Of a DNA stretch of 58,393 nucleotides, positions 1 to 58,393 are shown in pieces. Location: contig JAJYTC010000007.1 in assembly GCA_021793275.1 (NCBI GenBank), forward strand, positions 1 to 58,393. Reading direction: 5' to 3'. A program made the position numbers and the translations under genes. Every line of letters begins with the position of its first letter. Position 1 is the stretch's first letter. The notes under the pieces were generated by a model. It was not told the origin of the DNA. It did not search any database and saw nothing but the letters and a program-made list of their open reading frames with translations. The DNA comes from Deltaproteobacteria bacterium. GTDB taxonomy: Bacteria; Desulfobacterota; Syntrophobacteria; Syntrophobacterales; Syntrophobacteraceae.

Positions 1-139
1 ACGCTTGCGTGGGCGGCGGCCAGGGGGTGGCCACGATCATAGAGCGGGCGGACTAAGGGATTTGGGCCGGACGGCAGCCTTTTTTGCCCCGGCCGAAGAT
101 GAAATCGTTTGCGCTCCGCCGAGCGCGAGAGGTGGAATA

Positions 140-1801
140 ATGGAATCCAGACCCTGGCAAAGACATTATGACCACAACGTACCGCTCACGATCCGTTACC
201 CTCGCATCCCGCTCCAAAATTTACTCGATATTCCCTCGGGCAACTTTCCGGACAAAGCGGCCTTCAATTTCTACGGGACCGAAATGACGTTCCGGGAGCT
301 GCGCAGCTCAGTGTGGCGAATGGCGAACGCTCTGGCGAGCCTGGGCGTGCGAAAAGGAGAGCGGGTGGGAATGAATCTGCCCAACTGCCCCCAGTACCTT
401 ATCGCCAACTACGCGGCAATGTGCCTTGGCGCGGTCGTGGTGAACATGAACCCGATGTACACGCCCGCAGAACTGAAGCATGCCGCCGTAAAAACCGGTA
501 TGACGACCCTTTTCACCTTCGATATGGTTCTTCCTGCTATCCGTGAGCTTTGCCGGGAAGTGGACATTGCGCGGGTGATCGTGACAAGGCCCTCGGACTT
601 CATCAACGGGATGCGCCGGAGCACGCGGGAAAGTTTGGAACTGGAACCGGGGTGGCATCATTTCTCGGAGCTTCTGGAGGGTTGCCCGCAGGCCGTGCGG
701 CCAAGGGTCCAGGTGGCCCCCGAGGACCCGTGCATGATCCAGTTCACCGGCGGGACGACCGGCCTGCCCAAGCCGGCTCTTCTGACGCACGCAAACCTCG
801 TGGCGGCTACTTTCCAGTGCAGCCTGTGGGGGGCGGCGACAAGCGGCCTGACGCCGCCCGAGCGACGCAACGTGGTGGCTGCGCTCCCGTTTTTCCACGT
901 ATACGGAAACATCGTCGTGATGAACTGGGCGATTCTTAACTGCGCCACCCAGATCCTGATTCCCCGGTTCCAGATCGACGAGATCGTGGCGACCCTGGCC
1001 AAATTCGGGCAAATCACTTTTTTTCCTGCCGTACCCACTATGATTACGGCGCTGCTCAACCACCCCAGAGGGGAAGAACTGGCGAAAAGGTGGGCGCTTC
1101 TAAACTCGGGAGGTGCGCCCATGCCTCTGGAACTCATCGAGCAGGTGAAGGACATGGGCGTTTCATTTACCGAGGGCTGGGGGATGAGCGAGACAACTTC
1201 CCTTGGGACCGGCAGTCCCATCCTGGGCATGAAGAAAGCGGGCAGCATCGGCGTTCCGTTTCCCGACACGGACATCAGGATCGTGGACGTTAAGGAGGGG
1301 GTCGAAGATGTCAAGCGAGGCGAGCCGGGCGAACTTCTTATAAAAAGCCCGCTGGTCATGAAGGAATATTTCGGCTGCCCGCAGGATACCGCGGAGCAGC
1401 TAAGAGGCGGCTGGCTCAGCACCGGCGATATTGTAGTTCGTGACGAAGACGATTACCTGTTCATCGTGGACCGCAAGAAGGACATGGTGATCGCAGGCGG
1501 ATACAATATCTACCCGAGAGAGATCGACGAAGTGCTCTTCGAGCACCCAAAGGTGCTGGAAGCGGTATCGGTCGGAATCCCGGACGAATACCGGGGAGAG
1601 ACGATCAAAGCTTACGTGGTGCTAAGACCGGGCGAGACTGCCACAGGTGCGGAGATCGTCGATTTTTGCAAAGAACGGCTTGCCGCCTACAAGGTCCCCA
1701 AATCGGTCGAGTTCCGCGAATCGCTTCCGAAGTCCGCTGTGGGGAAGGTGCTTCGCAAAATATTGAGGGATGAAGAGGAAGCCAAAAGAAAACGATCCTG
1801 A
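140..1801 (+). CDS. AMP-dependent acyl-CoA synthetase/ligase (long-chain fatty-acid-CoA ligase type)
   Basis: ORF 5..1801; likely start ATG at 140 (MESRPWQRHY). AMP-binding motif FTGGTTGLPKPALLTH and C-terminal DRKKDMVIAGGYNIYPREIDEVL, PKSAVGKVLRK. Confidence 0.93.
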   Translation: MESRPWQRHYDHNVPLTIRYPRIPLQNLLDIPSGNFPDKAAFNFYGTEMTFRELRSSVWRMANALASLGVRKGERVGMNLPNCPQYLIANYAAMCLGAVVVNMNPMYTPAELKHAAVKTGMTTLFTFDMVLPAIRELCREVDIARVIVTRPSDFINGMRRSTRESLELEPGWHHFSELLEGCPQAVRPRVQVAPEDPCMIQFTGGTTGLPKPALLTHANLVAATFQCSLWGAATSGLTPPERRNVVAALPFFHVYGNIVVMNWAILNCATQILIPRFQIDEIVATLAKFGQITFFPAVPTMITALLNHPRGEELAKRWALLNSGGAPMPLELIEQVKDMGVSFTEGWGMSETTSLGTGSPILGMKKAGSIGVPFPDTDIRIVDVKEGVEDVKRGEPGELLIKSPLVMKEYFGCPQDTAEQLRGGWLSTGDIVVRDEDDYLFIVDRKKDMVIAGGYNIYPREIDEVLFEHPKVLEAVSVGIPDEYRGETIKAYVVLRPGETATGAEIVDFCKERLAAYKVPKSVEFRESLPKSAVGKVLRKILRDEEEAKRKRS

Positions 1802-1847
1802 CCTGGCGGGGGATGGATTTTGGCGCCAACGGCGCCGGCGCGTCCGG

Positions 1848-1871
1848 GTCGCGGCTGGAAGCCGCTCCTAC
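1848..1871. repeat. REP-like repeat GTCGCGGCTGGAAGCCGCTCCTAC (copy 1)
   Basis: Exact 24-nt match to 12964..12987; internal GCGGCT/AGCCGC inverted repeat. Confidence 0.8.
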
Positions 1872-1872
1872 A

Positions 1873-2877
1873 TCAGAAACTTAAGACGACTTTACCTATA
1901 TGGCTGCCGCTTTTCATATAGTGGAGGGCCTCTTTTACTGCATCGAAGGCGAAAACCCGGTCTATGACCGGTTTTATCCGATGGAGTGTCATAACCCTGA
2001 TTACCGCTTCAAACATTTCCCTGGATCCCACATAAATACCCTGCATCCTCACGGATTTGCGAATCGCCGCTGTGGGGCCGGCATCTCCCGAGGCGCCGGT
2101 CAGCACTCCGATGAGACTGATGTGGCCGCCAAGGCGAACCGCCCGCAGGGATTTGGCGAATGTGCCCGCCCCTCCCACCTCGATCACAAGGTCTACACCG
2201 ATTCCGTCGGTCAGTTCGATTACGCGATTTTCCCAATCCGGCACGGCTTTGTAGTTGATCCCGTCGCTTGCCCCCATTTGAATCAACCGCTCAAGTTTGC
2301 AGTCGCTTCCCGAAGTCGCGATAACCCTTGCTCCGGCGGCTTTTGCCAATTGGAGCGCAAAAATCGATACGCCTCCACTGCCCATGGTGAGAACGCTTTG
2401 ACCGCAGGTGATCCCTCCGCTGGTAAGCCCGTTCCAGGCCGTAACTGCTGCGCATGGGAGGGTGGCTGCCTCTTCATAGGAAAAATGCGCGGGGATCGCA
2501 ACAAGGCCGTCCTCATGAAACACCACGAATTCGGCCAGGATCCCGTCGAGTGCACCTCCCAGTGCTGAATTGGCTTTAGCCGCGTCAATCGGACCGGACA
2601 GCCATTTCTGAAAAAAAATTCCGACCACCCTGTCTCCCGGTTTAAAGCGGGTTACTCCCTCGCCTATTTCCACGACCTCTCCGGCCCCATCGGAAAACGG
2701 AATCAGGGGAAGCGAGCGGACGGGATATTTCCCGCTTATGATGAGGAGATCGCGGTAGTTAAGAGACGCGGCTTTCATTTTGACCAATACCTGTCCGAAG
2801 CCGGGCCCGGGTTCACTACCGTCGAACATTTTCATATTGTCAAAGCCGAATTCGGATTCTATGGCATAGTATTTCAT
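1873..2877 (-). CDS. Zn-independent MDR-family NAD(P)H:quinone/alcohol dehydrogenase
   Basis: 334 aa; GroES-like N-terminus (LNYRDLLIISGKYP), VLTMGSGGVSIFALQLAKAAGARVIATSGS Rossmann motif. Confidence 0.88.
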   Translation of the reverse strand: MKYYAIESEFGFDNMKMFDGSEPGPGFGQVLVKMKAASLNYRDLLIISGKYPVRSLPLIPFSDGAGEVVEIGEGVTRFKPGDRVVGIFFQKWLSGPIDAAKANSALGGALDGILAEFVVFHEDGLVAIPAHFSYEEAATLPCAAVTAWNGLTSGGITCGQSVLTMGSGGVSIFALQLAKAAGARVIATSGSDCKLERLIQMGASDGINYKAVPDWENRVIELTDGIGVDLVIEVGGAGTFAKSLRAVRLGGHISLIGVLTGASGDAGPTAAIRKSVRMQGIYVGSREMFEAVIRVMTLHRIKPVIDRVFAFDAVKEALHYMKSGSHIGKVVLSF

Positions 2878-2890
2878 GGTCGACTCCAGC

Positions 2891-3514
2891 TCAAAGAGAG
2901 GCGGATTCGTTGGAGATTGCCCAGCAGTTCAGGAGGAGTTCAGAGTCCAAGACTTCGCCGAAGAATAAATCGATATTTTTCAGCGACGCCTCTTTTGCCT
3001 CCAGGCTGCTTCCCTCCGTTAGATCTCGCGGCACAACTACGTGATAATCTCTAATGAAAGCGTCTCTTGCCGCCGCCTCCACACATACATTGGTTGCAAC
3101 TCCGGTGAGGATCACAGTTTTTGTGGCGCTCGACCTCAGGTATTGATCGAGATAAGTGGCAAAAAAGGCCGAGTAGGAGTATTTGGGAATAATAATTTCG
3201 TCTTCCAGCGGAACAATCTCGAAGAATTCGGAATAGGAAGGATCGTAGAGCCTTTTTATGCCGAGGCGGCCGTATTGTTCCCTATTCGCCTCCGATCTGA
3301 GTTCGACGATTTTGGTCATTTTTATATGAACGATTCGCGAGAGGACTTTTCTGGCCCCATCAAGGAAGGTGTTCAGACGGGGTGCAAGAAGCCTCGCCGG
3401 CATCGTATCGAATCCGCGCCGGTCGAAGCTTCCCCCCTCACAGCAATAGTCCTTTTGCATATCTATGACGAGAAGAGCCGTCCAGTGGGGTTTAACCTTT
3501 TCGGCCAAAGTCAT
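2891..3514 (-). CDS. Isochorismatase-family cysteine hydrolase
   Basis: 207 aa; LLVIDMQKDYC ... VILTGVATNVCVEAAARDAFIRDYHVVVPRD typical motifs. Confidence 0.87.
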   Translation of the reverse strand: MTLAEKVKPHWTALLVIDMQKDYCCEGGSFDRRGFDTMPARLLAPRLNTFLDGARKVLSRIVHIKMTKIVELRSEANREQYGRLGIKRLYDPSYSEFFEIVPLEDEIIIPKYSYSAFFATYLDQYLRSSATKTVILTGVATNVCVEAAARDAFIRDYHVVVPRDLTEGSSLEAKEASLKNIDLFFGEVLDSELLLNCWAISNESASL

Positions 3515-3582
3515 TTTCTCTCCATTATGCGTATTTCAAAAACCGGCGGCAGGGAGACAGGCTCCCTAACCGCCGCAGGCCG

Positions 3583-5265
3583 TTATTTGTCAAGAATATA
3601 GACAACTCCGAGATCGCCGTTAACACGGATTCGCTGACCTGTCTTGACTTTCTGCGTGCCCTCTACGCAACCCGAAACGCATGGAATCCCGAACTCCCTC
3701 GCCATAATGATCGGATGAGACACGAAGCCGCCTCCGTCGCTCACAACTCCCGAAATTACACTGAAAACCACCGTCCATGCCGCAGAGGTCCCCGGCGCCA
3801 CCAGAATTTCACCGGGTTGGACCTGGAAGAGATCCTCGGACCTCATGATCACCCTTGCTACACCGTCGACGATGCCGGGCGCCGAGGCCGCGCCGTAGAG
3901 GTCCGCTTTGAGCTCCTCTCTTACGATGGGAAGCTGTGTGGAGACTGTGAGAGTGGGATCGCTTCGCAGTACGAGCTGGGCTTTGCTTATGTCCCCATAA
4001 AACGGGGCCGGTTCGATTTCGAGGTTCTTGTTGTGCTGTTGTTTGCGCGGTTCCACATAGTGGCGCAGGTTCACCCTGCCCAAAGGTATGGCCGCCTTTC
4101 GTATTTCATTTGGATGCAGGTAATGGATATCTTCAGGGTCGTCGATAGAGCCGGCCTCGGCGAAGCGTCTGCCGAATTCGGTCAGAATCCACCTGCCCAT
4201 CGCGCCGACGTAGAAGTCACAATAATAGCCGTGGTCTTCGCTCCAGTAAGCCGCTTTCTGAGCGCCCTTCATAAGGAGCGCGAAAGCCTCTCTTTGCGCC
4301 TCCGGCACTTTGGTCAGGATTTCCTTTTCCGCCTCCTGTCTTGCCTTGCTCACACGCTCCCGGTTGGCGTCAAACGGGAAGACCTCTTCGGACATCATGA
4401 ACTTTATGCGCGCTATCCCGATACTTGGCTTCTCAAGCCAGGTAGGATAATCGTATGCATGCATCCGGTCGGCTCTCCAGCCGTGTTCGAGCAGGAATTC
4501 GTGGTATGCGTCCGCCCACTTCCTTCCTGCCTCGCTTTCCTTGAGCTTTTCGATGACAGCGGCATCATCATTGTCCTTGAAGACCTGTTCGAGACCCGAA
4601 TCCACCGCCATCCTGCCCAGTTTCCAGAGCCCCCGGGTAAAAGTGATGTCCATTGCTTCGAATCCGGACATCAGGGTGTGGAAATTCGGGTCGATGCTTG
4701 CTTCGATCCCGAATAACGAATGCCACATCTCCTGAAACATGCCGCTTATGTAGTAGGCGGCCATGAGCATGATGAAATGGGTCTCGCCTTCTTTTCTATT
4801 CATGACGAACGCGAAATCGAGAAAAAAGGAGAGGAGTTCATGGTTGCTTAGCTTTCGGATGTCGTTCCACTCTTTTAGCCCGCGCGACTCTTTTGCCGCC
4901 TTGTAGGTGTTAAGCAAGTCGGTTTTCAAGGCGTCCCAGACGCCATCGAAATTTTCGAGAAACGGCTTGATTTTTTCCCGAAAAATGGGTTCACGGGCCT
5001 TGGCTTCCTCGGGTGTGGTGCGAATGGCGGTGATGTAGGGATAACCGTTTACGAACCGCGAATCCCAGCCGTGGGTGGAAGGCAGGCAAAGAGTTTCCGC
5101 CCCATAACGGACGCCATGGTAATACCAATACCAGCCTATACCCATGTAGGTCGGCTTCATGGGCGGCCTTCCATGGACCACGTCGCACAGGAGCACATCG
5201 TACTCCTTCGGGTCTTTCTCATCATCAAACTCGTAGAAACTAAGTCCATATGCATCGTGTAACAT
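3583..5265 (-). CDS. PEP-utilizing (swiveling phosphohistidine domain) protein; phenylphosphate synthase alpha/PEP synthase C-terminal-like
   Basis: 560 aa; C-terminus APGIVDGVARVI...LVAPGTSAAWTVVFSVISGVVSDGGGFVSHPIIMAREFGIPCVSG, the PEP-utilizer mobile domain with conserved His. Confidence 0.82.
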   Translation of the reverse strand: MLHDAYGLSFYEFDDEKDPKEYDVLLCDVVHGRPPMKPTYMGIGWYWYYHGVRYGAETLCLPSTHGWDSRFVNGYPYITAIRTTPEEAKAREPIFREKIKPFLENFDGVWDALKTDLLNTYKAAKESRGLKEWNDIRKLSNHELLSFFLDFAFVMNRKEGETHFIMLMAAYYISGMFQEMWHSLFGIEASIDPNFHTLMSGFEAMDITFTRGLWKLGRMAVDSGLEQVFKDNDDAAVIEKLKESEAGRKWADAYHEFLLEHGWRADRMHAYDYPTWLEKPSIGIARIKFMMSEEVFPFDANRERVSKARQEAEKEILTKVPEAQREAFALLMKGAQKAAYWSEDHGYYCDFYVGAMGRWILTEFGRRFAEAGSIDDPEDIHYLHPNEIRKAAIPLGRVNLRHYVEPRKQQHNKNLEIEPAPFYGDISKAQLVLRSDPTLTVSTQLPIVREELKADLYGAASAPGIVDGVARVIMRSEDLFQVQPGEILVAPGTSAAWTVVFSVISGVVSDGGGFVSHPIIMAREFGIPCVSGCVEGTQKVKTGQRIRVNGDLGVVYILDK

Positions 5266-5339
5266 AGGCGCTCCTCTCTTTGCCGCCGTACATGTTTAAT
5301 TGCCTCCGAATCCGGCCGTCATACCTATCCGCAGGCCCA

Positions 5340-6383
5340 TCAACAACTGAACCTTCCAACCATCATATTGATTACCTGATCCAGCGGATCCGCTTTCTTA
5401 GCAATGACCTCCGGACGCGTCTGCAAAAGGACAACGCTTTCCGGATGCGCCCGGCCGTGCTCGACCGCCCATTCGGTATCCTGCGGCACGCCGAAGCGCT
5501 TTTCGAGGACTTTTCCCAACCTGGCAATTTCAACGATTTCTTCATCGGTGAGGCAAAAGGTCTCCTTCTGGTCGCAAGGGGTCTGTTCTTCGACGATACC
5601 CCTGTCGCAGCATTTTACAATCCGGCCTTTGCCGCCAAGTTTTTTGTCCAAAATCTCCAGATTATCTTTTCGAAGGATAAACATATCCGGCACGGCCTCA
5701 CCGCCGACGACACTTTCTCCCAACCCCCAGTTGGCTTCGATGATCATCTTCGAGTGATCGCCCGTATTGGGATCAGCGGTGAAGAGCACTCCGGCCGCCC
5801 TGGCATCGACCATTCTGAGGACGGCCACACCGATGGGGTCACTGTGCAGAGGCAGTCCAAGCCGCTTTCTGGCTGCCAGAGACCTGGGGTTGAATGCGCT
5901 CGACCAGACCTTTTTTATGAAGTCGAGCACATCGGATTCCCCTTTGACATTGAGGTGTGTCTCATACTGTCCGGGATGGCTTTTTGCCCCGGCGGACCTG
6001 GTGGAAACAGCCACATCAGGGGTGTTGCACCTTTCGCAGAGCCTCCGATAGCAGGATAAGACGGCATTTTTCATCTCTTCGGGCATTTCCTTCGAGTCCA
6101 CCACGCTCCGCAGATGGGCGCTTACTTCGTTCAACGCCTCTACACCGTCAAGGTCCCGTTCGGCCTTGTCCAGGTAATCTTTTATCTCGTCCATCGCGCC
6201 GGAAAGAGTCATGAAGTCCGTGCATGCCTTAAGAGAGAGAGCGAAACCGGGCGGCACGCGCAAGCCCATGCAGGTCATCTCGCCAAGGTTGGCGCATTTT
6301 TTACCGACAAGATCGTTTGCTCCGTGTCCCAATTCCTCAAGCCAATATATCCAGTTATTCATTGCCCTCTCCTTTCCTAACAA
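5340..6383 (-). CDS. PEP/pyruvate-binding (ATP-grasp) domain protein; phenylphosphate synthase beta/PEP synthase N-terminal-like
   Basis: 347 aa; GKKCANLGEMTCMGLRVPPGFAL, STRSAGAKSHPGQYETHLNVKG, ANWGLGESVVGGEAVPD, VLLQTRPEV. Confidence 0.85.
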   Translation of the reverse strand: MLGKERAMNNWIYWLEELGHGANDLVGKKCANLGEMTCMGLRVPPGFALSLKACTDFMTLSGAMDEIKDYLDKAERDLDGVEALNEVSAHLRSVVDSKEMPEEMKNAVLSCYRRLCERCNTPDVAVSTRSAGAKSHPGQYETHLNVKGESDVLDFIKKVWSSAFNPRSLAARKRLGLPLHSDPIGVAVLRMVDARAAGVLFTADPNTGDHSKMIIEANWGLGESVVGGEAVPDMFILRKDNLEILDKKLGGKGRIVKCCDRGIVEEQTPCDQKETFCLTDEEIVEIARLGKVLEKRFGVPQDTEWAVEHGRAHPESVVLLQTRPEVIAKKADPLDQVINMMVGRFSC

Positions 6384-7036
6384 ATGAAGACGATCCCGAC
6401 GGACAAAGCCCTGGGGACCGCTTTGGGGTCAACACTCCTGTAGATCGGATAGATGTCCCATCCGACCTTTGTCACGAGGCGATAGACATCGATTCCCATG
6501 CTTTCCATCGAAGGGCGGGATTGAAGCGGATAGGGGCACTTGTCACCGTCGAGGACCAAGCATTTTGGAAGGCCGCACAGCGCCTTCATGCAGCTCACCT
6601 GTGAAAGCCCCATGGCGAAGTAATAGCCGTTTCCCATCGCAATGGTTTCGAGCCTTGCAGCCGTTTCCATCGATTTTCTTGCCCAGGATTTTACGGCTTC
6701 CCGTTCCAGGGAGCGGTCCGAAAACTCTTCGGGAGGAATCACGTCGAAGGCGAAAAGGATCGCCTTGGAGTACCGGCTGAAAGCTTTACGGACGAGGTCG
6801 AGGGAGGGGCCGTTGGGCGGGCAGGAAAGGTTCTTATTATAGTAGGGGCACATAGGGATCGCGCATTTGAGCGGGACCCTCTCATCGACATCCACCCAGG
6901 CTGCATCGATGATCTCAGCCATTGTCGCCCCAAGGTCAAAAGTCTGCTGCTTGAAATTTATAAGATCACGCTCCAGCACATCATCGGGTGTCTCGAGCGC
7001 AATTTTCCTGGAAAGACCGAGCTTGTTTTTTTGCAC
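6377..7036 (-). CDS. DUF2284-type predicted metal-binding protein
   Basis: 219 aa; Cys-rich KCAIPMCPYYNKNLSCPPNGPSLD and CGLPKCLVLDGDKCPYPLQSRPSMESMGIDV. Confidence 0.75.
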   Translation of the reverse strand: MQKNKLGLSRKIALETPDDVLERDLINFKQQTFDLGATMAEIIDAAWVDVDERVPLKCAIPMCPYYNKNLSCPPNGPSLDLVRKAFSRYSKAILFAFDVIPPEEFSDRSLEREAVKSWARKSMETAARLETIAMGNGYYFAMGLSQVSCMKALCGLPKCLVLDGDKCPYPLQSRPSMESMGIDVYRLVTKVGWDIYPIYRSVDPKAVPRALSVGIVFIC

Positions 7037-7380
7037 CGGATCACCTTACTTTCTGTCGGGTGCCCTGATTCGCTTTGTTGCGAATCGACCGGGCGGTACA
7101 GACGCAAATACGGTTTCCTTATTTGAGCAAAATCAAACAAACGGCATTTCGTTATCGTGCAACGGTGCTCTGGATGGCTCACGGCAGACTGAGAGTGGAA
7201 ACAGGCGAGCATGGAATAGAGAGGGAAGCGGGTTTGAGCGAGAGGGGCGGATAGAAAAACCCAGTGTAAAATACAGCCTACATCAAACAAAACAAGATAA
7301 AAACAGCGATTTGTTTATGAAATTATAAACGAGCCGCTAAAATCGATCCGCTTTGCGCACCTATAAACGGCGCAGGTAAA

Positions 7381-8637
7381 TCACGGGCGCGCTCCGTCTT
7401 TTTTCCGGAAACCCATCATGGCATCCAGGCTTTTGACAATGGCTCGAGCGGTTTTTAACTCTTCGAGGTTCGCATCGACTTCTTCGATTTCGACCGGTTT
7501 TTTAAGGTGCCTTTTGAGTTCTTCAACAAAACGAGCATCTTCTTCGGGATTATGAAGAATGCTTCCGGGACCGTCAAGCGAGGACCACCCCTTTAAAGGT
7601 ATGATCAATTTGAGAGGCCCTTTCGCCTGATTGATTTTTTCCGCGTAAAGCTTTGCTCCCACAAGCATCTCGTCTAGAGGGAAACGCGCCATGGCCCTCA
7701 TTTCATCGATCTGGAGCACCTTGCCCGAGGCCACGTATTTTTCTCTGTTGAACCTGGTGGGACCGGCCCCTGTAATGTTAAAACAGCATGGCGCCCAGAC
7801 CTGTGGAATGCCCCTTTCCCCTGCGGCGTCAAGCCTTGTCATATCGGCCGCCCTGTTGCCTTTGAATCTGGCTTCGATGAGGCCTGCCGGGACTATTTCC
7901 ACGACGCCGTCGAAGAAGCCCTGGGAGATCAGGTTGTCCATGGCGCGGTCGCTGGTTCCCTGCGCGTGGAAAGGAAATACGTGGTAGCCCTTTTCTTGAA
8001 GACTATCTTCGACGTATTTCGCGCATTGGTCGGAAAAACCCACTTCGGTAACGGCGATCGAGGGATAGGGAAGTTTCAGCACCTTATGGTCGGCGGCACA
8101 TTCAACCATGCCCGAAATGGCCCCTGCAACCTGGTCGATGCTGTTTTTGACCAAATCGTTTGTGCCGGCGACTTCCATGATCAACTGCATTATCGACAGA
8201 TCGGTAGCTCCGAACCAGGTTGACACGTATACCGGCATGGCTGCGGGAGTGGCGATGACCTTGGGAATTCCGAAGGGAAGCTTTGACATGACCCGTGAGC
8301 CGATAAGCGCCATGGTCGAGCCGCCAAGCGCGACAATGCCGTGAAGACTGTTCCCGGACAAAAGCTCAAGCGCTTTTTGCAGCGCCCCGGCACTCATTAT
8401 ATTTGTCACGGTCAGGCGGTCTTTGGACGATGTCAGTTCCTCGATTTTTTTACCTAACAGCCCTACAATTTCCCCGGGGGAAATATCGGCCTTGAACCGG
8501 GAGCCGCCCGCCATGCTGAGATCCATGAGGACGGCTTCCTGACCACGGGATACAATCTTCTCCCTGAGGAGCTGGAGCTGTTCCCCTTTGGTATCCATCG
8601 TTCCAAGGATTACTATCTTTTTACCCATTGACGACAT
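7381..8637 (-). CDS. UPF0261 / Tm-1-like ATP-binding family protein
   Basis: 418 aa; N-terminus KIVILGTMDTKGEQLQLLREKI and GIVALGGSTMALIGSRVMSKLPFGIPKVIATPAA. Confidence 0.85.
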   Translation of the reverse strand: MSSMGKKIVILGTMDTKGEQLQLLREKIVSRGQEAVLMDLSMAGGSRFKADISPGEIVGLLGKKIEELTSSKDRLTVTNIMSAGALQKALELLSGNSLHGIVALGGSTMALIGSRVMSKLPFGIPKVIATPAAMPVYVSTWFGATDLSIMQLIMEVAGTNDLVKNSIDQVAGAISGMVECAADHKVLKLPYPSIAVTEVGFSDQCAKYVEDSLQEKGYHVFPFHAQGTSDRAMDNLISQGFFDGVVEIVPAGLIEARFKGNRAADMTRLDAAGERGIPQVWAPCCFNITGAGPTRFNREKYVASGKVLQIDEMRAMARFPLDEMLVGAKLYAEKINQAKGPLKLIIPLKGWSSLDGPGSILHNPEEDARFVEELKRHLKKPVEIEEVDANLEELKTARAIVKSLDAMMGFRKKDGARP

Positions 8638-8638
8638 C

Positions 8639-10231
8639 CTATCTCGTCACGCGGATCCCCGCCTTTTCCCGGTCCCAGGTGTTGGGTGTAATTCCCGCCT
8701 GTTTCAGAATATATTTTTGGGTCCTTTCGGTCGGGGTTTTGGGAAGGCATTCCAGGAACTCCACGAAGCGAGGCACGGCAAAATAGGGCATTCGCTCGAC
8801 GGAGTACTCGATCAGCTCTTCAGGGGTAAGGGTCTCGCCGGGCTTTAGCACAACGCAGATTTTAACTTCGTCTTCCGCAAGCTCGGACTGGACGGCGACA
8901 GCGGCCGATTCAAGGACTTTCGGATGGGTATTTACCGCTCTTTCGACTTCGAAGGAGGAAATGTTTTCTCCTCTTCTGCGCAGGGCATCCTTTTTCCTGT
9001 CCACGAAATAGAAGTACCCGTCGGCATCTTTTTTGGCGAGATCCCCGGTATGAAACCACAGGTTCCGGAAGGCTTCGAGCGTTTTTTCGGGCATTTTATA
9101 ATACTCGGACATCATGATAAACGGCTCGCGCGGACGAAACACGATTTCGCCTATCTCCCCAACGGGGACTTCCTTGTCGCTGTCGTCAAAGAGCTTTATC
9201 TCGTATACGTCCATGGGTTTTCCGCACGAACCCTTTCGCCTGTCGTCGGGCATGACATGGATGGGGATACCTATTTCGGTCATGCCGAAACCTTCCAGGC
9301 ATTTAATGCCGAATCTTTTTTCGACTTCATCCATGATGGCCGGCGGGCATCCCGCCCCCAGCGCGATTCGCGCCGGATTGTCGGCATCACTCTTCTTTTC
9401 GGGCTGCTTGGCCAGAATCGGAATCACGGCCCCGAGATAATTGAACTGCGTAGCTCCGTAATAGCGGATCTCATCCCAGAAATTGGATGCGCTGAAGCGG
9501 TCGAGAAGCACCATCTGCGCTCCCGCCACCATGGCGGTGAGGGTGGTGAGGACCTGGGCGTTGATATGATAGAGCGGCAAAAAGGTGAGAAATATGTCAT
9601 CTTCTCTGCCGTCGCGATGCTCAAGCATTTTTTTAGCAACAACCATCCAGAAATTGTGACAGCCAAGGGCGCCTTTGGAAACACCGGTGGTTCCGGAGGT
9701 ATAGATGATACTGACAGGATCCCAGGGATGGACGTCAACACCGCATGGGAGATCGGAGCTTTTGAAAAACTCGTCGAAACCTGTAATCGGTATTCGCAGA
9801 TCCGCCGCCTCTTTTTTCAACTCCCCAAGGACTATTATCTTTTCCAGTTTTTTAAGAGAGTCCTCGATCAGCTTTACACGATCGAGGTATTCAGCAGAAA
9901 TCACGAGGATTTTAGAATCCGACTGGTCCACGACGTGCCGAAGGAACTCGCCTTTATAGGAGGTATTGACGGGGACCTCGACCCCTCCGCATTTCGCCAG
10001 CCCCAACCAGAGATAGATGAATTCCGGGCAGTTCGGCAGCATGATGCTCACCTTGTCGCCTTTGGCTATACCCAGGTCGATAAATGCATTGGCACAGCGA
10101 TTGGAGAGGCGGTCGATCTCTTCGTAAGTAACACTCAGATCCTTAAAGCGGAGAAAGACCTTTTTCGGGTTTTTTCTTACCCTGTCGGCAAGCAGTTGAC
10201 CCAAGACTCTCGGCACTGACATGTTTTTCAT
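8639..10231 (-). CDS. AMP-dependent acyl-CoA synthetase/ligase
   Basis: ORF 8639..10306; probable start MKNMSVPRVLG at 10231. IIYTSGTTGVSKGALGCH, DRKKDALRRRGENISSFEVE. Confidence 0.92.
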   Translation of the reverse strand: MKNMSVPRVLGQLLADRVRKNPKKVFLRFKDLSVTYEEIDRLSNRCANAFIDLGIAKGDKVSIMLPNCPEFIYLWLGLAKCGGVEVPVNTSYKGEFLRHVVDQSDSKILVISAEYLDRVKLIEDSLKKLEKIIVLGELKKEAADLRIPITGFDEFFKSSDLPCGVDVHPWDPVSIIYTSGTTGVSKGALGCHNFWMVVAKKMLEHRDGREDDIFLTFLPLYHINAQVLTTLTAMVAGAQMVLLDRFSASNFWDEIRYYGATQFNYLGAVIPILAKQPEKKSDADNPARIALGAGCPPAIMDEVEKRFGIKCLEGFGMTEIGIPIHVMPDDRRKGSCGKPMDVYEIKLFDDSDKEVPVGEIGEIVFRPREPFIMMSEYYKMPEKTLEAFRNLWFHTGDLAKKDADGYFYFVDRKKDALRRRGENISSFEVERAVNTHPKVLESAAVAVQSELAEDEVKICVVLKPGETLTPEELIEYSVERMPYFAVPRFVEFLECLPKTPTERTQKYILKQAGITPNTWDREKAGIRVTR

Positions 10232-10269
10232 TGCTTTTTCTCCCTTAAACGATCTTGTCCGTTCTCCGG

Positions 10270-11469
10270 TCACCTTCCGCTCTTTTCGTTTCCCAACACC
10301 ACACAACTGGCGATCCCCATGCCGGCATTTCCCCCCAGATTGTGGGCAAGGCCGAATTTGGGGTCTTTTATCTGCCTTGGACCGGCTTTACCCTGGAGTT
10401 GCTTATAGAGCTCATACATCATTCTGAGGCCGCTCGCCCCGAGCGGATGGCCGAAACATTTGAGACCCCCGTCGGTATTGACCGGCAACCGCCCTTTCAA
10501 GGCAAACGTCCCGGCCTCGATATCGTCGCGGGCCTTCCCTCCGGGACTGAATCCCAGGTCTTCATAGAGAATAAGCTCATGACAGGTGAAGCAGTCGTGC
10601 ACCTCGGCCAGGCTGATTTCGGCGCGCGGGTCTTTGATTCCTGCCTGATCATAGGCCATCCCGGCTGCGCGAACGTTTTCCTCGATATGCACATAGTCGT
10701 AGTCCTGGCGCATGCAACCCTGGCGAGCGCCGACGGAAACGGCAAGCGCCTTTACATAAATTGGATCGGGTCTGAAGGTTTTAGCCATATCAGCGCGGAC
10801 CACAATCGCGGCGGCGGCCCCGTCGCTTACGCCGCAGCAGTCGTAGAGGCCCAACGGCCAGGCGACAATGGGGGCGCGGACGACCTGTTCGACCGTCAGC
10901 AGATTGTGAAAGTGGGCTTTCGGGTTGAGGCTTCCGTTGTAATGATTCTTGACGGCGATTTCGGCGAGCAACCGCTTGCCATAGGCGGGCTCCAGCCCAT
11001 AGTGATGGAAGTATCTTGTGCCGAGGTAGGCAAAGGAAGCCGGAGCACTGAATCCGGAGCCCAGACCTGTAGTTCCGTCCGGGTTATCTCCCACGATGGC
11101 CGGCCCTTTTACGCCCGTTTGCCCCAAATCCTTGAGTTTTTCAACGCCGATCGCAAGGGCTATGTCGCAGGCGCCGGCGGCGACAGCATAGCTTGCCGCC
11201 CGCAGGGCTTCCGAGCCGGTTGCACACAGGTTCTCGACGCGTGTCATGGGTATGTATTGCAGTCCGAGGGGAGAGAGGGTAATCGCCGTAAGGCCCGAGA
11301 AAACGGTGCCAAGCCACGCAGCCTGGATATCCTTCGGCTCGACTCCGGCATCTTCAAACGCCTCATAGGCCGCTTCAACAAGGAGGTCTTCGACTCCCAT
11401 GTCCCATCGTTCACCGAATTTGGTGCAGCCCATCCCCACTATGGCGACTTTGTCCCTGATGCTTTCCAT
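10270..11469 (-). CDS. Thiolase-family acetyl-CoA acetyltransferase (SCPx-type)
   Basis: 399 aa; VENLCATGSEALRAASYAV (nucleophilic Cys), CFGHPLGASGLRMMYEL, C-terminal GGNAGMGIASCVVLG. Confidence 0.92.
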   Translation of the reverse strand: MESIRDKVAIVGMGCTKFGERWDMGVEDLLVEAAYEAFEDAGVEPKDIQAAWLGTVFSGLTAITLSPLGLQYIPMTRVENLCATGSEALRAASYAVAAGACDIALAIGVEKLKDLGQTGVKGPAIVGDNPDGTTGLGSGFSAPASFAYLGTRYFHHYGLEPAYGKRLLAEIAVKNHYNGSLNPKAHFHNLLTVEQVVRAPIVAWPLGLYDCCGVSDGAAAAIVVRADMAKTFRPDPIYVKALAVSVGARQGCMRQDYDYVHIEENVRAAGMAYDQAGIKDPRAEISLAEVHDCFTCHELILYEDLGFSPGGKARDDIEAGTFALKGRLPVNTDGGLKCFGHPLGASGLRMMYELYKQLQGKAGPRQIKDPKFGLAHNLGGNAGMGIASCVVLGNEKSGR

Positions 11470-11479
11470 ACGGTCCCCT

Positions 11480-12901
11480 TTACGCCAGAGGCCTTGCTTT
11501 CCAGAAATAATTGACGATCCCTTTTCCCCGGCTCATCTTTCTGAACGTCATTTCGACAGGCATACCGATCCGGACCTTTTCGAGGTCATAATCGGTCAAC
11601 TCGCACAGGAGCCTTCCGCCTCCATCGAAGTCCACTACGCCGTTCAGGCCGGGAGGATTTTTGGTTGGCTGCAGTTCGTCTACCGTATAGGTAAAGAGCT
11701 TTCCGGTTTTATCTGAAAAGCTGTAGCGGTCGAAATCATCTTTGGACCGGCAAACGGCACAAATCCGTACGGTCTGCCCGAGCGGATGTATCTGAGGAGT
11801 TCCGCATTTTCGGCAATTCACACCGGATAGAGACGCAATCACCTGCCTTTGTCTCCACCGGCCTGCTATGGAAGGCTCTGTGCGTTCGGGAAGGCTCGAC
11901 GGCTCAAACGGAACCAGATCGCGCCAGCTCAGGTAGGCGCCGTAATCGATGTTTTTCATTGCCGAAAGCCGACTTTCAAGCACAGATCGGCCCTGGATAA
12001 GGGTTATGGCCTCAGTTGCGCGCAATATGAGACCGTCTGCACCGTCTCCGTAGTTGGCGAGAAGGACTCTTTCGCCGGGCTTTACCTCCTCAAGGGCCGC
12101 GATGAGCATAATGAGCGTTGCGGCCGTGCCGGTATTGCCAATCAGGTGGAAAAGCGGGTCCTGGACTTGAGAGGCATCGAAACCGAGCTTTTTAGCCAAA
12201 CCGGCATGCTGTCTGCCATCGGAAGCTGAAAAAACGATTTTGGAGAAATCCCGCGGCGCAAGCGAATGCTTGTCCATCAGGGCCGAGATCGCCTCCTGCA
12301 TGATCGGTGCATACCCTTCATCTTCCATGAAGCGCGCCTCCACCGATTTTACAAAGCGATCCTCTTGGGTTCTCCATATATCGGTGAATTCGCTAAAAAG
12401 GGAAAAGGAGCCTTCGATTTCGGCGATAACATCGGTTGTCCCTACGGCCAGGGCGGCCGCTCCATCGCCGAGGAGCTGTTCGAATCTTCCTTTTGGAGCG
12501 CCGGCCCGGCAGTCGGAGGCTACGACGACGACTGTTCGGGCAGCTCCGCTTTCCACCGCATGCAGGGCCGATATCAAGGCGGTTGTTCCGGACCTCAGCG
12601 AATTGGTGAAGTCCGCCGTAACCGATCTCCTGCCAAGGTCCGCCACACTCGCTATGATCGCCGCATTCTGCTTTTCCACGTACGGAGCAGTAGTACCGGC
12701 AAAATAAAGACCGTCTGCCGTCTTGCCGTTACCTCTCAGGCAGTCGCGAGCGGCGGCGGCCGCCATTGTCACCGCATCCTCATCGTAGCCGGCCACCGCT
12801 TTCGCTCCGCCAACAGGCTGAGTCCGCCACATTCGGGCTATTTCTTCACAACTGAGCCTATATAAGGGAATGTAGACTCCAACAGATGTGATTCCGGCCA
12901 T
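11480..12901 (-). CDS. HMG-CoA synthase-like protein fused to a Zn-ribbon/OB-fold (DUF35) domain
   Basis: 473 aa; N-terminus GITSVGVYIPLYRL...AVAGYDEDAVTMAAAAARD; C-terminus CRKCGTPQIHPLGQTVRICAVC Zn-ribbon plus OB-fold. Confidence 0.85.
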   Translation of the reverse strand: MAGITSVGVYIPLYRLSCEEIARMWRTQPVGGAKAVAGYDEDAVTMAAAAARDCLRGNGKTADGLYFAGTTAPYVEKQNAAIIASVADLGRRSVTADFTNSLRSGTTALISALHAVESGAARTVVVVASDCRAGAPKGRFEQLLGDGAAALAVGTTDVIAEIEGSFSLFSEFTDIWRTQEDRFVKSVEARFMEDEGYAPIMQEAISALMDKHSLAPRDFSKIVFSASDGRQHAGLAKKLGFDASQVQDPLFHLIGNTGTAATLIMLIAALEEVKPGERVLLANYGDGADGLILRATEAITLIQGRSVLESRLSAMKNIDYGAYLSWRDLVPFEPSSLPERTEPSIAGRWRQRQVIASLSGVNCRKCGTPQIHPLGQTVRICAVCRSKDDFDRYSFSDKTGKLFTYTVDELQPTKNPPGLNGVVDFDGGGRLLCELTDYDLEKVRIGMPVEMTFRKMSRGKGIVNYFWKARPLA

Positions 12902-12919
12902 ATCGATCCCCTGCTATGC

Positions 12920-13026
12920 CTAGGAGACTGTCCGAGAACATCTTGGACTGGTCTCCCGTCTTTGTCGCGGCTGGAAGCCGCTCCTACGAAAGCCCGCTGA
13001 TTCGCGATTCTCGGACAGCCTCCTAG
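12920..13026. mobile_element. MITE-like element with ~18-bp terminal inverted repeats containing REP copy 2
   Basis: Left end TAGGAGACTGTCCGAGAA and right end TTCTCGGACAGCCTCCTA are reverse complements with one difference; inside lies GTCGCGGCTGGAAGCCGCTCCTAC (12964..12987). Confidence 0.7.
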
Positions 13027-14507
13027 ACTCTGTGCGCCTGCATCGAGTAGTGCATCTGGGTGAGTGCGCCGACGGCAGCGATAGCGGCCGCTCTTTTTTT
13101 CTCACTTCCCCGGGACATCTTTTCTTCAAGCGCTTTTCCCTGCTCCGTTATGGTTTTGACATCATCGAGAAGGCCCTTTTCCCGCTCAATGAAGTGCGTA
13201 CCCAACTCACCCTTTATGAACCGGGGATTTTCCATTACCGCCCTGTGGAACGCGATGTTGGTCTTCACTCCGGTGATGGTATATTCGTAGAGGGCCCTTC
13301 GCATTCGCGTTATGGACTCGTCCCGATCGCGACCCCAAACTATCAGTTTGGATATCATCGGATCGTAAAACGGCGGGATCGAGTAGCCGGGATAAACGCC
13401 GCTATCCACCCGGATTCCCGGGCCTCCGGGGGGGTGGTGACCCTTTATGGTCCCGGGCGTGGGAATAAAGTCGTTCAAGGGGTCTTCCGCATTGATACGG
13501 CATTCGAGAGCACTGCCGTTTATCCGGATATCCTTTTGAGTCATGCCAAGCGGCAGTCCCGAAGCGATCCTTATCTGTTCTTTTACAATATCCACACCGG
13601 TCACCATCTCCGTTACCGGATGCTCGACCTGTACGCGGGCATTGACCTCCAGGAAGTAGAACTGTCCCTGCGAGAAAAGAAATTCCACCGTCCCGGCCCC
13701 TTCGTAGCCGACCCACCTTGCCGCGTTCGCCGCCACTTCTCCCATTTTTTCGCGGAGCTCCGAGGTGACGGCCGGGGAGGGAGATTCCTCGATCAGCTTT
13801 TGATGTCTGCGCTGAATGGAGCATTCACGTTCACCGAGATGAACGACATTGCCCGATTTATCGGCCAGGATCTGAAATTCTATATGGCGTGGATCGGCGA
13901 GATATTTCTCGATGTAGACATCACGAATGCCGAAAGTGTTGGCGGCAATCGCCCGGGTGGATTCCAGCGCCTTTAGCAGGGCATTTGCCTCCCGGACGAT
14001 TGTCATGCCGATTCCACCGCCTCCGGCGGAAGGCTTTATTATGACAGGGTAACCGATGCTTTCGGCAATCAGGGCAGCCTTTTCGAATTCTTCGACACTG
14101 CCGTCGGTCCCCGGCGCCACCGGGACCCCGGCCTTGATCATCTCGCGGCGAGCGGCGGTTTTATCGCCCATAAGTTTGAGGACCCCGGCCGGAGGGCCTA
14201 TGAACGTTATCGCCTCCTCGACGCAGGCCGAGGCAAGTCCGGGGTTTTCGGCGAGAAATCCGTAGCCGGGGTGGATTGCGTCAGCGCCGCTCTTTTTGGC
14301 CGCCTCGATGATTTTTCCGATATCGAGATAGCTTTGAGAGGCAAGCGCAGGACCGATACAAAACACCTCATCGGCATACCCGGTAAATAACGCGTCTTTG
14401 TCCGCTTCGGAATATACGCCCACAGAAGCGATTCCAAGCTCCCGGCACGCCCGCATAACGCGGATCGCTATTTCACCACGGTTGGCTATAAGGACCTTTT
14501 TAATCAT
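13023..14507 (-). CDS. Biotin carboxylase subunit (acetyl-CoA/pyruvate carboxylase type)
   Basis: Start MIKKVLIANRGEIAIRVMRACRELG; FLAENP, IKPSAGGGGIGM, EVNARVQVEHPVTEMVTGVDIV. Confidence 0.92.
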   Translation of the reverse strand: MIKKVLIANRGEIAIRVMRACRELGIASVGVYSEADKDALFTGYADEVFCIGPALASQSYLDIGKIIEAAKKSGADAIHPGYGFLAENPGLASACVEEAITFIGPPAGVLKLMGDKTAARREMIKAGVPVAPGTDGSVEEFEKAALIAESIGYPVIIKPSAGGGGIGMTIVREANALLKALESTRAIAANTFGIRDVYIEKYLADPRHIEFQILADKSGNVVHLGERECSIQRRHQKLIEESPSPAVTSELREKMGEVAANAARWVGYEGAGTVEFLFSQGQFYFLEVNARVQVEHPVTEMVTGVDIVKEQIRIASGLPLGMTQKDIRINGSALECRINAEDPLNDFIPTPGTIKGHHPPGGPGIRVDSGVYPGYSIPPFYDPMISKLIVWGRDRDESITRMRRALYEYTITGVKTNIAFHRAVMENPRFIKGELGTHFIEREKGLLDDVKTITEQGKALEEKMSRGSEKKRAAAIAAVGALTQMHYSMQAHRV

Positions 14508-16263
14508 CAGGCTGCACCACCATGAGGACATCTTCCGGATTTACGATTTCGCCTTCAGTGGCGAGGATCTCCTTCACCACTCCGCCGTGGGGCGCACTGA
14601 GATACCTTTTCATCTTCATCGCCTCAATCAATGCGAGGGCCTCACCGGCATTGACACAGTCGCCGATCTTGACTTCTATGGAAAGCACGAGCCCCGCCAT
14701 TCCGGAGACCACGGCGCCGGGGGGCGGCAGCGGCTGCGAGGCCGGGGGGTTTTGCTGCGCCTCTGCCTGGATGTATGCGCCGGCATTTCCGGACCCGTTC
14801 CAAACAGGGGAAATCTTCACATTGAATACATCACCGTCTACGTCCACGCTAAACGTTGTCGGGAAATCATAGGGGGGATCTTCGGGCGATACGCTCCGAG
14901 GAACCTGCGCGGCCGGCTTTTTCTTGGGTTCGCTCTTTTTCACAGGTTTTCCAGGAATAAGGATTTTCAGCAACAGATCGTCCTCCGAGAGTTCAGGCCC
15001 GAACTCGCTTCGAAACTCCTCGACTGTTTTAAGGTAGCCTTGCGGCTTCCAGTTGAGAAATTCGCCGGTCCTGGGATAATTCATGATCCTGCCCATGACA
15101 TCGGGGTCGATTGGAACGATCGGTTGGCCGTAATAGCCGAGGGCGTACTTTATGACCTCATCGGTTATCTGTTCGTACCTTTTGCCCGAAATGACATGTT
15201 CCACGGCCTGAGCGCCCACAATCTGGGAATAGGGCGTCGCCATGACCGGATATCCAAGCTCTTTACGCACCAGCACGGTTTCCTCGAGGATTTCGCCCAG
15301 TCGGTTCTCCATTCCCACCTCTCTTAGCTGCCGAGTGAGATTGGTCATCATTCCGCCCGGCACCTGGTGTTCGAAGTGAAAGAGGTCGTATTCCATGGGC
15401 GAACCAATGGGAAACCCATGTTCTTGGGCAATTTTCCTGAAGTGTTCCGATACGGCTGCAAGGGCATCCTCATTTATGTCGGAGGTAAAGCCGAGCCGGC
15501 GGGCATTTTTGAGGATGGTCGCCGTGGAGGGAAGCGATGTGCCGTTTGCAAGAGGCGTTGCGGCGGTATGGAGTGTTGTGGCTCCGGCTTTGATCGCTTC
15601 CAGGTAGCACAGCGGAGCCAGTCCGGAATTGCAGTGGCAGTGGAACTCGAGCGGCAGCCCTTCGCTGTTGCGGCGTACAGTCGATATAAGCTCCCGGGTC
15701 GCTTCCGGAGTGATTACCCCGGAGGCGTCCTCTATCATAATGCGGTCTATATAATCCCTTGCCTGCAGCAGCCTGCGGGTCTTCTCAGCCCAGTGCTCAC
15801 CGGTGTGCGCGGGGCTGGAGGTATACATCAGGGCCGGCACGACTTCGGTTCCCTCGGCTTTGGCGATTTTGGCGAAATAGATGAACTTTTCCATGTCGTC
15901 CTGGTAGTCGCAGATCCAGAATGCCTTTACTCCATTGGCAACCGATCTTTTTATCCAGAGAGCGATGATGTCGCGGGGGGTGCTCAGATCGAAGGAAGAA
16001 AGGCTTCCTATCTGATAGGAGCCGCGAAGCGGGGTCTTGGTAATCAGCTTCGAGAGAATCCTTATCCTCTCCCAGGGATCTTCGTTGAGGCTTCGCACCT
16101 GTACGGTAAATGCCTGGGAGCCGACCGTAGCAATGTCTCTATACCCGACCTGGTCCAGGACCTCGGCAATCGGAGTAATCATGTCGGTGCTCATCATGAG
16201 CCCCCACAGACTCTGTTGCGCGTCCCGAATGGTCTGATCGACAAAATAGATTTTATTATCCAT
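14500..16263 (-). CDS. Carboxyltransferase (pyruvate carboxylase B / oxaloacetate decarboxylase alpha-like) with C-terminal biotinyl domain
   Basis: ORF to 16365, probable start MDNKIYFVDQTIRDAQQSLWG at 16263; HFEHQVPGGMMTNL; biotinylation motif LIEAMKMKRYLSAPHGG. Confidence 0.88.
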   Translation of the reverse strand: MDNKIYFVDQTIRDAQQSLWGLMMSTDMITPIAEVLDQVGYRDIATVGSQAFTVQVRSLNEDPWERIRILSKLITKTPLRGSYQIGSLSSFDLSTPRDIIALWIKRSVANGVKAFWICDYQDDMEKFIYFAKIAKAEGTEVVPALMYTSSPAHTGEHWAEKTRRLLQARDYIDRIMIEDASGVITPEATRELISTVRRNSEGLPLEFHCHCNSGLAPLCYLEAIKAGATTLHTAATPLANGTSLPSTATILKNARRLGFTSDINEDALAAVSEHFRKIAQEHGFPIGSPMEYDLFHFEHQVPGGMMTNLTRQLREVGMENRLGEILEETVLVRKELGYPVMATPYSQIVGAQAVEHVISGKRYEQITDEVIKYALGYYGQPIVPIDPDVMGRIMNYPRTGEFLNWKPQGYLKTVEEFRSEFGPELSEDDLLLKILIPGKPVKKSEPKKKPAAQVPRSVSPEDPPYDFPTTFSVDVDGDVFNVKISPVWNGSGNAGAYIQAEAQQNPPASQPLPPPGAVVSGMAGLVLSIEVKIGDCVNAGEALALIEAMKMKRYLSAPHGGVVKEILATEGEIVNPEDVLMVVQPDD

Positions 16264-16498
16264 ACCGCTTGTAATCTTTCCCCGGGTCCACAGTTCGTAC
16301 GAGCCATAAGGCAGAGCATTCCAGACTGTTATAAAACTTTTAGCAGCAGGCCCGAAATGGAGCAACAGCGAATCCCTAATGATTTTATAAGTTAATGGCA
16401 GAAAATGAATCTTGACGGCTATCCGGATGTATAATAAAAATTTAGTTTACTGGTAATACAATGAAAATTTTTGGGTCCACGATTGTCAGAGGCGTTTT

Positions 16499-17422
16499 AT
16501 GGGGAACTTTCAGTTGAACCTTCACCAGGTAATCTCCTTTTACTTTGTGGCAAAAGAGCACAGTTTCAGCAGGGCTGCAGAGCTGCTGTCAATTACCCAG
16601 CCGGCCGTAACCCAGCACATACGCGCGCTGGAAGTGCAATTCGGAGTAAAGCTCGTAAACATAAAGAAAAAGCGGGTAAATCTCACGAAGGCGGGTGAAA
16701 AGCTGCTTCCGTACGCGGAAGAACTTTTCAACCAGGCGGTGCTTACGGAAAACTTCCTTAAAAGCTACCGATACAATCATATATCCATCGGCATCTCGAC
16801 TCCGCTCGTATCCTTTTTCACGGCTCTAATAGATCATTTCAAGGAACTTTATCCTTCCGTAAGGGTATCCATCCGGGAAGGATCGTCCCTGCCGATGGTC
16901 GAAGAACTGATGGATTTCAAACTCGATATCTGCATGGTCGGCATATTGTTTCCCTACAGCGAAAGGGTGCGGCTTTTTCGAATCCCGGTCGATGAGCAGC
17001 TTTTCTTCGTGGCCGCACCGGAATACCCTCTTTCTTCGGACACACCGGCAAAATGGTCTCAGCTTGCCTCCCACCCTCTTATCATTCAGTCCGAGGGTTC
17101 CGCTTCCCGGTCCATATTACTGAATCACTTCAAAAAAAGAGGGCTTACGCCCCTGATCGGGGCCGAGGTGAACAACGTGGAACTGGCAAAGCAGTTGGCA
17201 CGCCAAAAAAAGGGCATAGCATTCATGTTCGAAACAAACATCCGCGAGGAGGTTTCGGCGGGCAAACTGAAGATCATTCGGGCCGAGGACGGCACTATCA
17301 AGATGGGGGCCATTGACGTACTGATAAACAGAGAAGAGCGGCTCTCGCCAACAATTGAAGCATTTCTGACGATACTCAAGGAACATTTTAACGGTGATCT
17401 CAAAGAGATCGCGCCCCGGTAG
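16499..17422 (+). CDS. LysR-family transcriptional regulator
   Basis: 307 aa; N-terminal HTH LHQVISFYFVAKEHSFSRAAELLSITQPAVTQHIRALEVQFGVKL. Confidence 0.92.
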   Translation: MGNFQLNLHQVISFYFVAKEHSFSRAAELLSITQPAVTQHIRALEVQFGVKLVNIKKKRVNLTKAGEKLLPYAEELFNQAVLTENFLKSYRYNHISIGISTPLVSFFTALIDHFKELYPSVRVSIREGSSLPMVEELMDFKLDICMVGILFPYSERVRLFRIPVDEQLFFVAAPEYPLSSDTPAKWSQLASHPLIIQSEGSASRSILLNHFKKRGLTPLIGAEVNNVELAKQLARQKKGIAFMFETNIREEVSAGKLKIIRAEDGTIKMGAIDVLINREERLSPTIEAFLTILKEHFNGDLKEIAPR

Positions 17423-17433
17423 AAAGGAACCTT

Positions 17434-20337
17434 TCAATACGGATCCGATGGACAGGTGAGGGGTTCGTTGCCGTTTTTTTTCCGGCCAAGCGGCGAAGAG
17501 GCGATTTTTGCGCTGGATGCATCCTCTTTCTTTATCCCGAGTTTGTACATTCTTTTGTACAAAGTCGATCTTTTCAACCCGAGCAGTTCGGCGGCGCCGT
17601 TGGGTCCGTAGATACGCCCCCCGGTCTTCTCCAGTACGTAGGTGATATAACGGCGTTGAAGTTCATCCATAGTGGGGGTGTCCGTGAAGGAGTATTGGCG
17701 GAACGGCGCCGGCTCCGAGGGAAGATCCAATACCAGTCTTTCACCATTGGACAATATGACCGCCCGCTCGATCACGTTTTTCAACTGCCGGACGTTGCCC
17801 GGCCAGGAACAGGCCAGGAGCTTATCTCGATCCGAGGCAGTAAGCTCCAATCCCTGGCGACCGTACTTGCCGGCGTAGCGGCGTAAAAAATGCCGGGCCA
17901 GCAGAATGACATCCTCCCCGCGATCCTTTAGCGGCGGCAACACCAGGGGGATAACATTGAGTCGATAATAGAGGTCCCGGCGAAAACGTCCCGCCGCCAC
18001 TTCATCGGCGAGGTTGCGGTTGGTGGCGGCCACCAGTCTGAAATCGGACTTAACCGGATGGGTCCCGCCGATCCGGTAGAAAGTCTTGGTCTCAAGGGCC
18101 CGCAACAGTTTGACCTGCACTTGCAGCGGCAGTTCGCCGATCTCATCGATAAACAGCGTTCCCTGGTGAGCCAACTCGATGCGGCCCCTTTTGAGGGCGT
18201 CGGCGCCGGTAAAGGCCCCTTTCTCGTGTCCGAACAGTTCGCTTTCCACCAGATTCTCGGGAATTGTGGCCGCGTCCACTACGATGAAAGGTCCGTCCGA
18301 GCGGGGGCTGAACTTGTGGAGTCTGCCGACCAGGAGTTCCTTTCCGGTCCCGGTTTCTCCGGTGACCAGGAGCGTGGCTTCAGAGCGCGCCGCCTTTTCG
18401 GCCTGATCGAGCATTTTGAACATCACCGGGGCCTGGGTCAGAATCGGGCCGCGGCCGAACCTTTCCAGTTGAATAGACTTGTCGGCCGTAAGACGGTTGA
18501 TCTCTTCTCTTCCCTGAAGCAGTTCCAGGATATGGCCGATATAGATATTGGCATGATGGGTCAGGATCGACATCCATCGGGCGGGCAGGAAGCCGAAATT
18601 GGCGCTGCGATATGAGTCGTCGAAGTAAAGCACGCCTCTTACCGCCCCTTCCACCTCGATGGGTATGCACAGAAGCTCCCGGATGGCCTCGTCTGCCGGC
18701 AAATGCAGAGCGGGCTCAGGCTCGGTCCGGATATATCGATTTTCCTTAAACGATTTACAGATCAGCTCGAGACTGGGTTGGAAAGCTTTGGAATTAATCT
18801 CGCGATTTTTGAAATTGTAACCCGCTCTCAGCCCGAATTGTTGCTGCCGCCCGCGGCCCGAACTCCAAAACAATGCTCCCCGCTCGGCCCTCAGCAGCCG
18901 TCCTATGCGCCAGACGGCCCAATGGAACAGCTCTTCCCTGTCTACCGCCCCGTCCAGTTCGTGCAAAAGCTTCAAATAGTCATCGACCGTATTTTGTAAA
19001 TAATCTCCGGTGGCGGGCCGTAAGGCTTCACCGGCGAGCATACCGCGAAGGTCCTCCGGCAGGTAATAGAGATCGAGCCCCATTTCCCGGAGCTTTTGCC
19101 AGACTTTTTGAAGCAGGGCCAGTGCTTCTTCTCTCGCCCCGTCCCGGAGGTGCAAGCGGGTGAGAGCGATCAGGGTGTCGTTCAGGGCCAGGGCGGCGCC
19201 GGCGTTTTCCAAATGCGCGATTCCGGCGTTCAGGTCCCTCATGACCAGGGCGGCCTCCCGGCCTGCCTGCAGATTGTCTTCGGCCCGGCGCCGCAAAGCA
19301 ATACCCCGCTGCACGATACTCGGCTCCTGCAGGCATAAATCCAACACCTTTTCATACTTCCAGCCTTCGCTAATGGGCTCGAAACCATGATGGTGGAACG
19401 CGGCGAGCATATCGAGCAGGTATTCGTTTACGTAAAGGAGGGTGGATTTCCATTTCTGCCCCTCGGTTACGGCCGACCGGAGCACTTCGTATGCGCCCTG
19501 GAGGTCGCCGTCACGGAATGACTGAATGGCCAGACCTGCACGGGCAATGAAGAGGGCGTAGGAATACCGGCTTTCACCGGCTTCTTTTAACGAGGCTTGT
19601 AAATGAAACGAGGCTTCAGGTCTTTTGCGGGCTACCGCCAAAGAAAAACCCAGGAGCGCTCTGGCCATGGAGGCTACCGCCGGCAACCCCATGTCCCTGG
19701 CGGAGCGCCAGTAGTTTTGGAAAAACCCCAGGGCGCGGGGCACCTGGGCGGTCGTAAAAAGGGTGATGCCCAGGGCCCATAGGATCATTGGATAAACCAA
19801 CAGGCTGTCCTCTTCCAGGGTGAAGAGCTGTTCGGCCCTTTCAAAATGGAGGATGGCCTCCTGATACTGACCCTGAAGGACAAAATAGAGCCCGAGAAAT
19901 TCGGCCGCGGCCCTCAGGATATCGGCATCTCCCAACTGTTCGACTTCCGCCTTGCCGGCGGCGAGCATGGCGAGGCCTTCGGCGGGCTGGTCAAGATAGG
20001 CCAGCAACCGCCCCAGATGCAGGCACGCCAAGGCGTGGGTCCTTACATTGCCCGATGCCTTGCTAAGATCGATCGCGGTCTGAAGATAGGGCGCCAGAAC
20101 CTGCATCTTCCGCCCCACGGCAAAAGAGAGGTTTGACATTTCAATTACCGCCTCGACGAACAATCGGTCTCCATCGCCCGTGCCATTCAAGATATAGCGG
20201 TACAGATTTTCCACCGCGCGGCTGAGGTGCTGGTAGGCAAGTCCGTGGTCGCGCCGTCCGAGCAACTCGTGGGCCAAATCCAATTCGGCTTCCGCAGCTT
20301 CGACCAGTCGTCCGGAGTCTGTTGTTTCGGGGTTCAT
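17434..20337 (-). CDS. Sigma-54-dependent enhancer-binding regulator with TPR-like and GAF-like N-terminal regions
   Basis: ORF to 20412; likely start MNPETTDSGRL at 20337. GETGTGKELL, ESELFGHEKGAFTGADALKRGRIELAHQGTLFIDEIGELPL, C-terminal Fis-type HTH AAELLGLKRSTLYKRMYKLGI. Confidence 0.92.
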   Translation of the reverse strand: MNPETTDSGRLVEAAEAELDLAHELLGRRDHGLAYQHLSRAVENLYRYILNGTGDGDRLFVEAVIEMSNLSFAVGRKMQVLAPYLQTAIDLSKASGNVRTHALACLHLGRLLAYLDQPAEGLAMLAAGKAEVEQLGDADILRAAAEFLGLYFVLQGQYQEAILHFERAEQLFTLEEDSLLVYPMILWALGITLFTTAQVPRALGFFQNYWRSARDMGLPAVASMARALLGFSLAVARKRPEASFHLQASLKEAGESRYSYALFIARAGLAIQSFRDGDLQGAYEVLRSAVTEGQKWKSTLLYVNEYLLDMLAAFHHHGFEPISEGWKYEKVLDLCLQEPSIVQRGIALRRRAEDNLQAGREAALVMRDLNAGIAHLENAGAALALNDTLIALTRLHLRDGAREEALALLQKVWQKLREMGLDLYYLPEDLRGMLAGEALRPATGDYLQNTVDDYLKLLHELDGAVDREELFHWAVWRIGRLLRAERGALFWSSGRGRQQQFGLRAGYNFKNREINSKAFQPSLELICKSFKENRYIRTEPEPALHLPADEAIRELLCIPIEVEGAVRGVLYFDDSYRSANFGFLPARWMSILTHHANIYIGHILELLQGREEINRLTADKSIQLERFGRGPILTQAPVMFKMLDQAEKAARSEATLLVTGETGTGKELLVGRLHKFSPRSDGPFIVVDAATIPENLVESELFGHEKGAFTGADALKRGRIELAHQGTLFIDEIGELPLQVQVKLLRALETKTFYRIGGTHPVKSDFRLVAATNRNLADEVAAGRFRRDLYYRLNVIPLVLPPLKDRGEDVILLARHFLRRYAGKYGRQGLELTASDRDKLLACSWPGNVRQLKNVIERAVILSNGERLVLDLPSEPAPFRQYSFTDTPTMDELQRRYITYVLEKTGGRIYGPNGAAELLGLKRSTLYKRMYKLGIKKEDASSAKIASSPLGRKKNGNEPLTCPSDPY

Positions 20338-20396
20338 AGCGCCGAGCTCCTTTTTAGCCAGCATAAATATTAGGACAACTGCCGAGCGCAGGGCAA

Positions 20397-20427
20397 GGAC
20401 AATTGTCCCCATGGCGACAAGATTGTC
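20397..20427. promoter_or_regulatory. Candidate upstream activator sequences (GACAA/TTGTC palindromes)
   Basis: GGACAATTGTCC (20397..20408, perfect palindrome) and GACAAGATTGTC (20416..20427); another GGACAA half-site at 20373. About 100-130 bp upstream of the -24/-12 element. Confidence 0.5.
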
Positions 20428-20514
20428 ACCCCGGCGTCATCAAAGAGCGGGGGCAGAGCTCCGGCCCTGGCGCAAATCATAGTGATATCGATATGATATT
20501 CTGTAAAAATGAGG

Positions 20515-20530
20515 TGGCATGCTGTTTGCT
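20515..20530 (+). promoter_or_regulatory. Sigma-54 (-24/-12) promoter
   Basis: TGGCATG-CTGT-TTGCT versus consensus TGGCACG-N4-TTGCW: one mismatch, correct GG-N10-GC spacing; upstream of the acyl-CoA dehydrogenase and divergent from a sigma-54 EBP gene. Confidence 0.8.
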
Positions 20531-20687
20531 TTTATATCTCCCCGGCCGGCAAGCGCAGCGTCAGCTTTCGAATAGCCAAAAGACCAGGGCATTGAAAAAG
20601 CGAAGGGCAAAAGCGCGGGGAGCTGTGCCCCCCGCACCCCCACGAGGTCGGTGCGGCCAATTCAATTAATTTTCAAAGAGGTGATTT

Positions 20688-21863
20688 ATGTCCCCCAGGT
20701 ACGGAACTTCGCAAGGCGCCCGGCTCTATTTCGGGGAAGAACACGAAATGCTGCGAAAAAGCGTTGCCCGCTTCGTGGACCGGGAAATCAATCCCTACAT
20801 GGACCAATGGGAGCAGGAGGGCCAGGCGCCCTTGCATGAGCTTTTCAAAAAGATGGGAGACCTCGGTCTGCTCGGTATCCGCTACGATCCGAAGTACGGA
20901 GGGCAGGGGCTGGACAGCTGGTTCGACCTGGTCTTCGTGGAAGAACTGGGCCGGATCTCGGGCGCCGGGATAAGCACGGCCATCGGGGTGCAGACTCACA
21001 TGGCCACGCCCGCCCTTGCCGATTTCGGCAGCGAATACCTGAAGGAAACCTATCTTCAGCCGGCCATACGCGGTGATATGGTCGCAGCCATCGGGGTGAC
21101 CGAGGCCGGCGCCGGCTCCGATGTGGCGGGCCTAAGAACCCGGGCCAGGCGTGAGGGCGACCATTACGTCATAAACGGTTCCAAGATGTTCATCACCAAT
21201 GGCTGCCAGGCGGATTTCGTCACTACTCTGTGCCGTACCGACGATAAACCCGGCTACCACTCTTTCAGCCTGATCGTGGTCCCGACAAATACACCCGGTT
21301 TCAGCGTGGGACAAAAACTGGACAAACTGGGGCTGCGCAGTTCGGATACCGGTCTGCTCTATTATGACGATGTCCGGGTCCCGGCCGAAAATCTGATCGG
21401 AGAGGAAGGTGAAGGCTTCATCTACCAGATGAAGCAGTTTCAGCACGAACGATTTTTCGCCATCCCACCCGCCTATGTAAGCGCGCAGGAGATGATTTCG
21501 ACGACCGTCGACTATATCAAGCAGCGGCAGGTATTCGGCAGACCCCTGATCGCCAACCAGGTCCTCCGGCATCGGTTGGTGGAGTGGATGACCGAACTGG
21601 AATGCCTCAAACAGCTTACCTATCATATCGTGCGGATGAAGGAGGCAGGTCTTGATGTCACGCGTGAAGTGACCATGGGCAAGCTGTATGCCGGTCCGCT
21701 GATACGCAAAATTGCCGATGGTTGTCTACAGATGTACGGGGGCATGGGGTACATGAGCGAAACCCCGGTTTCGCGTTTCTTTCGGGACGCCCGGCTCTAT
21801 TCCATCGGCGGCGGGGCCGATGAAGTGATGAGTGAAATCCTTTGCAAACTGGAAGGCTTTTGA
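20688..21863 (+). CDS. Acyl-CoA dehydrogenase
   Basis: 391 aa; AIGVTEAGAGSDVAGLRTRA, GSKMFITNG, QMYGGMGYMSETPVSRFFRDARLYSIGGGADEVM. Confidence 0.93.
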   Translation: MSPRYGTSQGARLYFGEEHEMLRKSVARFVDREINPYMDQWEQEGQAPLHELFKKMGDLGLLGIRYDPKYGGQGLDSWFDLVFVEELGRISGAGISTAIGVQTHMATPALADFGSEYLKETYLQPAIRGDMVAAIGVTEAGAGSDVAGLRTRARREGDHYVINGSKMFITNGCQADFVTTLCRTDDKPGYHSFSLIVVPTNTPGFSVGQKLDKLGLRSSDTGLLYYDDVRVPAENLIGEEGEGFIYQMKQFQHERFFAIPPAYVSAQEMISTTVDYIKQRQVFGRPLIANQVLRHRLVEWMTELECLKQLTYHIVRMKEAGLDVTREVTMGKLYAGPLIRKIADGCLQMYGGMGYMSETPVSRFFRDARLYSIGGGADEVMSEILCKLEGF

Positions 21864-21899
21864 GATTTGTTCAGCGCAAAACCACAGGAGACGGCCGGC

Positions 21900-23450
21900 A
21901 TGGGACAGTGGATGGATGGGTTTCTAACCAGACTAGCCCGCAACCGAGAAGAAAACCTGGCGGGAGGCGGGCCTGAGCGCATCAAGCTGCAGCACGAGCT
22001 GGGAAAACTGACCGCGAGGGAACGAATCGAATACCTGGCCGATCCCGGTTCGTTTTGCGAACTGGGATCGTTGGTTCGAGACCCCGGGGCCGAACGTGGC
22101 AAGCTGACCAGGCCCTCCCCGGCGGACGGCGTGGTGATGGGTTCGGCGGAAATCAACGGCCGGCAGGTCATGCTCTATGCCACCGATTTTACGGTCATGT
22201 CAGGGGCCCCGGGCGATGAAGGCGTCTGGAAAATGGCGGAACTGGTGGAAATGGCCGGACGAGAGCAAGTGCCGGTGATAGGCATTTTCGACTCGGCGGG
22301 CTCGCGCATCGGTTTTACCGGAGGGGCTTTCGGCCTGCACGGTCTGGCAAGGCTTACCCGAAACTACTGCCTTTATTCGGGAATCATTCCTCAAATTGCG
22401 CTGGTGCTGGGACCGTGCGCCGGGCCGTTGGCCCAGATTCCGGTCCTGTGCGATTTTCTGATCATGAATGCGAACACCGGCTTTTTATGGTTTGGGGGCG
22501 AAATTGAATCCGAGGAAGCCGGCCGGGCCGATTTTCACATGAGGAGAAGCGGCCAGGTGGACCTGACGGCCGATAGTGATGAAGAATCCATGGATCTGGC
22601 CAAAAAACTGCTCGAGTTCATTCCTCAAAACTGCTGGGAAAAACCACCCCGCGTGAAAGCAAACGATGATCCCGACCGCAGGGAAGAAGGTCTTCTCAGC
22701 GTGATGCCCGACGATCCGAAATTCACCTATGACATGCACGAGATCATCGAGCTGATTGTGGACGACGGCGAATTTTTCGAGCTTAAAGAGGATTTCGCCC
22801 CCAACCTGATAGTGGGATTCGCTCGCTTTGACGGTATGCCTGCGGGCATTGTGGCCAGCAATCCGGACGAACTGAGCGGCATCATGGAACCCGATTCATC
22901 GGACAAATACGATCGCTTCATGATGTTTCTGGATAATTTTGAAATACCCATGGTCAACTTGTCCGACACCACCGCCTATCCCCCCGGCGACCGCTGGGAG
23001 CGGATGGGGGTTATCCGCCACGGCGCCAAGAACCTGCACGGCTACAGCAGCACCACCAATCCCAAGGTGACCGTGGTGCTGCGGCGTTCCTACGGCGGAT
23101 CGAACATCACCATGGGATGCAGCAAAATGGGCCCCGACTACATATACGCCTGGCCCACGGTGGAGTTCGCCCCGACGGGGCCGGAATCGATCGTTTTGGC
23201 CGTCTTTCACAAACAGCTGGCCAAGGCCGAGGCCGAGGGCAACTACGACGAAGTGTACCACTTTTATTTGAACATTCTCAAGGAACAGTTCAGCGTAATG
23301 AACCAGGGCAAAGGGTATACCCATTATTACACCGTCCACGAGGTCATCGATCCGCGCGATACCCGGCCCCGCATAATCAAGGCCTTGCGGGCGACGGCCG
23401 ACAAGCGCGACCGACTCCCTGGCAAAAAACGCTACATTAAACCCGCCTAA
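21900..23450 (+). CDS. Acyl-CoA carboxylase carboxyltransferase (beta) subunit 1
   Basis: Start MGQWMDGFLTRLA preceded by AGGAGAC; LQHELGKLTARERIEYLADPGSFCELGSL, CT domains. Confidence 0.88.
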   Translation: MGQWMDGFLTRLARNREENLAGGGPERIKLQHELGKLTARERIEYLADPGSFCELGSLVRDPGAERGKLTRPSPADGVVMGSAEINGRQVMLYATDFTVMSGAPGDEGVWKMAELVEMAGREQVPVIGIFDSAGSRIGFTGGAFGLHGLARLTRNYCLYSGIIPQIALVLGPCAGPLAQIPVLCDFLIMNANTGFLWFGGEIESEEAGRADFHMRRSGQVDLTADSDEESMDLAKKLLEFIPQNCWEKPPRVKANDDPDRREEGLLSVMPDDPKFTYDMHEIIELIVDDGEFFELKEDFAPNLIVGFARFDGMPAGIVASNPDELSGIMEPDSSDKYDRFMMFLDNFEIPMVNLSDTTAYPPGDRWERMGVIRHGAKNLHGYSSTTNPKVTVVLRRSYGGSNITMGCSKMGPDYIYAWPTVEFAPTGPESIVLAVFHKQLAKAEAEGNYDEVYHFYLNILKEQFSVMNQGKGYTHYYTVHEVIDPRDTRPRIIKALRATADKRDRLPGKKRYIKPA

Positions 23451-23465
23451 GTTTGCGCTGGGGGA

Positions 23466-25028
23466 ATGAGCATGGGAAAACGAATGGATGAAGCGATCCA
23501 AAAATTTCTCGCCATCCAGGAGAAAAACAAACTGGGCGGCGGCCGGCAGCACATCGAGCGGCAGCACGAGCGGGGCAAGCTGACCGCTCGGGAACGCATC
23601 GAGATTCTCATCGATCCCGGTACTTTCAACGAACTTGGCTCCTGTGTCAACACAACCGGAATGCGCATCGACGGTGTAAGGCCGGATGCGCCCTGCGACG
23701 GCCTGGTGCTCGGGACCGGCGAGGTCCATGGACGCCCGGTTATGATCCACGCAGCGGATTTCACCGTGCTCGGCGGATCGGTCGGGGCGCAGACCGTAGC
23801 CAAGTTGAGTCGAGCCGTGGAAATGGCCGCCTTATGGGGGATTCCCATCGTCCATTTGCTGGATTCCTCCGGTGGCCGGCTGGGTTACAGGGACGTCAAC
23901 TGGGCCGGAATTGACTGGTATTTCCGCTCTCAGAGCCGTTTTTCCGGGACCACGCCGCAAATCACCGTGCTTATGGGGCCATGCATCGCGGGTGCGGCTT
24001 ATTTGCCCACACTTTGCGACTTTTTGTTCATGAGCCGGATTTCAGCCTCCCTTTGGCTGGGCGGGCCGCGCCAGACCCTGGCGGCCACCTCCGAGGTCAT
24101 CGACGGCGACATAGGAGGTGCGGACTACCACATGCAGCTTACCGGGACTTGCGACGTGACAGGCGCCGACGATCGGGAAACCATTCTCAAGTGCCGTGAA
24201 ATGCTGCGTTATCTACCGTCCAATTACAGGGAAAAACCCCCGTTGTGGGACAATACCGACCCGGCTGAGCGTGAGGTAGACCAATTGAGTGAAATCGTCC
24301 CCGACGACTTCAGTCGCACTTACGATATGCACGATGTGATAGCTCTGCTGGTCGATAACGGGGAGTATTTCGAGATCAAAGACCAGTATGCCAGGCAGCT
24401 CATCTGCTGTTTTTGCCGCTTCGGCGGCCGTACGGTGGGACTGGTGGCAAATAATCCGAAATATCCCGGCAGCATTTTGGAAGTGAACGCGTGCGACAAG
24501 TATTACCGGTTTTTGCAGGTCCTGGATGCTTACAACCTGCCCCTGGTCAACCTGACGGACACCCCGCCGGCGGTCCCCGGAGAAGTTGAGGAAGAGCGGG
24601 GCCTGCTGCGGCATATGGGCAAAATACTCGATTTGTACGCCACCGCTACCGTGCCCAAAATCGGCGTGGTCCTGCGTGAAGCTTACGCGGACACCGGAAG
24701 TTTGGTGATGAGCGGCCTCAAAGGCATGGGCGCGGATCTAACCTACGCCTGGCCTATTGCCCGGTTCGGAGTCGAGGCGTCCACCCTGGACTACCGGGCG
24801 GTGCTGGGAAAGGGTGTTGAAGAAGACGCGCCGGAGGCTTACTGGAAGTGGTCGCGGGAGAAGGCCGACGCCTTTGCCGCCGCCCATTCCTGGACGGCCC
24901 AGGTGGTCGATGAGATCATACTGCCCCGAGACACCCGCAAAAAGATCGTCCAGGCTTTGAAAGTAACGGAGCAGAAAGCGGAGGAACTGCCGCAGCGCAA
25001 AAAAGCGCATGGTTCACCACCTACCTGA
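23466..25028 (+). CDS. Acyl-CoA carboxylase carboxyltransferase (beta) subunit 2
   Basis: 520 aa; RQHERGKLTARERIEILIDPGTFNELGSCV; paralogous to the preceding gene. Confidence 0.88.
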   Translation: MSMGKRMDEAIQKFLAIQEKNKLGGGRQHIERQHERGKLTARERIEILIDPGTFNELGSCVNTTGMRIDGVRPDAPCDGLVLGTGEVHGRPVMIHAADFTVLGGSVGAQTVAKLSRAVEMAALWGIPIVHLLDSSGGRLGYRDVNWAGIDWYFRSQSRFSGTTPQITVLMGPCIAGAAYLPTLCDFLFMSRISASLWLGGPRQTLAATSEVIDGDIGGADYHMQLTGTCDVTGADDRETILKCREMLRYLPSNYREKPPLWDNTDPAEREVDQLSEIVPDDFSRTYDMHDVIALLVDNGEYFEIKDQYARQLICCFCRFGGRTVGLVANNPKYPGSILEVNACDKYYRFLQVLDAYNLPLVNLTDTPPAVPGEVEEERGLLRHMGKILDLYATATVPKIGVVLREAYADTGSLVMSGLKGMGADLTYAWPIARFGVEASTLDYRAVLGKGVEEDAPEAYWKWSREKADAFAAAHSWTAQVVDEIILPRDTRKKIVQALKVTEQKAEELPQRKKAHGSPPT

Positions 25029-25082
25029 TATCCGGCGGATTCCGGATGGCTGATCGAACAGCATATCCTCCAGGAGCATGAT

Positions 25083-25949
25083 ATGAGTGATAAAGCGGTT
25101 TTGACCTGCGCCCTCACCGGCGTTTTGACCGATCCCTCCATGGCCGATCTTCCGGTCACCCCTGAAGAGATGGCCGAGGCGGCGCGGCAGGCCCGGGACG
25201 AGGGGGCGGTCATAGTCCATGTCCATTTCCGGGATCAAAGACCGGGTAAGGGAATGCTGCCCACCTGGGATGTTGATGTGGTGCGGTCCATTGTGGAGGC
25301 CATCCGTGCCCGCGTACCGGGGATCATCATCAACCAGAGCACAGGCGTAGTGGGGGCGGACATCTCCGGGCCTGTGGCCTGCCTTGAGGCCGTAAAACCG
25401 GAAATGGCCGCTTGCAACGCGGGAACGCTCAACTATCTCAAACAGAAACAAGACGGCGCCTGGGCCTGGCCGCCCATGCTTTTCGACAATCCCGTGGAAA
25501 AAGTCCAGGCCTTCCTGAACGCTATGTCGGCCAACGGAGTCGTTCCGGAGTTCGAATGCTTCGATTCGGGCATTGTTCGCAGCGTGGCCTTATACAAAAA
25601 AGCCGGCATGTTCGAAGGCGACCCTCACATCTCACTGGTCATGGGAGTGGAGAGCGGCCAGCCGGCCAAGCCGGAGTGGATTCCGCTGTTAAAAAAGGAA
25701 ATGCTGCCCGGGACCCACTGGCAGGTTATCTGCGTGGGGCGAAAAGAGGTCTGGGACCTCCAGCGCAAGGCCCTGGAAGAAGGCGGCAACGTGCGCACCG
25801 GCCTGGAAGACACATTCTATTTGCCAAACGGCGAAAAGGCTAGAAACAACGGCCAATTGACAGCGGCCCTGGCCAGAATCGTTCGTGAGACGGGCCGGGA
25901 GGTGGCCACGGCGGAAGAAGCCCGCCGTATTCTGGGAATAACGAGATAA
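25083..25949 (+). CDS. Beta-keto acid cleavage enzyme (BKACE/DUF849, 3-keto-5-aminohexanoate cleavage enzyme family)
   Basis: 288 aa; CALTGVLT, VIVHVHFRDQRPGKG, GIIINQSTG, EFECFDSGIV, GLEDTFYLPNGEKARNNGQLT. Confidence 0.9.
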   Translation: MSDKAVLTCALTGVLTDPSMADLPVTPEEMAEAARQARDEGAVIVHVHFRDQRPGKGMLPTWDVDVVRSIVEAIRARVPGIIINQSTGVVGADISGPVACLEAVKPEMAACNAGTLNYLKQKQDGAWAWPPMLFDNPVEKVQAFLNAMSANGVVPEFECFDSGIVRSVALYKKAGMFEGDPHISLVMGVESGQPAKPEWIPLLKKEMLPGTHWQVICVGRKEVWDLQRKALEEGGNVRTGLEDTFYLPNGEKARNNGQLTAALARIVRETGREVATAEEARRILGITR

Positions 25950-25970
25950 TACGCCAGGGGACCAAAAGCC

Positions 25971-26756
25971 ATGAATGATACGCATGAAGTGCTCTACCAT
26001 CGGCAGGATAAGGTCGCAACGATCACAATCAATCGTCCGCAGAGGCGAAATTCCCTTAATCCGGACGCATTGGAGGGCCTGCACAGGTATTTGGATCAAG
26101 CCGAGAAGGATGCCGAGGCGGGGGCTATCGTTCTCACCGGCGCGGGCGGACATTTTTGCGCCGGAGCGGACCTCGGGGGGAACTTCGGTTCGCAGGAGTC
26201 GTTTCTGGAAATGCATGAGGATCGAGCCCCTTATGCGGAACTGCTGCTTAAGATGAATAAATGCAAAAAACCGATCCTGGCCGCCATCGAAGGCTACTGC
26301 CTGGCCGGAGGTATGGGCCTGTGCCTCGCGAGCGACGTAATTATCGCCGGCGAGGAGGCCCGGTTCGGCCTGCCCGAAATCAAACGGGGACTGTGGCCTT
26401 ACATGGTCACCGCCCTGCTCATACGCAATGTCGGGCGGAAAAAGGCGCTTGAATTGTGCATGACCGGAGAGCTTATTGCTGCGGCCGAAGCCGAACGCAT
26501 CGGCCTGATCAATTACTGCGTCCCTCGGGATTCGTTGGCGGACAGAGTTTCGAGTATGGCAAAAAGGCTGTCTTCCTTCAGTCCGGCGGTGATGGGTCTG
26601 GGCAAGGCGTCCTTTTACCGGATTGCAGATATGACCACAGACGATGCGCTGCATTACCTTCGGGCGCAATTGACGATCAATACGCAGGTCGAAGACCTTA
26701 GGGAAGGCATAGCCGCTTTCATGGAAAAGCGGGACCCGGTTTGGAAAGGGCGCTAG
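25971..26756 (+). CDS. Enoyl-CoA hydratase/isomerase family protein
   Basis: 261 aa; GAGGHFCAGADLGG, AIEGYCLAGGMGLCLASDVIIAGEEARFGLPEIKRGLWP. Confidence 0.92.
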   Translation: MNDTHEVLYHRQDKVATITINRPQRRNSLNPDALEGLHRYLDQAEKDAEAGAIVLTGAGGHFCAGADLGGNFGSQESFLEMHEDRAPYAELLLKMNKCKKPILAAIEGYCLAGGMGLCLASDVIIAGEEARFGLPEIKRGLWPYMVTALLIRNVGRKKALELCMTGELIAAAEAERIGLINYCVPRDSLADRVSSMAKRLSSFSPAVMGLGKASFYRIADMTTDDALHYLRAQLTINTQVEDLREGIAAFMEKRDPVWKGR

Positions 26757-26793
26757 CCGGGCAAATTCAGCTTTAATGGGGAGCATAGCACGC

Positions 26794-27042
26794 ATGAGCA
26801 AAACAGTCGAAGTCAAAGCCCCTATGTCCGGGGTTTTCTATCGCAAGCCGGCCCCGGATCAACCATCTTTTGTGGAGGTGGGCGACACGGTGAAGAAAAA
26901 ACAGGTTTTGGCCCTGCTCGAGACCATGAAGGTATTCCAGAAGGTCAAAGCGCCGGTGGCGGGCAGGATTGTCGAAATTATCGCGGAAAACGAAACACCG
27001 TTGAAAGATGAAGACCTGATGTTTGTCATCGAAATCTGTTGA
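26794..27042 (+). CDS. Biotin/lipoyl attachment domain protein (BCCP)
   Basis: Start MSKTVEVKAPMSG; LLETMKVFQKVKAPVAGRIVEI biotinylation motif. Confidence 0.88.
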   Translation: MSKTVEVKAPMSGVFYRKPAPDQPSFVEVGDTVKKKQVLALLETMKVFQKVKAPVAGRIVEIIAENETPLKDEDLMFVIEIC

Positions 27043-27100
27043 GCGTCATGCGGGGAGAGGAAAATATGCGGCAACATGAAGAGCAGCAGGACGGACGCCG

Positions 27101-28471
27101 ATGTTATCCAAGATATTGATTGCCAATCGGGGCGAGATCGCTCTAAGGGTCGTGCGCGCCGCCAAAGAACTGGGTTTGGCCACTGTGGCCGTCTATTCCG
27201 AAGCCGATAAAGACAGCCTTCATGTGCGTCATGCCGACGAAAGTGTCTGTATCGGTCCGCCCGGCAGCGCCAAAAGTTATTTGAACGGTGAGGCCATCAT
27301 TGCTGCGGCGAGGCAAACGGGGGCGCAGGCGGTTCATCCCGGCTACGGCTATCTGGCGGAAAACGCACGATTTGCTCGGGACTGTATAAACGCCGGCCTG
27401 GTTTTCATAGGCCCGAGGCCGGAAAATCTGGAGCTTGCCGGGAATAAGATCAAGGCCAAAACACTGATCGAGCCGGCCGGCGTGCCGACGGTTCCATCCA
27501 GCCCGGGCCCTGTGCGTTCACCCGGGGAAGCGGTGGCTTTTGCCAAACAAAGAGGTTACCCGGTCATGATCAAAGCCGCAGCCGGCGGGGGCGGCCGAGG
27601 CATCCGCATCTGCCCGGACGAAAACAGCCTGATGGAAGAATTTGCTGTGGCCGGGGCCGAAGTAAAAGCCGCTTTCGGAGACGACGCCTTGTACGTCGAA
27701 AAATGCCTGGTGAACCCGCGACATATCGAATTTCAGATACTGGCCGATGGATTCGGCAACGTGATCCATCTCGGTGAGCGGGAATGCTCGGTGCAAAGGC
27801 GGTTTCAAAAATTGATCGAGGAAGCCCCTTCGCCGGCCCTCGATCCGGGGCTGCGGGCAGCCATGGGGCAGGCAGCCGTCAAGGCGGCGCGGGCCGTGGA
27901 CTACTTCAACGCCGGAACGGTCGAATTTTTGCTCGATCAGGAGGGTAACTTCTATTTCATAGAAATCAATGCCCGCATCCAGGTTGAACACCCGGTAACA
28001 GAGGTGGTCACCGGCGTGGACCTGGTGAAGGAACAGATCAGGCTGGCCGCCGGAGGCCGGCTCGATTACGGTTTCGAAGACCTGAGGCTAAGGGGCTGGG
28101 CTATCGAGTGCCGAATCAACGCCGAGAACCCCGATTTCAACTTCGCGCCTTGTCCCGGGACCGTCGAGGAGTATCGCCCGCCGGGGGGATTTGGCGTGAG
28201 ATTGGACACCCACCTCTACCAGGGCTACGAACTGCCGATTTATTATGATTCGCTGATGGCCAAGCTCATTGCCTACGATACTACCAGATCCGGAGCGATT
28301 CTGGTCTTGCGAAGAGCCCTGCAGGAATTCATTGTCGAACCGATAAAAACTACCATCCCCTTGTATCTGAAAATCCTCGACGATCCCGCATTTCAGAATG
28401 GAGATATCCATACCGGCTACATCAAAAAGTTCGTTCCGGAGGATGAAGACGACGACGATGATGAGGCTTGA
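27101..28471 (+). CDS. Biotin carboxylase subunit
   Basis: 456 aa; MLSKILIANRGEIALRVVRAAKELG, KAAAGGGGRGIRI, EINARIQVEHPVTEVVTGVDLV. Confidence 0.92.
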   Translation: MLSKILIANRGEIALRVVRAAKELGLATVAVYSEADKDSLHVRHADESVCIGPPGSAKSYLNGEAIIAAARQTGAQAVHPGYGYLAENARFARDCINAGLVFIGPRPENLELAGNKIKAKTLIEPAGVPTVPSSPGPVRSPGEAVAFAKQRGYPVMIKAAAGGGGRGIRICPDENSLMEEFAVAGAEVKAAFGDDALYVEKCLVNPRHIEFQILADGFGNVIHLGERECSVQRRFQKLIEEAPSPALDPGLRAAMGQAAVKAARAVDYFNAGTVEFLLDQEGNFYFIEINARIQVEHPVTEVVTGVDLVKEQIRLAAGGRLDYGFEDLRLRGWAIECRINAENPDFNFAPCPGTVEEYRPPGGFGVRLDTHLYQGYELPIYYDSLMAKLIAYDTTRSGAILVLRRALQEFIVEPIKTTIPLYLKILDDPAFQNGDIHTGYIKKFVPEDEDDDDDEA

Positions 28472-28554
28472 GCGCGGGCGGCTACGGGCTGCGCTCGACT
28501 TCACCACCGGAGAAAAGGTCCCAACCTGAACACTTGGATTGATGAGGAGAGAAC

Positions 28555-30141
28555 ATGCTGAGCGATCTGCAAGTGAACCTTATCGGAAGAGTGGCGGTCG
28601 GAGATATTTTTCGCCGCAGAGCCCTGGCAACCCCGAACAAGGAGGCGATAGTAGAGAAAAGAGGTGAAGAGTTCATCAGGCTTACCTTCAAGGAACTCAA
28701 CGACGCCATGAACCGTTTTGCTAGAGCGGCCCGCAGCCTTGGTTTGCAGCAGGGAGACCGGATCGGGCTGCTCGGTCCCAACTCGGTGGAATATCTCATC
28801 GCGCTCTACGGTTGCGCCAAGGGAGGCTTTGTCGCAGTGCCCGTAAACCCCGGACTGTCACCAGGGGGCATACTGTACATCCTGGAGCATGCGGAGGTAA
28901 AAGCCCTCATCGCCGACGACGCACTCCAGCCGATATTCGATGAAATTACTGCGAAAGCCCCTCTGCTGCAACATTGCATCATCATTACCGCTACCCGGCA
29001 ACATGGTCCGGGCGCGCCCTTTATCGACTTTCAAGAGTTTATGCGGGACCAATCGGATGACGAGATCGAAGACGTAATCATAAACGATCGGGATATCTTT
29101 GAAATTCTTTACACCAGCGGCACGACAGCCGATCCCAAGGGGGTAATGGTAACGCATCTGTCCGTTTTTATCATGTCCCTGACGTGCCCTATCGAACTCA
29201 AAATGTCCAGGGACCTTGTGGGAACCACTCTCATGCCGCTCTTTCACTGCGCCCAGCAAACCATTACCACAAGCTATGCCCATATAGGCGCAAAAACGGT
29301 GATCTTCCGAGGCTTCGATCCGACGGTCATGCTGGAGGCGGTGGAAAGAGAAAAGATCGGGATAATCTTCTCTCTTCCGGCCATGTATAGAGCTATGCTC
29401 GATCATCCCCGGCTAAAGGAGTTCGACCTGTCGTCGGCCAAGTGCTGCATCTACGCAATGACCCCCATGGACAAAAGGACCCTGGAGCAGGCCACTAAAG
29501 CTTTTGGCGCCGAATTCGTGCTTGGGACCGGTCAGACCGAATTCTTCCCCGCGTCCAACACCTTTCGCCCCGGGTGGCCGCCAAAGGAGGGCAACTACTG
29601 GGGAGAGTCGGCCGTAACCGTCGATAGCGCCGTCATGGATGAGTCGGGCAGACTGTTACCCAGCGGGCAGACGGGCGAGATCGTCTGGCGCGGTCCGGCC
29701 GTTATGGCCGGTTATCTGAAAAACCGGGAGGCGACGGAGGAGGCTTGCCGGTACGGCTGGCATCATTCGGGCGACATTGGCTATATGGATGAGGACGGTC
29801 TGTTGGTATTTGTAGATAGAAAGAAGGACATGATAAAAACAGGGGGGGAGAATGTATCTTCCCTGAAGGTTGAACGGGTGATTCTAAGTGACCCGCGGGT
29901 TGCGGCGGTTGCGGTAGTGGGGCTGCCTCATGAGCGCTGGGTGGAAGCAGTGACTGCCTTTGTGCAGCCTCGCGACGGCGTGAGCCTTGCGGAAGAGGAT
30001 GTTATCAGTCTGTGCAAGGGCGAACTTGGCAGATTTGAGGTTCCAAAGAAAGTCGTGTTAGTAAATGATTTGCCGCGAACATCGACCGGAAAAATGCAAA
30101 AGCACGTCATCCGTAATATCTATCGGAATCTTTACGCTTAA
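28555..30141 (+). CDS. AMP-dependent acyl-CoA synthetase/ligase
   Basis: 528 aa; LYTSGTTADPKGVMVTH; DRKKDMIKTGGENVSSLKVERVI. Confidence 0.92.
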   Translation: MLSDLQVNLIGRVAVGDIFRRRALATPNKEAIVEKRGEEFIRLTFKELNDAMNRFARAARSLGLQQGDRIGLLGPNSVEYLIALYGCAKGGFVAVPVNPGLSPGGILYILEHAEVKALIADDALQPIFDEITAKAPLLQHCIIITATRQHGPGAPFIDFQEFMRDQSDDEIEDVIINDRDIFEILYTSGTTADPKGVMVTHLSVFIMSLTCPIELKMSRDLVGTTLMPLFHCAQQTITTSYAHIGAKTVIFRGFDPTVMLEAVEREKIGIIFSLPAMYRAMLDHPRLKEFDLSSAKCCIYAMTPMDKRTLEQATKAFGAEFVLGTGQTEFFPASNTFRPGWPPKEGNYWGESAVTVDSAVMDESGRLLPSGQTGEIVWRGPAVMAGYLKNREATEEACRYGWHHSGDIGYMDEDGLLVFVDRKKDMIKTGGENVSSLKVERVILSDPRVAAVAVVGLPHERWVEAVTAFVQPRDGVSLAEEDVISLCKGELGRFEVPKKVVLVNDLPRTSTGKMQKHVIRNIYRNLYA

Positions 30142-30201
30142 CGGGTACCCGCGTTATCCGTTTTTCGCCGGCGCGGAAAGTATCGGAGAAAGGAACCTAC
30201 G

Positions 30202-30972
30202 GTGGTTGGACGCAACATATCGATTAAACATAACGGCGCTGCATGTACGATAGAGATGAACAATCCGGGGAAGATGAACGCCCTCACCGGTGAGGTAATC
30301 GGGGAACTTCAGGCGGCCCTTACGGATATCTCCGCGGACAGGGAAACCAGGGTGGTCGTTCTACAGGGCGCGGGAGGCAATTTTTGTTCGGGCGCCGATC
30401 TCGCTTTTCTTGGTGCGAATTGCACTCCGCAGGATTCTTACCGCGTGATGGAGCGTGTCGGCGGATTGATCAAGTCCATGCGCGAACTTCCTCAGCCCGT
30501 CATATGCAAGGTGCGAGGGGTTGCCTATGGGGGCGGCGCCAACCTGGCCCTGTCCGGCGACTTCGTGATTGCCGCTCATGGGGCCCGGATTTGCGAGGTC
30601 TTTGTCAACGTCGGCCTGACCCTGGATTGTGGAGGGACCTATTTGCTTCCGCGGCTGATCGGCATGATGCAGGCAAGGGCGCTTGCCCTGCTGGGAGAGG
30701 AATTGGACGGGAAAACGGCGGCCGCCATGGGCCTTATTTATAAGTGCTGCCCCGATGAAGAACTCGATAGAGAAGTCGATTCGCTTGCCGCGATCCTGAG
30801 CCGGAAACCCCGTTCGGCCCTGGCGACGATTAAGAAGGGGTTGAACAGGAGCTTCGACATGACACTCGATGAGGCCCTCGACTGGGAAGCCTCCTATCAG
30901 AGCCTGCTGTTGCAGGGGGCGGAACATAAGCAGGCGCTGGCGGCATTGCTGGAGTCGAAAAAGAAAAAGTGA
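30202..30972 (+). CDS. Enoyl-CoA hydratase/isomerase family protein (GTG start)
   Basis: 256 aa; QGAGGNFCSGADLAFLG, CKVRGVAYGGGANLALSGDFVIAAHGARICEVFVNVGL. Confidence 0.9.
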   Translation: MVGRNISIKHNGAACTIEMNNPGKMNALTGEVIGELQAALTDISADRETRVVVLQGAGGNFCSGADLAFLGANCTPQDSYRVMERVGGLIKSMRELPQPVICKVRGVAYGGGANLALSGDFVIAAHGARICEVFVNVGLTLDCGGTYLLPRLIGMMQARALALLGEELDGKTAAAMGLIYKCCPDEELDREVDSLAAILSRKPRSALATIKKGLNRSFDMTLDEALDWEASYQSLLLQGAEHKQALAALLESKKKK

Positions 30973-31109
30973 GGGCGGCGAGCAGCAAAAAATCCATACC
31001 TGACCTGAAATTGTATAATCGATGCGCCCGGGCATAATAAAGTTAAAGTAGGTTCATGATTTAACCGATATGTTCGCCAGGACTTTAACTTCAACCCGGG
31101 AGAGGAACC

Positions 31110-31367
31110 ATGGACATCATCATAGGAGAAAGCCCCCGAATAGGGCCATCGGACCAGTACATGCGGGAGGAAGACGGACCTTTTTCGATGGAGGCGGGTT
31201 TTTTGGAAATAAAGGAAAGAAAGGAGCAGGGCGATTCGGACAGGCGGCCTCGCGGTCGTGTTCTCTCCGTTCTGATTCCCGAGGGCCAAAGAATTCCGCG
31301 CGGCCTCGAATCCGGCGAATACCGAATTCTCCTCCGTTTCATACCTCGCCGCCAGGCAAGGTTTTAG
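31110..31367 (+). CDS. Hypothetical small protein
   Basis: 85 aa ORF with plausible RBS (GGGAGAGGAACC-ATG); no recognisable family; 3' end overlaps the convergent DUF362 gene. Confidence 0.3.
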   Translation: MDIIIGESPRIGPSDQYMREEDGPFSMEAGFLEIKERKEQGDSDRRPRGRVLSVLIPEGQRIPRGLESGEYRILLRFIPRRQARF

Positions 31368-32554
31368 GCGGACCTTTCTCCGGCGCCGATTCCCAACAGC
31401 CTGTGCATGAGGCTTCGCCGAAGTTCGACGGCGCCCTCGGGGCAGAGTTCGTGGCAGCAGTAACAGCGGATGCATTGTTTGTCGTCTATGAATGCGGCCC
31501 TGCGCTTGGTGTCGAGGATCGTAATCGCGCCCGCCGGGCATGAATCCCGGCAAATACCGCATGCGACACATTTTTTCCCCCTCACCCTGGGCGCTTGTGA
31601 AAGCCAGTCCTTTAAATACGGCCCGAGCGGCTTTTGCCACCAGGTAAGATGTTCCCTTATACCCAGCTCTTCAATGGTTGCCGGAAGCCTGTAGCCGGGA
31701 ACACGGATTTTCGATATCTCTGCGCCTACCAGCTCGACTTCTTCGATACAGGAAGGGGTAATTCCCCGCTTGGCCGCCGCAATGAGCAGCGGGTTTTGCT
31801 CCCGCCGAAGACCGATGATCTCGCTTGCGACAATATCCAGGGCCAACGGATTTACCGACCCCAGCAGCAGACCGACATGACGGGGAAAGCCGGCGACACC
31901 GGGACCGTCTCCCTCCATACCAACCACGGCGTCCATAATGGAGAGCCTGGGCGAAACATATTCGGCCAGGTCGAGCAGCATATCCGCAAACTGCGCCTTA
32001 TCGTGGAGCTTGGCGTGATAACCGGGTTTGGAAAGGCCGGGGATGACTCCGAAATTATTTTTGACCGCTCCGGTAATGCTCATAAGCGTATGGGTCTTGA
32101 GCTTGCACAGCCCGAGTACACCGTCCGCCGTCGTTACAGGATTTATCACCTCGAAGTGTTTGATCAATTTTCCCCGGGGGAAGGAGACCGCCACGCAGGT
32201 CGTGTCGAAATTGAGCTCAGCCCCGGAAGCTTCGGCTGCCTCGAGCATTCCGGACTTTCGGTAAAGGGTGTTGAGCGTTTTTGAATTGTACTTGTAGCCG
32301 GCGCCGGGGCTATCAGCGATAATCGGCAACGCTCCTTCCCCTTTGACCATTCGCGCTGCTGCGGCCACAATCCGGGGATGAGTGGTCACCGCCTGGTCGG
32401 GAATTGCGGCTTGGAGCAGGTTGGCCTTGAGCACGATTTTTTCTCCGGCTTTGACAAACCGGTCTATGCCGCCCATCATGGAAAAAAGGAGCTGCATCTT
32501 TTCATCGGCATGGTCGTAATCGGGACAACTCACAATGTATACCCGGCAGTCCAT
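31364..32554 (-). CDS. DUF362 domain protein with C-terminal 4Fe-4S ferredoxin domain
   Basis: 396 aa; LKANLLQAAIPDQAVTTHPRIVAAAARMV, LGLCKLKTHTLMSITGAVKNNFGVIPG, CVACGICRDSCPAGAI, CIRCYCCHELCPEGAV. Confidence 0.9.
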   Translation of the reverse strand: MDCRVYIVSCPDYDHADEKMQLLFSMMGGIDRFVKAGEKIVLKANLLQAAIPDQAVTTHPRIVAAAARMVKGEGALPIIADSPGAGYKYNSKTLNTLYRKSGMLEAAEASGAELNFDTTCVAVSFPRGKLIKHFEVINPVTTADGVLGLCKLKTHTLMSITGAVKNNFGVIPGLSKPGYHAKLHDKAQFADMLLDLAEYVSPRLSIMDAVVGMEGDGPGVAGFPRHVGLLLGSVNPLALDIVASEIIGLRREQNPLLIAAAKRGITPSCIEEVELVGAEISKIRVPGYRLPATIEELGIREHLTWWQKPLGPYLKDWLSQAPRVRGKKCVACGICRDSCPAGAITILDTKRRAAFIDDKQCIRCYCCHELCPEGAVELRRSLMHRLLGIGAGERSA

Positions 32555-32685
32555 TAATATTCTCCACTAATCCCTTGAATTTTCCCGGACAGCATGTATT
32601 GTGGCCAATGGGGCGCCAAGAATCGGTAAATGGCTTGGAGGTCCCCGGAGTTGCTCGATTCCTTAATTCCCGCGCGAGGACCGTT

Positions 32686-33279
32686 ATGGCTGGTAGACGA
32701 ACAGGCGATGTGGAAAGAACCACCGGGGAAACCCGGGTTTCCGTAGAGATTTGTCTCGATGGGACCGGCTCCGCCGATCTTGAGACCGGGGTCCCCTTTC
32801 TCGATCATATGCTGACGCTTTTTGCAGTTCACGGCCTTTTTGACCTCAAGGTCAAGGCAAAGGGCGATCTGGAAGTAGACGCCCATCATACGGTCGAAGA
32901 CATCGGAATATCCATGGGCCTGGCGCTGTCCAAAGCGCTTGGCGACCGGAAAGGCATAACCCGCTACGGGCATTTCACGGTCCCCATGGATGAAGCGCTT
33001 GCTTGCGTAACCCTTGATCTGTCCAACCGCCCGTTCTTCGTCTATAACACTCCGCCCATGGCGGAGCGGACCGGGGAATTTGAAACCCAGCTTGTGCCCG
33101 AGTTTTTCAGGGCCTTTTGCCAGCACGGCGGGGTCACCCTGCATATCCGGGTTTTGTACGGCGCCAATACGCATCACATGATCGAGGCAATTTTCAAGGC
33201 ATTCGGGCGCGCGCTTTCAGCAGCCGTGTCACTCGACCCCCGGCGAAGCGGAATACCTTCATCCAAGGGGACGCTTTAG
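32686..33279 (+). CDS. hisB: Imidazoleglycerol-phosphate dehydratase
   Basis: Start MAGRRTGDVERTTGETRV; VPFLDHMLTLFAVHGLFDL, DAHHTVEDIGI, HHMIEAIFKAFGRAL. Confidence 0.95.
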   Translation: MAGRRTGDVERTTGETRVSVEICLDGTGSADLETGVPFLDHMLTLFAVHGLFDLKVKAKGDLEVDAHHTVEDIGISMGLALSKALGDRKGITRYGHFTVPMDEALACVTLDLSNRPFFVYNTPPMAERTGEFETQLVPEFFRAFCQHGGVTLHIRVLYGANTHHMIEAIFKAFGRALSAAVSLDPRRSGIPSSKGTL

Positions 33280-33292
33280 GCTCGCCTTCGCG

Positions 33293-33560
33293 TTAACGAC
33301 TTCCGTACACATCGCTCCTGTGGCCGACTTTTACCACGAGGACGAGTAGCTGTTCATCTTCCAGCTTGGCCAAAATCCGATAGTCTCCAACGCGATATCG
33401 CCAAAAGTCGCGAAGTTCTCCTTTGAGTGGTCCGCCAATGGCCCTGGGGATCCGGAGCGACGCGATCGCGGAGATAGAGATCAATGCGCCGGGCGTTTTG
33501 AGGATCAATTCTACCAAGGTCCTTTTCGGCCTGTGGAGTAAAATTAATCCGCCAAGCCAA
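33293..33560 (-). pseudogene. RelE/ParE-type toxin, frameshifted
   Basis: N-terminal part LAWRINFTPQAEKDLGRIDPQNARRIDLYLRDRVAPDP (frame 1) continues as RAIGGPLKGELRDFWRYRVGDYRILAKLEDEQLLVLVVKVGHRSDVY in the +1 frame; break at CCCC (plus-strand GGGG 33446..33449). Confidence 0.8.
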
Positions 33561-33777
33561 GCCTACGCTCCACTTCTTCAAGCGGGACAGGTTTTTCGCC
33601 GCTCTTCAGGAATTCCTCGTAGGCGGTTTCAGCCAGGTAAGCGTCTTCGAGGTCCTCGATGGACCGCTCAAGCGCCTCCCGGATAAAATAGCTTTTGGTT
33701 CTTTTGGTGGCCCGGGAAAGAAGTGCCAATCGCCGCGCCAGATCTTCCGGAAGCCTTACCGTATGCGTGTTTGGCAT
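33544..33777 (-). CDS. Ribbon-helix-helix/RelB-like antitoxin
   Basis: Start MPNTHTVRLPEDLARRLALLSRATKRTKSYFIREALERSIEDLEDAYLAE; 3' end overlaps the toxin start, as in TA operons. Confidence 0.8.
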   Translation of the reverse strand: MPNTHTVRLPEDLARRLALLSRATKRTKSYFIREALERSIEDLEDAYLAETAYEEFLKSGEKPVPLEEVERRLGLAD

Positions 33778-33795
33778 GTGCATCCTCTCATATTG

Positions 33796-33808
33796 ATTGT
33801 AATACAAT
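33796..33808. promoter_or_regulatory. Candidate antitoxin operator palindrome
   Basis: ATTGTA-A-TACAAT, perfect 6+6 palindrome just upstream of the antitoxin ATG, overlapping a TATAAA -10-like element on the minus strand. Confidence 0.5.
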
Positions 33809-33946
33809 TTATACAGACTTTCGCGTACAATCAATGAGCAATAGCGCATGTCCTTTCATGTGAGATAGACGGCGCCGCCACGCATGAGGCAGATAGTGGA
33901 AGTTCCCGCCCGTGCGGGTTCCGCAACCGAGTTTAGCGGGGGCGGC

Positions 33947-34843
33947 TCACTGCTGCCCGTGCACCTCCACTACCTTCGTATTTCTCAAACCCCCGGCATT
34001 CATTTGCACCTGCTCCGTGTAGGCGGTGCTCCTGGTGGAGGGGGACGTCACAACCAGATAGCCCGAATTGGGCAGAAGGCGGATCGACGTTCTGTAACCC
34101 TCGGCGGCCAGTTTATTTCGCAGCGATTGAGCCTGCCCGAAATTTCTGAAGACCGATCCCACCTGGACCACATACCTTCCACTCGGTCTTGCGCTAACGG
34201 CAGGCTCCGCGGACTGCGGGGTCCCTGGCTTAGGGGCCGGTTTTGCAGAAAAAGCGGTCTTTTTCCGGTGCATCCTTCGGCCGGAGTTCGTCACGGTATT
34301 GGCGTGCAGATTTTCGGACCCGGCTGCAGCGCCTCCGGAACGATTCGCCTTTTGGGGGAAAAGGACTTTGCGGGCCGTCTGCGGCGTTTGGGCCGGTTGG
34401 GCCGGAGCTGACGCTTTTTCGGAGGCAGCCGGCGGCGCATTTATCGTTCCCGGCTGAGATGCTTCCTGCTGAGCGGCCACGCCTTTTGCGGCCGGTTCCG
34501 GCGCGGGAAGCGCCTGTGGAGGATTAACTGCCTCGGGGCTCGTTGACGCTGCGGGAATGGTTGCCCCGGCAGACTGAGGCGTTGTTGTCGCAGTCGCCGA
34601 TTGATTGAGATTCTCAGGGGCCGGTTGCTGCTGCACCTGTTTCGGCAATTTCTTCGTAATGGCGCCGCGCTCCGGAACCGGCCTGTTCCTGGTCTCTTCC
34701 CTGCTTTTGTCCCTTAAAAGATAGGGCGTTATGACAACAAGAAAAATGAGACCGATTGCCGAAAATACCAAATACTTCAGATAGGGGGCGCCGCCTTTTT
34801 GAGGTTTCCGGCGATTTCTCTGCACAACAAGTTTTTTTGCCAT
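33947..34843 (-). CDS. SPOR domain protein, single N-terminal transmembrane segment
   Basis: 298 aa; TM YLVFSAIGLIFLVVITPYLL, Pro/Ala-rich linker, C-terminal RYVVQVGSVFRNFGQAQSLRNKLAAEGYRTSI. Confidence 0.85.
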   Translation of the reverse strand: MAKKLVVQRNRRKPQKGGAPYLKYLVFSAIGLIFLVVITPYLLRDKSREETRNRPVPERGAITKKLPKQVQQQPAPENLNQSATATTTPQSAGATIPAASTSPEAVNPPQALPAPEPAAKGVAAQQEASQPGTINAPPAASEKASAPAQPAQTPQTARKVLFPQKANRSGGAAAGSENLHANTVTNSGRRMHRKKTAFSAKPAPKPGTPQSAEPAVSARPSGRYVVQVGSVFRNFGQAQSLRNKLAAEGYRTSIRLLPNSGYLVVTSPSTRSTAYTEQVQMNAGGLRNTKVVEVHGQQ

Positions 34844-34868
34844 CTTTGCCCCTCCCTATAGTCTAGCT

Positions 34869-36059
34869 TCACATCTTCTTGCAACGCTTTATTGCCCTTT
34901 CGAACCCGGGCAACGCCCCTTCGATCGTAGCGTCACTGACACAGTAGGCGATCCGGATATGGCCCGGCCCGGCAAATCCGCTCCCCGGCACGCAGAGGAT
35001 GTTTTCTTCCTGGAGCAGTCGAATGAACTCGATGTCGTCCGGAAGCGGGCTCTTGGGAAAAAGATAAAAGGCCCCGCACGGAACGGTCAGTTCATAGCCG
35101 AACCCGGACAGGGCCGCGACGAGCCGGTCTCTTTTTGCCTTATAGATGCCGACGTCCACGCACACTCCCTGAAGCGCCTCAACCAGCCTCTGCATGATGG
35201 CGGGCGCGTTCACAAACCCGAGGATCCTGTTCGCCAGAGTGAGCGCATCGATGATCTTTTGCCCGTCTTCCGCCGAGGGGCTGAGCGCCACGAAGCCTAT
35301 GCGTTCGCCGGGCAGAGAAAGGTCTTTGGAATAGGAACCGGTGATCAGCGAATCGGGGTAGTGGGCAAAAACGCATGGGACACTGCAGTTCTCGTATACG
35401 ATTTTGCGGTATGGTTCGTCGGACACCAGGTAGATGACGTGGCCGAATTGGCTGCTCTTTGCCTTGAGAATTTCTCCCAGTCTGGCTATGGTTTCTTCCG
35501 GGTATACCTGCCCGGTCGGATTGTTGGGAGAATTTATGAGCACAATTTTCGTGCGCGGTCCGATCTCCTGCTCCATGCGTTCGAGGTCGAGATTGAAATC
35601 CGGCTCTCGGGCGGGCACGGATTTCAGCACCCCGCCGTGATTGTCCGCATAAAAGGAGTATTCCACGAAATAGGGGGCGGGGCAAAGCACCTCGTCACCG
35701 GGATCGAGCAGCGCCTTGAAAATAATGTTTAGCCCCCCTGCAGCCCCGCACGTTACAACTATTTGCTCCCGGGCCATCGAAGTGCAGAATTCTTTAGCAA
35801 AATATGCGGACATGGCCGAACGTGTGGAAAGAAGGCCCGCATTGGGCATGTATGCATGCATCCCCGGGTCTTTGCTTCGGGCCAGTTCCAGCAGTTTTTC
35901 ACCGACTATGTCCGGAGGGGGAACATTGGGGTTTCCCAGGCTGAAATCAAAGACCTTGTCCTCGCCATGGATTTTTTTCAACCGTGCGCCTTCTTCGAAC
36001 ATCCTGCGAATCCACGAGGATTTTTCGATAAACTGGTTCATTTTCCGGGCAACCGCCAT
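34869..36059 (-). CDS. PLP-dependent aminotransferase class I/II
   Basis: 396 aa; FSLGNPNVPPPD, INSPNNPTGQVYPEE, LVSDEPYRKIVYEN, SYSKDLSLPGERIGFVA (PLP Lys). Confidence 0.92.
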   Translation of the reverse strand: MAVARKMNQFIEKSSWIRRMFEEGARLKKIHGEDKVFDFSLGNPNVPPPDIVGEKLLELARSKDPGMHAYMPNAGLLSTRSAMSAYFAKEFCTSMAREQIVVTCGAAGGLNIIFKALLDPGDEVLCPAPYFVEYSFYADNHGGVLKSVPAREPDFNLDLERMEQEIGPRTKIVLINSPNNPTGQVYPEETIARLGEILKAKSSQFGHVIYLVSDEPYRKIVYENCSVPCVFAHYPDSLITGSYSKDLSLPGERIGFVALSPSAEDGQKIIDALTLANRILGFVNAPAIMQRLVEALQGVCVDVGIYKAKRDRLVAALSGFGYELTVPCGAFYLFPKSPLPDDIEFIRLLQEENILCVPGSGFAGPGHIRIAYCVSDATIEGALPGFERAIKRCKKM

Positions 36060-36133
36060 AGTGTGCTCAAAGCCTCCTTAAACTGGTATGTGGCCGGAAT
36101 CCGGGTTGTCTTTCGGAAAGCAGCTTCCGGCAC

Positions 36134-36214
36134 TATAAGAGAGATTTGCACTCTTATGCAAGCATTCTGTTCAGTTTTTCTTGACGGAAAACCCTGCTCA
36201 GGGTTATAAGAGAG
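36134..36214. promoter_or_regulatory. Intergenic direct and inverted repeats between aminotransferase and HdrA fusion genes
   Basis: TATAAGAGAG twice (36134, 36205); ATAAGAG-N9-CTCTTAT inverted repeat (36135..36157); ACCCTG-CT-CAGGGT (36191..36204). Confidence 0.4.
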
Positions 36215-36347
36215 TGTCATTTATTTCACAATGTAGGCCGTCTTGAAATTGTTTTGCTTCCCACTCGGGTCCCGTGCGGGAATTTGTGGTGTGGCTGCTG
36301 CGCTAGTCCGGTTTTGAAGACCTCCCCAATTACCATCAGGAGGAAGT

Positions 36348-39300
36348 ATGACAGGCAAGGCGTCTAATAAGAGTACGGTCGGTTCGGTCCTGGTTGTCGG
36401 CGGTGGTATCGCCGGAATGCAGGCCTCGCTCGATCTTGCCAATTCCGGTTTTTATGTTTATCTGCTCGAAAAATCGTCTGCCGTCGGCGGAGGAATGTCG
36501 CAGCTCGATAAGACCTTCCCTACAAACGAATGCGCAATGTGAATCATTTCCCCCAAGCTGGTCGAGGTCGGCCGGCATCTCAATATCGAACTTCTGCCGC
36601 TTTCGGAAGTTAAGCAGGTCAGCGGAGTACCCGGAAATTTCACCGTGGAGGTCCTGCAGGAACCCCGCTACGTGGATCCGTCCAGGTGCACCGGCTGCGG
36701 CGAGTGCGCCAAAGTCTGCCCTGTCGAGCGCAAAAATGAATACAATGAGGGTCTGGACGTTCGCCGCGCGGCGTATCGCAAGTACGCCCAGGCGGTTCCA
36801 GGGGCCTATGCCATTGAAAAGCGCGGGACATCGCCGTGCAAAGCCGCCTGCCCGGCCCACATCTCGGTTCAGGGCTATGTGGCCCTGAGCGCACAGGGCA
36901 AATATCGGGAAGCCCTCAAACTGATAAAAGAAGAAAACCCCCTGCCGGCTATCTGCGGTCGCGTTTGCCACCATCCCTGCGAGAGCGCATGCATGCGGGG
37001 CCAGTTTGACGAGCCGGTTGCCATCGATTCGATCAAGCGCTTCCTGGCCGATCTGGATCTTAAGTCCGAAACCAGGTACGTACCCGAAATAAAGGACAAA
37101 CGAGCCGAAAGGGTCGCAATTATAGGTTCGGGTCCGGCAGGTTTGTCCTGTGCTTATTACCTTGCCGCGGAAGGATACCGGGTAACCGTTTTTGAAAAAC
37201 TGCCGGTGCTTGGAGGCATGCTTACCGTCGGCATTCCTTCCTACAGGCTCCCCAAAGACACGATCGAGGCCGAAATCCAGGTCATTAGCGACATGGGCGT
37301 AGAGTTCAAAACAGGGGTCGAGATAGGAAAGGACCTCACTGTCGCCCAACTCAGAGACCAGGGGTACAAGGCCTTCTTCATGGCCATAGGGGCGCAGGAA
37401 TGCAAGGCGCTCGGCATCTCCGGAGAAGACTTCGAAGGGGTTGTTCCCGGCGTCGAATATTTAAGAGACATAAATCTGGGTAAAAAAGTTCCCCTGGGCG
37501 ACCGCGTGGCCGTGATAGGCGGCGGAAATGTCGCGATGGATACGGTGCGAACAGCGCTTCGCAGCGGATCGCGCAAGCCCTTCATCATCTACCGCCGAAG
37601 CGAGGCGGAGATGCCCGCCAACGAAGAAGAGATCCACGAGTGCCGCGAAGAGGGCATCGAGATCATGACCCTTACCAATCCCGTTCGGGTCGTAGGGGAA
37701 AACGGCCGGGTCAAGGCGGTCGAGTGCGTGAAAATGGAACTGGGCGAGCCGGATGCAAGCGGCAGGAGGCGGCCCGTTCCGGTCAAGGGCTCGGAGTTCC
37801 TCATCGAAGTCGATGCGGTCGTTCCGGCAATCGGCCAGGAATCCGACTGGGCGTGTCTTACCGAAGAGTGCGCCTGCCGGCTTACCGACTGGGGCACTAT
37901 GAGCATCGATCCGCTGACCCTTCAGACCCACGATCCCGACATCTTTGCGGGCGGAGACGCCGTTACCGGCCCGAAAACCGTAATTGAAGCCATTGCAGCT
38001 GGCAAGCAGGCGGCGATTTCAATCGGCCGTTTCATTCGCGGTGAGGATTTACGGGCCGGGCGCGAAAGGGAATGGCAGGCGGTCCAGGAAGTGGTGACCG
38101 AAGGCTATGACAGAATCCCGCGGGCCCATATGCCCGTTCTTTCGCCGGAAATCCGCACCTCCAATTTCGATGAAGTCCAGTTGGGATTGAGCGAAGAGCA
38201 GGTGAGGATCGAAGCTGCTCGCTGCCTTAGCTGCGGCATCTGCTCCGAATGCTATCAATGCGTCGATGCCTGCCTTGCAAAGGCCGTCGACCACAGCCAG
38301 CAGGCCAGAACTCTCACATTGAACGTTGGCGCGATCATCGCCTCATCGGGCTTCAAAGCCTTCGATCCCAGCCGGTTCGATACGTACAACTACGCGGGAC
38401 ACCCCAATGTATTGACCGCTCTCGAATTCGAAAGATTTCTGAGCGCGGGCGGCCCCACAAGGGGTCATGTGGTGAGACCCTCCGAGTTGCAGCGCGAGGC
38501 TCGCATCGAGTCGGCCGAAAAGGAACTTGAAAGCCTGCGGGAACAGTCCGGCGCCGAAAATGTCGGGAAGATCGAAAAACTTCGCGCCCAAATAGCCGAA
38601 ATGCGCAAGCTCCAGACGCACGAACCTCCCAAGCGGATCGCCTGGCTCCAGTGCGTCGGGTCTCGAAATGTCAACCAGTGCGATAACGGTTACTGCTCGG
38701 GCGTTTGCTGCATGTATGCAATAAAGGAGGCCGTGATTGCCAGGGAGCACGCCAAGGGCGACCTGGACGCGGCGATCTTTTTCATGGATATGCGCACCTT
38801 CGGCAAGGAGTTCGAGCAGTATTACACGCGTGCCGAAAATAACGGGGTCAGGTTCATTCGGTCGCGTGTGCACTCGGTTCAACCGGTCCCCGGCTCAGAT
38901 AACCTCCAGATCAGTTATGTGACCGAATCCGGGGAAATGAAGGTCGAGGAATTCGATTTGGTCGTCCTTTCGGTAGGCCTTGAATCCTCGCCGGATGCAG
39001 CCGATATTGCCGCAAAGATCGGCTTCGATCTCGATCATTACCGGTTCGCAAAGACTTCGAGCTTTGCCCCGGTCGAGGCCTCCAGTCCAGGAATCTACGT
39101 CTGCGGCGTTTTACAGGGCCCAAAAGACATACCGCTTTCCGTTATGGAGGCTTCGGCAGCCGCAGGCGCTGCCGCGAGCAAACTCGCCGAGGCCAGAAAT
39201 ACGCTTGTCCGGGAAAAGACTTTCCCGCAGGAGCGCGATGTCAGTTCCGAGCCTCTCAGGATCGGCGTATTCGTGTGCAATTGCGGCATCAATATCGGCA

Positions 39301-40928
39301 GTGTCGTCAGGGTGCCCGAAGTTGTCGAGTACGCAAAGACCCTGCCCAACGTCGTCTACGTCCAGGAAAACCTCTTTTCCTGTTCCCAGGACGCACAGGA
39401 CAGGCTCGTTCAGGTGATAAAGGAGCAAAACCTCAACCGCGTGGTCGTCTCCGCCTGTTCGCCCCGCACCCACGAGCCGCTCTTTCAGGAGACGCTGCGA
39501 AACTCGGGTCTCAATAAGTACCTGTTCGAGCAGGCCAATATCCGCGACCAGTGCTCCTGGGTCCATGCAGCCGAACCTGAGGAGGCTACCGCCAAGGCCA
39601 AGGACCTTGTCCGGATGGCGGTTTCCCGAGCGCAACTCATCGAGCCGCTTCCGATGCCTTCGGTCCCCGTTACTCCGGCGGCGCTTGTGATCGGCGGCGG
39701 CGTGGCCGGAATGGTGAGCGCCCTTACCCTTGCCGAACAGGGGTTCGAAGCCTGCATCGTCGAAGCCAAAGAAAAGCTCGGGGGGCAGGCCCTGCATCTC
39801 CACAGGACATGGAAGGGCGAAAACGTCCCCGAATTCGTTTCAGAGCTGGTCCGTAAAGTTGAAAACAACGAAAAGATCAGGGTGTTCCTCAATTCCTCGA
39901 TCAAGCAGACATCCGGCTACATCGGCAATTTCAGGACCACGGTGGCATCGAACGGCCAGGAGAGCGAAATCGCTCATGGCGCAACAATTCTTGCTACCGG
40001 GGCGCAACCGCTGGTCCCTGAGGAGTATCTCTACGGGAAAAACAGCCGTGTTTTCCGGTGGCATGAACTCGACGATGCCCGGGAGACCGACACGGTAAAG
40101 AACGCCCGTAGGGCGGTGTTCATCCAGTGCGTCGGATCGCGGGAAGAAGGCCGGCCGCATTGCAGCAGGATATGCTGCACATTCTCGGTCCAAAAGGCAG
40201 TCGAACTCAAAAAGCGAAACCCGGAAACCGACGTCTACGTAATCTACCGCGACATTCGCACCTACGGCGAACGAGAGGATCTATACAGGGAAGCCCGAAA
40301 GCTCGGCGTGATATTTATCCGCTACGACCTGGAAAATAAGCCCGTGGTCACCGAGACGGCTGAGGGCAAGCTCGAAGTGAGCGTTATCGACCACGTGCTT
40401 AGACGCCCGATTGTCATCAGGCCGGATTTCATCACTCTGGCTACGGCCATTCACACCGAAGGGGCACAGGAATTGGGTCAGCTTTTCAAGGTCCCGCTCA
40501 GCCAGGACAAATTTTTCCTGGAAGTGCATATGAAGCTGCGCCCGGTTGACTTCGCAACGGACGGCATCTTTGTATGCGGTCTTGCCCACTATCCCAAGCC
40601 CATCGATGAGAGCATCGCGCAGGCCCAGGCCGCCGCGGCCCGCGCCGCAACCGTGCTGGCGCGAAAGAGCATCGAGGTCGAAGGGGTGGTGTCGAGCGTG
40701 GACGAGTCGCTTTGCCGGGGTTGCGGCAAATGCGTCGAGGTCTGTCCTTACGGCGCTCCGCACCTGGTTGAAAAAGAGGGAGGCATTCTGGTTTCAAATA
40801 TCCAGGAAGCGCTTTGCAAAGGGTGCGGGGCGTGCGCGGTGGCATGCCCGACCGGCGCTGCCTCCATAAGGCATTTCAATGATCGGGAAGTGCTGGCCAT
40901 GGTCGATGCGGCGCTGACCTGGCAGTAG
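36348..40928 (+). CDS. hdrA: Selenocysteine-containing HdrA-like fusion: HdrA (Sec) / inserted GltD-NfnB-like NAD(P)H module / second HdrA half / 2x[4Fe-4S]
   Basis: ORFs 36348..36542 and 36645..40928 share a frame separated only by TGA 36540..36542; continuous read [33 protein letters not shown]...[12 protein letters not shown]; GltD part [12 protein letters not shown]...[13 protein letters not shown]...[14 protein letters not shown]...[15 protein letters not shown]; HdrA cores WLQCVGSR...CCMYAIKEA and FIQCVGSR...CCTFSVQKA. Confidence 0.9.
36557..36576 (+). promoter_or_regulatory. Candidate bacterial SECIS hairpin for HdrA fusion Sec
   Basis: GCUGGUC-[GAGGUC]-GGCCGGC, 7 bp (with G-U) and hexaloop starting 22 nt past UGA; loop contains GGUC as in the E. 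coli fdhF SECIS loop AGGUCU. Confidence 0.7.
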
Positions 40929-41013
40929 ATAATGTCGATCCGGAAACTTTCCGGTGGGCACGATAAAGCTCACCCCGCTTCGCTCCCCCACTCTGCCTGG
41001 ACTTAACGGTCGG

Positions 41014-41038
41014 GCGGGTTAAGCGAAGCGCAACCCGC
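41014..41038. repeat. REP-like palindrome (GCGGGTTAAGCGAAGCGCAACCCGC)
   Basis: GCGGGTT/AACCCGC stem with inner GCG/CGC; related element at 45877. Confidence 0.65.
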
Positions 41039-41070
41039 ATGGTTCTTTTCGTAATGCAGGCGAGGACCAA

Positions 41071-41490
41071 ATGAGTGCTGACTTCAAGCCGAAGATAATC
41101 GCTTTTTGCTGCAACTGGTGCGCTTACGCAGGCGCGGACCTGGCCGGAGTAAGCCGTATTCAGTACCCGTCCAATATCCGGATCATCCGGGTGATGTGTT
41201 CCGGGCGCGTCTCGCCCGATTTCATCCTCAAGGCGTTCCAAAAAGGGGCCGACGGCGTCCTGGTGAGCGGCTGACACATCGGCGACTGCCGTTACCTGGA
41301 AGGTAACGTAAAGGCTTCGCGAGTGATCGAAATGGTATGGGAGCTTATGGATCTGCTCGGCATCGACCGCAGACGGCTCGAACTCCAATGGGTCTCCTCG
41401 GCTGAAGGCGCCCGCTTTGCCGAAATAGTGACTTCGTTTACCGGCCGCATAATGGAACTCGGGAAATCGTCTCTTGGAGTGGCTGCATGA
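41071..41490 (+). CDS. mvhD: Selenocysteine-containing MvhD-like (methyl-viologen-reducing hydrogenase delta-like) Fe-S subunit 1
   Basis: ORF stops at TGA 41272..41274 inside the conserved motif [65 protein letters not shown]; true stop TGA 41488..41490 overlaps the next ATG. Confidence 0.88.
41290..41308 (+). promoter_or_regulatory. Candidate SECIS hairpin for MvhD-1 Sec
   Basis: CGUUACC-[UGGAA]-GGUAACG, perfect 7-bp stem, loop starts 23 nt past UGA. Confidence 0.7.
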
Positions 41491-42614
41491 ACATAGGCGA
41501 ATCCGTAAACCTTTACAGGGCTTATTACTGCCTCGACTGCGGCGTCTGCACCGGGAGTTGTCCGGTATCGCGGGTGCTGCCGACTTTTTCTCCGCGCCTG
41601 GTTGTGGAAAAGGCCATGCTCGAACTTGGAGACGAACTGCTTGGAGACAGGGACCTTTGGTCCTGCCTCACCTGCGGGCGGTGCTACCAGCGGTGCCCGA
41701 CCAATATCAATTTCCCGGAATTCATGAGAAACCTAAGGGAGGAGGCGGCCAAACGCGGCCTTTCGCCTACGCTTACTCATCACGGCATGCTCCAGTCGGT
41801 GATGGAATTCCAGGCCGCGGGAGTCAGGCAGAAAAAGACCGATTGGGCCAGGGAAGCGGGCAAAATCGCAGACACCGGCGAGGTTTTCTACTTCGTGGGT
41901 TGCATGCCCTATTTCAGCGTAATCTTCCGCGACATCGGCGTCGACAGCCTTTCGATCGGCAGGAGCGTAATAAAAATACTGAACGCGGCCGGCATTACGC
42001 CGGTTGTCTCCGACGAGGAGGCCTGCTGCGGACACGATATGCTCTGGAACGGAAATCCTGAAACGTTCAAAAAGCTCGCGGCGAAAAACATCGAGCTTAT
42101 CCGGAGCAGCGGCGCCAAAAAAGTGGTTTTCAGTTGCCCCGAGGGCTATTACACCTTCAAGCACCACTATCCGCTCTACTTCGGGGAACTGGGCTTCGAA
42201 GCGGTCCATTTCTACGACTACATCGAGAAGATGATCGGCGAGGGCGCGCTCAAACTCTCCGACGGGGCCAGGGCGTATACCTACCACGACCCGTGTCGCC
42301 TCGGGCGCATGGCCAAAATATACGAAAGCCCCCGTGCGATCCTGCACAGCCTTGCAGGGGATCGATTCAGGGAGATGGAGCGAAACCGGGAGAATTCGGT
42401 GTGCTGCGGCACAACCGGTTGGGCCAACTGTTCGAGCTGCTCGAAGCAAATTCAGGCAGAACGTCTGAGGGAAGCCAAGGCCACCGGCGCAAAGACCCTG
42501 GTCACCGCCTGTCCGAAATGCCAGATTCACTTGAGCTGCGCTCTGTCGAGCATGGAAGATATGGACCTTGAGATCAAGGACCTGACCACCCTGATTTCTG
42601 AAAGCATGAGGTGA
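41487..42614 (+). CDS. HdrB/HdrC-like (HdrD-type) fused 4Fe-4S and CCG-domain protein
   Basis: 375 aa; CLDCGVCTGSCPVS, CLTCGRCYQRCPTNINFPEFMRNLR (HdrC), two CCG motifs EEACCGHDM and SVCCGTTGW...CPKCQ (HdrB). Confidence 0.88.
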   Translation: MNIGESVNLYRAYYCLDCGVCTGSCPVSRVLPTFSPRLVVEKAMLELGDELLGDRDLWSCLTCGRCYQRCPTNINFPEFMRNLREEAAKRGLSPTLTHHGMLQSVMEFQAAGVRQKKTDWAREAGKIADTGEVFYFVGCMPYFSVIFRDIGVDSLSIGRSVIKILNAAGITPVVSDEEACCGHDMLWNGNPETFKKLAAKNIELIRSSGAKKVVFSCPEGYYTFKHHYPLYFGELGFEAVHFYDYIEKMIGEGALKLSDGARAYTYHDPCRLGRMAKIYESPRAILHSLAGDRFREMERNRENSVCCGTTGWANCSSCSKQIQAERLREAKATGAKTLVTACPKCQIHLSCALSSMEDMDLEIKDLTTLISESMR

Positions 42615-42617
42615 AAA

Positions 42618-44153
42618 GTGAACAAAGACGTACTGGTCATCGGCGGAGGGATCGCCGGAATTCAGGCGGCCCTGGACCTTGCGGAAATGGGAATCCAGGT
42701 GCACATGGTGGAAAGGCTCCCGAGCATTGGCGGGAAAATGGCCCAGTTGGACAAGACTTTCCCGACCAACGACTGCGCGATTTGAATTCTTTCGCCCAAG
42801 CTGCTGGATGTCGGTCGGCATCCTAAAATAAATCTTCTGGCCTACAGCGAAATCGAGGGAATCGGCGGGCAGGCCGGCAATTTCAAAATCAGCGTGAGGA
42901 AAAAGGCGCGCTACGTAAACGAAGATCTTTGCACCGGCTGCGGATCGTGCGCCGAGAAATGCCCTACGCCGGCCGTGGACACATTCAATACCGGGATAGG
43001 TCAGCGCAAGGCCATATACAAGTATTTCGCCCAGGGCATCCCGTCCGTTTTCACCATCGACGCACCCAGTTGCCGCCAGCTCGGGCAGGGCAAGAAGTGC
43101 GGCGTATGCGCGAAGACCTGCCAGGCAAAGGCAATTGATTTCGAGCAAAAAGACAGGATGGTCGAAATCGAAGCCGGAGCGATCGTTATGGCTACAGGCT
43201 ATGACGTTTTCGACCCGTCGGTTATCCCTGAATATGGCTACGGGCGGATTAAAAACGTCGTGACCGCCCTTGAGTTCGAGCGGCTCCTTAGCGCGTCCGG
43301 CCCAACCGCCGGCCACCTCGACCGTCCGTCCGAGCTTACCCTGGAAAAAGAGATCGAGGAGACCGGAAAAGAGGTCAGGAAGCTTTCCGCGCGTATAAAA
43401 CAGCTCGAGGAAAAACAGGGCAAAACATCGGATGAAGTTATAAGCCAGGTAAAGGCGGGCGCATCCGACGAACCGCTTGTAGAGTGGGCGAAGCAGGCCG
43501 AATCGCTCGCGGAGATGCAAGCGGCACTTGCGGCCATGAACAGGAAAATGGCCGCGGCCACAACCGCCAAAAAGCTCGCTTTCATCCAGTGCGTCGGATC
43601 GCGCGATTTCCGGTTCAACCGGTATTGCTCCTCCTACTGCTGCATGCACTCGGTAAAGGAGGCGATGATCGCCAACGAGCATGACAGGGAAGTCCATTCT
43701 TCCATATTCTGCATGGATCTACGCGCGGTAGGCCGAGGCTTCGAGGAATACAAACTGAGGGGTGGTCAGCAGGCAAATATCGAATATATTCGCGGCCGTG
43801 TGGCCGAGATCACCGAAGACGAAGCCAAAAACCCTGTTGTCTGGTTCGAATCGACGACCGAACGGCACGTGAAGAGCGAGGTCTTCGATATGGTGGTCCT
43901 TGCCGCGGCCTGCGTTCCGAGCGCGGGGACAGCGAGGCTCGCGCAGCTTGCGGGAGTTGAACTGGATACCAACGGCTTCGTCAAAACCGACCCCCTCATG
44001 CCGCTCGCAACGACCAGACCGGGGATTTTCGTCTGCGGGTGCGCGCAGGGGCCGATGGATATCCCGGAATCGGTGGCCCAGGCCAGCAGCGCGGCGGCCT
44101 GCGCCGCCGAGGCGGTTATCGGCGCGCAGATAACGCTTAAGGCGACTGCTTGA
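42618..44153 (+). CDS. hdrA: Selenocysteine-containing HdrA-like protein, N-terminal half (GTG start)
   Basis: In-frame TGA 42783..42785: [75 protein letters not shown]... joins ORF 42894..44153 ([40 protein letters not shown]). Confidence 0.88.
42800..42819 (+). promoter_or_regulatory. Candidate SECIS hairpin for HdrA-2 Sec
   Basis: GCUGCUG-[GAUGU]-CGG(U)CGGC, 7 pairs with one bulged U; loop starts 22 nt past UGA; homologous position to the hairpin at 36557. Confidence 0.5.
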
Positions 44154-44172
44154 CTCTCTAAGAGGTGCTCAA

Positions 44173-45852
44173 TTGGCAGAACAAATCCGAATAGGAGTTT
44201 TTGTTTGCAACTGCGGCAGCAACATCGCCGGCTATCTGGATGTGAAGGCGCTGGCGGAGTATGCTAAAATCCTGCCCCACGTCGTTTTTGTAAGGGAAAA
44301 CCTTTACACCTGCTCGGAAAACGGCATAAACGAAATCAAGGCCGCAATCAAGGAGCAGGGCCTCAACCGCGTGGTTGTGGCATCCTGCACGCCTCGCACC
44401 CATGAGCCGCTTTTCCGGGGGACCTGCGCCGAAGCCGGGCTCAACCCCTACCTCTTCGAAATGGTCAACATCCGCGACCAGTGTTCGTGGGTCCATATGC
44501 AGGAAAAGGAAAAGGGCACCACCAAGGCGAAAGACCTGATTCGGATGGGTGTTGCGAAGGCCGCCCTGCTCAAGCCTCAGGAGCCTATCCAGTCGGAAAT
44601 GGACCCGAGGGCGCTGGTCATTGGCGGAGGGATCGCCGGCATGACGGCGGCCATGGCGCTTGGAAACCGGGGCTATGAAGTCACCTTGATCGAAAAATCA
44701 GGCGAACTCGGCGGTCTTCTGCTAAAACTCGACAAGCTAGCGCCTTCGGGGGCGGACGCGGTTGCGGTGGCGCGAAAACAGGCAGATCTTGTCCGCAGGC
44801 ACCCCAATATCCACCTGCTCCTGTCCACTCACATAGATGAGGTCAACGGGTATATCGGTCATTTTCAGGTCTCGGCTTCGACAAACGGCTCCAAAACACA
44901 GTTTGGAACAGGCGTTATCGTAGTGGCCACAGGGGCGCGTGTTTTTCGGCCGGCCGGATTGTACGGCTATGACGGCGAGAAGGTCATCACGCAGCTCGAA
45001 CTCGAAGAGGTTTTCAAGTCCGGGGCTTTCGCTGCGAAAAACGTCGTCATGATTCAATGTGTGGGCGCGCGCAATGACGAGCGAAAGTACTGCTCGCGCA
45101 TATGCTGCATGGTCGCGATAAAGAACGCCATAGAAATAAAGGAAAAGAGCCCCGAAACAGGAGTAAAGGTCCTCTACCGCGACATCCAGGCTTACGGGAC
45201 CGAGAACGAAGCCCTTTTGCAGCGCGCGAAGGAGCTTGGCGTGATCTTCATAAAATACGATCCCGCCCGCCCGCCCAGGGTCGAAGCTGGAAAGGTGATC
45301 GTCCATCACGATCTGCTCGGGCGCGAAATAGAGCTGCCGCAGGATTTGGTGGTCCTTTCAACGCCGCTAGTAGCCGGCGAGGACAATGAAGCCATATCGA
45401 AGCTTCTGCGGGTGTCGCTTGACGCAAACAAGTTCTTCCTGGAAGGACACGTGAAGCTGAAGCCGCTCGACTTTGCAACCGACGGCATTTACCTGTGCGG
45501 AAACGCCCACTATCCGGCTACCGTGCGTGAAGCGGTGTCGCAGGCGCTGGGCGCTGCCTCGCGCGCTTCCATACCGCTGTCCAAGGGGGTGATGTCGGTC
45601 GAGCCGATAGTCTCTACTCTCGTGGATGAAGATGCGTGCCGGGGCTGCGGGCTTTGCGTCGCGCTTTGTCCCTACGGGGCACTCGAGATCGTGCGCGGCG
45701 AGAAGGGGCGAAAAGTCAGAGTGATCCCTGTAGCATGCAAGGGCTGCGGGATCTGCGCGGCAACCTGCTATCATCACGCTCTGAGCGTCAATTCCTACTC
45801 GGATGCGCAAATAGGCGAACAGATAAGAGCGTTTCTGGAAGAATCGGCCTGA
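44173..45852 (+). CDS. hdrA: HdrA-like protein, second half, with C-terminal 2x[4Fe-4S]
   Basis: 559 aa; [114 protein letters not shown]. Confidence 0.9.
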   Translation: MAEQIRIGVFVCNCGSNIAGYLDVKALAEYAKILPHVVFVRENLYTCSENGINEIKAAIKEQGLNRVVVASCTPRTHEPLFRGTCAEAGLNPYLFEMVNIRDQCSWVHMQEKEKGTTKAKDLIRMGVAKAALLKPQEPIQSEMDPRALVIGGGIAGMTAAMALGNRGYEVTLIEKSGELGGLLLKLDKLAPSGADAVAVARKQADLVRRHPNIHLLLSTHIDEVNGYIGHFQVSASTNGSKTQFGTGVIVVATGARVFRPAGLYGYDGEKVITQLELEEVFKSGAFAAKNVVMIQCVGARNDERKYCSRICCMVAIKNAIEIKEKSPETGVKVLYRDIQAYGTENEALLQRAKELGVIFIKYDPARPPRVEAGKVIVHHDLLGREIELPQDLVVLSTPLVAGEDNEAISKLLRVSLDANKFFLEGHVKLKPLDFATDGIYLCGNAHYPATVREAVSQALGAASRASIPLSKGVMSVEPIVSTLVDEDACRGCGLCVALCPYGALEIVRGEKGRKVRVIPVACKGCGICAATCYHHALSVNSYSDAQIGEQIRAFLEESA

Positions 45853-45876
45853 GGAAAGAAGGCAAAAGAACTGTAG

Positions 45877-45898
45877 GGTGGGTTAAGCGCGACCCGCC
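45877..45898. repeat. REP-like palindrome (GGTGGGTTAAGCGCGACCCGCC)
   Basis: 8-bp imperfect stem; shares GGGTTAAGCG core with 41014..41038; likewise directly upstream of an mvhD gene. Confidence 0.6.
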
Positions 45899-45923
45899 GG
45901 AACTTTTCCAAGGAGGGCAATGG

Positions 45924-46712
45924 ATGCCTGAGTTTACTCCCAAAATTCTGGTGATGTGCTGCACCTGGTGAGGCTACGCGGCGGCTGACTTCGCTGGAGT
46001 TTCCAGGATGCAATATACGACGGATGTGCGGTTGATCCGTCTCATGTGTACAGGCCGGGTGGATCCGACCATGGTGGCCGAGGCTTTCATCGAGGGAGCG
46101 GACGGAATCATGGTGGTCGGCTGCCATTTCGGTGACTGCCATTACATTTCCGGCAATTACCAGGCCAGGGTAAAGATGGGGCTCGCATCGAGGGCCCTGG
46201 GCTACGTTGGCCTCAATGCCGCTCGGGTCGCCTTCAAACAGTGCTCGTCGGCGGAGGGCGACCGGTTTGTAAGCCATGTAACCACTTTCCATGACAGTAT
46301 CTGTGAAATCGGCCCTCTCGGTTCGGCTGAAAAGCTTCCGCTGCCGAAGCTTAAAGACAGGGTCGATACGGCCCGTGCCGCCCTTGCCTCCGAAAAGCTG
46401 CGCTGGGTGGAGGGCAAATTCACCGAATTCCAAAACAACGGCAACAAGTACGGCGAAAAATTCACCGAACACGAAATGTGGCGCACCCTCGACACGATCG
46501 TAATCGATGAAATCGCAACCCATGGAATTTTAAAAGAAATGCGAAAAGGCGCCGCTTCGGTCATAGAGCTTGCCGAAAGGCTGGAAATAGCCCCGCCTGC
46601 CGCACTCAAGTACGTCCTGGCCCTTCAAAGGCGCGGCCTGGTGGGACTTGCCGGCGTGGACGGCGCGACTCCGAGCTACAGGCTCGTGGAGCGTCCGGCC
46701 AAAGCAGCGTGA
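45924..46712 (+). CDS. mvhD: Selenocysteine-containing MvhD-like protein 2 with C-terminal winged-helix-like extension
   Basis: MPEFTPKILVMCCTW-U-GYAAADFAGVSRMQYTTDVRLIRLMCTGRVDP...GCHFGDCHYISGN; TGA 45969..45971 in frame with ORF 46008..46712; C-terminus ASVIELAERLEIAPPAALKYVLALQRRGLVGL. Confidence 0.88.
45994..46006 (+). promoter_or_regulatory. Candidate SECIS hairpin for MvhD-2 Sec
   Basis: CUGG(A)-GUU-(U)CCAG, 4-5 bp stem, loop ~27 nt past UGA; the weakest of the four. Confidence 0.4.
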
Positions 46713-46799
46713 GGTCCGGAAGATAGTGGGCAGAAACTTTTCTTAACAGTAACTCACGTTCACATCGGGACACGCGGAAACCGCCCAGCGAGGAGTTGG

Positions 46800-48479
46800 A
46801 TGCAAGTGTCAGATAAACAGGTGATCATTTTCGGAGGCGACCCGGCAGGGATTGCGGCTGCTATCGAACAGGCGGAAGCGGGCCGGCGCGTGGTGCTGGT
46901 CGAAACTTCACCGGCCCTCGGCGCCGGGCGCATTCCCCAGACCCATCTTCTAAACGGGAATTCGACGTGGGCCGATCCGAACTTTGAGGCGGCCAAAAAG
47001 CATCCGAACATACGCATAATCACCAACGCCGTCGTGGAAAAAGCTTCCGCCAAAGACGGGTCGTACACGTTCCGCATCCGGCGAAAAACGGGCCGGGTGG
47101 ACCCCGAAAAATGCGACGGCTGCCGCGAGTGCATTCGCGTATGCCCGATCAATATGTACGATGACTTCAACGAAGGCATCGGTTTTAGAACGGCCATAGA
47201 TTTCTTCAACCCCGATACCGGCGATTTCAACATTTTCAGGGAGGATATGCCGGTTTGCCAGGCCACCTGCCCTGCCAACCTCGATATCCGTTCCTATGTC
47301 GGCAACATTGCCGACGGCGAATACGCCAAATCGCTGGCCATAATAAGGCAAAACCTGCCTTTTCCACTGGCCATCGGCCGCGTCTGCCCGCATCCCTGTG
47401 AGTCCGCCTGCAACCGGGGATACATGGATGAGCCGATTTCCATCTGCACTTTGAAGCGCTTCGTGGCCGATTACGAGATGAAAAACGGGCTGACGGCCCC
47501 GGTCGAAATTCCCGACGAGTTCCACCGGGAAAAAGTCGCCATTATCGGCGCCGGGCCTGCCGGTCTATCCTGCGCCTATTTTCTCGGAAGGGCCGGGTAC
47601 CACTCTGTTGTCTTCGAAGCCCTGGCCGAACCGGGTGGAATGTTTCGCTACGGCATTCCCGAATACAGGCTTCCCACCCCTACTCTCATGCACGAGATAA
47701 ACTGGATTCTTTCCCACGGGGCTGAGCTTCGCTGCAATACGAGGATCGGCAGGGACATTTCTTACGAAGAGATCGTCAAGCAGTTTGACGCTGTTTTTAT
47801 CGGCGTAGGGGCGCACAAGGGAATGAAGCTCCAGATCAAGGGCGAGGATATGGAAGGCGTTGTCGACGGGGTCGATTTCCTGCGCGAGGTAAACGGCGGC
47901 AAAAAATGGCCGGCAAAAGGCAAGGTCATAGTGGTTGGCGGCGGAAACGTCGCCATGGACGCAGCTCGGGTCAGTTGGCGGGAAGGCTTCGAGGAGGTCC
48001 ATGTCCTCTATAGGAGGACGAAAAAGGAGATGCCCGCCAGTCCGTGGGAAATCGACGCGGCGGAACAGGAAGGCGTAAAATTCCAATACTTGGTAGCGCC
48101 CATCGAGGTTGTCGGAAACAACGGCAAAATGACCGGCCTCAAATGCCTCAGGATGGCGCTGGGCGAAGCCGACGCCAGCGGAAGGCGCAGGCCCGTACCC
48201 ATCGAAGGCTCGGAATTCATCGCGGAAGCCGAGACCCTGATTCCCGCGATCGGTCAGGCGCCGGACCTCGGTTTCGTCCCGGATGACGGCAGGCTCAATA
48301 TTTCCAGGCGTAACACCTTTGTTGTCGATAAGAGCAATTATATGACCAACGTCGAAGGCATCTTCTCGGCGGGCGACGTCGAAACCGGGCCGGACATCGC
48401 TATTCGAGCCTGCGCAGGCGGCCGCAAAGCCGCCGAAGGCATAGTGCGCTACCTGGAGGCCAGACGGGCGAAGGGGTAA
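46800..48479 (+). CDS. HdrA-like/NfnB-GltD-like NAD(P)H-binding oxidoreductase lacking the HdrA Cys/Sec motif
   Basis: 559 aa; N-terminal [120 protein letters not shown]. Confidence 0.9.
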   Translation: MQVSDKQVIIFGGDPAGIAAAIEQAEAGRRVVLVETSPALGAGRIPQTHLLNGNSTWADPNFEAAKKHPNIRIITNAVVEKASAKDGSYTFRIRRKTGRVDPEKCDGCRECIRVCPINMYDDFNEGIGFRTAIDFFNPDTGDFNIFREDMPVCQATCPANLDIRSYVGNIADGEYAKSLAIIRQNLPFPLAIGRVCPHPCESACNRGYMDEPISICTLKRFVADYEMKNGLTAPVEIPDEFHREKVAIIGAGPAGLSCAYFLGRAGYHSVVFEALAEPGGMFRYGIPEYRLPTPTLMHEINWILSHGAELRCNTRIGRDISYEEIVKQFDAVFIGVGAHKGMKLQIKGEDMEGVVDGVDFLREVNGGKKWPAKGKVIVVGGGNVAMDAARVSWREGFEEVHVLYRRTKKEMPASPWEIDAAEQEGVKFQYLVAPIEVVGNNGKMTGLKCLRMALGEADASGRRRPVPIEGSEFIAEAETLIPAIGQAPDLGFVPDDGRLNISRRNTFVVDKSNYMTNVEGIFSAGDVETGPDIAIRACAGGRKAAEGIVRYLEARRAKG

Positions 48480-48560
48480 AGCTCCGAAAGGAGGTAAGTC
48501 AGATACCTCCGGCAAAGCCGGTGGCCGGTGTCTTTTGCTCGTGGAAGACAATGAACGTGG

Positions 48561-48587
48561 ATTCCGGCTCAGAGGCGCCGCCGGAAT
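48561..48587. repeat. REP/dRS3-like inverted repeat ATTCCGGC-N11-GCCGGAAT
   Basis: Perfect 8-bp arms in intergenic DNA. Confidence 0.55.
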
Positions 48588-48714
48588 GACGACTTGATAG
48601 CTTGTCCCTTTCAGGGAGAATTGAACCACCTTGACGGAAAAATCCAGGCCACGGGTTGGCACAAGTTTTATCGTGCCCAAAGTTTCCTGATGGAAGCGAA
48701 TTACGGGGAAGCAG

Positions 48715-49584
48715 ATGCAATACGAAAACAAAGGCCGTTTCATAGTAAAATTCACCGATATTCCATCCCCGCGCCAGCACCATATTGAAATCGAAGTGGA
48801 TGAGCGCAGGAACAATTACAGCGAGGTGGAACTTGGTTTCGACGAGGAACGGGCCGCAAGAGAAGCCAAAAGGTGCCTGAGCTGCCGCCGCTGTCTGGGG
48901 TGCGCCCTGTGCTGGGCCGAGTGCAAGCCCGAAGCAATTCAATTCGATTTGCAGGACGAAATAATCGAAATCGAAGCCGATTCCGTCATCATCTCGCCGG
49001 GGGGCGAACGCGCGCTCAACCGCATCGACAGTCGCTTCGGCCTGGCCAAGGACGTCAACGTCGTAACGGACCTCCAGCTCGAACGCATGCTCAGCGAATC
49101 GGGCCCGAGCGGTGGGCTGGTGATCCGGCCGTTCGACGGCCAAATCCCTTCGAGCGTCGCCTTTGTCCAGGCCTATGACGGGGCTGCGTCCGCCATGAAC
49201 CGGTCGGCCCTGACCTTCGCTGTGAACGAGGTTACTCTTCTCAGGCAAAAGCTGCCGAAGGCAGAAATTGCCGTCTTTGGCGGTTTTGAAGATTTTTCCG
49301 AGGGCAAAAGCGCACTCGATTCCGCCGGCGCTACGCTTATCGCCGCCCCGGTTCAATCCGTCACGCCGAACGGCGGCTCGCCCGTAAAAGTGGCCTTCGC
49401 AGATGCACAGGCCAAGGAGTTCGATCTGGTCGTTCTCATTACGCAGCCGGTAATGTCCAACGATGCCCGCGACCTCGCAAAGGCCCTCGGCCTGGACATC
49501 TCGTATGCGAATTTTCTCTCCGGCGAAGGAGACGGCCTCATTCAGACGAACAAAGAAGAAGTGCGGCTGGCGCGGCAGGAGTGA
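48715..49584 (+). CDS. HdrA-fragment-like Fe-S protein
   Basis: 289 aa; EEERAAREAKRCLSCRRCLGCALCWAECKPEAIQFDLQDEIIEIEADSVIISPGGERALNRI; resembles the HdrA-fusion segment following its GltD insert. Confidence 0.75.
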   Translation: MQYENKGRFIVKFTDIPSPRQHHIEIEVDERRNNYSEVELGFDEERAAREAKRCLSCRRCLGCALCWAECKPEAIQFDLQDEIIEIEADSVIISPGGERALNRIDSRFGLAKDVNVVTDLQLERMLSESGPSGGLVIRPFDGQIPSSVAFVQAYDGAASAMNRSALTFAVNEVTLLRQKLPKAEIAVFGGFEDFSEGKSALDSAGATLIAAPVQSVTPNGGSPVKVAFADAQAKEFDLVVLITQPVMSNDARDLAKALGLDISYANFLSGEGDGLIQTNKEEVRLARQE

Positions 49585-49668
49585 GGCGAGTGACAATTAG
49601 CCTGCTTTTTTCCCCCAATGGCTTTTCATGTCCCTTCGAGAAAACTCAAGCTATCTAAAGACAACAAA

Positions 49669-49695
49669 GGTGGGCTTGACGGCGTCAAGCTCACC
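49669..49695. repeat. Inverted repeat GGTGGGCTTGAC-GGC-GTCAAGCTCACC
   Basis: 12-bp arms with one G-U-type mismatch, 3-nt loop; abuts the 5' end of the toxin pseudogene. Confidence 0.7.
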
Positions 49696-49715
49696 CGAAA
49701 CTTTCCGGCCGCCGT

Positions 49716-49970
49716 TTTGAACGAGACTATAAACGGGAAAAATCCGGGCGGCATGGCAAAACGCTCGATACCGCTCTAATGGAAGTTGTCAACTTGCTTG
49801 CCGTCGACAAACCGTTGCCTCCGAGCTAATGCGACCATCCTCTTATCGGGGAATGGGCCGATCATCGCGATTGCCACATCAAACCAGATCTGGTTCTGAT
49901 CTATCGGAAGCCTGACAACAGTCATCCTGAGTTTGTGCGCCTCAACTCGCACAGTGAGCTTGATTTTTAG
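49716..49970 (+). pseudogene. YafQ-family mRNA-interferase toxin remnant, internal ochre stop and no clear start
   Basis: Frame reads FERDYKREKSGRHGKTLDTALMEVVNLLAVDKPLPPS*CDHPLIGEWADHRDCHIKPDLVLIYRKPDNSHPEFVRLNSHSELDF; TAA at 49827..49829. Confidence 0.75.
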
Positions 49971-50252
49971 TTGACGCCCTCCATGTAGCCTGTGCGTAAG
50001 AGGCAACGGCTGATTATTTTGTGAGCTGCGCTGACGTCCTTGTGAAAAGGCTTCGCAGAATTGAACACATGAAGGTCCGGGTCCCAGGCCTTCTGGAGTT
50101 TATTTCCAGGGAGGTGATTTGAGCTGTGGCATTAAGCATCTTAAGGTTCTCACGGGGCTCGCTTCTCCATGGATGTCTGTCGGTCAAAATCCCTATCCCT
50201 GCGGTTCTGTGATATATTCGGACCACAAAAAGTTTTTTTCCGGAGGATTTCC

Positions 50253-52427
50253 ATGCTGGCCGAGCTTCAGGGACAGATCGAGAGGATCACTTTCACTAAC
50301 GAGGAAAACGGCTTTACTATAGCAAAGGTGAAAGTCCCGGGCCGGCAGGACCTTGTCTGCGTGGTCGGAAACCTCATGGCCCCCATGCCCGGCGAAGTTC
50401 TCAACATGCAGGGGGAATGGACAAACCATCCCAAATTCGGTGAGCAGTTCAAGATTGTCTTCTATAAATCGATGGTCCCGGCCACAGTGGCCGGCATTCA
50501 GAAATATCTGGGCTCCGGCCTCATAAAAGGGATCGGACCCGTTATGGCAAAGAGGATCGTAAAAAAGTTCGGAAAAGACACCCTCGAAGTCATTGAAAAC
50601 GATCTGGAAAAGCTGTCTTCGGTTGAAGGGATCGGCGCCAAACGCATCGGGATGATACAGCAGGCCTGGGCCGACCAGAAGGAAATCCGCGAGGTGATGA
50701 TATTCCTTCAAAGCCACGGGGTCAGTTCCGGGTACGCAACAAAGATTTTCAAGCAGTACGGGGACGAAGCGATCAAGGTGGTGAGGGAAAATCCCTACAG
50801 GCTTGCAACGGACATCTTCGGAATCGGCTTTGTCACCGCCGACAAGATTGCTGAAAACCTCGGATTTGCAAAGGACTCCGAGCTCAGGGCCCAGGCCGGC
50901 ATCCTCTATGTCCTCCAAGAGCTTTCCGATGAGGGCCATGTTTACTACCCTTACGAACCACTCATCGAGAAATGTAAAGAGATTCTCCGCATAGATCGCG
51001 AGGTCATCGTAAAAGCTCTCGGAACCATCGCTCTAAAGGAAATGATCGTTATCGAAGACCTGAACGAGGACCTGGAAAGTTTCGAGGAAAACAATAAGGC
51101 CGTCTACCTTACCAAATTCCACGTCTCCGAAACGAGCATCGCCAAGCGGCTGAGACTCCTCCTCAACGGCCTGAAATCCATCAGGGGAATCGATGCCGAA
51201 AAAGCAGTCGGATGGGTCCAGGAAAAACTCTCCATCTCTTTGGCGGACAAGCAGGCAGAGGCGGTTAAGACTGCCTGCCGATCCAAGGTTATGGTGCTCA
51301 GCGGCCAGCCGGGCACCGGAAAGACAACCATCATAAATTGCATCCTCAAAATCTACCAGGCCCTCGGGGTGAATATTCTCCTCGCCGCACCGACTGGAAG
51401 AGCGGCAAAGAGGATGAGTGAGGCCACCGGCTATGAGTCAAAAACCATCCACAGGCTCCTCGAGTTCAGCCCGAAAAAGGCCGGCTTCCAGAAAAACGAG
51501 CACCATCCGCTCGACTGCGACCTCCTTATAGTCGATGAGTTCTCGATGGTGGACTGCATTCTGATGCACTATCTCATGAAGGCAATCCCCCGACACGCCA
51601 CCCTCATCATGGTGGGGGATGTAAACCAGCTTCCTTCGGTCGGCGCCGGCAATGTTTTAAACGATATCATTTCCTCCGGAAGGGTCCCGGTGGTGGAATT
51701 AAACGAGATTTTCCGCCAGGCCCGGCAGAGCTCGATCATCGTAAACGCCCATAAAATCAACAGCGGCGTTGTTCCCTCTTTCAAACCCTCCGATGGAGAC
51801 CTCAACGATTTTTTCTTCATTTACAAAGAAGAGCCCGAAGAAATCCTGGAACTTATTCTGGAGCTGGTGAAGAATCGCATTCCGGATCGGTTCGGGTACG
51901 ATCCCATTGACGACATTCAGGTCCTAACCCCCATGCACAAAGGGACAATCGGGGCAGGGAACCTCAATGCACGGCTGCAGGATATGCTCAATCCGTCAGA
52001 AAATAGTGTGAACCGCTGGGGACGCAATTTTAGAGTGCGCGATAAAGTCATGCAGATCAAGAATAACTACGACAAAGAGGTCTTCAACGGAGACATAGGC
52101 AGGATTACCTGGATCGATGAGGAAGCCCAGGAGCTGACCGTCTCCTTTGACGGCCGGAAGGTGTACTATGACTTTGCCGATCTCGACGAGGTTGTTTTGG
52201 CGTACGCAGTGTCTATCCATAAAGCGCAAGGGTCGCAGTATCCTGTCGTGGTCATTCCTGTGCACACACAACATTACATGCTGTTGCAGCGGAATTTGAT
52301 TTACACGGGAATTACCCGTGGGCAAAAGCTTGTCGTGATGGTTGGAACTCCAAAGGCCCTGGCGATAGCCGTAAACAATAACAGGACCCGGAAAAGGTAT
52401 ACCCGGCTGGCCGAGAGGCTTGCATGA
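50253..52427 (+). CDS. recD2: RecD2-type ATP-dependent DNA helicase
   Basis: Start MLAELQGQIERITFTNEENGFTIAKVKV; Walker A LSGQPGTGKTTIINC, IVDEFSMVD, AVSIHKAQGSQYPVVVIPV, YTGITRGQKLVVMVG. Confidence 0.93.
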   Translation: MLAELQGQIERITFTNEENGFTIAKVKVPGRQDLVCVVGNLMAPMPGEVLNMQGEWTNHPKFGEQFKIVFYKSMVPATVAGIQKYLGSGLIKGIGPVMAKRIVKKFGKDTLEVIENDLEKLSSVEGIGAKRIGMIQQAWADQKEIREVMIFLQSHGVSSGYATKIFKQYGDEAIKVVRENPYRLATDIFGIGFVTADKIAENLGFAKDSELRAQAGILYVLQELSDEGHVYYPYEPLIEKCKEILRIDREVIVKALGTIALKEMIVIEDLNEDLESFEENNKAVYLTKFHVSETSIAKRLRLLLNGLKSIRGIDAEKAVGWVQEKLSISLADKQAEAVKTACRSKVMVLSGQPGTGKTTIINCILKIYQALGVNILLAAPTGRAAKRMSEATGYESKTIHRLLEFSPKKAGFQKNEHHPLDCDLLIVDEFSMVDCILMHYLMKAIPRHATLIMVGDVNQLPSVGAGNVLNDIISSGRVPVVELNEIFRQARQSSIIVNAHKINSGVVPSFKPSDGDLNDFFFIYKEEPEEILELILELVKNRIPDRFGYDPIDDIQVLTPMHKGTIGAGNLNARLQDMLNPSENSVNRWGRNFRVRDKVMQIKNNYDKEVFNGDIGRITWIDEEAQELTVSFDGRKVYYDFADLDEVVLAYAVSIHKAQGSQYPVVVIPVHTQHYMLLQRNLIYTGITRGQKLVVMVGTPKALAIAVNNNRTRKRYTRLAERLA

Positions 52428-52676
52428 TAAAGGCAAAGTGAAAAGGGTTCGATGAGCGGACGATCGGGCTTCTGGTTACTCTCCCGCTCCTATCGTTTGC
52501 GTATTCTGTCAGGATAGTCACAAAATCCATTTATCCCTGATTAAGATATGACTTAAAGCGTTTGCGGGCCTGCCGACCGGTAATTCCCCATTATCTATCC
52601 CTGCGGTTCAATTATAAATATTGGGCTCGGGCCGAACATGGCGAGCCACATTTTAGTCTCCCTGGAAAAAAACAGC

Positions 52677-52748
52677 TTGACAAAGGCGAAAGTTGGGAAT
52701 AAATGGAGTTCATGTGGAGAATTGTGGCTAAAAGGGGCAAAAAGTGGG
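52677..52748 (+). promoter_or_regulatory. mraZ promoter with phased TGG(G/A) MraZ-box-like array
   Basis: TTGACA at 52677, weak -10 ~17 bp downstream; TGG motifs at 52694, 52704, 52715, 52725, a degenerate one at ~52735, and 52745 (spacing 10-11 nt). Confidence 0.65.
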
Positions 52749-53211
52749 ACAGGGTATCCTGGAGTCACCCAAGTTTAGAGGGCGCTCAGCCGCCAGAATA
52801 GACGCCAAGGGACGCCTGCGAATCTCCACAAAATTCAGGGAAGTCTTGCAAAAGCACTACTCCGACGCTCTCTTTGTCTCCCGCATGGGAGAATGTCTAG
52901 TTGCCTATCCGCCCGAGAAGTGGGAAGAGCTTGAGACCAAGGCGATGAATCTTTCCGAGGTTCATCCGGACCATCGGTCCTTTGTGAGGCGTTTCATTTC
53001 GGGCGTAGAATTGTGTGAGTTCGATTCTCAGGGACGAATACTCATACCGCCCATGCTTCGTGAAGATGCTCATCTGAACCAGGAGGTTGTCCTGGTAGGA
53101 ATGCTTACCTGCTTCGAGATCTGGGATAAGGGCGCTTATGAGCTGCAAGACGCGCGCGACAGGGAGAACGAACCCAGGATAATGGAGAATATTGCCGGAA
53201 TCGGGCTTTAG
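52744..53211 (+). CDS. mraZ: Transcriptional regulator MraZ (GTG start)
   Basis: 155 aa; RSAARIDAKGRLRISTKFREVLQ, two SpoVT/AbrB-like repeats, ELCEFDSQGRILIPPMLRE; upstream of rsmH. Confidence 0.92.
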   Translation: MGQGILESPKFRGRSAARIDAKGRLRISTKFREVLQKHYSDALFVSRMGECLVAYPPEKWEELETKAMNLSEVHPDHRSFVRRFISGVELCEFDSQGRILIPPMLREDAHLNQEVVLVGMLTCFEIWDKGAYELQDARDRENEPRIMENIAGIGL

Positions 53212-53212
53212 T

Positions 53213-54187
53213 ATGGGTGAGGGTCCCGGTCAAATCAGACACATTCCCGTAATGCTCGGGCAGGTTGTCGAATTACTCGATTGCAAAGCCGGCGGTATTT
53301 ACGTCGACGGCACGATCGGAGGGGGAGGATATTCCAGGTCCATTCTTGAACGGGGCGCGGCGGTTGTGGTGGGAATGGACTGGGACGCGGAAGCTATAGA
53401 GCGAGTGAGGGAGGGCCTCGGCGGCTATGGAGAAAGACTCGTTCTGGAGAGGGCCGATTTTGCGGATGTGCGCCAGGTCCTATTAAAGAACGGGATTCGA
53501 GAGGTTGACGGCATTGTGGTCGATTTGGGCGTGTCGAGCTTTCAGCTCGATGACGCACAGAGGGGATTCAGTTTTTTAAGAGAGGGACCGCTCGATATGC
53601 GCATGAACCAAGACTTGCCTCAAACGGCCGCAGACCTGGTAAACACGCTTCCGGAAAAAGATCTGGCCAGCCTGATTTACCGCTATGGAGAGGAGAGGCA
53701 GTCGAGGAAGATAGCGCGCTCGATTGTGGCGGCAAGACTCAAAGGGCGCATCGAAAGCACCCTGGAGCTCGCCGAACTGATACGGAGGGCTGTCCCGCAG
53801 ACTCGGGACGCTTTGCGTATTCACCCGGCCACCCGTACTTTTCAGGCCCTGCGGATAGCGGTTAACAGGGAGCTCGAATCCCTGGAGCGTTTTCTGCCGG
53901 AGGCATTGGATGTTTTGAGACCCGGAGGAAGGCTATGCGCAGTTTGCTTCCATTCGCTGGAAGACCGGGTCGTAAAGGAGACTTTCAGAAACTGGGCGCG
54001 GACGTGCCGTTGCCCTCCTGAGCGGCTTAGGTGCGAGTGTGAAGGCCGACCTCTGGTCAGGCTGCTTACCAGAAAGGCTCTGCGGCCTGCGGCCGATGAG
54101 GTCGAACAAAATCCGCGCGCGCGCAGCGCAAGGCTCAGGGCGGTGGAGAAATTGCCTGCCGCGCAGCGTGACCACCGGCGGCAATGA
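53213..54187 (+). CDS. rsmH: 16S rRNA m4C1402 methyltransferase
   Basis: HIPVMLGQVVELLDCKAGGIYVDGTIGGGGYSRSILE, VDLGVSSFQLDDAQRGFSF, CFHSLEDRVVKETF. Confidence 0.95.
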   Translation: MGEGPGQIRHIPVMLGQVVELLDCKAGGIYVDGTIGGGGYSRSILERGAAVVVGMDWDAEAIERVREGLGGYGERLVLERADFADVRQVLLKNGIREVDGIVVDLGVSSFQLDDAQRGFSFLREGPLDMRMNQDLPQTAADLVNTLPEKDLASLIYRYGEERQSRKIARSIVAARLKGRIESTLELAELIRRAVPQTRDALRIHPATRTFQALRIAVNRELESLERFLPEALDVLRPGGRLCAVCFHSLEDRVVKETFRNWARTCRCPPERLRCECEGRPLVRLLTRKALRPAADEVEQNPRARSARLRAVEKLPAAQRDHRRQ

Positions 54188-54541
54188 CTGCCTGGTGTGT
54201 GATTCGCAAAAACTTAAGATGAAAGGCGTGAATTATGAAGGCAGATACCCCGAGGAAAAGGTTATCGAGAAGCGGCTGCCCTTCAGCGCATTTTCTTCTC
54301 AGGCGCGGCGCGGTGAATTGTTTTGGACTTCAGGGATCGAGCCGGATGTCGCGGGCCGGCATGTTGGGCGAATCGGCGGGGCACAACTTTGAGGCGGACC
54401 TCTACTGCGCCGTTCCCGGCCTGAGGAAATCGGAATGGGATGTTTGCTAGCTCGATTGGGTCCGGAGTTCCTCCATCGATGAGGCGCCGGAGCGGAGGAT
54501 TTCCCTTCTTTTCTTAAAGGGGGCGGGAGGGGATTTTATAT

Positions 54542-54898
54542 ATGAAGAGAGCAAAATCAAGCGCTCCCGTTCTGGGCATCAGGCTCGAGAGTGACCCGGG
54601 CTTTGAGCAGAGGGCGCCGGCCCCTGTGCGAATCGGGACATGGCTGGCGTCGGCAATCGTTTTGGGCGCCGTCTTTGTCCTTTGCGCCGTTTTCTACGTC
54701 TGGTTGTACGTACAGCATGTCGAAAACGGCTATCATCTGTCGAAAATGTGCGAGGAATGCGAACTTTTAAGCACTGCTCAACGGAAGCTCACTCTTGACT
54801 GGGCCCAGTTCCAGGATCCGCAGTGGCTGGCAGAGATCGGTCGGGACCGGTTCGGCTTGGCCCCTCCGGGGCCCGATCAGAAGGTGGTGATGCGTTAG
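54542..54898 (+). CDS. ftsL: FtsL-like cell-division protein
   Basis: 118 aa; single TM WLASAIVLGAVFVLCAVFYVWLYVQ, short coiled-coil, between rsmH and ftsI. Confidence 0.7.
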   Translation: MKRAKSSAPVLGIRLESDPGFEQRAPAPVRIGTWLASAIVLGAVFVLCAVFYVWLYVQHVENGYHLSKMCEECELLSTAQRKLTLDWAQFQDPQWLAEIGRDRFGLAPPGPDQKVVMR

Positions 54899-54942
54899 CG
54901 GTTTGAAACTAAAACAGGGCGCAGATAGTTCGGGAGAAAAAA

Positions 54943-56916
54943 ATGGAAAGGCGCGAGGGACGGAAATCATTGAACTCCCGATACTGGACATGCCGCGCGC
55001 TTTTCCAGTTTGCAGTGATAGGCTGCATGTGCGCCATTATTGTCAAAGCCTTCACCCTCCAGGTGATCCAGCACTCCCTTTGGGTACACAAGTCAGACGC
55101 GTGCCTCGACACCAAATTTAGAGTCCCCGCATATAGAGGCACAATCTACGACAGAAAGGGGAGGGTCCTGGCCTATTCGGTCCCGCAATGCTCTCTTTAT
55201 ACTTTCGGGTTCCAGGTCAAAGATCCCTCAAAAACGGCGGCTTTGTTAAGTCCGATCCTGGACGAGCCGGCCAGGTCGATCGAAAAACAACTCACCTCAA
55301 CCAGCCACTTCGTGTGGATAAAGCGCGACCTGACCGACCAGCAGACGAACAGCATCCGCGAGCTCAAGGCGCCGTGCCTGCATCTCACCACCGAATACAA
55401 GCGGTTCTATCCGTACCGCCAGTTGGCCGGCCAGGTTATCGGGCTGGTCAATATCGACGGAGTCGGCATCACGGGTATAGAAAAATCATTCGACAAGGTA
55501 CTGCGGCGCAGGACGGAGCCGGTATGTGCGCTAAGGGACGGCGCACGCAGGATATTATGGCTGAGCGATGCCGCGCCGCCCGAACCTGCCGAGAGCTGCG
55601 GCATAAAGCTCTCCCTGGACGCCTTCATCGAATACGTCACCGAGAGCGCGCTGGCAAAGGCAGCGGCAAAATTCCACGCCAAGCAGGCCGAGGCAATTGT
55701 CATGGACCCCCGCACCCGCGAGGTGCTCGCCATGGCGAACTGGCCTTTTTTCGACCCGAACATCCGCCCCGAAAAGCAAGAACACGGTGAGGACATCACG
55801 CGCAATCATTGTATCGCCGACGCATTCGAGCCTGGTTCGACCTTTAAGATAGTCTTGATGAGCGCCGCTCTCAATCAGGGAATATTCCACGAATTCAGCC
55901 GTTTATATTGCGAGAACGGCAGATGGTTGCTGGCGGGTCATATTATAAAGGACGTTCACCCTAACGGCTGGCTCACTTTGCAGCAAGTGTTGAAATTTTC
56001 CAGCAATATCGGGGCGGCCAAAACTGCGCTCACCCTGGGCGGCCCAACATTTGACAGGTATATTAAGGCATTCGGGTTCGGCTCACCCACCGGAATCGCT
56101 CTGCCTGGAGAAGCCGGTGGGCTTCTGAGGCCTCTTAAGTATTGGAAGCAGCTCGATCTGGCCGTAACCGGGTTTGGGCAAAGCATTGGAGTGACAGCGA
56201 TTCAGCTCGAAAATGCAGTTGCTGTGGTAGCAAGCGGGGGGGTACGCGGCTCTCCGATAATCGTCGACAGCATCCTTGGCCCGCACGGGAGAACGATCAG
56301 GAAGTTACGCTCGCTCGACGCACTGAGGGTGATTCGAAAGACGACAGCCAACGTGGTTCGTGATATGATGGTAACAGTAACTCAGCCGGGAGGCACCGGG
56401 GTCGAAGCGGTGCCCGTAGGTTATACCGTTGCGGGGAAGACTGGAACGGCCCAGGTAATGAATGCAAATACGAAACGTTACTCCACCACCGATTACACTG
56501 CGGTTTTTACCGGCTTCGCTCCGGCCGACAATCCCAGACTGGTGATTACCGTTGTTGTCCACGATCCCCAAGGCTCCATTTACGGCGGGGTAGTGGCTGC
56601 GCCCGTATTTCGCAAAATTGCTGCGACAGTGCTGCCCTACCTGGGCGTGATGCCTTCTTCGCCCGGTTTTGCGCCCGCTCCGACCGTTCGCATGGCCAAA
56701 ACCTCATCGGGTCGCGCCAAAAGAGGGCTTTTCGGAAAAATCGCCGCGATTAAAAGGCCACCCGCTCACAGGAAAATCTGCGCGGAATCAGATTTGGAAA
56801 AAAATCCAGGGGCGGTTAGGCCCCCTGCCGGCAAAGTTCGCCCGACCGGCAATGGCGCCAGTTGGAACGGCAGGTATTCGCTCAAATTGGCTAAACCCGA
56901 AGCAGCTCTGTATTAG
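54943..56916 (+). CDS. ftsI: Peptidoglycan transpeptidase FtsI / penicillin-binding protein
   Basis: 657 aa; AYRGTIYDRKGRVLAYSVP, FEPGSTFKIVLMSAAL (SxxK), SSNIG (SxN), VAGKTGTAQV (KTG). Confidence 0.93.
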   Translation: MERREGRKSLNSRYWTCRALFQFAVIGCMCAIIVKAFTLQVIQHSLWVHKSDACLDTKFRVPAYRGTIYDRKGRVLAYSVPQCSLYTFGFQVKDPSKTAALLSPILDEPARSIEKQLTSTSHFVWIKRDLTDQQTNSIRELKAPCLHLTTEYKRFYPYRQLAGQVIGLVNIDGVGITGIEKSFDKVLRRRTEPVCALRDGARRILWLSDAAPPEPAESCGIKLSLDAFIEYVTESALAKAAAKFHAKQAEAIVMDPRTREVLAMANWPFFDPNIRPEKQEHGEDITRNHCIADAFEPGSTFKIVLMSAALNQGIFHEFSRLYCENGRWLLAGHIIKDVHPNGWLTLQQVLKFSSNIGAAKTALTLGGPTFDRYIKAFGFGSPTGIALPGEAGGLLRPLKYWKQLDLAVTGFGQSIGVTAIQLENAVAVVASGGVRGSPIIVDSILGPHGRTIRKLRSLDALRVIRKTTANVVRDMMVTVTQPGGTGVEAVPVGYTVAGKTGTAQVMNANTKRYSTTDYTAVFTGFAPADNPRLVITVVVHDPQGSIYGGVVAAPVFRKIAATVLPYLGVMPSSPGFAPAPTVRMAKTSSGRAKRGLFGKIAAIKRPPAHRKICAESDLEKNPGAVRPPAGKVRPTGNGASWNGRYSLKLAKPEAALY

Positions 56917-57025
56917 TTCGGCGTTTCGGGGCTGTTTGGATATTGTCATTGGCCGACCGGTAGCGACCGGCGGCGTAGAGATGCAGTTTACATTCACCGA
57001 ATAAACGCTAAACGAAAAACCGGGC

Positions 57026-58393
57026 ATGATGAAAACGCTCGAAAAGCTCATCGAAGGTTTGGAAATAATCGGTCCCGCCAGGGGGCTGGATGTTGCAGTA
57101 TCCGGCGTGTGTTATGACAGCAGGCTCGTGGCGAAAGGGAGTTTGTTTGTCTGCGTTCCCGGGACCCGCACCGACGGGCACGCTTATATCCATGACGCAG
57201 TAGCGCGCGGCGCGGCTGCGATCGTGGCCCAGACGGAAATGGACTGCGGCCTTCAGACCGGCTTTGTGCGCGTTCGCGACTCTCGGACGGCCCTGGCGTC
57301 TATTGCCGCCAATTTTTTCGACCGACCTGCCTCAAAGCTGCAGTTGATTGGAATAACCGGAACCAACGGAAAGACCACAACTTCGCTGCTGATCGAAAGC
57401 ATTCTGCGGTGCAGCGGATTTAATCCCGGGGTCCTTGGAACCCTCGCCTACAGGTGGGCCGATAAGCAAATTTCCGCCCCCATGACCACGCCCGAGTCCC
57501 TCGACCTCCAGGCTCTTTTTTACCGCATGGTCCAGGACGGGGTTTCTCACGTAGTCATGGAAGTCTCATCTCATGCGCTGGCCCTCGGAAGAATAGCCGG
57601 ATGCGAGTTCAAAACCGGCGTTTTTACCAATCTGTCACAGGACCATCTGGATTTTCATTCGAACATGGAGGATTATTTCGCCGCCAAGAAGCTTCTTTTT
57701 TCATCCTATCTCAGGCCGCGTATTTCTGCGGCGGTGTTAAACGTCGACGATCAATACGGCAGCAGAATAATCGAGAACGGCGCATGCCGCGCGGCAAGGG
57801 TTATCGGTTACTCAGCCGGACCTGCCGCAAACTCTCATCGGGCAAACGGGGCGGAAGCCGTTTTTGCGGAAAATGCCAGCTTCAGCCCACTGGGCATCAC
57901 CGCCAAAGTCCATACGGTTCAAGGACCGATCAGGGTAGATTCCCGGCTGCTGGGAAAACTCAACCTCTATAACATCCTGGCGGCGATCTCCGCTGCAGTC
58001 TCGCTGGAAATTGCACCGGGGGCCATCGAAGAGGGCATCCGGGAGCTTTCGCGCGTGGACGGGCGCCTCGAGCGCGTCCCGATCCCGAGCCGGTACGGTT
58101 TCGAGGTGGTTGTGGATTACGCGCACACTCCCGACGCGATGGAAAAGGCGCTTGCCTGTCTTAGGGAAATGACGGGAAAAAGGCTTATCGCGGTATTCGG
58201 CTGCGGCGGAGACCGCGACAGGAAAAAGCGTCCCATCATGGGAAGGGTCGCTGCGGAGCAGGCGGACGTCGTGATCATTACCAGCGATAATCCCCGCTCG
58301 GAGTCACCGGACGATATCCTCGATCAAATCGAGGAAGGGGTGAAGCGCTCGGGCAGCCCTCTTTTGGCGCCCGGGGAAATGATTTCGGCACTC
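57026..58393 (+). CDS. murE: UDP-N-acetylmuramoyl-tripeptide synthetase MurE, truncated by the window end
   Basis: Open frame from ATG 57026 to the window edge, missing from the ORF track because no stop is reached; ITGTNGKTTTSLLIESIL, VMEVSSHALALGRI, NLSQDHLDFHSNMEDYFAAK, TSDNPRSE (mDAP-type DNPR). Confidence 0.93.
   Translation, partial: MMKTLEKLIEGLEIIGPARGLDVAVSGVCYDSRLVAKGSLFVCVPGTRTDGHAYIHDAVARGAAAIVAQTEMDCGLQTGFVRVRDSRTALASIAANFFDRPASKLQLIGITGTNGKTTTSLLIESILRCSGFNPGVLGTLAYRWADKQISAPMTTPESLDLQALFYRMVQDGVSHVVMEVSSHALALGRIAGCEFKTGVFTNLSQDHLDFHSNMEDYFAAKKLLFSSYLRPRISAAVLNVDDQYGSRIIENGACRAARVIGYSAGPAANSHRANGAEAVFAENASFSPLGITAKVHTVQGPIRVDSRLLGKLNLYNILAAISAAVSLEIAPGAIEEGIRELSRVDGRLERVPIPSRYGFEVVVDYAHTPDAMEKALACLREMTGKRLIAVFGCGGDRDRKKRPIMGRVAAEQADVVIITSDNPRSESPDDILDQIEEGVKRSGSPLLAPGEMISAL

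Follow-up and report, generated by a model that had tools for sequence, protein, structure and literature searches.

In this study, four genes of an uncultured Syntrophobacteraceae bacterium, namely hdrL, mvhD1, hdrA2 and mvhD2, are strongly supported as selenoprotein genes in which one internal UGA is locally recoded as selenocysteine (Sec), and to judge from their sequences they very probably form one operon-like module for soluble, HdrA-type flavin electron transfer. They are located in a window of 58,393 nucleotides, the whole stretch of DNA analysed here, which stems from a fragmented MAG (278 contigs, contamination 4.47%). The initial annotation had reported TGAs at redox Cys codons (36540, 41272, 42783 and 45969), with homology resuming behind each of them. 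All four proved to be in frame, each being the only internal TGA of its gene and standing at a redox Cys position, and homology continues in the same frame past each of them. The features of the locus, all on the + strand and with Sec denoting the predicted residue, are as follows:

36348..40928 (+), hdrL, HdrA-NfnB-HdrA fusion of 1526 aa by translation, Sec at residue 65, stop TAG (40926)
36540..36542 (+), UGA(Sec) of hdrL, equivalent to HdrA Cys197; flanks align with TFPTNDCSI-C-ILAPKM of 5odc_A
36557..36576 (+), SECIS-like hairpin of hdrL, 8 bp, loop AGGU; from codon-column shuffles and fold z
41071..41490 (+), mvhD1 (PF02662), Sec at residue 68, Cys pattern CCCUC, stop TGA
41272..41274 (+), UGA(Sec) of mvhD1 in VSG-U-HIGDC; the solved MvhD has Cys
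41290..41308 (+), SECIS-like hairpin of mvhD1, conserved 6-bp core, GGA loop; from codon-column shuffles
41487..42614 (+), hdrBC, fused HdrC-HdrB with CCG domains, without Sec; PF02754 and Fer4 matches
42618..44153 (+), hdrA2, HdrA without N-terminal Fe-S domain, GTG start, Sec at residue 56
42783..42785 (+), UGA(Sec) of hdrA2, equivalent to HdrA Cys197 by alignment
42806..42823 (+), SECIS-like hairpin of hdrA2, 7 bp; from codon-column shuffles in 16 orthologues
44173..45852 (+), hdrA3, HdrA with N-terminal Fe-S domain, without Sec; from alignment to 5odc_A residues 2-233
45924..46712 (+), mvhD2, MvhD with C-terminal winged-helix-like extension, Sec at residue 16, Cys pattern CUCCC
45969..45971 (+), UGA(Sec) of mvhD2 in CCTW-U-GYAA; the solved MvhD has Cys
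45994..46006 (+), weak candidate SECIS-like hairpin of mvhD2, CUGGA-GUU-UCCAG
46800..48479 (+), HdrA_N-NfnB protein, first part of a split HdrL-like pair, without Sec or Cys197 equivalent
48715..49584 (+), HdrA C-terminal part, second part of the split pair; NF040770 positions 284-512

Two details of the earlier description had to be adjusted. The first gene, labelled there as HdrA, is indeed of the HdrA type, but it is not a plain hdrA and rather encodes the 1526-aa fusion of the HdrL type. Furthermore, the locus does not end at 46712 (span 36348-46712) but extends to about 49584 with the split HdrL-like pair. Orthologues of the first protein of this pair are likewise adjacent in four related loci (L089, L094, L095 and L096), and the second protein has its orthologue in L089 (83%).

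At each of the four sites, homologues of the Sec-bearing domain feature either TGA or a Cys codon (TGC/TGT) in the same column, i.e., Cys homologues align at every U, and the TGAs are therefore not due to chance. For the HdrA site, a tally restricted to TGA, TGC and TGT counted 121 distinct sequences with TGA and 18 with a Cys codon. In comparison with relatives of 87-94% identity, most substitutions downstream of each UGA fall on third codon positions (HdrL: 0.053/0.038/0.227 for the three positions), and the frame is therefore translated. Assembly or sequencing errors, or decaying pseudogenes, might be suspected in a genome as fragmented and contaminated as this one. However, the TGAs recur at the same codons in independently assembled relatives, including an HdrL orthologue of 92% identity (L151), which refutes this explanation; the third-position bias and the occurrence of a single TGA per gene, always in a Cys column, also speak against it, and we assign it a negligible probability.

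Since UGA is open within four genes, a changed code in which it is read genome-wide as another residue, e.g., Trp or Cys, could also be considered. Yet TGA serves as the genuine stop codon in mvhD1 (41488), hdrBC (42612), hdrA2 (44151) and mvhD2 (46710), the exchange partner of Sec among the homologues compared is Cys and never Trp at all four sites, and a true tRNA-Sec is present. Genome-wide recoding, which the initial annotation had already dismissed on the basis of these same stops, is thus extremely improbable. The selenocysteine machinery, for which a search for selA, selB, selC and selD had been suggested, is represented in the genome by a tRNA-Sec with anticodon TCA, by selA and selD, both complete and above the cut-off, and by the C-terminal winged helices of SelB alone, located at the edge of contig C90 with the gene cut by the contig end. 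A full selB scored above the cut-off in all 11 of the 11 relatives searched. Further selB matches on contigs C166, C226 and C235 turned out to be EF-Tu fragments, leaving the C90 match as the only SelB. In-frame TGAs were moreover found by family searches at eight MvhD and six HdrA places of the genome as well as in selD itself (RAAG-U-AAK).

Downstream of three UGAs, i.e., those of hdrL, mvhD1 and hdrA2, the SECIS-like hairpin is conserved. The mvhD1 hairpin was reached by none of 100 codon-column shuffles in 40 Sec sequences and is absent from 82 Cys homologues. When all Sec homologues of HdrA were pooled, an upstream control stretch folded as strongly as the downstream one, and because this signal is not specific we relied on a clade-wise consensus test for the HdrL and HdrA2 hairpins. 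Here, 3/200 and 5/200 shuffles reached the hdrL hairpin (fold z -1.87), and 1/200 reached that of hdrA2 (16 orthologues). The mvhD2 candidate is weak (15/200), and the single-sequence fold of its 48-nt stretch gave a z of -0.17 with a lowest-energy structure that differs from the candidate hairpin. A scan of the window against Rfam at gathering thresholds gave no match. SelB loaded with Sec-tRNA would read each internal UGA aided by a downstream hairpin, the loop of which is about 23-28 nt away from the codon, and the local recoding already called for by the initial annotation is supported by the machinery, the Sec/Cys exchange and these hairpins alike.

The Sec of both hdrL and hdrA2 aligns with Cys197 of methanogen HdrA, which is an Fe-S ligand donated across the HdrA dimer (PMC9012536), and the solved HdrA 9sfi_A has a non-standard residue (X) at the hdrA2 Sec position. 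Both ends of HdrL align with HdrA of 5odc, residues ~160-570 form an NfnB/GltD-like, NAD(P)H-binding insert, and the gene is followed by an adjoining mvhD, as is characteristic of HdrL. The protein thereby comprises two complementary HdrA halves around the NfnB domain, while HdrA2, which aligns with 5odc_A from residue 144 on, and HdrA3, which has no Cys194/Cys197 equivalents in this alignment, constitute a second complementary pair. In both pairs, the N-terminal Fe-S domain occurs only in the half without Cys197, and the half with Sec at the Cys197 position is devoid of it. Heterodimers of fused or tandem HdrA with such complementarity have been described (PMC9012536). Given this division of ligands, we would expect Sec to supply the ligand that makes an Fe-S cluster between both halves complete, and we infer a Sec-ligated cluster in HdrA from the alignment; a search for a natural Sec-ligated Fe-S cluster found no paper in the literature collection covered.

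Both MvhD proteins score above the cut-off for their family (FlpD, PF02662) and feature five conserved Cys/Sec, with Sec at different conserved Cys positions in MvhD1 and MvhD2 and never at both in one protein. It is conceivable, if rather unlikely, that the HdrA Sec acts as a natural selenium ligand completing the cluster near the bifurcating flavin and that the split of Sec between two alternative MvhD positions was selected to tune two electron entries.

Based on homology to HdrA, the module could encode a soluble flavin-based electron-transfer complex working in a bifurcating or confurcating manner. The NfnB domain of HdrL would be its NAD(P)H domain, HdrA2 and HdrA3 would form the second HdrA unit, MvhD1 and MvhD2 would feed electrons into the HdrA units via a [2Fe-2S] cluster, and HdrBC may handle a putative thiol/disulfide partner. 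The computation itself shows the Sec coding, the conserved module and the complementary domains; complex formation, substrates and the direction of electron flow are what we infer. Whether all products join in one bifurcating complex is about an even bet. A somewhat less probable arrangement is that the Sec proteins belong to two or more separate Hdr/MvhD enzymes sharing an operon, as HdrL and the HdrA2/HdrA3 pair each appear capable of forming a complete HdrA unit alone and many further HdrA and MvhD paralogues exist in the genome. Against such separate enzymes stands the gene order, which is fixed in relatives of two large groups and includes only one hdrBC, located between the two halves.

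Syntrophobacteria and Desulfobacterales share this conserved order (hdrA or hdrL, mvhD, hdrBC, hdrA, hdrA', mvhD). All four sites could be read in 24 named loci, and in 21 of these every site is Sec, e.g., in Desulfoferrobacter suflitae DRH4 and Desulforhabdus sp. TSK. The density and arrangement regarded initially as unusual hence recur in many sulfate-reducing and syntrophic relatives, and the module belongs to an already known kind. Its Sec-HdrA and Sec-MvhD families were known, as had been stated, and were published in 2006 and 2009 together with HdrL, the HdrA-NfnB fusion. Sec-HdrA and Sec-FrhD (MvhD) families were described for Syntrophobacter fumaroxidans, whose published operon contains frhG, frhA and glpC, whereas the present module has no adjoining hydrogenase subunit gene (PMC1794560). 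In Desulfobacterium autotrophicum HRM2, selenoprotein-type HdrL proteins (HdrA/NfnB, a glutamate-synthase-type fusion) are each followed by mvhD, as here, and one locus combines tandem hdrL and hdrA with HdrB/HdrC-like genes; compared by description, the part of the text available to us does not give the exact four-Sec order hdrL-mvhD-hdrBC-hdrA-hdrA'-mvhD (PMC2702500).

HdrA and MvhD of the methanogen HdrABC-MvhADG complex (PDB 5odc) are clear homologues of the present proteins, and HdrA fusions of ANME resemble them in that Cys197 and the N-terminal domain are distributed in a complementary manner over fused or tandem HdrA (PMC9012536). In contrast to these systems, the present module features Sec in place of Cys, an NfnB domain in HdrL, no adjoining MvhAG and a bacterial host. 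In fact, mvhA and mvhG are absent from 36348-49584, which is filled by eight Hdr/Mvh/NfnB genes, and the gene set of an H2-dependent MvhADG-HdrABC complex is accordingly incomplete there. The four-selenoprotein Hdr module is consequently no mere curiosity but is conserved in Syntrophobacteria and Desulfobacterales, and annotation reading UGA solely as stop will truncate all four genes. For isolates, we predict Sec at the trans-ligand position of HdrA Cys197 and a single Sec in each MvhD, located at either of two fixed positions.

The four in-frame TGAs were placed correctly in the initial annotation, and each of them, at 36540 (hdrL), 41272 (mvhD1), 42783 (hdrA2) and 45969 (mvhD2), represents the sole interruption of its gene. 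Since TGA is also the genuine stop of mvhD1, hdrBC, hdrA2 and mvhD2 within the same block, recoding of UGA across the whole genome is ruled out. For the first gene, the in-frame UGA stood but the extent did not, as read-through gives one larger protein of 1526 aa, both ends of which match methanogen HdrA, while the middle matches NfnB/GltD proteins (HdrL). Downstream, 46800-48479 encodes HdrA_N-NfnB and 48715-49584 an HdrA C-terminal part, neither with Sec; this split HdrL-like pair (46800-49584) extends the cluster beyond the four-Sec module and is conserved in relatives.

Lack of selABCD and tRNA-Sec had been named as evidence against selenocysteine. In the genome of the window (4.65 Mb, 278 contigs, 97.08% complete), we found tRNA-Sec with the anticodon TCA, selA (618 bits) and selD (379 bits), the latter carrying an in-frame UGA of its own (RAAG-U-AAKIGPG). 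The machinery is thus in place, selB being truncated where a contig stops: the full gene is not assembled, and just the C-terminal winged-helix part (PF09107) sits at the margin of contig C90. In 11/11 relatives searched together with this genome, selB scored above the curated cut-off. Three further apparent selB matches turned out to be EF-Tu. The genome is rich in selenoproteins, with 8 in-frame TGAs among 19 MvhD-family matches and further ones at 6 HdrA places; a second Hdr/Mvh cluster (contig C275:40544-48823) features Sec in one MvhD (CCCUC at the five conserved MvhD positions) and one HdrA.

A single internal TGA was common in MvhD and HdrA homologues from 56 genomes of the same class, and at all four U positions homologues have either TGA or a Cys codon. 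Using HdrBC as anchor, a scan of named genomes gave 80 loci, including Syntrophobacteraceae MAGs, Desulfoferrobacter suflitae DRH4, Desulforhabdus sp. TSK and many Desulfobacterales, with the conserved order hdrA or hdrL, mvhD, hdrBC, hdrA, hdrA', mvhD. The upstream HdrA occurs in the same place with (about 1500 aa) or without (about 1000-1125 aa) the NfnB insert. Where all four sites were readable, 21/24 loci showed U,U,U,U; the others were L173 (Cys in the first HdrA), L201 (CCCUC in the second mvhD slot, i.e., Sec at the other position) and L216 of a Chloroflexota MAG (Cys at all sites). Thermoplasmata and Methanomassiliicoccales MAG loci had Cys at every readable site.

In solved HdrA, the aligned counterpart of both HdrA Sec residues is the second Cys of the motif DCxxC-ILxPK, equivalent to residue 197 of 5odc_A as counted along the alignment. 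According to PMC9012536, one HdrA donates Cys197 as a ligand to the other's N-terminal Fe-S cluster, and in tandem or fused HdrA the N-terminal domain and Cys197 are lost in a complementary manner. HdrA2 has Sec and lacks the N-terminal domain, and in HdrA3 the domain is present and the Cys missing; likewise, the N-terminal half of HdrL contains Sec without the N-terminal Fe-S domain, with which its C-terminal half begins. In the solved chain 9sfi_A, this position is recorded as X, which would fit a modelled Sec, and the structural question may therefore already be settled for a relative.

Among non-redundant MvhD sequences of the fetched loci, the five positions read CCCUC (70), CCCCC (45), CUCCC (39) or CSCCC (2), and none had two U; for archaeal VhuD, a review notes cases of more than one Sec (PMC13188914). 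The first MvhD of the module is CCCUC and the second CUCCC, and the eight UGA-bearing copies of the genome divide 4 vs 4. A quick tree built from 159 MvhD domains, with few columns and many forks unresolved, needs 9 changes for the three states vs a shuffled mean of 71.7; Sec position is therefore inherited and arose several times. The second position is not strictly Cys/Sec, given Ser in L212 and L217 (Zixibacteria, Dehalococcoidales) and Asp in L115 and L116, paralogues from the window's own genome. Furthermore, the C-terminal extension of MvhD2 (46329-46709), also present in orthologues, gave weak winged-helix (HTH) matches, suggesting an MvhD fused to a DNA-binding-like domain.

Hairpin loops lie ~23-28 nt downstream of each UGA. 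In MvhD1, 40 Sec sequences share a conserved stem whose energy was reached by 0/100 codon-column shuffles, and Cys homologues (n=82) gave no consensus stem. Stems of HdrL (3/200 and 5/200 shuffles) and HdrA2 orthologues (1/200) are clade-specific, and MvhD2 offers a weak candidate (15/200). Single-sequence folds were modest (z -1.87 to -0.17), and pooled HdrA folding was left out as evidence because the upstream stretch was as strong as the downstream one. Substitutions relative to relatives downstream of each UGA fall mostly at third codon positions.

Descriptions of the families, of their Sec residues and of the HdrL fusion date from 2006 and 2009 (PMC1794560; PMC2702500), and a four-selenoprotein operon in a 2026 review differs in make-up (frhA, frhD, hdrA, glpC; PMC13188914). 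A literature search, with most subscription papers outside its reach, found no paper on the exact module or on Sec positions split between its two MvhD.

In MvhD-HdrABC, the [2Fe-2S] cluster of MvhD passes electrons to the HdrA flavin, which divides them between HdrBC and ferredoxin (PMC6019823). We infer the same route for the module, with NAD(P)H as one partner via the NfnB domain; no hydrogenase subunit is encoded within it. An acyl-CoA catabolic gene cluster lies upstream:

20688-30972: genes for an acyl-CoA dehydrogenase, two carboxyltransferases, a beta-keto acid cleavage enzyme, enoyl-CoA hydratases and a biotin carboxylase
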